A stretch of 48,332 nt of DNA from positions 1 through 48,332 of the forward strand of contig CAIXBT010000167.1 in the NCBI GenBank assembly GCA_903917755.1. Direction: 5' to 3'. Below, piece by piece: positions 1 to 48,332 of the stretch. Position 1 is the stretch's first letter. Each line of letters begins with the position of its first letter. The translations under genes and the position numbers were made by a program. This stretch comes from an uncultured Bacteroidota bacterium (lineage in GTDB: Bacteria; Bacteroidota; Bacteroidia; Chitinophagales; LD1). The notes under the pieces are model-generated. The model ran no database searches, was not told where the DNA came from, and worked only from the letters and a program-made list of their open reading frames with translations.

Positions 1-144
1 CCTTTATACCAAATCCATGGTATAATAAACTTTGCATTCCCATATCTCTAAATTAAAATATTTCTATTTTCCAGGTATGCATTATTACGATGAACCAAAA
101 AATCATAAAGTTTATTTAGTGTACCCTAGGCAAATCTTGTACGG
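1..144. other. window edge, no gene seen
   Basis: This AT-rich stretch lies downstream of the first minus-strand radical-SAM gene. A short plus-strand open frame begins here but runs into that gene in antisense and has no recognisable protein character. I see no hairpin-plus-T-run terminator or RNA gene. Confidence 0.5.
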
Positions 145-1725
145 TTATATACCAGCCTCTGGATTGATCACTTCTGTTCTTTGCGGCTTTTTTTGTTTAA
201 AATACTCTACAAGCTTTCTTTCCACACGGTTTTCGTATCTGTTTGATAGGATACTGCGCACCATCCTCCCAAAGCGAATGGGCCGAAAGAGATAGTTCGA
301 GCTTAGAAAGGTCAAATTAGTTAGGAGTTCATAGAGCTTATACCAAGGTTCTGAAATCAGGTCGGTATAATATTTACCCTTCCCGTCTGAATGGAGGAAT
401 ACCAATTCCAGAAAGAAATCGTCATTCGATAAATCGATCCTCTTTTCATCTACCAGTTTGTCAAATAATACACTGCCGGGATAGGGATGGAAGCGCGATT
501 GCGTGATATCATTTACACCAGCCCAGCTGCACTGTATCAGGAACCATATCGTTCGCCATACATCTGCATGTGTTTCGCCCGGCAGTCCGATGATCATGTT
601 CAGGTTTATATATATTTTTTCTTTATGAGAGCTTCGCATCGACTTGAGCATGTTAGGCACCTTCACTTTTTTACGGATCAATTTGAGCAATGAAGGCGAA
701 CCCGTTTCGGGTGCATAGGTCACCTGACGGCAGCCTGACAGGTAGAGATTGCGTGCTACTTCCGAATCAATCACTTCCGATCTAGTTCCCACAGGCAATT
801 CCCAGATAACATTCAACTTTCTATTTATGATCTCTCGAGTAAAGGTCATTATCCATTCTTTTTTAAGAATGGCTGTAAGATCGTAAAAATCAAAACTCGT
901 GATGCCGTATGTCTGCATCATGTATTCCATCTCATTGATAATGTGAATAGGATTCCGCATATAATAACGGGTGCCCCACATCTGAGGGCTTGAGCAGAAA
1001 GTGCATGAATAAGGGCACCCCCTTGTGGCCAGTAGCGGGATTGATTTTTGGTTAGTATTGCCCCATCGTACTTCATATTTATGGTAATTTTCCATCGGGA
1101 AATATTCCCAAGCGGGCAATGGCATGTCATCCATATTTTTCACCCTCGTACGTCGTTTTGTTACAACTGCCTTACCGCTTTCACTATCTCGGTAGGCAAT
1201 TCCGTCTATATCCTTAAAATCTCCATGCTTTTCGATTGCCGCCAATAGGTCAACTATCGTTTCTTCTCCTTCGCCAAGCACACAAACATCAAGGTGTTTA
1301 GTTTGCTTCAGGCCTAATTCTGCCATGGCTGTAATACTCTCACCGCCAGCAACTATCAATGCCTGCGGAAACCGCTCACCTAAAAAATCAATCAGGTAGC
1401 GATCAAAAAGCCAATTGTTCGAAAACATTGCAGAAATGCCAATGATCTGCACGTCGACAGGAATTTTATTTGCTATTTCAATAGCGCTTAGTCCATTAAC
1501 ATATAACCTGTTGAGCGGCAATTGAACTTTAATGTCTAGGTGTATATCACCTATTGGATGGTAAGCCATTGGGCTTTCACCTATCGCGTCGATTACAGAT
1601 ACAGTGTGTCCAGCTTGTTTTAATGCCCCAGCAATAAATGCGAGGCCCAGAGCAGGAGTGTTATTGATTACAACCGATTCTTCTTTATCTCTGCACCGTG
1701 ATGGACGGATTAAACAAACATTCAT
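145..1725 (-). CDS. B12-binding-domain radical SAM protein (paralogue 1)
   Basis: This 526-residue protein has a Rossmann-like cobalamin-binding-type domain at about residues 1-160, with conserved stretches NTPALGLAFIAGALKQAGH and GEGEET. A radical SAM barrel follows, with the 4Fe-4S motif CPYSCTFC (Cys237, Cys241, Cys244). The canonical DxHxxG cobalamin-ligand motif is not visible, so B12 may bind base-on or not at all. Residues about 430-526 form an extra C-terminal region with hydrophobic and basic segments, possibly membrane-associated. It is closely similar to the next gene and to those at 13666 and 36508, all sharing CTFCSSPQMWG. Family members do radical methylation, cyclisation or rearrangement at unactivated carbon. 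The substrate here is unknown; the locus suggests a lipid or glycan intermediate. The ATG start is followed directly by the usual family opening (NVCLIRP). Confidence 0.9.
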   Translation of the reverse strand: MNVCLIRPSRCRDKEESVVINNTPALGLAFIAGALKQAGHTVSVIDAIGESPMAYHPIGDIHLDIKVQLPLNRLYVNGLSAIEIANKIPVDVQIIGISAMFSNNWLFDRYLIDFLGERFPQALIVAGGESITAMAELGLKQTKHLDVCVLGEGEETIVDLLAAIEKHGDFKDIDGIAYRDSESGKAVVTKRRTRVKNMDDMPLPAWEYFPMENYHKYEVRWGNTNQKSIPLLATRGCPYSCTFCSSPQMWGTRYYMRNPIHIINEMEYMMQTYGITSFDFYDLTAILKKEWIMTFTREIINRKLNVIWELPVGTRSEVIDSEVARNLYLSGCRQVTYAPETGSPSLLKLIRKKVKVPNMLKSMRSSHKEKIYINLNMIIGLPGETHADVWRTIWFLIQCSWAGVNDITQSRFHPYPGSVLFDKLVDEKRIDLSNDDFFLELVFLHSDGKGKYYTDLISEPWYKLYELLTNLTFLSSNYLFRPIRFGRMVRSILSNRYENRVERKLVEYFKQKKPQRTEVINPEAGI

Positions 1726-1779
1726 GATGTCATTTTTATATCAGCGTATTACACAACTCTTATTATAAACTCAGTTTCT

Positions 1780-1808
1780 CAAAGTTAGCAAATAAATAAG
1801 AAAAGCAA
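1780..1808 (-). promoter_or_regulatory. Bacteroidota-type promoter for paralogue 1
   Basis: Read on the minus strand there is TTG, an 18-base spacer, and then TAACTTTG, which fits the Bacteroidota sigma consensus (TTTG near -33, TAnnTTTG near -7). The -7 box lies 55 bases upstream of the start codon. The same box occurs at exactly the same distance before the neighbouring paralogue. Confidence 0.55.
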
Positions 1809-1891
1809 TATCAACTCTTACATAGAATTATGCTCATGTATGATGAAAATTCCTCGTGTTAAATCATGAGTTTGTTGAGATCATCAACTAA

Positions 1892-3469
1892 TCATACCTG
1901 AGGCTCCAGCCTTTTTGATTTAAAACTTAGCTTTTCTGATTTTTGATTCAGATATTCTACTAAACTTCTTTCGGCCCTGTTTTCATAATTGCGTGTGATA
2001 AGGTTCCGCAATGTCTTGAAGAAACGTAAGGGCCTAAATAAATAATTAGTACCAAAAAAGACAACTACGGAAAACAACTCGTAAAAATTATACCAGCCGG
2101 TAGAAATCAGGTCATTATAATATTTATTCTTGCCAAAAGAGTCTATAAAGATCAGTTCAAAAAAGAAATCATCAGTAGAAAGATCAATCTTCTTTTCTTT
2201 AACTAATCTATCGAATAATGCGCTGCCAGGATATGGCTGGAATACTGACGGACTGATATCATTCACCCCAACCCAACTGCATTGGATCAGGAACCAAATA
2301 GTGCGCCATACATCTGCATGTGTTTCGTCCGGCATGGCCATGATCATATTTATGTATACAAACATTTTTTCTTCGTGAGAACTTCTCATGGACTGAAGCA
2401 TGTTTGAGATCTTAACCTTCTTTTTGATCAGTTTAAGCATTTTAGGTGATCCTGATTCGGGAGCATAAACTATGTGTCGGCATCCTGATAAATATAAATT
2501 ATGCGTTACTTCCGAATCGATCACTTCAGATCGCGTTCCGACCGGCAACTGCCAGGTTATGTCTAATTTTCTTTTTATTATTTCATTGGTAAATGCAATT
2601 ATCCAGGTTTTCTTTATGATGGCAGTAAGATCATAAAAATCAAAATTAGTGGCCCCATATTTGGCCTTCATGTATTCCATCTCATTCACCACACTCTCCG
2701 GATCACGCATATAATATCGGGTACCCCACATTTGAGGGCTACTGCAAAAAGTGCAAGAATAAGGACAGCCTCGGGTAGCCATTATCGGAATAGACCTTTG
2801 CTTGGTCACCCCCCATTTGATGTCATATTTTTCATAATTATCCATAGGGAAATACTCCCAGGCCGGCATGGCAATTTCCTCCATGTTTTTCATTCTAGTA
2901 CGCCGACTGGTGAAAACAGCTTTTCCGGTTTCCGGATCGCGAAACGCGAGACCATTCACTTGGTCAAATCTTTCTTTTTTTTCTATTGCAGATATTAGTT
3001 CTACAATGGTTTCCTCTCCTTCGCCCAATATACAGGCATCCAGATGTATTGTTTGATCTATGGCCATTTCTGCCATAGCTGTAATACTTTCGCCTCCAGC
3101 TACGATCACTGCCTGCTGAAAACGCTCACCCAAAAAATCAATTAAATAGCGATCAAATAACCAATTATTGGAGAACATGGCAGAAATGCCAATCACATCA
3201 ACTGAATTAGGAATTCTGTCAGCTATTCCTGCGGCGCTCAATCCATTAGTAAATATTCTATTGGCAGGCAGGTTTGCCTTAACGTTCAGCTCAAAACTGA
3301 TTGGATTAAATTCTTTTGGGCTTTCGCCGATAGCATCAATAACCGACACATTGTGCCCAGCCTGCTTCAATGCTCCTGCAATAAAAGCCAAACCTAAGGC
3401 AGGTGTATTAGTAATATTTATAGCGTCTTTATCTAAAAACCTAGGAGGACGTATAAGGACAATATTCAT
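1892..3469 (-). CDS. B12-binding-domain radical SAM protein (paralogue 2)
   Basis: This 525-residue protein is a tandem paralogue of the downstream gene at 145, with near-identical blocks such as GLAFIAGALKQAGH, FSNNWLFDRYLIDFLGERF and TRGCPYSCTFCSSPQMWGT. The N-terminal cobalamin-binding-like domain spans about residues 1-165. The radical SAM cluster cysteines are Cys235, Cys239 and Cys242. The DxHxxG motif is again not seen. The C-terminal region (about 430-525) has the same hydrophobic/basic character. The 166-base gap to paralogue 1 contains that gene's own promoter, so the two are probably transcribed separately despite lying head to tail. The reaction is probably radical chemistry on a product-specific carbon; methyltransferase activity is possible but not shown. 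Confidence 0.9.
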   Translation of the reverse strand: MNIVLIRPPRFLDKDAINITNTPALGLAFIAGALKQAGHNVSVIDAIGESPKEFNPISFELNVKANLPANRIFTNGLSAAGIADRIPNSVDVIGISAMFSNNWLFDRYLIDFLGERFQQAVIVAGGESITAMAEMAIDQTIHLDACILGEGEETIVELISAIEKKERFDQVNGLAFRDPETGKAVFTSRRTRMKNMEEIAMPAWEYFPMDNYEKYDIKWGVTKQRSIPIMATRGCPYSCTFCSSPQMWGTRYYMRDPESVVNEMEYMKAKYGATNFDFYDLTAIIKKTWIIAFTNEIIKRKLDITWQLPVGTRSEVIDSEVTHNLYLSGCRHIVYAPESGSPKMLKLIKKKVKISNMLQSMRSSHEEKMFVYINMIMAMPDETHADVWRTIWFLIQCSWVGVNDISPSVFQPYPGSALFDRLVKEKKIDLSTDDFFFELIFIDSFGKNKYYNDLISTGWYNFYELFSVVVFFGTNYLFRPLRFFKTLRNLITRNYENRAERSLVEYLNQKSEKLSFKSKRLEPQV

Positions 3470-3523
3470 AATATGGTATCTAAGATAATCAATTAGAAAA
3501 AAATATCCAATCTAGTCATTTAA

Positions 3524-3531
3524 CAAAGTTA
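3524..3531 (-). promoter_or_regulatory. -7 promoter box TAACTTTG for paralogue 2
   Basis: The minus strand reads TAACTTTG, matching the Bacteroidota -7 element, 55 bases upstream of the start codon. The surrounding bases match those at the equivalent place before paralogue 1. No TTG sits at the matching -33 distance here, so the upstream half is weaker. Confidence 0.45.
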
Positions 3532-3585
3532 GTAAATAATTGGCCACCCCATGAGTCAAAATTCCCCCAAATTTCGAATGGCATT

Positions 3586-5184
3586 TCAAGCAACCTTAGA
3601 CTGGACAGTATCCGGAGGGGATTGATAGTGGCCAAATTCAACCGGGGTGACGACCTTGGTCGCTACGACATTGGTGATGCCTATCTTGCGCAGAAAAAAT
3701 TTCTTTAGATGAAAGAAATTATGAAAAGCGTATGTTTTAAATTCCGGGTTTTGCATCATAAAACCTGTGATAAGATCACAGAACATGGCTAATGGACGAA
3801 CCAAAAATCCAGGTATCCTTTGGATATGCTCGGGACGTATTTTCTTTTTGATCGAGTCGGGCAAAACAGGCATGATCCTGAATATCACCTCATAAGATTG
3901 ATAAAGGCGCATGAGCTTATCATCTTTGATATTCTCTGTATTTCTGAAAAAGAAGAAATCTTCTCCCTCGTTGATCTTTCGCTCCTGCTCTTCAGTGATC
4001 CTCTTTTTTGCTATCGCATCATTCATCATTTCTGTACCCGGCAGAAAGCAGGTCCAGAAGGTCTGAATTCGTTTTGTGCCGTGATTTGCATACAGGGCTC
4101 TGGCATTTTCCTGAGCGCTTATCGGTTCGTCAGGCAGACCAAACATATGGTCGACCTTCACATTCATTTTATACTTGTTCATAGCATCAATGGCTGCGCT
4201 CACATCCTCACTGCGCTCATATCTAAGCAGGTTTCCTTTTTTAAAATTCTCGTCCATTGACTGCACCCCCATCTGCACCCATTCACAGCCGGAATTGCTA
4301 AGCCATTTTGCTATATCGTCATCCATATAGCGTGGATGTGTCAATATTTGATAAGGCTTGTTTATTTCCTTCTTGTAGAGATAGAGAAAATCCTGCAGCC
4401 ATTTTTTGCTGGTCGTAAAAACATCATCCTGAAAATCCACCACTTTGATGTTATACCTTTTCTGAGCGATCTTAAGCTCTGCGATCATGTGTTCCGGGCT
4501 TCTCAGGCGAACATATTTTCCCGATTTTTCTTCAGGCAGTTTTGCGAAAAAGTTATTAAAACAAAAAGAGCAGCGATATGGGCATCCGCGTGAGGCCATG
4601 GTCAGATATAGATCACCCAGTCGGACATTCTCCTCCCACAGCGGCTTATCATAGAAAGGCAAAGAGTCGAGATCCTGAATAAAACCGGCTTGTATTCCCT
4701 GGATTATCAATCCATCTTTGGTTTTATATTTTGTGTTAGGTATCGGCTTATTGTAATTGGGGTCATTTATAGACTCTATGATCTGCGGGAAAGCCACATC
4801 ACCCTCGCCCACTACTACATAGTCGATAACCGGGCGCTTCAAAAGCAAGTGGGGTACTGCTGAAGCATGTACTCCCCCGAAAACTGTCTTTACATTGGGG
4901 TTGATCTCTTTGGCCCGGGATGCTATATCAAGTGCCCACTGATAGGTAGATGTAAGCGGTGAAAAAGCCAACAGGTCCGGTTGCTGCTTTTCGATAGACT
5001 TCATCACCTCATTGGTATCATCAAAAAACGAGGAGATACTTGGCATTTCGAGATTGAACCGGTCATGGAAAAGCGAAGCCGAAAAGGCCAGACCCACTGA
5101 ATGACCCCTCGATTTTGCGATGGCAGAGAGCATACTTATGCCTAGCTGTTCGGTGCCTAATGCTGCAAAAGTTACTTTAGCCAT
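3586..5184 (-). CDS. B12-binding-domain radical SAM protein, divergent type
   Basis: This 532-residue protein has an N-terminal cobalamin-binding-like domain (about 1-140; motifs FGGVHASA and VVVGEGD) and a radical SAM domain with CPYRCSFC (Cys201, Cys205, Cys208). Further family signals are FQDDVF and a GLPDE segment in the barrel. The C-terminal 100 residues are basic and hydrophobic. It lacks the SSPQMWG signature of the other paralogues, so it probably performs a different step. The gene lies head to tail behind the two paralogues but 117 bases before the nearest one's stop, and diverges from the plus-strand radical SAM gene at 5480. Members of this broad superfamily include methyltransferases and ring-forming enzymes. 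No specific function can be assigned. Confidence 0.88.
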   Translation of the reverse strand: MAKVTFAALGTEQLGISMLSAIAKSRGHSVGLAFSASLFHDRFNLEMPSISSFFDDTNEVMKSIEKQQPDLLAFSPLTSTYQWALDIASRAKEINPNVKTVFGGVHASAVPHLLLKRPVIDYVVVGEGDVAFPQIIESINDPNYNKPIPNTKYKTKDGLIIQGIQAGFIQDLDSLPFYDKPLWEENVRLGDLYLTMASRGCPYRCSFCFNNFFAKLPEEKSGKYVRLRSPEHMIAELKIAQKRYNIKVVDFQDDVFTTSKKWLQDFLYLYKKEINKPYQILTHPRYMDDDIAKWLSNSGCEWVQMGVQSMDENFKKGNLLRYERSEDVSAAIDAMNKYKMNVKVDHMFGLPDEPISAQENARALYANHGTKRIQTFWTCFLPGTEMMNDAIAKKRITEEQERKINEGEDFFFFRNTENIKDDKLMRLYQSYEVIFRIMPVLPDSIKKKIRPEHIQRIPGFLVRPLAMFCDLITGFMMQNPEFKTYAFHNFFHLKKFFLRKIGITNVVATKVVTPVEFGHYQSPPDTVQSKVA

Positions 5185-5288
5185 TCTGCCTTGATATTAA
5201 ACATTCTCAGACCAGTGTCCATAATTGAACCATGAATATAGTAAGATCTTATGATATAAATCAGGTGGTCAATGAAATAAACAAAAAA

Positions 5289-5296
5289 CAAACATA
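5289..5296 (-). promoter_or_regulatory. candidate -7 box for the 3586-5184 gene
   Basis: The minus strand reads TATGTTTG, a full match to TAnnTTTG, about 105 bases upstream of the start codon. CAA-rich sequence (TTG on the minus strand) lies 16-22 bases further upstream, so a -33 element is possible but its spacing is uncertain. Confidence 0.35.
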
Positions 5297-5321
5297 CAAA
5301 ATTGAGTCCTCTCAAAACAAT

Positions 5322-5341
5322 ACACCGGGCAATACCGGTGT
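5322..5341. promoter_or_regulatory. perfect 7-bp inverted repeat in divergent intergenic region
   Basis: ACACCGG and CCGGTGT are separated by six bases. The repeat stands out because the surrounding 295-base divergent intergenic region is very AT-rich. There is no T-run on either side, so an operator or leader hairpin is more likely than an intrinsic terminator. Confidence 0.35.
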
Positions 5342-5479
5342 GCTAAATTTTGTCGGTAACTTTATAATATAGTTTTTATTGCAAGCATAAAAGTAACAAT
5401 GTGTTCTATCTACTTTGATTAAAAAATTTACTTATTCTTAGCTACATTCACGATTATTTTGCACTGAAGTGACAGTCTC

Positions 5480-6886
5480 ATGAATGTAGTCTTTCTTAAT
5501 CCCCCCCATGATACACGTATACAGCGTCGATTCATGTGCAGTTATAATGCGGCCAATATACTTTTGCCGCCTCAGGAGTTGATTGCATTGGGAGGGGTCT
5601 TGAGGTCTTTTGACAAATGCAAAACATTTCTGATCGACTCTATAGCCAGCCAGTTAAACACCCGGGCTACCATTGATAAACTCGTTTCGCTGAAACCTGA
5701 CATCATAGTGGCCATTCATGGCTTCGAATGTTTTGAAGAAGACATGAATGTCCTGGAAGAAATAAAGCAAACCATCCCTCAGTCCACGGTCATATTATTC
5801 GGACATTATGCCAGCATATTTCCGGAGGAAATACTCAAAAAAACAAGTATTGACATCATCATACTCGGAGAACCGGACAATATATTTGAATCCCTGATAG
5901 CGACCCTGCTCGAAAACAAAGACCTCGCAGGAGTGAGCGGGATCGCATATAAAGTGCAAGGGAATATCGTCGTCCAAAAAGGTGATGAACGTATCACACA
6001 TCCTGAGCTTCTGCCAATGCCGGCATATGAACTCCTTAACCCCGAAGAATATTTTGAGCCATTTCTCAAACCCCCATTCGGGCTCATTCAGAGTGCGCGT
6101 GGCTGTCCATACAGCTGCAATTACTGTGTTAGAAGTTTTGGCAAAAGACTCACATATCGGACCACCGACCAGATCATAGATGAGATCCTCTTTATGAAGG
6201 AAAAATTCGGCATACGGTCATTGCGATTCATTGATGATACTTTCACCGTACATACCAAGCGTGTCATAGAGATCTGTCAAAAGCTGATAGATCTGAAGAT
6301 CGGGATCGAATGGACCTGTCTGAGCCGGATAGATACGCTGCGCGAAGAAATGATCCCATGGATGAAAAAAGCAGGATGCAAGCGTATTTATTTTGGTGTG
6401 GAAAGCGGAAGCGCTAAAGTGCTGCATTATTTAAATAAAGATACTGACCTCGGTCAGGCCATCACTACATTGCATACTTGCAAAAAATACGGTATTGAAA
6501 CCTTAGGTTTCTTTCTGGTGGGTACTCCGGGCGAGGAGCAGGAGGACTTTAATGCCAGTGTCAATTTTGCGATCCAAGCTGATTTTGATTACATCATTGC
6601 CGGCGAACTAATACCATACCCCGGTACCGAGCTATATGAAAAATTCAAGGAGCAGGTTGATTTCTCGCTTTTCCCATATAAGAATGAGTGGAAGGACCCG
6701 TCCATTAAAGTCAAAAACGGCGAGAAGGAAAAGGAATTTTACAGAAGGTTTTACTATCGAAAGAAATACATAGTTAAGAGTGCTCAAAAGATGATCGAAC
6801 ATCCCTGGGAGTATCTGGATAATTTCAGAAAGCTATCGAGTTTCATGATGACCTCGCAGAAAAGTAAGCGCCAGGATTATATTTAA
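5480..6886 (+). CDS. B12-binding-domain radical SAM protein
   Basis: This 468-residue protein has an N-terminal cobalamin-binding-like domain (about 1-140; opening NVVFLNPPHDTR, later IIILGEPD) and a radical SAM domain with CPYSCNYC (Cys209, Cys213, Cys216). FIDDTF, YFGVESGS and FLVGTPGE are typical of the BchE/HpnP/methyltransferase-like superfamily. The length is ordinary for a BchE-like two-domain enzyme. It stands alone on the plus strand, diverging from the 3586-5184 gene and converging on the PhyH operon, with 43 bases between stops. The ATG start is chosen because the typical NVVFLNPP opening follows at once. Likely role: SAM-dependent radical modification of a locus-specific substrate. 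Confidence 0.88.
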   Translation: MNVVFLNPPHDTRIQRRFMCSYNAANILLPPQELIALGGVLRSFDKCKTFLIDSIASQLNTRATIDKLVSLKPDIIVAIHGFECFEEDMNVLEEIKQTIPQSTVILFGHYASIFPEEILKKTSIDIIILGEPDNIFESLIATLLENKDLAGVSGIAYKVQGNIVVQKGDERITHPELLPMPAYELLNPEEYFEPFLKPPFGLIQSARGCPYSCNYCVRSFGKRLTYRTTDQIIDEILFMKEKFGIRSLRFIDDTFTVHTKRVIEICQKLIDLKIGIEWTCLSRIDTLREEMIPWMKKAGCKRIYFGVESGSAKVLHYLNKDTDLGQAITTLHTCKKYGIETLGFFLVGTPGEEQEDFNASVNFAIQADFDYIIAGELIPYPGTELYEKFKEQVDFSLFPYKNEWKDPSIKVKNGEKEKEFYRRFYYRKKYIVKSAQKMIEHPWEYLDNFRKLSSFMMTSQKSKRQDYI

Positions 6887-6929
6887 ATTTATTTCCGGTA
6901 TGAGTCTATCAGCTCTACTTCGGATTATT

Positions 6930-7835
6930 TTAAGAAGCTTTATTCAGTACAGCTCGGATCCTGCCCATGAAGGATAGCTCAGGTCCGAATCCCGCATTTT
7001 CCTTCAGCTTTTCCAATTTTTTTGTAAGCTTTTCTTTTTCTATAATAGGGTTTTCAAATTTTTCTGTTGCGAAAAGTTTACCCAATACCGGTTTTTCGAA
7101 AATACTGGTCGCGAAATTTTCAAATCGCAATAAGAAATCTTCAGGCATCTCAAATTTTTCAAGTTGTCCCTCCGGTGACTTATAATGAAAGATCATTGGA
7201 GCCTCTTTGGTTTTCACTCCAGCGGTAATAGCTTTGCGAATCCGAACTGAATGATTCGGGGTGGAATAATGAATGACGCTCTGATTTAAGATGATAGCCT
7301 CTCCAGCCTTGACATAGACCGGTATACAGCTATCTATAACATCCTTTTCGCTGCCGGTAAAAAAAAAGGGAATAGTAGGAGACCGCAAAGAGGCGATCTT
7401 TGAGTAATGGCTGCCCGGCAATACATGCAGCGCGCCATTTTCTTTATTTACATCTATCAGGGGTATCCAGCAATTTAGCGCTACAAATTTTTCCTCATCT
7501 ACGATAGTCCAATCCTGATGTACACCAAGTTCATTATTCTTCGATGGCATTTTATAGAGAAAGGAAGCCCCAAACGTCTGATAGTTTATAAACAATCGTT
7601 CGAAATGTTTAGTCAGTATAGCCACTATCCTATCGCTGGCATTTTTTTTGAAGTCAAAATCATTTGAATAACTATCTGATACAAAGCCCCTGTCATCGGG
7701 CAGTACCGGATGTATCTCGTCAAAAAGATCATTGAGCTGAGTCACTTCTGTTTCGTCCAAAAACTTTGCTACAAGAAACCCTTGTTTATCAAATTTGGCC
7801 TGTTGGACAGGGTCTTTAAAAATAGAAGGAGCCAT
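6930..7835 (-). CDS. PhyH-family Fe(II)/2-oxoglutarate dioxygenase
   Basis: This 301-residue protein belongs to the phytanoyl-CoA dioxygenase-like family. The iron ligands are visible as HQD (His106, Asp108) and distal His189, with basic residues near 198-200 in position to bind 2-oxoglutarate. Family blocks are NGALHVLPGSH and KAGEAIILNQSVIHYS. The start at 7835 is preferred over an upstream in-frame ATG because MAPSIFKDPVQQAKF aligns with the openings of the other PhyH proteins here, and the upstream gene's stop is only four bases away. Last gene of a minus-strand operon beginning with the Wzm permease. The reaction is expected to be hydroxylation; the substrate is unknown. The C-terminal tail (about 240-301) is Lys/Glu-rich. 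Confidence 0.9.
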   Translation of the reverse strand: MAPSIFKDPVQQAKFDKQGFLVAKFLDETEVTQLNDLFDEIHPVLPDDRGFVSDSYSNDFDFKKNASDRIVAILTKHFERLFINYQTFGASFLYKMPSKNNELGVHQDWTIVDEEKFVALNCWIPLIDVNKENGALHVLPGSHYSKIASLRSPTIPFFFTGSEKDVIDSCIPVYVKAGEAIILNQSVIHYSTPNHSVRIRKAITAGVKTKEAPMIFHYKSPEGQLEKFEMPEDFLLRFENFATSIFEKPVLGKLFATEKFENPIIEKEKLTKKLEKLKENAGFGPELSFMGRIRAVLNKAS

Positions 7836-7839
7836 ATAG

Positions 7840-8730
7840 CTAGTTGATCCCGAAGAATTGTAAAAATTTTTTGACGCCTTTCGGTTTGAGTGACCCATAT
7901 TTCTTTTCGAGCAGAGCGGCATCGATCTTTGGAAAATCATAATCCACCAGGCCTAGGCTCTTTCCTATCTTAGGGCGATCAGAGATATTCTGGCCAAACT
8001 GATCGAAATTTGTCATGAATTTATCATCCTGCTCAAAGATCTCGACCTTGCTGCCATAGTCTTTTTCCCAATAGCAGGTCTGAAACGTAGCATCCTTATG
8101 AGTAAAATAAGTATTGGTCACTATTCTCGGTCTGCCCGATCGGTTTGCCTCAGAGTAATGAATAATACTCTGATCAAATATTACTGCCTCGCCTGCTTTA
8201 GGATAGACTTTTATCAAATACTTTTTGATCTCATCATTGCACTCTTCATAGATCCCGCAGATAGACGAGCCTCTGTATGACGGGTAGATCCTATGGCTAC
8301 CCGGCAAGACCTGCAGTGTACCATTCTCATCATTCAGGTCGAGAAGCGGGACCCAGATATTAATACCTGTATATTTTGATTCGTCGACCAGTGTCATGTC
8401 CTGATGCACACACATTGCACTCTCAGGCATAGACTGCTTGACTATGAAACTGCCACAAATGACCTTGATGTCCTGCAGGTATTTCTCTACGGATCTGCTG
8501 CATACTGCCCGTATTTGTGTATCGGCCTGCGTTCTGTAGTTTTTGTCCTGAGAGAAAGTGCTGGGGAAGAATCCTTCACTAACCTTAGGCTGAATCGTAT
8601 CATATAGTGAAAGCAGTGCCGATATCTCTTCTGCATTATAGAATGGCAATATGATATAGCCGTCTCGCTCAAACTGCTCCTGATGGGCAATATCACGAAA
8701 AACTTTTGTCATTTTAGGAAATTCATACAT
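7840..8730 (-). CDS. PhyH-family Fe(II)/2-oxoglutarate dioxygenase
   Basis: This 296-residue PhyH-like dioxygenase has a complete facial triad: His109 and Asp111 in HQD, and distal His191 in SIIHYS. Arg200/Arg202 could bind 2-oxoglutarate. The blocks NGTLQVLPGSH and KAGEAVIFDQS are standard for the family. An internal Met7 (position 8712, MTKVFRDIAHQEQF) matches the other family openings here and may be the true start, shortening the protein by six residues. It is operonic, 22 bases after the double-domain PhyH and four bases before the next PhyH. Likely hydroxylation or a related oxidation of a carbon in the cluster product. Confidence 0.9.
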   Translation of the reverse strand: MYEFPKMTKVFRDIAHQEQFERDGYIILPFYNAEEISALLSLYDTIQPKVSEGFFPSTFSQDKNYRTQADTQIRAVCSRSVEKYLQDIKVICGSFIVKQSMPESAMCVHQDMTLVDESKYTGINIWVPLLDLNDENGTLQVLPGSHRIYPSYRGSSICGIYEECNDEIKKYLIKVYPKAGEAVIFDQSIIHYSEANRSGRPRIVTNTYFTHKDATFQTCYWEKDYGSKVEIFEQDDKFMTNFDQFGQNISDRPKIGKSLGLVDYDFPKIDAALLEKKYGSLKPKGVKKFLQFFGIN

Positions 8731-8752
8731 ATTGCTATAATTCTTATTCCTT

Positions 8753-10678
8753 TTAAACTGTGCTATTCTCGAATAATCTCTTCCTCACCTCACGAACTAT
8801 GTTCAGAGGAGTATACTTTTCTAAAAAGCCTCTTTCGTCTACCCATGGCTTCGGCTCTGCAGCAGGTTGTGTTTCTGAAACTGTCGGTGCCTCTGCTTCA
8901 GGTGCTGTATCTTTCGGAGTGCCATTCATATTATAATTAAAAAGCTTGGCGAGTTTTTCACACATCGGCACATTAAATTCATTGCCGGTACTTTTTATTA
9001 GCTCTATCAGTTCATCTCCAGTAAACTTAGGCAAAATATAAGGCAACTCTCCTTCATTCTCATATCCTTCTATCAGCTGCTTTTTATCATACATTTTAGA
9101 CAGGCGTTGATTTTCATATTTCAAAAAGAACCCCGGGTCTATTTTATATTTTAAGACTATATCTTTTTTGCCATCAGGTTTGAGATAATAGTGTACCAGT
9201 TTCGCCTCCTGCTGAGTAAATCCTATACCAAAAGCAATTCTTGGTTTATCGGTCGTATTGGGGGGAGAACCATGAAAAGTTCGATTGTCAAAGATCAAAG
9301 CCTCACCCGCTTTCATTTCTATCAGTTGCAGATACGGGAATATAGCAAACATATGCTCTGCTATGGGAGACGGAGATTGCGGAGACGGGGAGGGGCGGAA
9401 ATTTTTGAAATAATTATGACTGCCTTTGATGACACCCATAGCACCGTTTTCCATAGTCACATCTACCAGAGGTATCCAGCAGGTGACGGAACAATGCGAT
9501 TCTTCATCTTCCACAAACGACCAATCCTGATGCACCGGCACTATACCAGTGGGATTGGGCTCTTTAATAACAAAACTGCCTACAAAGGCTTTTGCTCCTG
9601 CAAAATGGGGCTGCAACTTCGGAAGAGCTACTGCAAATAGTTTATCCAAAATGTTTTTGACGAGGCCTTTGTCCTGCTGATCCATGCTGATATGAAACCC
9701 AAATCCAGCCTCGTCTTTAAATTTCACTTCCTCATAATACTCCAATAATTGCTTCACATCGGCAGGATCCAGAGCCGGGATCTTGACATAGCCATCCCGT
9801 TTAAAATCCTCCTGGGTCTTTTCGTCCCTGAATAATGGAAGCATTTTTCTGTTTCTGGTTTCCTGATGCAAAATATGTTGTATTTGAAGTGTGCTTAATG
9901 TAGGTACAATATATTCAAATTTATCTACTACTGTGCCAAAAAGAGGCCGCTGGCCCATATTATAATACCTCTGAAAGAAATCATCGGGCATGTCAAATTT
10001 CTCCACCAAATGGTTTTTGTCATTTGCTTCTTTGTGATAATACATCAGGCTGGCATCTTTTGGGATAAGTCCATATGCTATGACCAGGCGCTCCTTTGAT
10101 GTAGTATTGAGTGCTGAAGCGTGAAGTACGGCATGGTTGAGTACGAATGCCTGTCCTGCTTTCATGGGCAGGGTGATCATATTGTCCCATAGCAGGTCCA
10201 TATCATTCTGATAAGATACTCCTATATTATTGCTACGGTATGTGTCAAAGAAACGGTGACTGCCCGGTATGACCATTATGGCGCCATTTTCCGCAGTAGT
10301 ATCTACGGTAGGTATCCAGATAGTAGCCGAATAGTATTTAGATTCATCTACTACGGTCCAGTCCTGATGTACCCCCATTCTGCCCGCTTCGCCCGGAGAT
10401 TTGCACAAAAAAGTACTGCCCAGCTTTTTAATGTCCTGAAAGGTATCAGCTATCGCCTGATGAACTATCTGCTCGGTGTGTGAGTAGATATCCCCTTTGA
10501 GATCGCTATCCGGATTGAATGCCACGGAGTAAAAACCTTTTGGTATATCGGTATAAACCTCATAAAACTTTTTTGCCACTGCCTCCGCCTGCTCAGGGCT
10601 GATGAAGTCAATAACTACATATCCATCGCGATCAAATCGCTCCTGGATTTCCTTATCCCTGAATATTACAGCACTCAT
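8753..10678 (-). CDS. tandem double-domain PhyH dioxygenase
   Basis: This 641-residue protein contains two complete PhyH domains in one chain. Domain 1 (about 1-255) has His104-Gln-Asp106 and His186. Domain 2 (about 280-535) has His383-Gln-Asp385 and His469. Each domain repeats the family opening (FRDKEIQERFDRDGYV and FRDEKTQEDFKRDGYV). A Ser/Pro stretch near 430-440 interrupts domain 2 between the NGA block and the distal His. The end (about 560-641) is a Pro/Ala/Glu linker and a short basic tail. Both triads are intact, so both halves could be active, perhaps oxidising two positions or one position twice. It is operonic, 10 bases after the 10689 gene's stop. The family is normally about 300 residues, so this is a fusion. 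Confidence 0.9.
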   Translation of the reverse strand: MSAVIFRDKEIQERFDRDGYVVIDFISPEQAEAVAKKFYEVYTDIPKGFYSVAFNPDSDLKGDIYSHTEQIVHQAIADTFQDIKKLGSTFLCKSPGEAGRMGVHQDWTVVDESKYYSATIWIPTVDTTAENGAIMVIPGSHRFFDTYRSNNIGVSYQNDMDLLWDNMITLPMKAGQAFVLNHAVLHASALNTTSKERLVIAYGLIPKDASLMYYHKEANDKNHLVEKFDMPDDFFQRYYNMGQRPLFGTVVDKFEYIVPTLSTLQIQHILHQETRNRKMLPLFRDEKTQEDFKRDGYVKIPALDPADVKQLLEYYEEVKFKDEAGFGFHISMDQQDKGLVKNILDKLFAVALPKLQPHFAGAKAFVGSFVIKEPNPTGIVPVHQDWSFVEDEESHCSVTCWIPLVDVTMENGAMGVIKGSHNYFKNFRPSPSPQSPSPIAEHMFAIFPYLQLIEMKAGEALIFDNRTFHGSPPNTTDKPRIAFGIGFTQQEAKLVHYYLKPDGKKDIVLKYKIDPGFFLKYENQRLSKMYDKKQLIEGYENEGELPYILPKFTGDELIELIKSTGNEFNVPMCEKLAKLFNYNMNGTPKDTAPEAEAPTVSETQPAAEPKPWVDERGFLEKYTPLNIVREVRKRLFENSTV

Positions 10679-10688
10679 TGTCGTAGGA

Positions 10689-11606
10689 TTAATTAGTGAA
10701 AATGGCCTTTACTTTTTCTAACAGATTATTTGCAGATTTCTCATCGATCCTCTTTCTTGCCATCTTTTGCAAAAATTGATCGACGGTGAGCTGACTGGGG
10801 GTATAATCAAACGAACGAATTCTTTTAGCTTCCTTGGCATCCTTCCATGGATTAAACTGCATATAAAAGTCTGTATCTACCTCCAGCACTTCTATTTTGC
10901 TCATACTTTCTTTCGTATTCATATGATAATGAATAGAAGGTGCTTCTTCAGGCACTAAGATCAATTGTATAGCTAGCCTTAGTTCATCGGTTTGATTGAG
11001 TGCGGAATAATGAACGATACTATCGTCCAATATGATCGCATTGCCTGCTTTTACATTTAATGGTATCAGATAATTATTGATGATCTCATTTTTAATTCCC
11101 TCTAGCTCCCAAGATACCATAGGTCCACGAAATTCTCCAAACCGTTTGTGGCTGCGAGGGACTACCTCCAGTGTACCATTGGCTTTTGAACTATCTACCA
11201 AAGGGCACCATATAGAAACAGATGTATACTTCCACTCATCTACAAAGGCCCAATTCTGATGCAGCGGTACCTCGCCTGTGTCGGTTTTCTTTCTGATATA
11301 ATTGGCTATGATAGGACGGTAATCAGCCAGCCATTTTTGTACATGAGGCTTGAAATACTCCGTGATCACATCAAATACCGCCTGTTTGTAGGCTATGTTT
11401 TTGTCAATGAAAGTGAAATCATAGGATATTTCACAGCCCGGCATTCCGTTGTCAGCGGGGCCTAGATTGCCCCCGCTTTGAGTTATCAATTCAAAAAAAT
11501 TTCGTTTCAGATCTTCTACTTCCTTAGGTGAGATGAATGGAATCTCAACATATCCTTCTTCCTGAAATTGCTTTTCAAGAGCCTCATCTCGCATTACTGG
11601 TCTCAT
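10689..11606 (-). CDS. PhyH-like protein with HxN in place of HxD
   Basis: This 305-residue PhyH-family protein has the normal blocks NGTLEVVPRSH and VKAGNAIILDDSIVHYS with distal His199. The proximal iron motif reads HQN (His116, Asn118) where the other PhyH proteins here have HQD or HND; the codon is clearly AAT. The carboxylate ligand is therefore lost, which usually weakens or abolishes iron-dependent hydroxylation. It may be inactive, structural, regulatory, or use altered chemistry. The longer frame begins at a TTG at 11639; the ATG at 11606 is preferred because MRPVMRDEALEKQF matches the other family openings. It is the second gene of the operon, 36 bases after the Wzm permease. Confidence 0.88.
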   Translation of the reverse strand: MRPVMRDEALEKQFQEEGYVEIPFISPKEVEDLKRNFFELITQSGGNLGPADNGMPGCEISYDFTFIDKNIAYKQAVFDVITEYFKPHVQKWLADYRPIIANYIRKKTDTGEVPLHQNWAFVDEWKYTSVSIWCPLVDSSKANGTLEVVPRSHKRFGEFRGPMVSWELEGIKNEIINNYLIPLNVKAGNAIILDDSIVHYSALNQTDELRLAIQLILVPEEAPSIHYHMNTKESMSKIEVLEVDTDFYMQFNPWKDAKEAKRIRSFDYTPSQLTVDQFLQKMARKRIDEKSANNLLEKVKAIFTN

Positions 11607-11642
11607 AAATTGATTTTTTATAAAATTAATCAAAAGCAAGGA

Positions 11643-12482
11643 TTAAATATAATCTGCCAGATCTGCTTCGGCAATGATAAAAATCACAATACCGGATAAG
11701 AGAAAGAAAATGGAAAAAATAATTGATGGCAGAAAAAACAAACTTGGAAAAGCATCTCCTAATATTGCCCACCGGCATCCCTGTATCACTCCTGCTATTG
11801 GATTGAAATACAGGACAAAAGAATAGTTTTTGGGGATCAGGTATACTGGATAAAAAACTGGTGTCAGCCAGATCATAAACCCGACCAATGTAGGCACAAA
11901 ATGATTGAGATCTCTATAGCGAATAGTCAGGGCGTTGAGCCAAACAGCAATTGCTGTTCCGGATATAAGCCCGATAAATATAAAAACAGGGAGAAAAAGG
12001 ATCTGCCAATGCAGGGGATAGTGTAAAAAAGCAATCAATAATAGAAGTAACATTAAGGAGACAAATACTTCTACCAATCCGACCAGTATTTTTGAGAAGA
12101 CAAGGATTATTCTGGGGAAGTATATTTTTTTGACCAGTTGCTGATTTGCGATAATTACATTACCTGCATTATTGACCATATAGCTGAAATTATTCCAGAT
12201 GATAAGGCCTGAAAAAGCAAACAGAGTATATGGATAGATCAGATCAGGGATATGCATCAACCGATCAAAAATGAAAGTAAATAAGGCAAGCACCATTAAG
12301 GGTTTCAGCACCACCCAAAAAAAGCTGAACCTGGTTTGTATATATTGCACCTTAAACTCCTGAAAGGCAAATATCGATATGAGGTTTTTATACTTCCATA
12401 TTTCATGAAGATATTCACTGATAGTGCTTCTGCCGGATCTGATGATCTTAGAGGGTTTGCTATTTTGAGATTTGTGTGCCAC
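11643..12482 (-). CDS. wzm: ABC-2 type polysaccharide/lipid export permease (Wzm-like)
   Basis: This 279-residue integral membrane protein has about six transmembrane segments. The cytoplasmic N terminus is followed by the characteristic DxxVQYxQTRxxxxW-type region (FKVQYIQTRFSFFWVVLKP), then repeated hydrophobic helices and an ADLADYI end, as in Wzm/KpsM-type permeases. It should form the channel half of a transporter for a lipid-linked glycan or glycolipid across the inner membrane. No ATPase is adjacent; the only candidate partner in the window is the Wzt-like gene at 46567. The start is GTG; no suitable ATG exists before the conserved region. First gene of an operon followed by four PhyH dioxygenases, which ties export to product oxidation. 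Confidence 0.88.
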   Translation of the reverse strand: MAHKSQNSKPSKIIRSGRSTISEYLHEIWKYKNLISIFAFQEFKVQYIQTRFSFFWVVLKPLMVLALFTFIFDRLMHIPDLIYPYTLFAFSGLIIWNNFSYMVNNAGNVIIANQQLVKKIYFPRIILVFSKILVGLVEVFVSLMLLLLLIAFLHYPLHWQILFLPVFIFIGLISGTAIAVWLNALTIRYRDLNHFVPTLVGFMIWLTPVFYPVYLIPKNYSFVLYFNPIAGVIQGCRWAILGDAFPSLFFLPSIIFSIFFLLSGIVIFIIAEADLADYI

Positions 12483-12488
12483 TTATTG

Positions 12489-12496
12489 CAAAGCTA
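12489..12496 (-). promoter_or_regulatory. weak -7-like box close to the Wzm start
   Basis: The minus strand reads TAGCTTTG, matching TAnnTTTG, but it sits only seven bases before the GTG start and has no clear -33 partner. It would imply a leaderless transcript or may be chance. The remaining 240 bases to the next plus-strand gene are AT-rich with no other feature I can support. Confidence 0.2.
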
Positions 12497-12738
12497 TTAA
12501 AATTACCATTGCATGTCATTGGGGTAATTTAAGAAATATTTATACTCCTTAAAAGCTTTGAGAGAACATGTTATTCTGCACAACAATATGATTGTCGATC
12601 TGTCAAATGAAAGTTTTATCAGACACCCCCTTTAAATCATTTCAAATTTTTAATTAAAAAGCCCTAATGGATTTTTATATTTAAACATTATTTAGACCCG
12701 CTATTTATACTAATTCTTTAACTTCTAATTATCTGAAT

Positions 12739-13518
12739 ATGACTGATCAAAAATTTACTTGGCCCAAGGGAGAGGAATTGGTTTATTTAAGACCACCTAA
12801 AGAGGAATATCATGGGAATTTGCCGAATTTTTATCCGTCAGAGATGTTTCATGAGCTTGATATCCTTAAAGAAAATTGGGAGGCACTGAGAGATGAGATC
12901 ATTGCCTATGAAAAAGAAAAAGGAGAAATCGAAGGTATTGATTCCTATTCCCCGGCAGATACAAGAGGGACATGGAGCACTGTCAATTTGGTGAGTTATG
13001 GCGTGTTTTTTCACAAAAACAGAAAGAAGTTTCCTTTGCTGACCAAATTGACCGATCAGATACCCAGTTGCACTACCGTTACGATCAGCATTCTGCATCC
13101 TTTTACAGAGATCAAGCCACACTATGGAGATACCAATGGGGTAATCCGGGCACATCTTGGATTGATAGTACCTGATGCCTATCCGACAGTCGGAATGCGG
13201 GTGGGGGACGAAGAACAAGGTTGGAAGGAAGGCGAATTGTTATTTTTCACGATAGTGAACCGGCACCATGTTTGGAGTAAATCAGCTAAAAAACGATATC
13301 TTCTCCTTATTGATTTTGTTCCGGAGCTACTAAAAGACAAACAGGCTGAGATATGCTCAAAAACATTGGGTAGCCAGACCTATATATTTTTGTACAAAAG
13401 AATTTCTTTGTTCAGGCATCTTCCTGAGTCCATTGCAAATTTTATGTGCTTTAGTTTTTCCGTCTTATGGAGAGTATTGTTGCCTATCCAAAGGAAAGTA
13501 AAATGGAGTTTGATATAA
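12739..13518 (+). CDS. aspartyl/asparaginyl beta-hydroxylase-like dioxygenase
   Basis: This 259-residue protein belongs to the aspartyl/asparaginyl beta-hydroxylase family (Asp_Arg_Hydrox). The signature KPHYGDTNGVIRAHLGL holds His128. The distal motif RHHVW holds His176. As in AspH, the residue two after the first His is Gly (Gly130) rather than Asp/Glu, so iron is held by two histidines. The C-terminal 45 residues are hydrophobic and basic (ending LLPIQRKVKWSL), suggesting membrane contact, and recur in both paralogues at 15218 and 16128. Family members hydroxylate peptide residues or lipid head groups such as LpxO lipid A acyl chains; the lipid role fits the context better but is inference. 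It is separated from the following radical-SAM gene by 147 bases. Confidence 0.85.
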   Translation: MTDQKFTWPKGEELVYLRPPKEEYHGNLPNFYPSEMFHELDILKENWEALRDEIIAYEKEKGEIEGIDSYSPADTRGTWSTVNLVSYGVFFHKNRKKFPLLTKLTDQIPSCTTVTISILHPFTEIKPHYGDTNGVIRAHLGLIVPDAYPTVGMRVGDEEQGWKEGELLFFTIVNRHHVWSKSAKKRYLLLIDFVPELLKDKQAEICSKTLGSQTYIFLYKRISLFRHLPESIANFMCFSFSVLWRVLLPIQRKVKWSLI

Positions 13519-13616
13519 TATCTGATTTAGTGATGATAAAGACAATTGTCTGAAGAGGTGATTTACTCTGCAATTGCTCATCATGGCTTTATACTTATTA
13601 AGTAGCCTCAATGCCA

Positions 13617-13645
13617 TTGAAATAGGAAATCTTTCTTTACCTTCG
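13617..13645 (+). promoter_or_regulatory. Bacteroidota-type promoter before the 13666 radical SAM gene
   Basis: TTG at 13617-13619 is followed after 18 bases by TACCTTCG at 13638-13645, a near match to TAnnTTTG. The box ends 20 bases before the ATG. It would drive at least the 13666 and 15218 genes. Confidence 0.5.
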
Positions 13646-13665
13646 TAATAATTACAAAATATACG

Positions 13666-15213
13666 ATGAAGATTTGCTTGATTAATCCTTCACGATTAAT
13701 GAAACCGATGAGTGCTACAATGAAGCCATCACCTTCATTGGGTTTGGCATTCATAGCCGGCGCACTAAAAAGAGAAGGACATCTGATTCAGATCATTGAT
13801 TCTCTCGCTGAAGCACCCGATCAGTATATTGCATTTAAAAATGACATCGTACTAAATGGTTTGTCAGAAACAGAGATTGCAGATCTCATAGAACCAGATA
13901 CGGAGGTGATAGGTCTGAGCTTAATGTTTAGCGGCAACTGGCTTCATAATCGTATATTAATTGACTATTTGGGCAGGCGTTTTCCTGCTGCTAGGATATT
14001 GGCAGGAGGCGAACATCTCTCTGCTGCTCCGGAGATGTGTATTGAGCAAACCAGGAGTTTAGAGATTTGTATCTGCGGAGAAGGAGAAGAAACCGTAGTA
14101 GAAGTTGTAAAAGCTGTAGAATCAAGAGGGGATCTTTCGCAGATTCCGGGGATTGTATACCGAAATGAAGATGATACTCCCACCAGGACCCCAACAAAAA
14201 AGAGAATAAGGGAAGTAGAAGATATAGCCTGGCCAGCATGGGAGCTGTTTCCACTGGAAAAATACAAACAACACGGCATCATCTATGGAGTCGACAGAAA
14301 CGTATATTCACTGCCGCTCATGGCTACCAGAGGCTGTCCATACGAATGTACTTTTTGCAGTAGTCCGCAAATGTGGGGTACACGGTACTTCATGCGCAGC
14401 CCACAGGATGTGGTCAATGAAATAGTTTTTTTTAGAAATAAATTCAAAGTCACCAATTTTGATTTTTATGACCTCACTGCCATCATCCAGAAAAAGTGGA
14501 TCATTGATTTTGCAAAAGAGGTGATTGATAGAGAACTCAACATCACCTGGCAGATACCGGCAGGAACAAGATCCGAAGTCATTGATCAGGAAGTAGCCTA
14601 CTACTTATATCGGTCAGGCTGCAGAAACATCACTTATGCTCCCGAAAGCGGCTCAGAGGAAACACTGCGACTAATAAAGAAAAAAGTGTCTTTGTCGAAG
14701 ATGCTTGACTCCATAGGCTTTTCTAGCAAGGAGCACATGAATATTAAAATAAACATGATCATTGGATTCCCCAGCGAAAAGCATAGAAACATATGGAAAA
14801 CCATGTGGTTTTTGGTCAAAGCAAGCTGGTACGGAGCGAATGATATGGCCCCATCTATATTTTCTCCTTATCCGGGAAGCGAGCTTTTTAATACATTAAG
14901 CAAGGAGGGTAAAATAGACATGAATGATGATGAATTCTTTTATCAAATCATTTATGTAGATACATTTTTCAAAAATTCATTTTATAATAACGAGATCAAT
15001 ACGTATACACTAAGGTTTTACCTCATAAGCTATTTGGCCATTTTTTATATCTCCAATTTTATTTTCCATCCTACTCGTATCTTAAAAACCATGCAAAATT
15101 TATTGACCCGCAACTATGAATCACGGGCAGAAATGGCTTTGGGAGAATTGATCAAACGATCAAAAATAAAAATCAAGCAAACCGAAAAATCAACTATCGA
15201 ATCTCTCATCTAA
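13666..15213 (+). CDS. B12-binding-domain radical SAM protein (paralogue 3)
   Basis: This 515-residue protein has a cobalamin-binding-like domain at about 1-150 (PSLGLAFIAGALKREGH; CGEGEET) and a radical SAM domain with CPYECTFC (Cys224, Cys228, Cys231) followed by SSPQMWGTRYFMR. It belongs to the same subfamily as 145, 1892 and 36508, including NFDFYDLTAI and TYAPESGS in the barrel and an extra hydrophobic/basic C terminus ending in a YESRAEMALGEL-like segment. DxHxxG is not seen. It is followed after four bases by a beta-hydroxylase-like gene, so the two are surely cotranscribed and probably act on the same product. Substrate unknown. Confidence 0.9.
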   Translation: MKICLINPSRLMKPMSATMKPSPSLGLAFIAGALKREGHLIQIIDSLAEAPDQYIAFKNDIVLNGLSETEIADLIEPDTEVIGLSLMFSGNWLHNRILIDYLGRRFPAARILAGGEHLSAAPEMCIEQTRSLEICICGEGEETVVEVVKAVESRGDLSQIPGIVYRNEDDTPTRTPTKKRIREVEDIAWPAWELFPLEKYKQHGIIYGVDRNVYSLPLMATRGCPYECTFCSSPQMWGTRYFMRSPQDVVNEIVFFRNKFKVTNFDFYDLTAIIQKKWIIDFAKEVIDRELNITWQIPAGTRSEVIDQEVAYYLYRSGCRNITYAPESGSEETLRLIKKKVSLSKMLDSIGFSSKEHMNIKINMIIGFPSEKHRNIWKTMWFLVKASWYGANDMAPSIFSPYPGSELFNTLSKEGKIDMNDDEFFYQIIYVDTFFKNSFYNNEINTYTLRFYLISYLAIFYISNFIFHPTRILKTMQNLLTRNYESRAEMALGELIKRSKIKIKQTEKSTIESLI

Positions 15214-15217
15214 GATC

Positions 15218-15982
15218 ATGAATCAGGCAACAGTAAAAATAGAACCAGCAGAATACTTTCTCAAAGAGGAAACGTATATCGGAAATCATGACTACTTTTA
15301 CAATACGGAGGAATACCCAGCCATCAAAGAGCTTGAGTCCAACTCTCACATTATTATGGAGGAATTAATGCCCCTGCTCTCAGGAGTTGAAGAAATGAAA
15401 GTGAAGAATTTCAATCCTCCATATCTCTCCTCTCCCAATGCCTGGAAAAATTTATATTTCTATAACTTTGGATGGCAAAATCATGAAACCTGTGATCGAT
15501 TTCCCAAGACCCATGCTTTGTTGAAAGCTATTCCCAATATGACATTTGGAGGGATCACCGTTTTAGAGCCACATTCACGGGTCTTGCCACACAATGGAGA
15601 AACCAACACGATCATAAGGTGTCATTTAGGTCTGAAAATTCCTGCACCTTACCCTGTCTGCGGAATAAAAGTCGGGAATGAAGAGCGCGGGTGGGAAGAA
15701 GGCAAGGTGGTAATGTTTAGCGATGCTCACTATCATACTGTATGGAACGATAGTGACAAACGAAGGTTTATCATTGTCTTTGATATCGTGAGAAATGAAT
15801 ATGCAGATCAGAAACATCTGGTATGCGCCAATGTACTTGGGGCCCTTTCTTTAAAATTCTTTTACGCCAAAATGCCTGCGTTAAAGAAACTGCCTCTTCC
15901 TATTATCCAAACAGTACATTTATTTTTGAAGTCCTTGTGGTATGTCTATCTACCCTTGCAAAATCGTTTCCGTTTACCATAA
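15218..15982 (+). CDS. aspartyl/asparaginyl beta-hydroxylase-like dioxygenase
   Basis: This 254-residue family member has the signature LPHNGETNTIIRCHLGL (His125, Gly127) and distal HTVW (His173). Again two histidines and Gly replace the 2-His-1-carboxylate triad, as in AspH. GNEERGWEEGKVVMFSD is the conserved stretch before the distal His. It is more divergent from the 12739 and 16128 proteins than they are from each other, but keeps the hydrophobic/basic C terminus (YVYLPLQNRFRLP). It starts four bases after the radical-SAM stop, so translation is probably coupled. Probable hydroxylation of a lipid or glycan-linked substrate; peptide hydroxylation cannot be excluded. Confidence 0.85.
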   Translation: MNQATVKIEPAEYFLKEETYIGNHDYFYNTEEYPAIKELESNSHIIMEELMPLLSGVEEMKVKNFNPPYLSSPNAWKNLYFYNFGWQNHETCDRFPKTHALLKAIPNMTFGGITVLEPHSRVLPHNGETNTIIRCHLGLKIPAPYPVCGIKVGNEERGWEEGKVVMFSDAHYHTVWNDSDKRRFIIVFDIVRNEYADQKHLVCANVLGALSLKFFYAKMPALKKLPLPIIQTVHLFLKSLWYVYLPLQNRFRLP

Positions 15983-16095
15983 CACTATTTGATAAGTTAG
16001 TATATATATTTGTCATCAACCTGCTTGTATAATTAAGAATGTCCCTGATTTAATCTGCCTCGGGATATTGGCAAGAAATTATATTGCTTTTTTCC

Positions 16096-16103
16096 TAATT
16101 TTG
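16096..16103 (+). promoter_or_regulatory. candidate -7 box before the 16128 gene
   Basis: TAATTTTG matches TAnnTTTG and lies 24 bases before the ATG. No TTG sits at an ideal distance upstream, so the call is tentative. Confidence 0.3.
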
Positions 16104-16127
16104 GTTGCTCACCATCAAAAATAAGAT

Positions 16128-16907
16128 ATGTCTGCCGATCCAATAGCCATGCCTCAAAAAGAGGAGTTGGTTGCTCTTATCCGCGATCAAAGATATGAAG
16201 GCAATCTTCCCCGTTTTTTTTCACCTGAACACTTTCCTGAATTAGAGATATTGCGGTCTAACTGGAAAGGGATCAGGGATGAAATACTGAATTTCGAAAA
16301 GCAAAACGGAGAGATCATGGGACTTAATTCTAACCCATATGTCGCCCCTCAGTTTGAAGGAATAAATTGGAGTAATATTTTTCTTGAGAACTTTACTATC
16401 AGACATCATAAAAACAGAAAGAAATTTCCTTTTTTATCTTCACTCATTGATCAGATACCTAATTGTACATTTGCAGTAATAAGTATTTTATCACCTCATA
16501 CTGTCATCAAGCCCCATTACGGAGATACAAATGGAATAGTCAGAGGCCACCTTGGCTTGATTATTCCCGATTCCCTTCCTGGATGTGGCATTAAGGTTGG
16601 TGATGAAGAGCAGGGATGGGTAGAGGGCGAATGGACGCTTTTCACTGAAGCATATCTGCATGGAAGCTGGAACCATACAAGTCAAAAACGATATCTGATC
16701 GTAGTAGACATAGTTCCTAAGTTTATGGGTGTAAAATTAATAACTGCATGTACGAAACTGCTCGGAGCACAATCGTTTAATTACCTGGAGAATCGTTTCC
16801 CTATATTCAAAAAAATCCCCGATACATCCGTACCTATTCTAACCTTTTTGATAGCTCTGGGCTGGAGGTTATATCTTCCTTTACAAAGGCGGATATGGTT
16901 TCTTTAA
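16128..16907 (+). CDS. aspartyl/asparaginyl beta-hydroxylase-like dioxygenase
   Basis: This 259-residue protein is a close relative of the 12739 protein over its length (shared KNRKKFPFL-like and KVGDEEQGW-like blocks). The iron motif is KPHYGDTNG (His130, Gly132), with distal His178 in LHGSW. The C terminus is hydrophobic then basic (RLYLPLQRRIWFL), the same putative membrane tail as its paralogues. It lies 145 bases after the 15218 gene with its own possible -7 box. The gene pair 12739/16128 flanking a radical-SAM/beta-hydroxylase pair suggests local duplication. It is the last plus-strand gene before the convergent cytochrome. Confidence 0.85.
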   Translation: MSADPIAMPQKEELVALIRDQRYEGNLPRFFSPEHFPELEILRSNWKGIRDEILNFEKQNGEIMGLNSNPYVAPQFEGINWSNIFLENFTIRHHKNRKKFPFLSSLIDQIPNCTFAVISILSPHTVIKPHYGDTNGIVRGHLGLIIPDSLPGCGIKVGDEEQGWVEGEWTLFTEAYLHGSWNHTSQKRYLIVVDIVPKFMGVKLITACTKLLGAQSFNYLENRFPIFKKIPDTSVPILTFLIALGWRLYLPLQRRIWFL

Positions 16908-17031
16908 AATTAATAGAGTATCGGCACTTTTCATTCCGCACAAGATGTGAGAGGTATATCAGGATTTAAAAAAAATCAATTCAGGAAGATCCACGCCTAA
17001 AAAATCAATAAAACGGAGTTGGACAGTCTTT

Positions 17032-18204
17032 TTAATATAGTTTGATTCTTTTTTGAAAAGAATAGATAATGGTAGAATCTGGGAGCCAGTATTGAGATTT
17101 TTCGCCCCCCCTGATTTTTAATTCTAACGCTCCATTATTTCGGGAAACTTTGATATTGGAGATAGTATCAAAAATTGATTTGCCATCAAGAGGCAGACTG
17201 ATTCCACTAATTCCCGGCAATGCTTTATATCCTCGAGATTGCATATTCAGATTATACGCATCACGACCATTGAGACGTATTTCACTTTTGCCTAAAACTT
17301 TTCCCAGACCATCGATCACTTCAAAATATACGATTGGTTCTATGAATACAACGATCGGATGAGGAAGTTTAGTATTTCTCCACTGGATTATCACTTTCTG
17401 CGAAGTCGTATCATATCTTGCTGTAATGTCATCCATTATTTTCAGGTGTTCAGGTTGGGGATGGTCCTTGTCATCATGTCTCCAATATATATAATGTACC
17501 CCCTTGCCCTTATCGTCATATTGCTGGTGGCATGACAGGCAGTCTGAACTCTTGATTTCAGGCATTTTTACCATTCCTTTATATTCCTCAAAATGGCAAG
17601 TAATGCAGGTATTACTCCGTGAAAAGAGAACCGATCCTTTCGGATTGCAATATGGGGGAGAAGATCTAGGGGCTTTTGGTACAAAATCAAAATTGGTTAT
17701 TACCCGATTGCCATCATAATGACAACTAAGGCAATCGATACCTGTGATAAAGCTATCTTTATTTGCTTTTCTGATGGGTGGTCTTTTATCTGCATGATCC
17801 TCCAGATAAACCCTAAATGAGTCTTGATTTTCAGGAATGGACGTTAAAATTTTTTTATACTGATCATCGCCCGCATGACAATTTATACACGTCCCCCTAT
17901 TTTGATTGATATAAAATTTATAATCTGCATCATCATATTGTTTGCTATCGACATATGCAAGGTGCTTTTGAAGCATAAAAAAAGCATTTCCATGAGGCCC
18001 CTTCATTTCATTTTCATATTCTTTTATATGACAGCTGCCACACGTTTTTACCTGTTCTGCTCTGGGAAGGCTATTGAAGGAGTCTATCAAATGATGGGCG
18101 GCTATATCCTCTTTCCTGTTTTCTGAGACCTTATTGCGATATAGGTAGGTCAACGATATAAGAAGTAAAAGCAGAAAAATAGATATTATATAAAATTTTT
18201 TCAC
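17032..18204 (-). CDS. membrane-anchored multiheme c-type cytochrome (five CxxCH)
   Basis: This 390-residue protein has an N-terminal signal anchor (about residues 3-22, Leu/Ile-rich) and five CxxCH heme c motifs at about Cys55, Cys106, Cys158, Cys200 and Cys222. A heme-free beta-rich C-terminal half (about 245-390) follows. It would be periplasmic and tethered to the inner membrane. The upstream in-frame TTG at 18225 is less plausible than the GTG at 18204, which gives the classic positive-then-hydrophobic signal (VKKFYIISIFLLLLL). It lies 41 bases after the radical-SAM gene upstream, so probably cotranscribed. Role likely electron transfer; the partner is unknown. It does not obviously match a named cytochrome type. 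Confidence 0.8.
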   Translation of the reverse strand: MKKFYIISIFLLLLLISLTYLYRNKVSENRKEDIAAHHLIDSFNSLPRAEQVKTCGSCHIKEYENEMKGPHGNAFFMLQKHLAYVDSKQYDDADYKFYINQNRGTCINCHAGDDQYKKILTSIPENQDSFRVYLEDHADKRPPIRKANKDSFITGIDCLSCHYDGNRVITNFDFVPKAPRSSPPYCNPKGSVLFSRSNTCITCHFEEYKGMVKMPEIKSSDCLSCHQQYDDKGKGVHYIYWRHDDKDHPQPEHLKIMDDITARYDTTSQKVIIQWRNTKLPHPIVVFIEPIVYFEVIDGLGKVLGKSEIRLNGRDAYNLNMQSRGYKALPGISGISLPLDGKSIFDTISNIKVSRNNGALELKIRGGEKSQYWLPDSTIIYSFQKRIKLY

Positions 18205-18245
18205 GCAGCAAATTATAAAACACAAAATTGACCGTTAAGCTAAGC

Positions 18246-19667
18246 CTAAAATCGTCGAATCAAAGATAATAGTTTGTCCGCGATATTTACTGACCATCTT
18301 TTCGAGAATTTCTCGTTCAATAAATCCGCAAAATTTTCCGGGTTATGCAGTACATTTTTTTTGATCCATTGAAGGTAGGCTTCTCTATAGCAAATATTAA
18401 ACAGTATAAACTCCAGCCGTTCCATTAGAGAGAGTTTGGTCTGCCACGATCTGGAGATGATATTTCGCAGAGAATAAAAATTGCTGATAAAAAATTCTGT
18501 GCCAGAAATTACCGTATCTGTTTCCACCCCATTTGGCAAATAGCTCAGATGGTTTCCATCATAAAATGAAATATCATCGGTAGTAAATGTGCCTTTTTTT
18601 TGCATATAATTAGCCACCTTAGTCCCCGGGTTGTATGTCAGGAAAGTGAGCTTGGCATAGATAATCCCCATTTTTTGAAAAAAATCTAAAGTTTTTTCAA
18701 ATGTCCTTTTATTCATGCCCTCTATTCCCAAAATAAAACCCGATGCTATCTGAATGCCATGACTTTGTACCTTTCGGATAATGCGTTCGTAATTTTCAAT
18801 ATGGTTGGTATTCATTTTATGTACACTATTCAATGCCTTTTCTTCTATGGATTCAAGACCACAATAAATTATTTTGCATCCACTGGCTTTCATGGCAGCA
18901 AGAATCTCTTCATTGTCGAGCTCTTCAATGCACATTTCAGCCATCCAGCCGCTTGCTCCAGATTTGGAGATCAGGCTACAGGTGTCAATCATATGAGATG
19001 AATTTACACCAAAATTGTAGTCGACAATATTTATGAATTTGCCTCTATATGCCGTTAGCTCACGCTCCAGCTGGGCGCTGCTTTTTACAAAATAATTTTT
19101 TTTCTGCATCACATGTACCATACAGAATGAGCAAACCTCGGTGCAACCGCGTGATGTCTCCAATGGCATACCCATGAATGAATAATATCTTGACGGGTCT
19201 TTTATAAGGTCGAAACGAGGAGGATGTATATCTGTCAAGGAGAATTTATTATCACCTATATATGTTTTTTTTAACTTTACATTTTGAAGGTCCGCAATAA
19301 GACTATCAGCTATCGGCTCCCATAAACCTTGTACAATTGTATCTGTATACTTTAAACATTTTTCAGGAAGGAGGGTGGGCAATTCTCCACCCCAGATCAA
19401 AGAGGATTTCGGAAAATATTGTCTGATCTCCGAGGTTAAGCTTATTGCATTTTCAATATTCTGGCAACTTACTTTAAGACCGAAAAATGCTATTGATTTA
19501 TTTTTATCGATCTGCGAAAAAAAAGTATTTCCATCTATAATATTTAAATCAAAAATTTCTATTTCATAATAAGAGCTCAAAACAGATGCTACAGCAGGAA
19601 GCGAGAGAGAGATAGACCCCTTTGGAAAGACCGGCAGATCGACTAAAATTACAGTTTGCTTTATCAT
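18246..19667 (-). CDS. B12-binding-domain radical SAM protein
   Basis: This 473-residue protein has a cobalamin-binding-like domain (about 1-130; VDLPVFPKGS at the start, WGGELPTLLPE later) and a radical SAM domain with CTEVCSFC (Cys175, Cys179, Cys182). YCGLESIE and GFILGIEGM are barrel motifs. It is outside the CSSPQMWG subfamily. The ATG at 19667 is preferred over an upstream in-frame ATG at 19763, whose extra 32 residues are low-complexity and unlike the family. It lies upstream of, and probably in one operon with, the five-heme cytochrome, which might serve as an electron partner for an associated redox process, though that is speculation. Confidence 0.85.
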   Translation of the reverse strand: MIKQTVILVDLPVFPKGSISLSLPAVASVLSSYYEIEIFDLNIIDGNTFFSQIDKNKSIAFFGLKVSCQNIENAISLTSEIRQYFPKSSLIWGGELPTLLPEKCLKYTDTIVQGLWEPIADSLIADLQNVKLKKTYIGDNKFSLTDIHPPRFDLIKDPSRYYSFMGMPLETSRGCTEVCSFCMVHVMQKKNYFVKSSAQLERELTAYRGKFINIVDYNFGVNSSHMIDTCSLISKSGASGWMAEMCIEELDNEEILAAMKASGCKIIYCGLESIEEKALNSVHKMNTNHIENYERIIRKVQSHGIQIASGFILGIEGMNKRTFEKTLDFFQKMGIIYAKLTFLTYNPGTKVANYMQKKGTFTTDDISFYDGNHLSYLPNGVETDTVISGTEFFISNFYSLRNIISRSWQTKLSLMERLEFILFNICYREAYLQWIKKNVLHNPENFADLLNEKFSKRWSVNIADKLLSLIRRF

Positions 19668-19817
19668 CGCATTATTGTTTAAAGACCTAACCGCAAATTG
19701 GAACAAAAAAATCAAAAAGCAACAAAAATTGCCTGTGCTATTAAAAGCCTGACAGGCAAACACTCCGCAAAATGTACAGATTAACAGTCGGGCATTTAAT
19801 AAATGTTTGCAGGATGT

Positions 19818-20687
19818 TTAATACCAAGTCATATCGGCCTTCCGGAAAACAAATTTCTTATAATAATTATTCAATGATGCTGTTTTGATAGCATTATTTG
19901 CAACTCGCCCATTATTATATAAAACACTTTTGACGGTCTGGGTAAAAGTTAGCTCAAACCAATCATTATCGTTTGGTGAATCCGGTAATTTAATGGTGAG
20001 AGAAAGCAGCCCGGAGGCAGGATTAATAATGTTGTATGCAGAACGTACTATAGAAATTGCCTGTCCATTGGCAGGAGCGAAATACTGTTGAGTCATAGAT
20101 GGGGCACTCCTCCATTGTGCCGTATCTCCCGCACTTAGTGTGAGTATTTGTCCTGCCGTGCCTTTGTGATTGGAAAGCAAAAACATTCTTTCGAATGAGT
20201 TTCCTTCTCCACGTTTGAATTCAATGCCGTTTTTTGTAAAACCAAAATAGGCTCCGCCAGACGTGTCTCCTGCGAGTGTGGTCTGAATACCAATTTCATT
20301 AGGCGTTGCTTTCAATACATTATTGGTTGTACCACTGTTATCCACCAAACCTATGATAGCATTCATTGAATCATCTCCTGAACGGGTATTATTGTCTAAA
20401 GCAAGAACACTATGCAGGTATATAGGATTTCCCTGTGACAATAGTATATGCGGAATGCTATACGGTAATGTAGGTACAGTATCTGACATGGTAAAATAAT
20501 AGGGTATCCCATCCGCCCCGGTAAATTTGAAGTTCACTTTGCCGTTAATATTCAACACATCATATACAGTATCCGCTACATGCACTATTTTCTCCCTACC
20601 CTTGGTATTAGAATTAGTTTGTCCGCATCTCGACAGAAGTAAAACCAAAAAACCTAAAGCGAGAAATAGTGTGACTTTTATTTTCAT
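19818..20687 (-). CDS. putative lipoprotein with fibre-like repeats
   Basis: This 289-residue protein has an N-terminal hydrophobic signal and Cys21 in LLSRC, a weak lipobox because Arg precedes the Cys. The rest is Gly/Asn/Thr/Ser-rich and probably beta-structured. It contains GTAGQILTLSAGDTAQWRS, a pattern also found in fibre-like and surface proteins and echoed in the 26612 protein (GAGKVLTSDATGLASWQS). I do not recognise a catalytic domain. It is the last gene of the minus-strand block containing the DUF1501/DUF1800 pairs, 40 bases after the nearest stop. Probably surface-exposed. Confidence 0.65.
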   Translation of the reverse strand: MKIKVTLFLALGFLVLLLSRCGQTNSNTKGREKIVHVADTVYDVLNINGKVNFKFTGADGIPYYFTMSDTVPTLPYSIPHILLSQGNPIYLHSVLALDNNTRSGDDSMNAIIGLVDNSGTTNNVLKATPNEIGIQTTLAGDTSGGAYFGFTKNGIEFKRGEGNSFERMFLLSNHKGTAGQILTLSAGDTAQWRSAPSMTQQYFAPANGQAISIVRSAYNIINPASGLLSLTIKLPDSPNDNDWFELTFTQTVKSVLYNNGRVANNAIKTASLNNYYKKFVFRKADMTWY

Positions 20688-20727
20688 TGTCTAATTTATA
20701 CGGTGAGCCAATGGCCTAAAACAAAAG

Positions 20728-21987
20728 CTATTTGAATATTTTTATTTCCTGATAACTTCCCAACAAAACATCTGATATTACCGTTGGTTCTGCATCCAGC
20801 CAATTTTTTAAAACAGATGAATAGACAGATCTATAGTCATACTGTAATGATAGATTATCTTGTACTGTCACATGCTCGGGTATAACGGGATTGACTCCGA
20901 TAATGCCAGCATTGATACCCCTTCCGAAAAATAATATTGGCTGTGATGAGCCATGGTCGGTGCCCATGCTTGCATTAGACATAATTCTTCTTCCAAACTC
21001 TGAAAATGTCATACCAACTACATCATCCTCTCTTCCCATCGCAGTAATATCTTCCCAAAAACATGAAACTGCCTGAGATAATTTTTTGAGCAGATCTGCA
21101 TGAGCCCCCTTAGTGGAATCAGAAGGATCTACCTGTCCCTGATGTGTGTCAAACCCTTTCAAATCTACCAAGTACACTGGTGTTTGCGATCCGGATTTTA
21201 TGAGTTTTGATACGATCTTCAATTGATCAGCTAGAGAGTTTTCGCCTTCTTTCGGATATGACTTAGAATGTTGAAACGTGGTATTGAGAGCATTTTTAAG
21301 CGTTTGGGAATAATGTTGGGTTTGCAGGAGTACTTCTGAAATACTCTTCATCTCTATAGCTGCAAAAGTACTTTCGTCGTCCGCTGGCAAATCCACTTCA
21401 GGTGCCTGAAACCCCGTCGATGGGTTGATGATCACACTCATATCTATGGTTTCGCCCTGAAAAAGGAATGTACCCGTATCTCCTATCTTGATAGCAGGAG
21501 GATCCGGATATTTTTGGTTGGGAAATCCCTGTGGATAGTTTTTATACCGGGTTTCTAGGAAACGAGCCATCCATCCGGTTGAAAGGATCTTAGTGTCAGC
21601 CCCAGTGAGCCAGATATCCTGTGATCGGAAGTGTGACAATACGAGATTAGAATATCCGACCCCCTGTACGAAAGTCACCAGATCATTATCATACATATCT
21701 TTGATACCCTCCAGAGATGGATGAAGTCCGGCAGAATTTGTTCCCTTTATTGACAGAATTTTGCGCTCAGGTATATAGAGACTCGGTCTGGCTTTCGTTA
21801 TCCTTTCATAGTTATCCAAAGGAATCAATGTATTCAAACCATCATTGCCGCCTATCAGTTGTATCAGTATGAGTATTTTATTTTGTGGTCTGCGACGAGT
21901 GTGAAAATTGCATGCAGATAAGGCCCCTAAAAAAAGCGGAACAGCTGCTGTAATAGCAGAATTTCTTATAAAGGATCTCCTGTTCAT
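20728..21987 (-). CDS. DUF1501 family protein, Tat-type lipoprotein (copy A)
   Basis: This 419-residue protein begins NRRSFIRNS, a twin-arginine signal, followed by a hydrophobic stretch and lipobox LSAC with Cys26. It is therefore probably exported folded and lipidated. LIQLIGGNDGLNTLIPL and FGRRIMSNASMGTDHGS are typical of the DUF1501 family, which is related in fold to sulfatases/alkaline phosphatases but has no settled function. Its start overlaps by one base (TGATG) the stop of the DUF1800 partner at 21987, so the two are translationally coupled. A second pair of the same kind lies immediately upstream. Confidence 0.88.
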   Translation of the reverse strand: MNRRSFIRNSAITAAVPLFLGALSACNFHTRRRPQNKILILIQLIGGNDGLNTLIPLDNYERITKARPSLYIPERKILSIKGTNSAGLHPSLEGIKDMYDNDLVTFVQGVGYSNLVLSHFRSQDIWLTGADTKILSTGWMARFLETRYKNYPQGFPNQKYPDPPAIKIGDTGTFLFQGETIDMSVIINPSTGFQAPEVDLPADDESTFAAIEMKSISEVLLQTQHYSQTLKNALNTTFQHSKSYPKEGENSLADQLKIVSKLIKSGSQTPVYLVDLKGFDTHQGQVDPSDSTKGAHADLLKKLSQAVSCFWEDITAMGREDDVVGMTFSEFGRRIMSNASMGTDHGSSQPILFFGRGINAGIIGVNPVIPEHVTVQDNLSLQYDYRSVYSSVLKNWLDAEPTVISDVLLGSYQEIKIFK

Positions 21988-23567
21988 CAGATCATTTGGT
22001 ATTGAACCATATTAGTCATTCTTTTAAAAAAAGCTCTCAATCTGGTTTCTACAATATTCTTGGCTTCCTCATCTGTCGGGGTGGCGATATACTTTTGCCA
22101 TGCATCGGCCCAATAATGATTTGCTACCTGCCCGGACAGCAATATACTCTTTAACTTGTTCTTAGCTGCGTCACTGATCCTTACTGCATACAGCAGTTCG
22201 ACACAATGGTCGATCAGCAGGTCAACATTTTCAGGATCCTTAAATTGCTTTACGAACATGGTGAGATCAAATTTGATATAAGGCCCGTTGCATTTCAAAC
22301 CGACAGATGAATTAAGATTGTTTACGAGTTCCATGCGCACGCTCAGAGAGCTGGGATTGATCCACCATCGATGATATTTAGGTGCCTGATAGTATGCTGG
22401 CCATCCTGCTACTGACGGCGGATTGCCTATGATCATAGACAGCCCTCCTATGAAATCATGAATAATGACGGAGCATAGCAGGTTTTCTGAGATATCACTT
22501 GGTAAAGTGACACCAAATTGCTGAATAACCCCGACCAAAAAATCAACCGGGCTTTTTTCGATACAGCCCCTGAAAGCCTTGTCATAAAAATGCTCGCTCT
22601 GTAATAGTATCCTTAAAACAGGAACGACCTCATAATTATTGGCAATAAGGATCTGTGCTAAAGGTTTGATGATATTGCGCTCTGTTTGTTCATCCATTTG
22701 AGCGCAAACTAGCCAGCGGTATATGTTTTTGCAAAAAAATTCAGCTGTTGCTGTTCTCTGAAAGATCATTTCTATTAGTTCATCTGTTTCGCCGGCACCA
22801 TCCGCACCTTGCCTGCCTCTGATAACCCTGTTTTCAAAAAAAGGGGAAAAGTGTTTATCACCTGAGTCATGAAGCAGCGGATCAAACTCAGAACGGATAT
22901 CCTGTTTATTATCCTTCCAACCCGTCAGGACTCTGGCAGCAGCCTTCACATCATCTTCTGAGTATCTGGTCTCTGCTCCCTTGCCTATGGTGAATAATTC
23001 CATCAATTCTCTGCTGTAATTTTCATTTGGAGCCGCCTTCTTGTTTGAATTTCCATTTAGATAGACGAGCATAGCAGGGTTAGCAGTCCCTTCACGGATC
23101 AATTTTTTAAAATTGCCCAATGCATGGGTACGAAGCATGGCATAATAAGCATAATCATATCTGGCATCTTTGACTATATTCATTTCTATCGGAAAATGGT
23201 TGTGCCAGAAGAGGATCATTTTTTCTGTAAGAGAAAAATCGCGGCCTATGATGCGCGATACCCACCATGATCTCAATGCTTCCGATCTTTTGCTGTCTAT
23301 CATTTCATTTTCAAAAGGGGCCTCGATCCATTCGGTACCTATCGGCACCAGAGGATCTGTCAGATCGGGGTCTTCCTGAACGGGTGGTTTGAGAGCTGTA
23401 GTAGGAGTCAAAAGAACATCAAGACATTGAGACAGCTTTTTTTTTCTGAAAAATTCAAGTTCCTTATGACCCACGCCAAATAGCGTACGCCTCAGCAGAT
23501 GAAGAAGGTCATCTGTTTCCCATTTTCCGCTGTAAGGTGCGAGGCTATATGAAGATATGACAGGCAT
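21987..23567 (-). CDS. DUF1800 family protein (copy A)
   Basis: This 526-residue DUF1800 protein has conserved blocks including LLRRTLFGVGHKE near the N terminus, LFWHNHFPIEMNIVKDARY, YLNGNSNKKAAPNENYSREL and SVAGWPAYYQAPKYH. No signal peptide is evident. DUF1800 proteins are nearly always encoded next to DUF1501 proteins in Bacteroidota and Planctomycetes; the function is not established. It is closely similar along its full length to the 24840-26420 protein, so this is one half of a tandem duplication. The gap to the upstream DUF1501 stop is five bases. Confidence 0.88.
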   Translation of the reverse strand: MPVISSYSLAPYSGKWETDDLLHLLRRTLFGVGHKELEFFRKKKLSQCLDVLLTPTTALKPPVQEDPDLTDPLVPIGTEWIEAPFENEMIDSKRSEALRSWWVSRIIGRDFSLTEKMILFWHNHFPIEMNIVKDARYDYAYYAMLRTHALGNFKKLIREGTANPAMLVYLNGNSNKKAAPNENYSRELMELFTIGKGAETRYSEDDVKAAARVLTGWKDNKQDIRSEFDPLLHDSGDKHFSPFFENRVIRGRQGADGAGETDELIEMIFQRTATAEFFCKNIYRWLVCAQMDEQTERNIIKPLAQILIANNYEVVPVLRILLQSEHFYDKAFRGCIEKSPVDFLVGVIQQFGVTLPSDISENLLCSVIIHDFIGGLSMIIGNPPSVAGWPAYYQAPKYHRWWINPSSLSVRMELVNNLNSSVGLKCNGPYIKFDLTMFVKQFKDPENVDLLIDHCVELLYAVRISDAAKNKLKSILLSGQVANHYWADAWQKYIATPTDEEAKNIVETRLRAFFKRMTNMVQYQMI

Positions 23568-23572
23568 GGAGG

Positions 23573-24838
23573 CTATGATCGGGATTTATATATTTTCAAT
23601 TCCGGAAAATCGCCTTTCAGGATCTCTTTAATATCGGTCGAAGGCGCAGTCATCCATTTTTTCAAAACAGATCCATACACAGATCTGAAGTCATATTGCA
23701 AGGCTAGATTGTCACTACCGAGTACTGTATCAGGTATGACAGGGTTTTTGCCCATAATGCCACCCGCGAGATCAGCACCAAAAAACAAGATCGGCTGAGT
23801 GGATCCATGGTCTGTGCCACGACTCGCATTAGATTTGATCCTCCGGCCAAATTCAGAAAAAGCCATACCGGAGACATCATGCTCCCTGCCCATCTGATTG
23901 ACATCTTCCCAAAAGCAGCTAATAGCCTGTGAGACTTTTTTCAACAGATCCGCATGTGTACCCTTAGTAGGGTCTTTGGCATCCAGCTGATCCTCATGTG
24001 TATCAAATCCTTTCAGATCTACCAGATATACTGAGGTCTCGAGGCCGGAGTCAATCAATTTAGCAACCATTTTCAGTTGATCTGCCAATGAATTCTCACC
24101 TGATTTGGGATATGATTTGGAATGAGAAAATTTATTTTTTAGTGCTTTCTCGATGACATTAGAGTAAGATTTTGTCTGCAGCAATATTTCTCGGATACTA
24201 TTCACTTCGTGTGCTGCATAGGTGTCTGCACTATTGCCGGAAGGTTCGATCTCAGGGCTCTCAAAGCTCTTATAGGCATCGATCACGATACTCATGTCCA
24301 TTTTATAACCTTCAAATAGAAACGAGCCAGTATCGCCTATTTTAATGGCTGGCGGATCAGGATGAGTCTGATTTGGAAACCCTTCCGGATAGTGTTTATA
24401 CTGTGTTTCAAGATAACGTGCCATCCAGCCTGTATATAATGTCTCTGCCGATCCGGACCCTGTAAGCAAAATATCTGATGAGCGAAAGTGAGAATAATTG
24501 GGGTTTTCATAACCCACACCCTGAATGAAGCTCACCAGGTTATTATTATAAAGGTCTTGCACTCCCTTCATAGATGGGTGCAAACCGGTGGCTGTAGCTC
24601 CGTTCATCATGAGCACCTTATTTTCCGGAATGAGAATATTGGGTCTGGCTTTGGAAAGATTGGGGTATTGGTCCAGCGGGATCAATGTATTCAATCCATC
24701 ATTCCCTCCTATCAGCTGGATGAGGACGAATACCGGCTTTTGCTTGCCTGATTTCACCGTACACGATGCCAGTGAACCAAGAAAGTAAGGCAGTACCGTA
24801 GCCAAAGCTGTGTTTTTGATAAATACTCTTCTATTCAT
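23573..24838 (-). CDS. DUF1501 family protein, Tat-type lipoprotein (copy B)
   Basis: This 421-residue paralogue of the 20728-21987 protein has a twin-arginine signal (NRRVFIKNT), lipobox LASC with Cys26, and the blocks LIQLIGGNDGLNTLIPL and SNASRGTDHGSTQPILFFG. It probably folds in the cytoplasm before Tat export and lipidation. It begins one base after the stop of the DUF1800 gene upstream and ends five bases before the second DUF1800 gene, so all four genes form one operon. Function unknown; a cell-surface partnership with DUF1800 is inferred from constant pairing. Confidence 0.88.
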   Translation of the reverse strand: MNRRVFIKNTALATVLPYFLGSLASCTVKSGKQKPVFVLIQLIGGNDGLNTLIPLDQYPNLSKARPNILIPENKVLMMNGATATGLHPSMKGVQDLYNNNLVSFIQGVGYENPNYSHFRSSDILLTGSGSAETLYTGWMARYLETQYKHYPEGFPNQTHPDPPAIKIGDTGSFLFEGYKMDMSIVIDAYKSFESPEIEPSGNSADTYAAHEVNSIREILLQTKSYSNVIEKALKNKFSHSKSYPKSGENSLADQLKMVAKLIDSGLETSVYLVDLKGFDTHEDQLDAKDPTKGTHADLLKKVSQAISCFWEDVNQMGREHDVSGMAFSEFGRRIKSNASRGTDHGSTQPILFFGADLAGGIMGKNPVIPDTVLGSDNLALQYDFRSVYGSVLKKWMTAPSTDIKEILKGDFPELKIYKSRS

Positions 24839-24839
24839 C

Positions 24840-26420
24840 TTACATGATTTGATATTCAGGCATATTTATTATTTTCCGATAAAACTCCTTTAGTCTTGTT
24901 TCAATCACTCCTTTATTTTCTTTGTTTTCTGGGTCAGCAATGAATTTATTCCAGGCATCGGTCCAATAATGATCTGCCTCCTGACCGGATAATAACACTG
25001 CTTTGAGCCTATTCTTATCAGATTGACTTATTTCCATAGCCAATAAAAACTCTACACTGCTATTGATCAGCTTATCGGGGTCTTCCGGGTTCTCAAGTTG
25101 GCGTACAAAATTCGAAAAGTCAAATTTTATTCTTGGTCCGTTGCAATTTAGTCCCTCTTCGGCTATCAGGCTGTCAATAATTTTCATTCGAAAACTTAAT
25201 GTGTATGAATTGATCCACCACTGATGAAATTTCGGCGCTTGATAGAAAGCCGGCCAACCTGCCACCGAAGGCGGATCGCCGATCATCATAGACAATCCAC
25301 CCAGGTAGAACATATAGTGCAACCAACAGAGATGGTTTTCAACAGAAATAGCCGGAAAAGCCAGATCAAATTGTTTAGAAGCACCGATCCAAAAGTCTAC
25401 TGGGCTCTTTACAATACAACCTCTGAAAGCGGGATCAAAAAAATGCTCACTGCTCAATAAAGTCCTGAGCACAGGAGATACCTCATAATTATTTGCCTGT
25501 AGTATATAGGCAAGGGGAGTTATGATCTCAGTTTCCACTCTATCGTCGATCTGTGCACAGACCAGCCAGCGATATAAATTTCTGCAAAAATATTTAGCCG
25601 TCTCTTTTCTGCAAAAGATCACATCAACTAGTTCATCTGTTTCTATCGCACCAGAAGCTCCCGATCTACCTTTTATGATCGTATGATCAAAGAATGAAGA
25701 GAACCTTTTATCGTCGGTATCGTGAAGTTCGGGGTGGAAGTTTGTCTGAAGAGTTTCCTTATCATCTTTCCATCCTGTCAGAACCCTAGCTGCTGCTTTC
25801 ACATCTTCCTCTGTATATCTCACATGAGGATCTTTGCCCAGTGTGAATAGTTCCATTAGTTCTCTGCTATAGTTTTCATTAGGGGCTTCTTTGTTATTTG
25901 AATTGCCATTGAGATAAACCAGCATGGCAATATTGGTTGTCCCCTCTCTTATAAGGTTTTTAAAATTGCCTAATGCATGGGAGCGCAATGTGTGAACATA
26001 CTGATAGCTATATCTTCCGTCTTTGACTATATCCATCTCTGTCACGAAATGATTATGCCAAAACAAAGTCATCTTTTCGGTCAATGAATAATCGCGATTA
26101 ATGATCTGACCTACCCACCATGCTTTCAGATAGAATCTTCTTTTTTTGTCTATCTCCTCACTTTCATATGGAGCATTGATCCATTGGGTACCTCTGGGCA
26201 CCAAAGGGTCGATGATGTCCGGGTCATCCTGTGCCAGCATTTCCGGTGCAGGAGATCTCTTTAACAGGGACTCCATGCACTGGTTAATATCCTTGCCCTT
26301 GAAAAACTCAAAATCTTTGATACTTACACCAAACAAACACCGCCCAAGCAGGTGTGACAATTCGTCCTTCTTTAATTTACTATTAATCGGAGCAAGACTA
26401 TATGATGAAGCAATACGCAT
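24840..26420 (-). CDS. DUF1800 family protein (copy B)
   Basis: This 526-residue protein has the same length as copy A and matching blocks (LLGRCLFGVSIKD, LFWHNHFVTEMDIVKDGRY, YLNGNSNNKEAPNENYSREL, SVAGWPAFYQAPKFH). No signal peptide is seen. It is the first gene of the DUF1800-DUF1501-DUF1800-DUF1501 operon, which continues into the fibre-like lipoprotein at 19818. A near -7 box (TAACCTTG on the minus strand, 26478-26485) lies 58 bases upstream but departs from consensus at one base. The retained reading frame in both copies implies both are used. Confidence 0.88.
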   Translation of the reverse strand: MRIASSYSLAPINSKLKKDELSHLLGRCLFGVSIKDFEFFKGKDINQCMESLLKRSPAPEMLAQDDPDIIDPLVPRGTQWINAPYESEEIDKKRRFYLKAWWVGQIINRDYSLTEKMTLFWHNHFVTEMDIVKDGRYSYQYVHTLRSHALGNFKNLIREGTTNIAMLVYLNGNSNNKEAPNENYSRELMELFTLGKDPHVRYTEEDVKAAARVLTGWKDDKETLQTNFHPELHDTDDKRFSSFFDHTIIKGRSGASGAIETDELVDVIFCRKETAKYFCRNLYRWLVCAQIDDRVETEIITPLAYILQANNYEVSPVLRTLLSSEHFFDPAFRGCIVKSPVDFWIGASKQFDLAFPAISVENHLCWLHYMFYLGGLSMMIGDPPSVAGWPAFYQAPKFHQWWINSYTLSFRMKIIDSLIAEEGLNCNGPRIKFDFSNFVRQLENPEDPDKLINSSVEFLLAMEISQSDKNRLKAVLLSGQEADHYWTDAWNKFIADPENKENKGVIETRLKEFYRKIINMPEYQIM

Positions 26421-26611
26421 TTCTTATTTCGATAGTTTGAACCAAGTTCACACCTCCATTTCTTAGCCAATCAAAAACAAGGTTAGTAAACCCTCAAATA
26501 ATGTAAGAAGTATGTGACTACTCATTGTTATAAAATTACTAAAATTTTTGAAGATAAATATTGAACATATTACTACGTCCAATTATTTACCATGTATTTG
26601 TCGGAACATAG

Positions 26612-27487
26612 TTATTGCTTAGCGATCCAGTCGAATGAAACAGGAACAACGCCTGGACTAGATACGAAGTTCACAGTGAACGTAGTTGCTCCCTTGGCTG
26701 TGATATAGTAGGCCAATGCATTCCCAGCCGCTGTAGGGCTTATGACGACCTGTGAAGGGGTATATCCAAGGCTGTGAGTTACTACAAATGCTGTTTGAAG
26801 TGCCGATCCTGTTACTGAGTATGAACCTCCACCTGTGCCAACTGATTGCCATGAAGCAAGACCTGTTGCATCTGAGGTGAGGACTTTCCCCGCGCCTTGA
26901 GTGCCGTCCATTATTTTAATTCCATCAGGACGACCAAGAGTTCCTATTTGAAAAACACCTACACCGACCCCACCTCTAGCACCCTTCATATATACCAAAG
27001 AATCCATTACAATGTCCGAATTTCCCGTGTCTATAGGAGCTAGGGCCCAAAATTGAATATAATTAGATATGATATGTATTGATGAATCCCCCTTAACAAC
27101 CGCACATGATTGAGCGCCTACATATGAAGGATCCACTCCGCATGTCGTACCATCACCAGCAAACACGCCACTATACCCACCAGTAATCAGATTATTATAT
27201 AAAACCAAAAAATCTCCGTCTACTTCTAAAGCATGCGCCGGGCTAGTTGTTCCGATGCCTACGTTCCGAGAGTTTTTAGGGTATAAGCTATTGCCACTTT
27301 GTGTCCAAAATGTATGATTGCTGAAATATTGATTTATTTTCGATCCGCTGGTTGTGTCAACGCATTGATTGACTTGCGTACAATTCAACGCGCTATTCCT
27401 GAGCGACGCCGAAAGCGAAGGCATTAGCGCCGCGCCAATCGCCCCCACAATGGCTAAAAATGCGACTAATAACATTGTTTTTTTCAT
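26612..27487 (-). CDS. fibre-like surface protein, possibly chimeric
   Basis: This 291-residue protein begins with a hydrophobic segment (about 5-22) and a short region rich in Ala, Ser and Arg. Residues from about 75 onward include NVGIGTTSPAHALEVDG and GAGKVLTSDATGLASWQS, patterns common in phage tail fibres and Bacteroidota surface proteins. The ATG at 27487 is preferred over one nine codons upstream because MKKTMLLVAFLA gives a normal N terminus. The first 40 or so codons use GC-rich codons like the phage-remnant genes upstream, while the rest resembles the chromosome, so the gene may be a fusion. It begins 17 bases after the stop of the frameshifted phage gene. Confidence 0.6.
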   Translation of the reverse strand: MKKTMLLVAFLAIVGAIGAALMPSLSASLRNSALNCTQVNQCVDTTSGSKINQYFSNHTFWTQSGNSLYPKNSRNVGIGTTSPAHALEVDGDFLVLYNNLITGGYSGVFAGDGTTCGVDPSYVGAQSCAVVKGDSSIHIISNYIQFWALAPIDTGNSDIVMDSLVYMKGARGGVGVGVFQIGTLGRPDGIKIMDGTQGAGKVLTSDATGLASWQSVGTGGGSYSVTGSALQTAFVVTHSLGYTPSQVVISPTAAGNALAYYITAKGATTFTVNFVSSPGVVPVSFDWIAKQ

Positions 27488-27503
27488 TATGTTAATTTTA
27501 AAG

Positions 27504-27808
27504 TTACAACTCATTCAATAAGTTTTCGTTTTTGAGTCCATCACCATTTTCGTTTTGCAATTGCTCCACCGCATTAGGCTCCCCGCTATTGTTGACATCA
27601 ATATTAGCGGCCTTAAAGCTCGACGCGATATTGGGCGGCGTCACGAGGCCGTCGGGTATGATAATGACACTTTTGGGGGCGGGTCATTTGTGAGCGACAA
27701 CGAGGGATTGGCTAGGAATATGTCAAACAAATTATCTATTTGACCACACGAACATATCACTACGTCATACGCACTTTGACCGCGCCGGGATATGTATTTT
27801 GTTGGCAT
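27504..27808 (-). pseudogene. phage tail-X-like small protein, frameshifted
   Basis: The minus strand starts at an ATG overlapping the TAA of the 27808-28107 gene (TAATG) and reads MPTKYISRRGQSAYDVVICS and onward to NPSLSLTNDPPPK. It must then change frame to continue VIIIPDGLVTPPNIASSFKA to a TAA at 27504-27506. The span is 305 bases, not a multiple of three. One extra G in the plus-strand G run near 27675-27679 would restore a 101-residue protein. The opening resembles small tail proteins of Bacteroidota phages that follow a gp25-like gene. Either a real single-base deletion or a homopolymer sequencing error explains it. Confidence 0.55.
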
Positions 27809-28107
27809 TATGGAGTCACTGAATTTTTAACCCTCATTCCGGGCGTTGCCTTAAGACTTAACACCTTATAGTTATCATAGATCAACATACGCCTCACGCG
27901 ACCCGCTAAGGCCACAAGGTTAGGCGATCCGTTGAGGTCACGTATTACGCCCAATCCCAATAAGGGGAATTGCCAGGCTTGCCCTAAGTCGAGCGTGTAT
28001 ATGTCGCGGATATGTTGTTGATCTGAAAAATCAACCTTCCAATCGCCCTTAATGGTATCAATCACTAAGTCACCCTGAAATATCATATCTGTTACAGCTA
28101 TCGACAT
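27808..28107 (-). CDS. phage baseplate gp25-like protein
   Basis: This 99-residue protein contains DLVIDTIKGDW, SDQQHIRDIYTLD and LGLGVIRDLNG. These resemble the small baseplate-like proteins of Bacteroidota prophages (often mis-annotated as oxidase, related to GPW/gp25), where a xDQQHI motif and an FPxxGxGI motif are typical. Codon use is more GC-rich than the chromosomal neighbours. It sits between the 85-residue phage protein (21-base gap) and the frameshifted tail-X-like gene (overlapping stop/start), the expected order of a tail module. No complete phage surrounds it, so it is a remnant. Confidence 0.5.
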   Translation of the reverse strand: MSIAVTDMIFQGDLVIDTIKGDWKVDFSDQQHIRDIYTLDLGQAWQFPLLGLGVIRDLNGSPNLVALAGRVRRMLIYDNYKVLSLKATPGMRVKNSVTP

Positions 28108-28128
28108 TGTTTGCTATTCGGTTACAAA

Positions 28129-28386
28129 TTACTGTTTTACTTTTATGTTTTCCAAATCTGAGTTTTGTGTTTGGACGAGTTGCGACCCAAACCACGCGGA
28201 CGACGACGCCTTAAGTGCCGCGCCGCCGTCCTGAGGCACGGGCATCCATCCACTCATAGCTGTTTTCAAAGTGTTATTGTCTTGCTCTATCTTATTTAAT
28301 CGGTCAACTACATTTGACAGCAATACAAGACCCTTGTTATTTCCGCCGTTAAAAGCGATTCCGTTTTGATCCATGAAAAGCTCCAT
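28129..28386 (-). CDS. small phage tail-module protein (remnant)
   Basis: This 85-residue protein begins MELFMDQNGIAFNGGNNKGL and continues with LSNVVDRLNKIEQDNN, a short helix. It resembles the small proteins found before the gp25-like gene in Bacteroidota phage tail clusters. It is cotranscribed with the 27808 gene on the minus strand. The function is not established and the assignment rests on context and the opening pattern. Upstream the phage operon is broken, with only an oppositely oriented fragment. Confidence 0.4.
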   Translation of the reverse strand: MELFMDQNGIAFNGGNNKGLVLLSNVVDRLNKIEQDNNTLKTAMSGWMPVPQDGGAALKASSSAWFGSQLVQTQNSDLENIKVKQ

Positions 28387-28748
28387 CTCCTTAACCTTTA
28401 TGTCAAGTGTACCGCTATCGTCTAACCTTACCGATTACCTTAGCAAAAAGCAACCCGTCAAATCCGCTTTAACCTTACGCCGGATCAAAATGCCCCGGTA
28501 TATGCTAACGCGGACGGTACATTAGCTCAGGATTCGTTAGGCTTTTTCAAAAACGAGGCGGCGAAAGGCGTGTTGCAAATGGTTACGGACGGCGAATTAT
28601 CAAATGCCGCAATCATTATCGACCCAACGCAAAACGTCGTAAGCTCAGGCAAGATAGTAATAAACACCGCCTGAGCAAATGAAGCAATTCGCCTTTATTA
28701 AATTCCTTTTTGAAAGGCGATAAACTATATGTGGGGGCGATTGACATA
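28387..28748 (+). pseudogene. fragment of a phage structural gene (DUF2586-like C-terminal part)
   Basis: A plus-strand frame with no start is open from 28444 and ends in TGA at 28672-28674. It encodes about 76 residues including RFNLTPDQNAPVYANADGTL, KGVLQMVTDGELSNAAI and DPTQNVVSSGKIVINTA. This resembles the C-terminal part of a conserved Bacteroidota phage structural protein (DUF2586-like). A short ORF of 14 residues (MKQFAFIKFLFER) follows at 28680, possibly the truncated next phage gene. The orientation is opposite to the other phage remnants, which implies rearrangement. Nothing else is recognisable in this 360-base gap. Confidence 0.4.
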
Positions 28749-29930
28749 TTAATTTTTAAATTGTATCTGCTGTTTCAGGTGATCTATCAGCACTCTGAAC
28801 AAAATCTCAGCCTTATTTTGCTCCCCTTTAGGGTTCAAATGACAGTCGTCAAGCCAGCAAGTGTGATCTGTGATAGAGTCGAAAGCAAACGGGACAAAGA
28901 TCCCCCCATACTTTTCAGACAAAGACTTTGATATAGAAACATTCAGTGAATTCATTTTGTCGTACTCTTTATTATTGACCACAAATTCGGATTGTTTATT
29001 TAATGCATTGGGGAATACCACTAGCATTGAACTATCTTCCACAATGGACATAAACAGGTTGGAGCTGTTTCTATAAAACGGATAAAATTCAAACTGCTTA
29101 TTATCTATTATACTATCTATATTCAATTGTGACCATTTGCAAAAATGCTGGTTTTGCTGAATAGAAAAGCAATCCCTCCCGGTTTTACCATTATAAGCAA
29201 AATTATCATAAAACAAACGAATGGTAAAAAAGCTAATAAAATAGGATTTGAGGAGCCATCTGGCTGGAGTCGTGAGCGGATCCAGATTGAAACTACGCCT
29301 TCTGAAATGTGTATAGTCGAGCTGAAAATCTTTTTGCGGGTTGGTGGCTATCAATGCGTCATTGACACCACTATGCACAATAACCACGTCCGGTTTATAA
29401 TACCTGTATTTGAATAAATATTGCTGTAACTCTTCTGCAGAAGTGCCCGCCTCAATGCCCGCATTAATAACCTCACAATCCTTAAACTTGCTATTCAAAC
29501 TTTTATCGTGGATAATATAGTCCTTCAATAACTCCTGGAGGCGGGCGGGGTATGCCTGATAGGGTGAATCTACAGTATATCCATAGGTAGTCGATCCTCC
29601 CAGACACAAGATCCTGAGCTTTTCGGATCTCTGAAGGGGTACTTTTTCTCCCCTGTATCCATCTTCATTGTGCTGTACTACACCGTTCTTTTTGTAACCG
29701 GGATAAGGTATGTAACCTAAATATGGCAGTGAAAGATAACGCGGAAAGTTTTCCGGTTTTTGATTGTCCATTAGCATGTACCTAATCTGAAAATAGTTTT
29801 TGTTTGAGAGCCAGTCAAACGAACGACTATTGATCCACATGCCAAAGTACCCCACAGCCTCCAATCCTATAATGACAATAAGGATCAAGCTGAAGCGCAA
29901 TAGAAATAATTTTGGCCTTCCTTCTTGCAT
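28749..29930 (-). CDS. membrane-anchored SGNH/GDSL-family hydrolase
   Basis: This 393-residue protein has an N-terminal transmembrane anchor (about 8-30) and an SGNH hydrolase domain: block I LCLGGSTTYG with Ser113, block II around Gly163 (NAGIEAGTS), block III HSGVND with Asn190, and block V DDCHLNPKG with the Asp361/His364 dyad. The fold hydrolyses or transfers acyl esters. In this setting an O-acetylesterase or O-acyltransferase for a polysaccharide is plausible, acting in the periplasm. It lies 55 bases after the glycosyltransferase stop, probably the last gene of an oxidoreductase-glycosyltransferase-hydrolase operon. Confidence 0.82.
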   Translation of the reverse strand: MQEGRPKLFLLRFSLILIVIIGLEAVGYFGMWINSRSFDWLSNKNYFQIRYMLMDNQKPENFPRYLSLPYLGYIPYPGYKKNGVVQHNEDGYRGEKVPLQRSEKLRILCLGGSTTYGYTVDSPYQAYPARLQELLKDYIIHDKSLNSKFKDCEVINAGIEAGTSAEELQQYLFKYRYYKPDVVIVHSGVNDALIATNPQKDFQLDYTHFRRRSFNLDPLTTPARWLLKSYFISFFTIRLFYDNFAYNGKTGRDCFSIQQNQHFCKWSQLNIDSIIDNKQFEFYPFYRNSSNLFMSIVEDSSMLVVFPNALNKQSEFVVNNKEYDKMNSLNVSISKSLSEKYGGIFVPFAFDSITDHTCWLDDCHLNPKGEQNKAEILFRVLIDHLKQQIQFKN

Positions 29931-29985
29931 TGCTCTATTTCACATAAAATGTATCAGTCACTAAGTCAAATTTGCAGATTCGATA

Positions 29986-30696
29986 CTAATATATAGTTTT
30001 TGCTTTTTCTATCGGTAGCTGCTTTTTGAAGTTATATACTGTTTTATATAATGCTGACATCTCAATGATCACTTTGCTGAGCGTTTTCCAGCTGCCTCCG
30101 GTAGATATTCCTCCATTGCGTTCATGATAAACAGATGGGAGCTCTATCGGTTTACATCCCGCTTTGATGAGTTTAGCACTAATTTCACTTTCCACGATTG
30201 AGCTTTTCATTTGAAAATCTACAAAATCCAACTGATCCTTTCTGTATACTTTGACCCAATTTATATCTTTCATTTCTACCCCCAGCAATAGTTTATTGAA
30301 AATCCGGTTTAAAAAGGATAGCATGGCCCGATATATGCCATAGTTTGTCTTAGGCCGGTAATATGAGTATAAGCTGTAAATTGTAAAGGGTTTTATATTC
30401 AATAATTCCCTGACGTCAAACTGCCCATCACCGGGAATAGCGCAGACATATTCCTTGATTGCAGCATTATACCCCGACCTGAGTGCCATTCCAATTCCAA
30501 GATTGGTGGGATGGATAATATATTTTACAAGGGGGTAGCGTTTGATGATCTCAGTTGTCCCATCGGTACTTCCATCATCTACTACTATTATCTCAAAGTC
30601 GTCAGACAGCTGGCCGGCAATGTCAAAAGAAGATCCTATGACCTTTTCAATATTATCCTCCTCGTTATGACAAAATATGATGATAGAAATATTCAA
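29986..30696 (-). CDS. family 2 glycosyltransferase
   Basis: This 236-residue GT-A glycosyltransferase has VVDDGSTDG (Asp40, Asp41) for nucleotide-sugar binding and a GDGQ motif near residue 90, as in dolichyl-phosphate-mannose-synthase-like enzymes. A basic region near 206-222 may bind a lipid carrier. The start is TTG at 30696 inside the end of the upstream gene (TTGA, sharing four bases with its TGA), and the usual NISIIIFCHNEE opening follows at once, so coupled translation from TTG is likely. It probably transfers a sugar to a polyprenyl phosphate or growing glycan. Donor and acceptor cannot be told. Confidence 0.85.
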   Translation of the reverse strand: MNISIIIFCHNEEDNIEKVIGSSFDIAGQLSDDFEIIVVDDGSTDGTTEIIKRYPLVKYIIHPTNLGIGMALRSGYNAAIKEYVCAIPGDGQFDVRELLNIKPFTIYSLYSYYRPKTNYGIYRAMLSFLNRIFNKLLLGVEMKDINWVKVYRKDQLDFVDFQMKSSIVESEISAKLIKAGCKPIELPSVYHERNGGISTGGSWKTLSKVIIEMSALYKTVYNFKKQLPIEKAKTIY

Positions 30697-31709
30697 ATTA
30701 GAGAGATTATTGATCCATTAGAGTTTAATGATTCCTGCGCCTTTTCTAAGATCTTTACTACTTGTAGTGCATTCTTACCATCCGCGACAGGTTGTGTGCC
30801 ATTCAAAATACAATCATAAAATTCACCGATCACATTTTTTAGAGGTTCAGAGATCTCATACTTGGGTATAGTAATATCACCGAGACGGTAGTCTATTAGT
30901 TTTAATTTGTTTTCATTACTGGTCGGTGTATGTTCATAATCATAAATGATCAATTTATTCGTAGCCTCTATGTCATCATAAATGATCATTCTCTTTTCGC
31001 CGCCTATGATCATTTTGCGCATCTTGACAGGCGAAGCCCAGGACGAGTTGATCTGAACCAAAAGTCCAGATTTATAATACAAGAAAAGATATGCCACATC
31101 TTCTACCCCAAAAGTTGGATTGATCCGACCTATCGCCCTTACACTTTGAGGTTCTTCATCGATCAAATAATTAATGATAGAGAGGTCATGGCAGGCCAGA
31201 TCCCATAACACATTGGTGTCGTTCTGATAGATACCCAGATTGATCCTCGTTGCGTCTATATAATTGATCGTTCCAAGAAAGTCCTGGTTGATGTATTTTT
31301 TTAGTTGTCTTACTACAGGATTATAAAGAAAAATATGGTCAACCATCAAAACCAGATTATTGGCTTCAGCTATAGAGATTAACTCTGCTGTTTGCTCTGC
31401 TGATGTAGAAATGGGTTTTTCAATTAATACGTGCTTTTTCTCCAGCATAGCTTGCTTAGCTAAAGAATAATGGGTGGAGGTAGGAGTAGCTATAATAACT
31501 GCATCTATTGTTCCATCTTTAAAAACATCCTTACTATCTGTCGTGATATTCAGCGAAAAATTATTTCTTTTGACAGCGTCTATAGAACTTTGATTTTTAT
31601 CACAGACTGTAAGGGTTCCTGAGAGGGGTTGTTCGGTAAGATTTCTAAGAATATTACTCCCCCAATATCCACAACCTATTAAGCCTACATTTACTTTCGA
31701 TGATGACAT
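30693..31709 (-). CDS. Gfo/Idh/MocA-type NAD(P)-dependent sugar oxidoreductase
   Basis: This 338-residue protein has the Rossmann motif GLIGCGYWG (Gly12-x-Gly14-x-x-Gly17), the EKP motif (Glu97-Lys98-Pro99), and the catalytic-region motif LWDLACHDLS with Asp170 and His174. This pattern is common in nucleotide-sugar dehydrogenases of polysaccharide loci (WlbA-like), which oxidise a ring hydroxyl as a step toward amino or deoxy sugars. No partner aminotransferase is visible in the window. It is the first gene of the operon with the glycosyltransferase and SGNH hydrolase. It diverges from the 31976 glycosyltransferase across 266 bases with no firm promoter. Confidence 0.88.
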   Translation of the reverse strand: MSSSKVNVGLIGCGYWGSNILRNLTEQPLSGTLTVCDKNQSSIDAVKRNNFSLNITTDSKDVFKDGTIDAVIIATPTSTHYSLAKQAMLEKKHVLIEKPISTSAEQTAELISIAEANNLVLMVDHIFLYNPVVRQLKKYINQDFLGTINYIDATRINLGIYQNDTNVLWDLACHDLSIINYLIDEEPQSVRAIGRINPTFGVEDVAYLFLYYKSGLLVQINSSWASPVKMRKMIIGGEKRMIIYDDIEATNKLIIYDYEHTPTSNENKLKLIDYRLGDITIPKYEISEPLKNVIGEFYDCILNGTQPVADGKNALQVVKILEKAQESLNSNGSIISLI

Positions 31710-31975
31710 TTCCTTTCTTCAAGACTGAAAAATTAACTTTATGAACCGTAAAATAGTCATTTTTGCCTAAATTAATCGATAAGAATATTTAAATTCATTT
31801 TCATGCAGTTTTCAGCATGGATTATATATCATTGACATGTTGATTGACTTGGCTTTTATATAGCTTTGGTCATATTCACAGATTTTAAATTAGTAATCTG
31901 ATGAAAGGACAACATCGGGTCTGTATGTTTCTGTTTGCATAAATGCATAATAATCTCAAAATTTATCCCTAATAG

Positions 31976-32764
31976 ATGGATACTCTTGATTCCAATACTG
32001 ATATAGAACTCAGCATTATTATGCCCTGTCTGAATGAAGCCGAGACTTTGAGAACATGTATTGTCAAAGCTTTCGAGTATCTCAATGTAAATAATATCAA
32101 AGGTGAGGTTGTGATTGGAGATAACGGAAGCATTGATGGGTCGCAGGAAATAGCACGTAATTGTGGTGCCAGGGTTATCTCAGTGCCGATCAAAGGATAT
32201 GGGAGTGCGCTAATGGGTGCTATTAAAGCAGCACACGGGAAATATGTGGTCATGGGAGACTCTGATGACAGCTATGATTTCAGCAATCTGAATCCATTTT
32301 TGGAAAAACTGCGCGAGGGCTATGAACTTGTGATAGGGAATCGTTTCACGGGTAGCATCAAACCGACAGCTATGCCCTTTTTGAATAAATACCTTGGTAA
32401 CCCTTTTTTGTCCTTTATAGGACGTTTATTTGTCAGAAGTGAGATTGGTGATTTTCATTGCGGGCTTCGGGGTTTCAACCGGGAAGCCTTATTAGCACTC
32501 GACTTAAAAACCACAGGGATGGAGTTTGCATCGGAAATGATAATAGTAGCGACAGTAAACCACTTGAGAATCACAGAAGTACCGGTAGTGCTCTCGCCTG
32601 ACGGAAGAAGTCGACCATCCCACCTCCGTCCATGGAGAGATGGATGGAGGCATTTAAAGTTCTTGCTAAGTCATAGTCGTGGTCCTGTATTTCTGATTCG
32701 TGAACTTTTGCTGATGGCCGGCGGCCTGATCAGAAGACTATTTCGGGTATTAAAACTGATTTAA
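31976..32764 (+). CDS. family 2 glycosyltransferase (polyprenyl-phosphate type)
   Basis: This 262-residue GT-A enzyme of the dolichyl-phosphate glycosyltransferase type has SIIMPCLNE, GDNGSIDGS (Asp49) and the DxD-like DSDDSYDF (Asp95, Asp97, Asp98). GNRFTGSI and FHCGLRGFNREAL are characteristic of bacterial polyprenyl-phosphate glucose/mannose transferases. There are no transmembrane helices after the catalytic domain; a basic segment (about 218-234) may contact the membrane. First gene of the plus-strand block that continues with SPASM radical SAM and a GT-C-like protein, which could use its lipid-phosphate sugar. Confidence 0.87.
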   Translation: MDTLDSNTDIELSIIMPCLNEAETLRTCIVKAFEYLNVNNIKGEVVIGDNGSIDGSQEIARNCGARVISVPIKGYGSALMGAIKAAHGKYVVMGDSDDSYDFSNLNPFLEKLREGYELVIGNRFTGSIKPTAMPFLNKYLGNPFLSFIGRLFVRSEIGDFHCGLRGFNREALLALDLKTTGMEFASEMIIVATVNHLRITEVPVVLSPDGRSRPSHLRPWRDGWRHLKFLLSHSRGPVFLIRELLLMAGGLIRRLFRVLKLI

Positions 32765-32806
32765 TCAGAACTTTTAAATGTTTTATTTTTGTTCTAAGCA
32801 GGAAAT

Positions 32807-33871
32807 ATGACACTTCGTACCATTTTTGATATTACGCAGAAGAATTTAGAGCATGGCTATTACAAGATTACTGGGCAAACTCATCGAATCGTCCCGTATA
32901 AAATTGTAGTTGAGCTTACGACGCAGTGTAATTCTAAATGTCTCTATTGCGATATTTGGAAAATAAAGAAAGAGGACGTTCAAAAAATTGATATGGGTCA
33001 TTTCGAAAATTTTTTGAAAAAAATGGACCGAAATCTTTTGTGGCTCGCTCTGACCGGAGGAGAAATTTCAACCAACAACCAGTTTCCGGAGATCATAAAA
33101 TTAATAAAACAAAATTGCCCCAATCTCCGGATCATAACTTTCACTACAAACGGCCTTCTGCCAGAGCGCATTCTGGATTATGCTCTGCTTATTAAAAAAG
33201 AACTCAATTGTGATTCATTCATTACTATCAGTCTGGATGGAGATGAGGAAACACATGACGCGATCAGAGGCGTTAAGGGCAACTATGCAAAGTGCATGGA
33301 GACATATCAGCTTATGAAGAAAAATGGCATTCAATGTCATTTCGGTATTACAGTTGCAGAGGGTAACTATTCGTTTATTAAAAATTCTTTCCGGTCTTAT
33401 CGTGATAAGATCAAAGCAGTCACTTTTCTTCATAGCGGAGGTATTTTTCTTACAGATCATGACCCTGGTGACCCTGCTACCGATATGAAGATCATGGGGT
33501 CGTTGAAAACTATTTATCACAACTACAAAGTTTCATCGCCTGGTGAATGGCTAATTAAACAATATATAAAAGTGGGAATTCTGTTTCTGCAAAAAGGCCG
33601 AAAAACAAATATTATACCCTGCGATGTCGGCTTATCTTCTGCACACCTAATGGCAAATGGTGACCTCTTGCCATGTATGTATCTTCCTCCCATCAAAAAA
33701 ATAGGCGAAGGTTTTGAAGTAAGCGATTATCATAATCCTGAGGCACAGGCTATGCTAAATGAGATCAAAAAAGATAAGTGCCCCCATTGTTGGATGAGCT
33801 GCTACGGCCCCCACAACATGTTACAATCTCCATTAAAATCACTTTCCGTTTTACTAAAACCCCTTGAATGA
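32807..33871 (+). CDS. radical SAM / SPASM-domain protein
   Basis: This 354-residue protein carries the radical SAM motif CNSKCLYC (Cys41, Cys45, Cys48), TGGE at about 83-86, and a Cys-rich C-terminal half with Cys272, Cys290, Cys325, Cys328 and Cys332 that fits an auxiliary-cluster (SPASM/twitch) domain. This is unlike the B12-domain enzymes elsewhere in the window. SPASM enzymes modify peptides or act as dehydrogenases or epimerases, including on sugars. No precursor peptide is visible, so a sugar or lipid substrate is more likely. Its stop overlaps the start of the next gene (ATGA), indicating coupling. It follows the glycosyltransferase by 42 bases. Confidence 0.87.
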   Translation: MTLRTIFDITQKNLEHGYYKITGQTHRIVPYKIVVELTTQCNSKCLYCDIWKIKKEDVQKIDMGHFENFLKKMDRNLLWLALTGGEISTNNQFPEIIKLIKQNCPNLRIITFTTNGLLPERILDYALLIKKELNCDSFITISLDGDEETHDAIRGVKGNYAKCMETYQLMKKNGIQCHFGITVAEGNYSFIKNSFRSYRDKIKAVTFLHSGGIFLTDHDPGDPATDMKIMGSLKTIYHNYKVSSPGEWLIKQYIKVGILFLQKGRKTNIIPCDVGLSSAHLMANGDLLPCMYLPPIKKIGEGFEVSDYHNPEAQAMLNEIKKDKCPHCWMSCYGPHNMLQSPLKSLSVLLKPLE

Positions 33872-35382
33872 GTAAAAAGCAAATTATTTACTTACTTTCT
33901 GTATTTGCCTTGCTTCTGATCGGACGGATATCGATAGCAGGTACCGGATATTTAGAAGATACTGATGAACTATTATACATCTGGATCCATCTTCATTTTG
34001 CTGATTTTACACATCTGTCTACATGGTCGCACTGCATGTTTCGTGTACAAGGGCAGCCACCCGAAATATTGATCCGTCTCATGGAATACATTTGCTTGCT
34101 GCCAATAGCGGCATCTATGGGCAAGTCCATGTTGCATCCGGATATTCTATACTTTATGGGTTTGTTCAATATTGTTGTTTCATTGCTAATACTATATGTC
34201 TTTTTCCGTATTTTACTAAAACTCAAGTTCTCCTTTGAATATGCTCTGACAGGAGTGGTACTATTAGGTACGCTTTTCAATTACAACATGTATACACGGC
34301 ATATTCTGCCATATGATCATGCCCTTTTGTTTCAGTTGCTCGCTTTAAATATTTTATTGGGAGATAATGTCGGTTACCGAAAAATCATGTTAGCGGGATT
34401 GTTCTCTGCTATAGGACTTACTAATTATTTAGGATGCTTCATGTTCATGTTCATTAACTTCGGATACTTGCTACTTTCCAATTATAAAATGCCGAAAGTA
34501 GCATTAATGAAAGCGTTGTTTTTTGTTCTTCCCTTCCTAATACTGATATTATGCTATCAGGCCCTGACCCTCGCAGATGAAAAATCCTATTTATCTTTTT
34601 TGGGTGAATACTCCGACACGGTAAATAGCGGGGGGAGTTTCGATGAAGGGCTTATCTATGTGTTTCTGTATTTCTATCTTGTCGAAAAATGCTGGGGTAT
34701 ATTGCTGCTATTGCTCTCTTTTGCAGGGGGGTATTTACTATTTCTAAATATTAATTTCTCCAAAGCCAGACTTGTCCTCTTTCTCGGGCTAATTGCTTAC
34801 CTGACCTTTGGGGTGTATGTTTACTTTTTCCATAAGATGCTTTTTTCTGGTAGAGTGCTGCATATATATTACCCATTTGTCATTATAGGGGTACTGGGTT
34901 TATTGCAACAGCAAAAAATTTTGAAGCCCGCCTATATGATTGCGGGAATAGTTTTTTTTGCATTTATCAGCTACGCATTTGTGATCAAGGATTTTAACAG
35001 GATTGGCTATCCGCGTAATGCTATTTATAAGTATGGGCTCTTTGAACAAAAGGGGAAAGTGCATTTTTCTTATTTCGAAGAAATGTATAGTCCCATGCAT
35101 TACAGCGATCGTGCTAATTTTTATATTGATAGTACTGGGCCCACTATATTGCCCTCGGGACATTATGCCGTGGGCAATCTTGGTTTCCTGGTCGACGTCC
35201 CCGATACTTTGTATAAATACTATCAGCCATGGAAAAAAGCAGATAAGGACAGTGTGGTTTTCGAGCAATTGCATTTTGAATCGCACCCGGCTTATACTTT
35301 GGAGTATTGCACTCGCTTAGGGCGAAATTTTTATTTAGAAAAGAAATTAAAAATAAGAGTAGTTAAAATTCAAGATCCATAA
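33868..35382 (+). CDS. polytopic membrane protein, GT-C-like glycosyltransferase candidate
   Basis: This 504-residue protein has roughly ten hydrophobic helices across residues 1-380 and a C-terminal soluble part of about 125 residues. An acidic motif after the first helix (YLEDTDELLY, with Glu30, Asp31, Asp33, Glu34) is placed like the catalytic Asp/Glu loop of GT-C enzymes that use polyprenyl-phosphate sugars. That would fit the polyprenyl-phosphate glycosyltransferase two genes upstream. Sequence similarity to a named family is not clear to me, so the assignment is by topology and motif. It overlaps the SPASM gene by four bases. Confidence 0.65.
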   Translation: MSKKQIIYLLSVFALLLIGRISIAGTGYLEDTDELLYIWIHLHFADFTHLSTWSHCMFRVQGQPPEILIRLMEYICLLPIAASMGKSMLHPDILYFMGLFNIVVSLLILYVFFRILLKLKFSFEYALTGVVLLGTLFNYNMYTRHILPYDHALLFQLLALNILLGDNVGYRKIMLAGLFSAIGLTNYLGCFMFMFINFGYLLLSNYKMPKVALMKALFFVLPFLILILCYQALTLADEKSYLSFLGEYSDTVNSGGSFDEGLIYVFLYFYLVEKCWGILLLLLSFAGGYLLFLNINFSKARLVLFLGLIAYLTFGVYVYFFHKMLFSGRVLHIYYPFVIIGVLGLLQQQKILKPAYMIAGIVFFAFISYAFVIKDFNRIGYPRNAIYKYGLFEQKGKVHFSYFEEMYSPMHYSDRANFYIDSTGPTILPSGHYAVGNLGFLVDVPDTLYKYYQPWKKADKDSVVFEQLHFESHPAYTLEYCTRLGRNFYLEKKLKIRVVKIQDP

Positions 35383-35452
35383 AATCATTGATTACAAAAA
35401 ATGCTCTTTGTTTTTTATTTTACTATTGCTGTTAGATTGTTTTATTAAACTC

Positions 35453-36430
35453 ATGATGATTAACACTCAGGAAACTTTTGAGACCATAGATAAAGCTGAA
35501 TTAGTAAATAGCGAGGGGGTGTATTACCTTGATTTTAGAAAAACACTGACTCCGCGCTATCATATAGTGTGGTTTGATATTTTTTTGGGATACTTTGCTT
35601 TACTATTTGTCTTGGCAATCGCCGCTTATGCAGAAAAAAAATGGAGTGCTTGTTTTTTATTGATCATACCCATTGGAGCCCTTTTGGTAGGATATATAGT
35701 TTCAGCTCTTCATTTATTTATTCATGAAGCCTCGCATTACAATCTTGCTTCTGACAGGAAGCGAAATGATCTGCTATCAAATATTTTTCTTGGTTTACTG
35801 GTCGGTATGGACGTCAATTTCTACAGGACCGTACATTTTGCCCATCATCGTTTGCTCGGCACCGCCAGAGATACCGAAAAATCATATTTTGATGCTATTA
35901 GCTGGCGATTCATACTAGAAACACTGAGCGGGATTCGTGTTATTAAAGTAATCGCTCATAGAAATGAAAATATTAAATTGAATGAAGGCAGTGGTGTAGA
36001 AATAATTAAAAAAAACAACATGGTATTTTTTGCTGCCGTCTGTTTAAATATTCTATTCTTAGTCGCTTTGTTAGCACTTGGTTATTGGCAGGTAGCCCTT
36101 GTTTGGACATTAGGCTTAGGATCCTCATTCCCTTTCTTTGCTTCCTTTCGTCAAATACTGGAACACCGCAGTGTGAAGGCGTCCTCAGAAGTAAATTACC
36201 ATAAGGTGGATCATGGGATAGTGCATCGCATGTTTGGCGAAGGCCCAATTGCTTCAACTCTCGGTGCTGCAGGGTTTAACAGGCATTTATTACATCATTG
36301 GGACCCTCAGGTATCTTATACCCGGCTAAAAGACGTGGAAGAATTTCTAAAGAAAACCCCCCTGAATAACGAGCAACAAAAAAGCCAAACCACTTATTTT
36401 AAAACTTTTATAGCGTTATTATATAGTTAA
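35453..36430 (+). CDS. membrane fatty-acid-desaturase-like di-iron protein
   Basis: This 325-residue protein has three histidine boxes: HEASH (His91, His95), HFAHH (His128, His131, His132) and HLLHH (His278, His281, His282). Hydrophobic helices flank and separate them. These bind a di-iron centre for C-H desaturation or hydroxylation of an acyl or other lipid chain. The frame extends upstream to a TTG at 35408, but the ATG at 35453 is the more likely start. It follows the GT-C-like gene by 70 bases. It could desaturate or hydroxylate the lipid part of the product, which would suit the many oxygenases nearby. Confidence 0.85.
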   Translation: MMINTQETFETIDKAELVNSEGVYYLDFRKTLTPRYHIVWFDIFLGYFALLFVLAIAAYAEKKWSACFLLIIPIGALLVGYIVSALHLFIHEASHYNLASDRKRNDLLSNIFLGLLVGMDVNFYRTVHFAHHRLLGTARDTEKSYFDAISWRFILETLSGIRVIKVIAHRNENIKLNEGSGVEIIKKNNMVFFAAVCLNILFLVALLALGYWQVALVWTLGLGSSFPFFASFRQILEHRSVKASSEVNYHKVDHGIVHRMFGEGPIASTLGAAGFNRHLLHHWDPQVSYTRLKDVEEFLKKTPLNNEQQKSQTTYFKTFIALLYS

Positions 36431-36507
36431 GCGATTCTATTAATAATATAAAAAGGTTAAATTTACTCAGGTGAGATCCCTGTCCTTTTTATACCTAATA
36501 CGTAAAA

Positions 36508-38073
36508 ATGAAAGTTTGTATAATCCGGCCGGCTGTAATACATAAGGAGATGGCATTTTCCCATATGCCAGGCGCTCCTTTAGGCCCGGCATATATAGCG
36601 GCTATGCTCAAAAAAGCCGGATATGAGGTACAGGCGATAGATGCTGCAGTCGAGGGATTTCATGATGTCGAAAAGTTCAGAATGGAGAAATTCCGGTTCG
36701 ACACATACATTTTTGGGCTTAATGTAGAAAACACAATCCGGCTTATCAAAGAAGATACAGATTTCATCTGCTTTAGCTTCATGTACACAAACAACTGGTA
36801 TTTTGACCGGGAATTAGTGATCAAAGCACGTGAACGGTTTCCTAATGCTATTATCATTGCCGGAGGCGAGCATGTCAGTGCCACTCCTGATTACTGTTTT
36901 AGTACTGCCCCTGACATAGATTATATCGTTTTAGGCGAAGGGGAAGCGACGATACTTGATCTCATGGAATCTATCAAACAGAATCAACCTGTAGAAGAAA
37001 TATCGAGGATCGCATTTAAAAAAGACGGTAAGGTTGTTGTGAATAACTTCAGCCGTAGGATCAAACGAGTGAGCAACATTGATGAGATTCCCTGGCCTGC
37101 CTGGGAATTATTCCCGCTGGATAAATATTTTGGTTACAGAGTCAGTTATGGCGTCTATAGAGGAAACTCCCTGCCCGTAATGGCTTCGAGAGGATGCCCG
37201 TATGAATGTACTTTCTGCTCAAGCCCGCAAATGTGGGGAAGAAAGTACAATTTGAGAGACGTTAATGACTTTGTCGATGAGATGGAATATTACCATAATA
37301 CATACAATGTGGTCAGTTTCGATTTTTTTGATCTGACGGCTATTATCTACAGAGATTGGATAATTAAACTATGTGATGAAATTATTAAAAGAGGGCTGAA
37401 GATCACCTATCAGATCCCGGCCGGGACACGTTCAGAGGCCATTGATTATGAAGTGGCCTATAAACTATATCAATCCGGCTGCAAAAATATTACTTATGCC
37501 CCTGAATCGGGTTCAGATAAAGTCCTAAAGGAAATTAAAAAAAGGGTCAAGCTGTCAAATATGTTGGATTCGATCAAGTTTTCATATAAGGTCGGCATGA
37601 ACATCAAATTGAATATTATAGCGGGCTTTCCCGATGAGACACATATGGATCTATGGAAAACTATTTGGTTTCTCGTCAAAAGTAGCTGGTATGGGGCCCA
37701 TGATATGTATCCCGGCGTTTTTTCCCCATATCCAGGGAGCGCGCTTTATGATCGATTGACAGCAGAGGGCAAACTCGATCTATACAGTGATGACTATATC
37801 ATGGAAATCATTAATTCACACGATCTATGGCCGGGCAAAACCTATAATGATAAAATGCGCCCTGCCACTGTCAAAATCTATACTGTGATCATGTATGTCG
37901 CCTTTTATGGAAGCAACTTCTTATTCAGGCCGCAAAGGCTTTATAAAATGATCAGAAACCTGATCACAAACAATCATGAATCCAGGGCCGAATCCGTACT
38001 CGCACAGACATTTACTAAGTTGAAATTGTCAAAACGAAAGACAGCAAGAGAGCAACAATTGCTTCCAAGCTAG
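36508..38073 (+). CDS. B12-binding-domain radical SAM protein (paralogue 4)
   Basis: This 521-residue protein is a member of the CSSPQMWG subfamily. The cobalamin-binding-like domain spans about 1-155 (PLGPAYIAAMLKKAGYE; LGEGEAT). The radical SAM cluster is CPYECTFC (Cys230, Cys234, Cys237), followed by SSPQMWGRKY. FDFFDLTAI and TYAPESGS are shared with 145, 1892 and 13666. The extra C-terminal region ends near NHESRAESVLAQ, like the others. DxHxxG is not seen. It lies 35 kb from paralogues 1 and 2 on the opposite strand, so this subfamily has spread across the locus. It is followed by a membrane-protein gene after 53 bases. Confidence 0.9.
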   Translation: MKVCIIRPAVIHKEMAFSHMPGAPLGPAYIAAMLKKAGYEVQAIDAAVEGFHDVEKFRMEKFRFDTYIFGLNVENTIRLIKEDTDFICFSFMYTNNWYFDRELVIKARERFPNAIIIAGGEHVSATPDYCFSTAPDIDYIVLGEGEATILDLMESIKQNQPVEEISRIAFKKDGKVVVNNFSRRIKRVSNIDEIPWPAWELFPLDKYFGYRVSYGVYRGNSLPVMASRGCPYECTFCSSPQMWGRKYNLRDVNDFVDEMEYYHNTYNVVSFDFFDLTAIIYRDWIIKLCDEIIKRGLKITYQIPAGTRSEAIDYEVAYKLYQSGCKNITYAPESGSDKVLKEIKKRVKLSNMLDSIKFSYKVGMNIKLNIIAGFPDETHMDLWKTIWFLVKSSWYGAHDMYPGVFSPYPGSALYDRLTAEGKLDLYSDDYIMEIINSHDLWPGKTYNDKMRPATVKIYTVIMYVAFYGSNFLFRPQRLYKMIRNLITNNHESRAESVLAQTFTKLKLSKRKTAREQQLLPS

Positions 38074-38126
38074 CCTACCTGTGCTTAAGATAAATAATTC
38101 GTTCTATAAGTTCCCTAGAAATTTCT

Positions 38127-39851
38127 ATGACCGCATCCGGATATTCACAAAAAGACCTTTTTCTCACTCTAGCTGTTACTTTATTGTGTTTTGGCCTGAC
38201 CTATCTTTTTTTGGGTTTCTACTACGTGGAATATGAAGGGTTACATGACAGCTTTTATAGTGGAAAACTAAGTCCGGGAATCCCTTTTCGGTCGCTCCAT
38301 TTTTTGGCCAATATGGGTACATCTCATTTTTATTCTTACTTGTATGAGAAATTTCCAAACATCGAATGGATATCCTGGATATTCTACTCATGCCTTTTTG
38401 TAGCTTCCTTTATTGGTCTTTATATAGTGGCAGAATTATTACGCCCCACAAGATCTCTAACTACTATTATCTTAGTACAGATTGGAGTTTACTTTTTGAT
38501 TTTTGCCGATCATAATATTCATTTCATCTACACTAGGGTGTCATATATGAGTTGCGGGCTTTCGCTTATTGCGTTGATCGTATTTTTTGATTCTCCTAAA
38601 GTCATTAAGTCCCACCCTTGGTTATTCTTATTCCTTAACCTTTTCTTTACCCTTGGGACATTGACAAGGGTGGAATCTGCTGCCGCCTCTATATCTCTCT
38701 TGCTGTTTTGGGTTGTTTTTTATCTGCAAAATATCAGGCAATTAATAAGGCTTTTTTTATACCCCATACTTTTGGTTGGTTCACTCATCATAGCCATCTC
38801 ATATGACATTAAAACCTCCAAAGAATTCTATAAACAGATCGAGCCGGATATAGAAGTTCAATACTGTGAAAGAGAAAATTCAATCCCTCTTTCTTCAATG
38901 AAAACACATCGGGACAGCGTGCTATACAATGCCGCATTGAGTATAATGTGGTCAGACCCTCGCATAATGACACCCACATATCTGCGCTCGCTGATACGGT
39001 CAGAAAAGCTAATTTATACAGATGCTTATCAATGGAGCAGAACATACAGAAATATATCTGATACTATTTTAGAGAATTGGCAGATCGTTTTGCTGTGTTT
39101 ATTTTTGACATTTGCTGTATATCTACAATATGATTTTAGGAGATCAAAACTCAGGATCTTAAGTTGGCTGGCCTTTGAGTGCTCATTTTGGGTGCTTATC
39201 ACTATGCAGACATATACATTCAAAATAGTCGACCGTTCTTTTCTACCCTTTATGAGCTTATTCATGCTGTGCCATATTATAATATTGATCCGGCATATGA
39301 AACCTCAATTTTCTCTTTTGCTTTATCCTATTTATTTTTTCTGCACTATTCTGTTCTTTGTTTGTATTTATGATATTAAAGTCGAATCCATCATTTTGAA
39401 ACGGGATCTGTCAAAATATCAGGACAACACTAAAACAATTCAAAAACTAGCATCCAATCACTATTTGGTTCTCAACTCTTCTTCTTGTGATTTCTTATTT
39501 CTAAGCAACACCCCTTTTCATCCTTTTGACTTTTCAAATTATAAAAAGGTATACATCACTGACGGGTATAATATTCCATTTCTCCCATACTATAGAAAGT
39601 ATCTGGAAAAAGAATGCCATTGCAATATGTATGACTATCCCAGCTTCTGGAATTATTTGAGGACAGTGCACAGTGATGTAATTATCGTTTCGGAAGCCAG
39701 AAGAATGGACATAACAACCAACTATCTGCAAGAAATACATCACTATATATTACCAGTTAAGGAAGACTCATCAGTAGTATTAAACAAACTAGAGAAAAGC
39801 GATGCAAGAGAAAACTTTGTTGACTTGAAAGTATATCGATTGGCTGACTGA
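38127..39851 (+). CDS. polytopic membrane protein of unknown function
   Basis: This 574-residue protein has about ten hydrophobic helices up to roughly residue 425 and a C-terminal soluble region of 150 residues. An early loop holds YYVEYEGLHDSFYSGK, with acidic residues after the first helix, so it could also be a GT-C-type transferase, but the motif is weaker than in the 33868 protein. Other possibilities are a glycan polymerase or acyl transferase. I do not recognise a family. It sits between a B12 radical-SAM gene and the PhyH array, which suggests a role in assembling the same product. Confidence 0.6.
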   Translation: MTASGYSQKDLFLTLAVTLLCFGLTYLFLGFYYVEYEGLHDSFYSGKLSPGIPFRSLHFLANMGTSHFYSYLYEKFPNIEWISWIFYSCLFVASFIGLYIVAELLRPTRSLTTIILVQIGVYFLIFADHNIHFIYTRVSYMSCGLSLIALIVFFDSPKVIKSHPWLFLFLNLFFTLGTLTRVESAAASISLLLFWVVFYLQNIRQLIRLFLYPILLVGSLIIAISYDIKTSKEFYKQIEPDIEVQYCERENSIPLSSMKTHRDSVLYNAALSIMWSDPRIMTPTYLRSLIRSEKLIYTDAYQWSRTYRNISDTILENWQIVLLCLFLTFAVYLQYDFRRSKLRILSWLAFECSFWVLITMQTYTFKIVDRSFLPFMSLFMLCHIIILIRHMKPQFSLLLYPIYFFCTILFFVCIYDIKVESIILKRDLSKYQDNTKTIQKLASNHYLVLNSSSCDFLFLSNTPFHPFDFSNYKKVYITDGYNIPFLPYYRKYLEKECHCNMYDYPSFWNYLRTVHSDVIIVSEARRMDITTNYLQEIHHYILPVKEDSSVVLNKLEKSDARENFVDLKVYRLAD

Positions 39852-39946
39852 AGAGAGTACGCGATATATTTGAAAACAACTTCTGAAATAATAAAATCGC
39901 ATCAAATTTATAGTTGTATAAAATAAAGTGCCTATCTTGCTATTGC

Positions 39947-40786
39947 ATGTTTAAAGACCCTGCTATAGAGCAAGAACTAACTAAGAATGGATATGTTGTT
40001 TTAGATGCACATCTAGAGAGGGAAGTCGCGCAATTGCTCACATACATTAATGAAAATTTCAACCTTTCAGGTCCTGATTTTTATTATAGCCTTTTATCAA
40101 ATTCCTATCAAAAAAACACTGAGTTACAAAAGGTGATCCGTGCCGTTCTTCACGATTTCTATGAGAGGTTTTTTGAGGATCACCGCATACTCACTCCTTC
40201 CTTTTTATCTAAACCGGCTAATACGCCTGCAGAACTATTACTTCATCAGGATTGGTGTTATACTGATGAACATGTTTTCTCTGCTTATAATATCTGGATA
40301 CCGCTGGATGATGTGACTGAAACGAATGGCGCCATGGTGTTTTTGCCGGAAAGCCATTCCTGGTTTGACAATTTGAGGTCGACCACCCTGCCCACAGCCA
40401 GGATCAGTTCTTCATATTTTCTAAGCCAAGGCATTAAGGTGATATCAATGAAAAAGGGCCAAGCGCTTATTTTTCACCCGGCTGCTTTCCATGGCTCTTG
40501 CCCTAATCTGTCTGCCCAAAGCCGTATTGTAGTGACATCGACCGTTATGCCAAAGGATGCCTCTTTTTTATACTTTCAGCAAAGTAGCAGCCCTGATGAG
40601 GTCAGTGTATTACATTTGGATGACGAGGCTTTTTTGAGAGACCTTAATCCCCTGGCAATGGGTCTTAAAACGGACTACCCTGAGATCAAACGAATAAAAT
40701 ATACCCATAAAACAATTACTGAGGATGACCTGAAAACTAAGTTTCATGCCCACAGCTTAATTTATGAAAAAGATAAACCTTTGTAA
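39947..40786 (+). CDS. PhyH-family Fe(II)/2-oxoglutarate dioxygenase
   Basis: This 279-residue PhyH-like protein has an intact triad: His100-Gln-Asp102 and His182 (AAFHGS), with Arg193 as a possible 2-oxoglutarate ligand. NGAMVFLPESH and KKGQALIFHP are family blocks; the usual Gly before Ser-His is Glu here. The frame extends to a TTG at 39914, but the ATG at 39947 gives FKDPAIEQELTKNGYV, the standard opening. First of a four-gene PhyH array on the plus strand. Probably a hydroxylase; the substrate may differ from that of the next three, from which it is the most divergent. Confidence 0.9.
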   Translation: MFKDPAIEQELTKNGYVVLDAHLEREVAQLLTYINENFNLSGPDFYYSLLSNSYQKNTELQKVIRAVLHDFYERFFEDHRILTPSFLSKPANTPAELLLHQDWCYTDEHVFSAYNIWIPLDDVTETNGAMVFLPESHSWFDNLRSTTLPTARISSSYFLSQGIKVISMKKGQALIFHPAAFHGSCPNLSAQSRIVVTSTVMPKDASFLYFQQSSSPDEVSVLHLDDEAFLRDLNPLAMGLKTDYPEIKRIKYTHKTITEDDLKTKFHAHSLIYEKDKPL

Positions 40787-40868
40787 TTTTTCGGATGATA
40801 TTAAATATTGAAATTCTGCTAATTTTTGACTCTAAATCAATGCCTGTGATATTAATAAATGTGCCAGT

Positions 40869-41768
40869 ATGAATAAGATACCTGCGATCTTTATAGATAA
40901 AGAACTTCAATCTTCTTTTGAAAAGGATGGATTTGTCAAGATACCCCTACTGAATGAAGAGCAGGTAAATGAACTGACAACGCTTTTTGATGACACTTAC
41001 GGAGAACATGCTACGGTTACTACATTTCATCATACCACTACTGACACTCAAAATCCCGATCTGATATATCGTGTTGATACCCAGATCAAATCTGTTTTCT
41101 CGTCCTCATTAGAAAAGTTTCTTACTGATTTTAAGCCTTTGGTAGGGTGCTTCCATATTAAGGAGGTTGGGCTCAAGTCTGAGACCGGCATTCATCAAGA
41201 TCCAACTTTCGTCGATGAATCAAAATACTGCAGTGCAAATATATGGGTAGCTCTGCATGATATAGATGAAAGAAACGGAAACCTATTCTTTATTAAGGGC
41301 TCTAACCATGTAGTACCTGCACTTCGGGTAACCCCAAGATCACCCAACTACTTCGACGATTTTCAGGATATATTGCCTGCCTTGGCGGTGCATGTGCCAT
41401 TAAAAAAAGGAGAAGCCGTTATTTTTAATAATGCCACTATCCACGGTGCCACAAAAAATCTCTCAGATAAAGTTAGGCTCGCTTCGACACTATTAATTTG
41501 TTCAGCGCCGGCTGACTGGTTATTGTATTATCAGGATGAAAATACGCCCTCAGGCAAAATAGAGGAATACAAATTAGATCTGGATGCCTTTGTAACCATG
41601 CCAAAAGATGGAAGACCCGTCAGCAGGTCATTCAATCAATATATTACAACAAAATTTCCTAAGATTTCAAAGGAATATTTTCTCCGAAAAATAAAAATGG
41701 GGGAGGATCAGAATGATAGCTACCTTCAAAAGGTAATTAATGTTTTTAGAATGAAAAGCTCGCGATGA
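40869..41768 (+). CDS. PhyH-family Fe(II)/2-oxoglutarate dioxygenase
   Basis: This 299-residue PhyH-like protein has His109-Gln-Asp111 followed by PTFVDESKY, NIWVALHD and the distal His192 (ATIHGA). RNGNLFFIKGSNH replaces the usual GSH with GSNH. Arg203 could bind 2-oxoglutarate. It starts 82 bases after the previous gene. Shared wording with the next two proteins (FVDES, NIWVAL or NIWIAT, and FLKGSH-like blocks) indicates tandem duplication. A complete triad suggests an active hydroxylase. The basic C-terminal 40 residues are variable. Confidence 0.9.
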   Translation: MNKIPAIFIDKELQSSFEKDGFVKIPLLNEEQVNELTTLFDDTYGEHATVTTFHHTTTDTQNPDLIYRVDTQIKSVFSSSLEKFLTDFKPLVGCFHIKEVGLKSETGIHQDPTFVDESKYCSANIWVALHDIDERNGNLFFIKGSNHVVPALRVTPRSPNYFDDFQDILPALAVHVPLKKGEAVIFNNATIHGATKNLSDKVRLASTLLICSAPADWLLYYQDENTPSGKIEEYKLDLDAFVTMPKDGRPVSRSFNQYITTKFPKISKEYFLRKIKMGEDQNDSYLQKVINVFRMKSSR

Positions 41769-41830
41769 AAAAGATCCAAGAGCAAATCGGTCTGGCCATA
41801 TTTTGAGTGCCATCTTAAAGAAAGTAAAAA

Positions 41831-42709
41831 ATGAAAGCACTTTTTAGTTCAGATGAACTGCAAAAAAAATTTGAAGCAGATGGCTATGTGCAAATACCTT
41901 TGCTAACTCAGGCAGAGGTATATGAGCTAATGACTGAATACAAAGCAGTGTCTGAGGCGCATGAAAAAATTAATATCCCCTATATCACTACCAGCCACTC
42001 CAATAATGCAGAATTGATCCATCATGTAGATGCTGTATTACAAAAGGTAATAGCTCCCGCTGTCGATAAATATTTGAAAAACTATAACCTGCTGTTCGGC
42101 AACTATCTCGTCAAAATGCCCGGCAACGGATCAGAGACAATGCCACATCAGGATATTACATTTGTCGATGAATCTCAGTATGCCTCAGTCAATATATGGG
42201 TAGCCCTGCAGGACACCAATGAGGAAAACGGATGTATGTATTTTCTGAAAGGCAGTCATAATCTGATGCCGACGCTAAGACCGACACATGATTATCCATG
42301 GGTATATTCGAATGTGATCGATGATATAAAAAGGAGGTCCGAAAAATACCCTGCCAAAGCGGGAGATGCCTTTATTTTCAATCATGCTGTGATCCATGGC
42401 TCATATCCCAACAACACCAATCTGCCCAGAATAGCAGCTGTCATCGCAGGGTATCACAGCGATGCTCCACTACTGCACTATTATCTTCCGGTGGGAGAGT
42501 CTAATAAAGTGGAAAAATATAGCATGACCAAGGAGGCCTATCTTCATTTTAAAAAGGGGCAACCTCCTGCCAAAGGAGTTCTTTTAGGTGAAATAAATTA
42601 TGATTTTTATCAAATAGACAAAAAAGAATTTAAATTACTTTTAAGAAATAATTCAAACCGGAATTCAATACTGAATTCCGTATCCGATTTTTTTAAAAAA
42701 CTGATATAG
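41831..42709 (+). CDS. PhyH-family Fe(II)/2-oxoglutarate dioxygenase
   Basis: This 292-residue PhyH-like protein has His106-Gln-Asp108, distal His189 (HAVIHGS) and Arg200. NGCMYFLKGSHNLMPTLRPT closely matches the equivalent block of the following protein (NGCLRFLKGSHKLYDTIRP), so these two are recent duplicates. It starts 62 bases after the 40869 gene and ends seven bases before the next gene, so all are one operon. The C terminus is amphipathic and basic (SDFFKKLI). Likely an active oxygenase of the locus product. Confidence 0.9.
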   Translation: MKALFSSDELQKKFEADGYVQIPLLTQAEVYELMTEYKAVSEAHEKINIPYITTSHSNNAELIHHVDAVLQKVIAPAVDKYLKNYNLLFGNYLVKMPGNGSETMPHQDITFVDESQYASVNIWVALQDTNEENGCMYFLKGSHNLMPTLRPTHDYPWVYSNVIDDIKRRSEKYPAKAGDAFIFNHAVIHGSYPNNTNLPRIAAVIAGYHSDAPLLHYYLPVGESNKVEKYSMTKEAYLHFKKGQPPAKGVLLGEINYDFYQIDKKEFKLLLRNNSNRNSILNSVSDFFKKLI

Positions 42710-42716
42710 TAACGAT

Positions 42717-43640
42717 ATGGCTAAGCCAAGAGTATTTCGTGATGAAAAGTTGCAAAGCGAATTTAATGAAAATGGCTTTGTCAAATTTAAGCTGCTGTCT
42801 GAAGCGCAAATACACCGTATTGATGACTTTTATCTTAAAACACAGGAACAGCATGAAATCGTTATTGATAAGAAAAAATTTCACGCTACTAATGATACTG
42901 ATAATCCTGAATTGATAGCCAAGGCTGATAGTTTTATCAAAGAAGTGATGGGTGAAGAGATCGACAAGCATTTTTTCAATTATAAAACGATCGCCGCAAG
43001 TTATCTGGTTAAACAACCCTCAGATGCTTCAGGGCTGGGCCCCCATCAAGACCTCCGTTTTGTCGATGAAGAAAAGTTCTACTCGTTTAATATCTGGATA
43101 GCCACAGAAGCCACAAATAAAACCAATGGTTGTCTCCGGTTTCTAAAGGGCAGTCACAAATTATATGATACTATTCGTCCTTTACCGACTTATCCCTGGA
43201 AGTATAAAAGCGTAGCATCTATCATCCCCGATTATTTTACAGATGTTCCTACCGAGAAAGGTGAATGTATTATACTCAATCATGCCTGCATACATGCATC
43301 CTATCCGAATCTATCAGACCACACGAGAGTAGCGGCCATTGTAGCTATGATACCGCAGGAAGCGGACATTCTGCATTATTTTCTGCCCGAAAGCGATCCC
43401 AAAAATAAGGTAGAAAAATATAGCATGACACTAGATGATTTTATTAATCTAAAAGGAGGCCAAAGGCCGGAAAATGCCAAATTGATAGATAGCTTTGATT
43501 TTGATTTTTCTCCCATCGAGGTTGACCCATTTGTTAAATGGCTACAACAAAATAACCCCGATAAGAAGCCGGGGCCGGCAGCCAATAATGGATCTGAATC
43601 TCTGGGCAGAAAATTGTTGTCCTTATTTAAGAAAAAGTAA
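42717..43640 (+). CDS. PhyH-family Fe(II)/2-oxoglutarate dioxygenase
   Basis: This 307-residue PhyH-like protein has His110-Gln-Asp112, distal His193 (HACIHAS) and Arg204. It shares FVDEEKF, TYPWKYKS and FLKGSH blocks with the upstream gene. A Pro/Asn/Gly linker and a short basic tail (ending LLSLFKKK) close the protein and may touch the membrane. It lies seven bases after the previous stop and 67 bases before the halogenase-like gene, so it may be cotranscribed with it. Active-site residues look complete. Confidence 0.9.
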   Translation: MAKPRVFRDEKLQSEFNENGFVKFKLLSEAQIHRIDDFYLKTQEQHEIVIDKKKFHATNDTDNPELIAKADSFIKEVMGEEIDKHFFNYKTIAASYLVKQPSDASGLGPHQDLRFVDEEKFYSFNIWIATEATNKTNGCLRFLKGSHKLYDTIRPLPTYPWKYKSVASIIPDYFTDVPTEKGECIILNHACIHASYPNLSDHTRVAAIVAMIPQEADILHYFLPESDPKNKVEKYSMTLDDFINLKGGQRPENAKLIDSFDFDFSPIEVDPFVKWLQQNNPDKKPGPAANNGSESLGRKLLSLFKKK

Positions 43641-43707
43641 TACCACTGCCTAAAAAGGATGGCCATTATATTATATGATTTATTATCTTAGAGTCAATGA
43701 ATAGCAC

Positions 43708-44589
43708 ATGCAAACAATAGAAGAGACCACTACGATTTCAGGGGAAAATATTTTTTTTAATTTTATTGAAGTCCCCTTTGACAAACTCTCAGAATCGGGA
43801 GACCTTATCAAAAAAATTAAGGATGGAGAAGTCCATGGGTTTGTATTGAAAAACCTTTTTACCCAACAGGAGATCACCGATCTGCTCGCTGCGATCGAAA
43901 AGCCACTTGAAGAAAAGGCAATGCCCACTCCATCCGGTAAAATGTTTCCTGCTCCATTTGCCATAGTCACTAATGCTACTGAGCGACTGGATGCTTATTA
44001 TGAATCTATTGACACTATCCATGAGCTGATGGACCGTGAACCGATCGTGCAAATGGTCCGCGACAGAATTGAATCCTTTTTTAAGGCCGTAGGAAGTAAT
44101 TACAAAGTAAGTGTGCCCATCAATAAAGAAAAAGGTCTTCCTGTGTCTGAGGGCTGCTTCAGGGTGTTCTTTAAAGACAAAGGAGGGCTGTTCGTACATT
44201 GCGGAAACCTCTTTCAAAAACAATCTGAATATTACTATTCCCTGTTGGATCATGACATTGATATGAGTGACCAGCTTAGTTTTTTCTTCTGCCTGCAGAA
44301 TACCGAAGTAGGGGGCGAACTGACGATCTATGACATGCTTTGGAAAGATGTAAAAAACAAAGTCACCCCTGACGAAAACAATTCTGTGATAGCTGACACC
44401 GGAGAGACTATCTATCTCAAGGATCTGCCCCAGTTTACTGTAAAACCACTGCCGGGAGATATACTCGTCTTTTCAGGAGGGCCTATCTGGCACCGTGTAG
44501 AAAACATAAAAGGTGATACCGCCCGTATCACATACGGTGGTTTTGTCAATTTCTCAAAAGATGGAAAAGAAGTTTTTTACTGGTCCTGA
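43708..44589 (+). CDS. WelO5-like Fe(II)/2-oxoglutarate halogenase candidate (HxG motif)
   Basis: This 293-residue protein is unlike the PhyH group and resembles the WelO5/AmbO5 type of freestanding non-heme iron halogenase. Shared features are VHCGN, the MSDQLSFFF segment, GGELTIYDMLW, the GDILVFSGGPIWHRVENIKG stretch and the end NFSKDGKEVFYWS. The proximal iron motif is His164-Cys-Gly166: Gly stands where hydroxylases have Asp/Glu, which in WelO5 opens a site for chloride on iron. The distal ligand is His262, and Arg273 should bind 2-oxoglutarate. The numbering nearly equals WelO5 (H164, G166, H259). WelO5 acts on a free small molecule without a carrier protein. The predicted role is chlorination (or bromination) of an sp3 carbon in the product. 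Similarity is judged from memory, so a related hydroxylase cannot be excluded. It follows the PhyH array by 67 bases. Confidence 0.75.
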   Translation: MQTIEETTTISGENIFFNFIEVPFDKLSESGDLIKKIKDGEVHGFVLKNLFTQQEITDLLAAIEKPLEEKAMPTPSGKMFPAPFAIVTNATERLDAYYESIDTIHELMDREPIVQMVRDRIESFFKAVGSNYKVSVPINKEKGLPVSEGCFRVFFKDKGGLFVHCGNLFQKQSEYYYSLLDHDIDMSDQLSFFFCLQNTEVGGELTIYDMLWKDVKNKVTPDENNSVIADTGETIYLKDLPQFTVKPLPGDILVFSGGPIWHRVENIKGDTARITYGGFVNFSKDGKEVFYWS

Positions 44590-44601
44590 GAATTGAAATA
44601 T

Positions 44602-46317
44602 TTATCCTGATATCGAGGGCAATAACGAGAGATTTGTTTCGATCAGTTTGTAATCGATCCCGTCATATACATTTGGCATTTCTCCGACCTTAGTTGCCCG
44701 GTTTATCAGTTCATTGTTGTTTGTCCACTCGTCCTTCAGATAGTAATCACTATCTTCTTTATAAATACTGACCAGCGCCTTTTCTTCATTTTCGCATACG
44801 AAACTGTAGTAATCAGATTTAGTGTGTGTCAGCCTTATACAGAAGCATATACGATCTTCATCAGTCTGATTTGGTAGAGCATCATGTATCAGCCTTAGAT
44901 CAAAAAGTACCGCCTGCCCTGCTTTAAGGTTGAAAATCTTTTTCCTCCTGACAAACTCAGGTATAAGTGATATATATGGCCATTTCAGCCCATTGACAAA
45001 CATGACATGCGAAAATTTATGGCTTTTCTCGATCGCACATAGGGCACCATTTTTTTCATTGACATCGATCAAAGGACACCATATACCATAATGCGGTTCC
45101 AAATGCGTGTTTAGTAATAAGGATGTGTCATTATGCCAGGTGAGATTGCCTTCTGATTTTGCATATTTAGTAAAAAAGCTGGCAATCGGTGTCAGGTAAT
45201 CATTAAAATACTTGTCCAAAGCCGGTCTCGCTGTCCCTATAATGAAATCATGTATATATCTTTTGGTAGCAGGTGTGGTATGCTCCATAGGAGTAAATCT
45301 GCCGATAGAGGTATGAGAAGAACTGAACAGTTTGATATATTCTGCTTTCAAAGCAGCTACTTCCTTGTCATTTAGCAAATCTATAACGACAAAACCATCA
45401 CGATACATTTTTTTCTCCAGGTCACCATCTCGCAGCAAGTGCAATTGTATCGGTTCAAAACCTTTTTCATCGGTGCCAAAATATGCTTTGAATTTCTGCA
45501 CCAGATCGATCGATGTGAGTTTTGAATTATCGATCAGATTAATGGCTTGCTCTGCTTTGCTTATAGGATTCACTGGCGCGCCACCCTTCTCTAAGCTGCC
45601 CAGTGAACTTAAAAAAATGGCCGGATCAATGGTATATACATCGGTCTTATTTTCCTTTGTGTTTTTTTGAAAATATTGAAGCGGAGCGTTTTTTTGATAA
45701 ATACTCACGATAGCAGAAACTCTATTTTGTCCCGACAGATTAGGATATGAGGCATGAAAAAGCGAATTGTGATATACTAGTACATCTCCCGGTGGGATGA
45801 TCATATCAGCCACATACGGCTTAACGGTCTCATCGGTGTTTATCATAGGCATATCATAGGTCCCGGAACGCAAGTTCTGAAAAAAATGATGGCTGCCGGG
45901 CAATACGATCATTCCTCCATTGGCGGGGTAGGATAGCTCCAATGGGATCCATATTTGATAACTCGTGTATTGATCTTCATCCACTATATTCCAGTCCTGA
46001 TGCAGCGGGAGTTCTCTGCTCGTATTTGCTCCCTTGACCATAAATCCTGATATAAAAAAATCAAAGTTTTCAAATGTCCTGGTCAGAGAAGGCATTAATA
46101 TATCCTTGATCTTATTGCGGATCAATAGGCTCTCCTCCGGTGAGGTTCTGCTATGACTGGCAGCTACTCCTGATACATTCTTCTCAAGCACAAACTGCTC
46201 ATATACCGACCCAATGCTTTTTATTTGCTCCGCATTAAGAAGTGGGATCATGCAAAAGCCAAGTTCATCCAGAGCTTTTGCATAGTCCTTGTCAATAATC
46301 AGTGAATCCTTGGCCAT
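44602..46317 (-). CDS. tandem double-domain PhyH dioxygenase
   Basis: This 571-residue protein is a fusion of two PhyH domains. Domain 1 (about 1-240) has His106-Gln-Asp108 and His188 (SLFHAS). Domain 2 (about 290-530) has His395-Asn-Asp397 and His478 (LIHDA), so both carry a complete 2-His-1-Asp triad although the second reads HND. NGGMIVLPGSHHF and NGALCAIEKSHKF are the family blocks. A linker of about 50 residues joins the domains. It lies convergent to the halogenase candidate with a 12-base gap and divergent from the Wzt gene. It is the second such fusion in the window (compare 8753). Probably two active oxygenation sites. Confidence 0.9.
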   Translation of the reverse strand: MAKDSLIIDKDYAKALDELGFCMIPLLNAEQIKSIGSVYEQFVLEKNVSGVAASHSRTSPEESLLIRNKIKDILMPSLTRTFENFDFFISGFMVKGANTSRELPLHQDWNIVDEDQYTSYQIWIPLELSYPANGGMIVLPGSHHFFQNLRSGTYDMPMINTDETVKPYVADMIIPPGDVLVYHNSLFHASYPNLSGQNRVSAIVSIYQKNAPLQYFQKNTKENKTDVYTIDPAIFLSSLGSLEKGGAPVNPISKAEQAINLIDNSKLTSIDLVQKFKAYFGTDEKGFEPIQLHLLRDGDLEKKMYRDGFVVIDLLNDKEVAALKAEYIKLFSSSHTSIGRFTPMEHTTPATKRYIHDFIIGTARPALDKYFNDYLTPIASFFTKYAKSEGNLTWHNDTSLLLNTHLEPHYGIWCPLIDVNEKNGALCAIEKSHKFSHVMFVNGLKWPYISLIPEFVRRKKIFNLKAGQAVLFDLRLIHDALPNQTDEDRICFCIRLTHTKSDYYSFVCENEEKALVSIYKEDSDYYLKDEWTNNNELINRATKVGEMPNVYDGIDYKLIETNLSLLPSISG

Positions 46318-46566
46318 ATATCTTACTATATAATTTTAATATTCTCTATGATGATATACAGAGGTATTAGTAATACATAGTTACGTCAATTTTTTCGAAA
46401 ACAGGAAGTGATTTTTGGTAGTAAATGCATAAAATAGGAATTGTGATTGGCTTTTGATACAAATACATGGGTCCATTTTCATTTTTCATTGAGAATGTCA
46501 TTTTATAGACCAAATCCAATGATTGTTCCATATTTGTAGAAGGTAAGATCATTAACTTCTTAAAAG
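46318..46566. other. divergent intergenic region between double PhyH and Wzt
   Basis: These 249 bases of AT-rich sequence must hold the promoters for the minus-strand PhyH and plus-strand Wzt genes. A 61-codon minus-strand frame lies inside but has no recognisable features, and I do not call it a gene. I see no convincing -33/-7 pair. Confidence 0.4.
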
Positions 46567-47865
46567 ATGAAACCAGAGAGTGAAATAGCCATTGAAATTA
46601 AACACCTGTCAAAGGAATTTCACATTGTGAAGAATAAGGAGACTGAAGGCAACCAGGGCCAGCCTTTTTATGCTTTGCGTGATATTTCATTTACGCTCTA
46701 CAAAGGTGATGTCATCGGCATCATAGGAAGTAATGGCTCAGGCAAAACAACCCTTTTAAAGATACTCAGTCAGATCACTAAACCTACTTCCGGAGAAGCT
46801 CATTTTTATGGTACAGTGACCTCCATTTTGGATATAGGTAGCAATTTTCACCCAGACCTGAGTGGACGGGAGAATGTGTCGATGCAACTAAAATTAGCCG
46901 GGGCTCAGAAGAGTGAATTTGATGCCTTCTATAATAAAATAAAGGAGTTCAGCGAGGTCGGTGACTTTTTTGATCAGCCATTAAAATTTTATTCAAGTGG
47001 GATGTTTTTGAGATTAGCTTTTTCAATAGCATTTCATTTATCCTCAGATATCTTGATACTGGATGAGGTGCTCTCGGTGGGAGATGAGGGCTTCAGGCTG
47101 AAATGTCAGGAATTATTAAAGCTTTTTACCGAGATGGGAAAGACGATCCTGTTTGTATCGCACAACAGGATGGAAATACTTGAACTAAGCAATAAGTGCA
47201 TCTGGCTTGAAAAAGGAGAGATCAAGAGGATCGGTTCTCCATCTATGGTCCTGGGTGAGTATTTTACCATGCATCGTGACAACTATGATGGCAAAAAAAT
47301 AATCATTGATATCGAAGCAAATAACGGTGATAACCAGAATAGTAGTCTGGGTTTAATAGATCTGTCCTGGTCCGAAGAGGACGCACCGGGAAATGATATT
47401 TTATCCATTCGGAGTGTATCTGTGAAGCCATCCATGCTTAATGACAGGATCTATCATAACGACTCCATCTCTATGAAATTTGTGATCCACAAAAAAAAGA
47501 AAGGTATTAATATCGGGCCTTTCTTCTTTTTGCAAGATGTCTTTTATCAGCCTGTACTCGTCGGGCATTTCTTAAATAATACCACTGATCAGAACCTGAG
47601 TAGTCTGATAAAAAATGAAACCGGCCTGATCGAGATCAACTGCTCCATACCAGCGGGATTTCTCTTTCCCGGCAAATACTATTTACTGCTACGGTTTGGA
47701 ATGGAAGAAAATGAATGGAACACTGAATCACAGGAGGCATTCAGGTTCTCCGAGAAGCTTCATTTCATAGTGCATGCTGAACCCGGCCATACCGATTTCA
47801 TCGGGGATATGAGCAAAGGATCTGTAAGACCGGCATTGGACTGGGAAATAAAAAAACACCTATAG
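46567..47865 (+). CDS. wzt: ABC transporter ATPase with C-terminal domain (Wzt-like)
   Basis: This 432-residue protein has an N-terminal ATPase with Walker A GSNGSGKTT (about 54-62), signature YSSGM (about 142-146), Walker B ILILDEVLSVGDE (Glu167) and H-loop His199. Residues about 250-432 form a beta-rich C-terminal domain like the carbohydrate-binding domain of Wzt proteins, which recognises the end of the exported glycan. It should pair with the Wzm-like permease at 11643, 34 kb away on the other strand. It ends one base before the stop of the convergent PhyH gene. The extension implies substrate selectivity, possibly for a modified terminus made by the nearby oxygenases. Confidence 0.9.
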   Translation: MKPESEIAIEIKHLSKEFHIVKNKETEGNQGQPFYALRDISFTLYKGDVIGIIGSNGSGKTTLLKILSQITKPTSGEAHFYGTVTSILDIGSNFHPDLSGRENVSMQLKLAGAQKSEFDAFYNKIKEFSEVGDFFDQPLKFYSSGMFLRLAFSIAFHLSSDILILDEVLSVGDEGFRLKCQELLKLFTEMGKTILFVSHNRMEILELSNKCIWLEKGEIKRIGSPSMVLGEYFTMHRDNYDGKKIIIDIEANNGDNQNSSLGLIDLSWSEEDAPGNDILSIRSVSVKPSMLNDRIYHNDSISMKFVIHKKKKGINIGPFFFLQDVFYQPVLVGHFLNNTTDQNLSSLIKNETGLIEINCSIPAGFLFPGKYYLLLRFGMEENEWNTESQEAFRFSEKLHFIVHAEPGHTDFIGDMSKGSVRPALDWEIKKHL

Positions 47866-47866
47866 G

Positions 47867-48332
47867 TCAAAACAGCTGTTTGATCTTATTCAAAAGATGT
47901 CTCTTCCAAAAAGCATTCATTCTGCCGTCTATATATTCTACCTCTTTAGTTGAGAGTTTTTTTTCTCGCTGTCCGGTTTGCGGACGCTGAAAATGCTCAT
48001 AACGAATATAAAACCCCGGGTCATCTACACTATATAATTCGATCTCATCAGTACCCTCCAGCTGAAAATAATGCAGCCATGGGGTGGCTGAGGCCGGCTT
48101 TAAAGAAAAATTGATGGCAGGACGTATCTTTTCTGTTTTATTGGGTGGCGAATAGTGAAGCAGAGCATGATCATATATGATGGCATCTCCTGCTTTCATC
48201 GGAATCAGCTTCCCATAGCGCTTAGCCCATTCATTGTCATGTATCCGTGCGCTCTGCCTTATTCCCGGCCCGCGGATAGCATTAGTGACCTTATGAGAAC
48301 CTTCTATTATTCCCAGACAGCCATTTTGAGCA
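47867..48332 (-). CDS. PhyH-family dioxygenase, 5' end outside the window
   Basis: This is a partial gene whose start lies beyond the right edge. The visible 154 residues begin AQNGCLGIIEGSHKV, the family block before the distal His, then continue with MKAGDAIIYDHALLHYSPPN, giving the distal iron His, and an Arg-containing 2-oxoglutarate region. The proximal HxD motif would be off the window. The apparent internal Met start at 48199 is only a family-conserved Met in the middle of the domain, since the frame stays open upstream with clear PhyH sequence. The basic C terminus (ending KRHLLNKIKQLF) resembles other members here. Confidence 0.88.
   Translation of the reverse strand, partial: AQNGCLGIIEGSHKVTNAIRGPGIRQSARIHDNEWAKRYGKLIPMKAGDAIIYDHALLHYSPPNKTEKIRPAINFSLKPASATPWLHYFQLEGTDEIELYSVDDPGFYIRYEHFQRPQTGQREKKLSTKEVEYIDGRMNAFWKRHLLNKIKQLF

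Follow-up and report, generated by a model that had tools for sequence, protein, structure and literature searches.

A candidate aliphatic halogenase of the WelO5 family in an oxygenase-rich, surface-polymer-type locus of an uncultured Bacteroidota bacterium

An oxygenase-rich locus with export genes

The window analyzed here is the whole of a 48,332-nucleotide stretch of DNA (positions 1-48,332 of contig CAIXBT010000167.1, assembly GCA_903917755.1) from an uncultured Bacteroidota bacterium of LD1 (Chitinophagales). We scanned its ORFs of at least 150 amino acids with Pfam, except for a reverse-strand shadow ORF at 43789-44253. Ten PhyH genes lie in the window, which spans 1.2% of the genome length and accounts for 12 of the 16 PhyH domains of the whole genome. 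It also encodes three AspH-like proteins, about seven B12/radical SAM enzymes and one of SPASM type, a desaturase-type enzyme, a GDSL hydrolase, two GT2 glycosyltransferases, a sugar oxidoreductase, multi-pass membrane proteins, an ABC-2 permease and a TagH/Wzt-like ATPase (Table 1). Taken as a whole, the locus looks like one for making a cell-surface polymer and exporting it.

The candidate halogenase is an ORF of 293 amino acids that runs from ATG to stop, with the coordinates given in the first-pass annotation. It follows four PhyH genes in the same direction, separated by gaps of roughly 10-80 bases, and these five genes are probably read as one transcript. Orthologues of its convergent two-domain PhyH neighbor adjoin WelO5 homologues in four other loci (L021, L022, L023 and L031). 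The possible GT-C protein has no family match, and its homologues recur near WelO5 homologues; in L024, the frame of a WelO5 homologue ends with a one-base overlap, on the same strand, with the homologue of the other multi-pass membrane protein. The sugar oxidoreductase resembles UDP-GlcNAc 3-dehydrogenase (3.8e-49, below that model's cut-off). For the Wzt-like ATPase, TagH and galactan Wzt models match below their cut-offs. A Wzt_C domain is seen in its relatives, whereas Pfam gives no Wzt_C match for the window's own copy, and sequence searches found no solved relative of its C-terminal part. The Wzm-like permease stands 34 kb away from it.

Table 1. Features of the window, with strand and supporting evidence
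Position	Strand	Feature	Evidence
145..6886	.	Four radical SAM genes, clear B12-binding domain in the first three	Pfam
6930..11639	-	Four PhyH genes: 6930-7940, 7840-8730, 8753-10678 (two-domain), 10689-11639	
11643..12482	-	Wzm-like ABC-2 membrane subunit	PF01061 3.1e-11
12739..16907	+	Three AspH-type oxygenases (12739, 15218, 16128) and a B12-radical SAM gene (13666)	PF05118, PF04055/PF02310
29986..30696	-	GT2 glycosyltransferase	PF00535
30693..31709	-	Gfo/Idh/MocA sugar oxidoreductase	PF01408 4.2e-25
31976..32764	+	GT2 glycosyltransferase	PF00535
33868..35382	+	Multi-pass membrane protein	Hydrophobic segments; homologue in L024
35408..36430	+	Fatty-acid-desaturase-type membrane hydroxylase/desaturase	PF00487 3.2e-24
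36508..38073	+	B12-binding radical SAM enzyme	PF02310 and PF04055
38127..39851	+	Multi-pass membrane protein, possibly a GT-C type glycosyltransferase (putative role)	About 9 hydrophobic segments
39914..40786	+	PhyH oxygenase (HQD), in same-strand run with candidate halogenase	PF05721 5.4e-22
40869..41768	+	PhyH oxygenase (HQD)	PF05721 2.4e-17
41831..42709	+	PhyH oxygenase (HQD)	PF05721 1.4e-26
42717..43640	+	PhyH oxygenase (HQD)	PF05721 1.9e-20
43708..44589	+	WelO5-family Fe(II)/2OG enzyme, candidate aliphatic halogenase	PF22814, AlphaFold2, WelO5 Z 30.5
44197..44205	+	His164-Cys165-Gly166 (CAT TGC GGA): proximal Fe ligand and vacant, putatively halide-type third position	Alignment
44278..44280	+	Ser191, equivalent of WelO5 Ser189	Alignment; role proposed from PMC13244439
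44491..44493	+	His262, distal Fe ligand (WelO5 His259)	Invariant, 36/36 family rows
44524..44526	+	Arg273 (WelO5 Arg270), presumed 2OG-binding Arg	Invariant, 36/36 family rows
44602..46317	-	Two-domain PhyH oxygenase (HQD, HND), convergent neighbor of candidate halogenase	PF05721 2.3e-31, two stretches
46567..47865	+	Wzt-like ABC exporter ATPase with C-terminal extension	PF00005 1.8e-18
47867..48331	-	PhyH gene, cut by contig end	PF05721 3.1e-10

Several other features of the region deserve mention in their own right. The PhyH protein at 10689-11639 (reverse strand) has HQN where the others have HQD, i.e., Asn as the third iron ligand, and is possibly inactive or of unusual chemistry. The three AspH-type proteins (12739-13518, 15218-15982 and 16128-16907, forward strand) carry a carboxylate-less HxG motif within a bacterial locus of surface-polymer type; two of them seemingly resemble AspH in having an Asp or Glu four residues before the distal His, which the one at 12739 lacks. 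At 17032-18225 (reverse strand), a multihaem c-type cytochrome-like protein adjoins a B12-radical SAM gene, a pair that recurs in L036, L037, L038 and L039. Two tandem DUF1501-DUF1800 pairs lie at 20728-26420 (reverse strand), and such pairs also stand beside the WelO5 loci of L022, L023 and L026. Another contig of the genome, C99, holds a further PhyH gene and two B12-radical SAM genes and may continue the locus past the contig end.

Family, fold and active site of the candidate

The first-pass annotation had suggested membership in the WelO5 family, and computation bears this out: the protein matches PF22814 (WelO5) at E 1.6e-52 (179 bits against a cut-off of 27) over profile positions 1-277 of 277, so the match is full length. 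When phmmer was run against the PDB, it returned WelO5-type enzymes only (E 7e-21 to 2e-18). Taking phmmer and profile searches of PDB sequences together, WelO5 enzymes rank first, and the sole others are Tet-like dioxygenases, which are far weaker. The Pfam scan found no AspH-type domain (PF05118) in the protein. NCBIfam has no model for it, and its lone match there, to a mitochondrial ribosomal protein, is spurious (19.8 bits against a cut-off of 129). A tblastn search of plasmids and phages gave no match, and none of 28 pattern matches in viral contigs is related to it. Purifying selection on the gene is strong, with dN of about 0.16-0.29 and saturated dS against its four nearest relatives; near pairs of homologues give dN 0.038 and dS 1.14 (L022/L023) or dN 0.031 and dS 0.71 (L037/L038).

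The AlphaFold2 model, built from an alignment of 28 sequences, has a pLDDT of 93.1 and a pTM of 0.92. In VIA-align, WelO5-type structures take all of the first ten places (Z 27.8-30.5, rmsd near 2.5 over some 260 residues). WelO5 is the top match, with Z 30.5 and rmsd 2.5 over 263 residues; wild-type WelO5 structures score Z 29-30.5. The next family by fold, represented by the hydroxylase 3w20, drops to Z 16.1, and Foldseek is concordant. The candidate and WelO5 differ at the lid. In WelO5, residues 215-232 form a helix that closes over the alkaloid and sets specificity (PMC5480362). The matching stretch here has little sequence likeness and is modeled as strands and loops, so the substrate should differ.

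We compared the active site with WelO5 by alignment with 5j4r. The HCG motif at 164-166, the distal His262, Arg273 and the terminal FYWS block named in the first-pass annotation are all present in the translation. His164-Cys-Gly166 falls in the same alignment columns as WelO5 His164-Val-Gly166, so the predicted correspondence of the two glycines holds and neither Asp nor Glu stands at the third ligand position. Asn167 and Phe169 have the same numbers in both proteins, Ser191 corresponds to WelO5 Ser189, His262 to His259, Arg273 to Arg270 and Gly258 to Gly255. The 2OG-binding role of Arg273 is presumed because it lies 11 residues past the distal His. The protein ends in FSKDGKEVFYWS, whose YWS matches the C-terminal YWS of WelO5. 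The description of the protein as closely recalling WelO5 is apt for the active site and C-terminus but goes too far for identity as a whole, since only 64 residues match among the 273 aligned (23%). For WelO5 Ser189, a hydrogen bond to the OH after hydrogen abstraction has been proposed, which would prevent hydroxylation (PMC13244439). The equivalents of Ser191 and Phe169 are also present in HxE/HxD members of PF22814, and thus have no power to discriminate a halogenase.

Distribution of the family and recurrence of the locus

We sampled homologues from Bacteroidota genomes, with other phyla represented by the PDB. PF22814 occurs in 18 of the 30 genomes of the window's own taxonomic family, in all four of its genera, and in 27 of 398 genomes of the order. 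Among 395 genomes drawn from the phylum it appears in five, three of them above the cut-off, including the window's own genome. In the tree, the protein falls within a well-supported clade (branch support 99/99) of 14 rows from 13 genomes, which span two taxonomic families of the order. All 14 have HCG, so its closest relatives are not HxD; closer relatives that were all HxD hydroxylases would, according to the first-pass annotation, have spoken against its reading.

Elsewhere in PF22814 the third-ligand position is Glu, Asp or His, and these members also pass the Pfam cut-off. The Pfam name (WelO5) is narrower than the contents of the family, and the label alone is thus no proof of halogenation; the glycine is the argument. 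On the best tree there are six changes among the four states (Gly/Glu/Asp/His), a count that is unsure because of long branches and open forks. Gln189, Pro249, Asp251 and Gly258 are enriched among Gly members; we do not claim co-variation with Gly166, since counting independent pairs leaves only 1-3. The family holds further variants. WelO5-family proteins with HIH, in which a three-His iron site is possible, are found in L069 (9692-10540, reverse strand) and L071 (1256-2101, reverse strand), and three tandem homologues with HNG directly follow Wzm-Wzt in L034 (6351-8965, forward strand). In L042 (1435-3998, reverse strand) and L040, HCG and HCE members are near neighbors in one locus and form a natural halogenase/hydroxylase comparison set.

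The most informative new result of our analysis is the recurring association of WelO5 homologues with genes of O-antigen-type (Wzm/Wzt) export, to whose loci these enzymes probably belong; the first-pass annotation does not mention this link. Among 26 fetched stretches, with genes labeled by profiles built from the window's own proteins, PhyH genes accompany the WelO5 homologue in 22, mostly within 10 kb. Wzm or Wzt genes are found in about 15, including stretches from another taxonomic family of the order. Some of the 26 are cut short by contig ends, and in L024 and L022 PhyH or Wzm lies in the next 20 kb. L034 has the gene order Wzm-Wzt-WelO5-WelO5-WelO5. In L030, a 647-amino-acid fusion of ABC ATPase, Wzt_C and PhyH (10548-12491, forward strand; the Wzt_C match is weak and below cut-off) stands beside the WelO5 homologue, which directly ties a PhyH-kind oxygenase to the exporter.

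Possible halogenation and comparison with known systems

How far can function be predicted from family, fold and context? The reading towards which we lean, with confidence just on the favorable side of even, is that the protein is an Fe(II)/2OG aliphatic halogenase from the WelO5 family, working without a carrier protein on a surface glycan or glycolipid that leaves the cell through an ABC exporter. In such an enzyme, His164 and His262 would hold the iron and Arg273 would anchor 2OG, while Gly166 would leave the third protein-ligand site open for chloride (or bromide) to bind. We judge this halide pocket from the residues and from the fold match of the AlphaFold2 model. Reaction with O2 and 2OG would then give a cis-halo-oxo-Fe(IV) species, whose Fe(IV)=O would abstract hydrogen from an unactivated aliphatic C-H in the exported polymer (on a sugar, an acyl chain or a lipid head), and Ser191 may hold the resulting Fe-OH so that halogen rather than OH rebounds. 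The substrate would be part of a surface glycan or glycolipid that PhyH enzymes hydroxylate as well, that radical SAM enzymes modify and that Wzm/Wzt exports.

The main rival, which we consider unlikely, is an AspH-like hydroxylase that lacks the carboxylate ligand: water would occupy the third site and OH would rebound, placing an extra hydroxyl on the same polymer. AspH is an HxG hydroxylase in which two His and a water bind the iron; D721, four positions ahead of the distal His, keeps this halide-blocking water in place, and the EGFD substrates of AspH are not halogenated (PMC13168262). HxG is therefore insufficient for halogenation. The three AspH-type HxG proteins and about ten hydroxylase-type PhyH genes around the candidate also fit hydroxylation, as do the HxE/HxD sisters in PF22814, which presumably hydroxylate. 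However, the position of D721 is Gly258 here, as in WelO5 (Gly255) and 23 of 24 Gly members, and the lack of a carboxylate there makes the residues lean to an exchangeable, halide-type site. In addition, Gly166 is fixed in the 14-member clade, though a carboxylate is only one base change away (GGA to GAA), and the nearest solved fold is WelO5.

It is less probable still that the protein halogenates a small diffusible natural product that is itself exported and shares the locus by chance with surface-polymer genes. WelO5 itself acts on small alkaloids (PMC8407142), and class III aminotransferase and radical SAM/SPASM genes adjoin some orthologues, but the scanned window ORFs include no NRPS, PKS, terpene or alkaloid core gene, the exporter is of O-antigen/teichoic type with Wzt_C domains in relatives, and the window has glycosyltransferases and a sugar oxidoreductase. 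The first-pass annotation had noted that no indole-alkaloid pathway is visible, and indeed no window ORF of at least 150 amino acids resembles alkaloid assembly or encodes an isonitrile synthase or prenyltransferase. A genome search with PF05141 for isonitrile synthase gave no match, and neither did control genomes. Some other radical outcome (epimerization, desaturation, ring closure or transfer of another anion) seems very improbable: Fe/2OG enzymes are versatile, and the Foldseek matches include the epimerase SnoN and fungal enzymes with several functions, but these matches are far weaker, none is close in sequence or fold, and the vacant ligand site is a halogenase signature.

If the candidate is a halogenase, we can tentatively suggest that this Bacteroidota lineage might make chlorinated or brominated surface glycans or glycolipids, with WelO5 and PhyH decorations read by the Wzt exporter; halogenation would then be part of surface-polymer assembly rather than of antibiotic or alkaloid synthesis. 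Few halogenases act on unactivated carbon of free substrates, and those that do are prized as biocatalysts. The candidate belongs to a lineage-wide clade and lies in a type of locus for which we found no halogenase report in the open-licence literature, nor did we find one there linking a halogenase with Bacteroidota surface glycans. Chlorination of a surface polymer, if it takes place, would bring to light a class of halogenated molecules in the bacterial envelope. Should it not, PF22814 still provides one scaffold that occurs naturally with Gly, Glu, Asp or His, in some cases within a single genome, so the hydroxylase-to-halogenase question can be tested in native enzymes.

Among known systems, the PhyH-fold halogenases typified by SyrB2 (TIGR01762) share the HxA/G logic of halide binding but act with carrier proteins and make up a subfamily of their own; the PhyH neighbors in the window fall far below the TIGR01762 cut-off and keep HQD. 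AspH and the other PF05118 hydroxylases share the two-His HxG site but belong to a different family, with D721 holding water where the candidate has Gly. The next nearest fold is that of SadA (3w20), an N-substituted L-amino acid dioxygenase of Burkholderia ambifaria, also an Fe/2OG enzyme but with Z 16 and 12% identity; we take it to be a hydroxylase with a carboxylate ligand. The closest counterparts are the cyanobacterial (Hapalosiphonaceae) indole-alkaloid halogenases WelO5, WelO5* and Wi-WelO15 (and AmbO5), which are alike in near-full-length fold, HxG, distal His, Arg, second-shell Ser, the Gly-Gly before the distal His and the C-terminal YWS. WelO5 works without a carrier protein, and carrier-protein (PP-binding) domains number five in this fragmented assembly, mostly in frames of about 96 amino acids, none of them on the window's contig. 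The enzyme thus represents a known family in divergent form, and we found no earlier report of such a setting in the open-licence literature: identity to WelO5 is 23%, the lid stretch differs, and no alkaloid genes are seen, with a surface-polymer-type locus instead.
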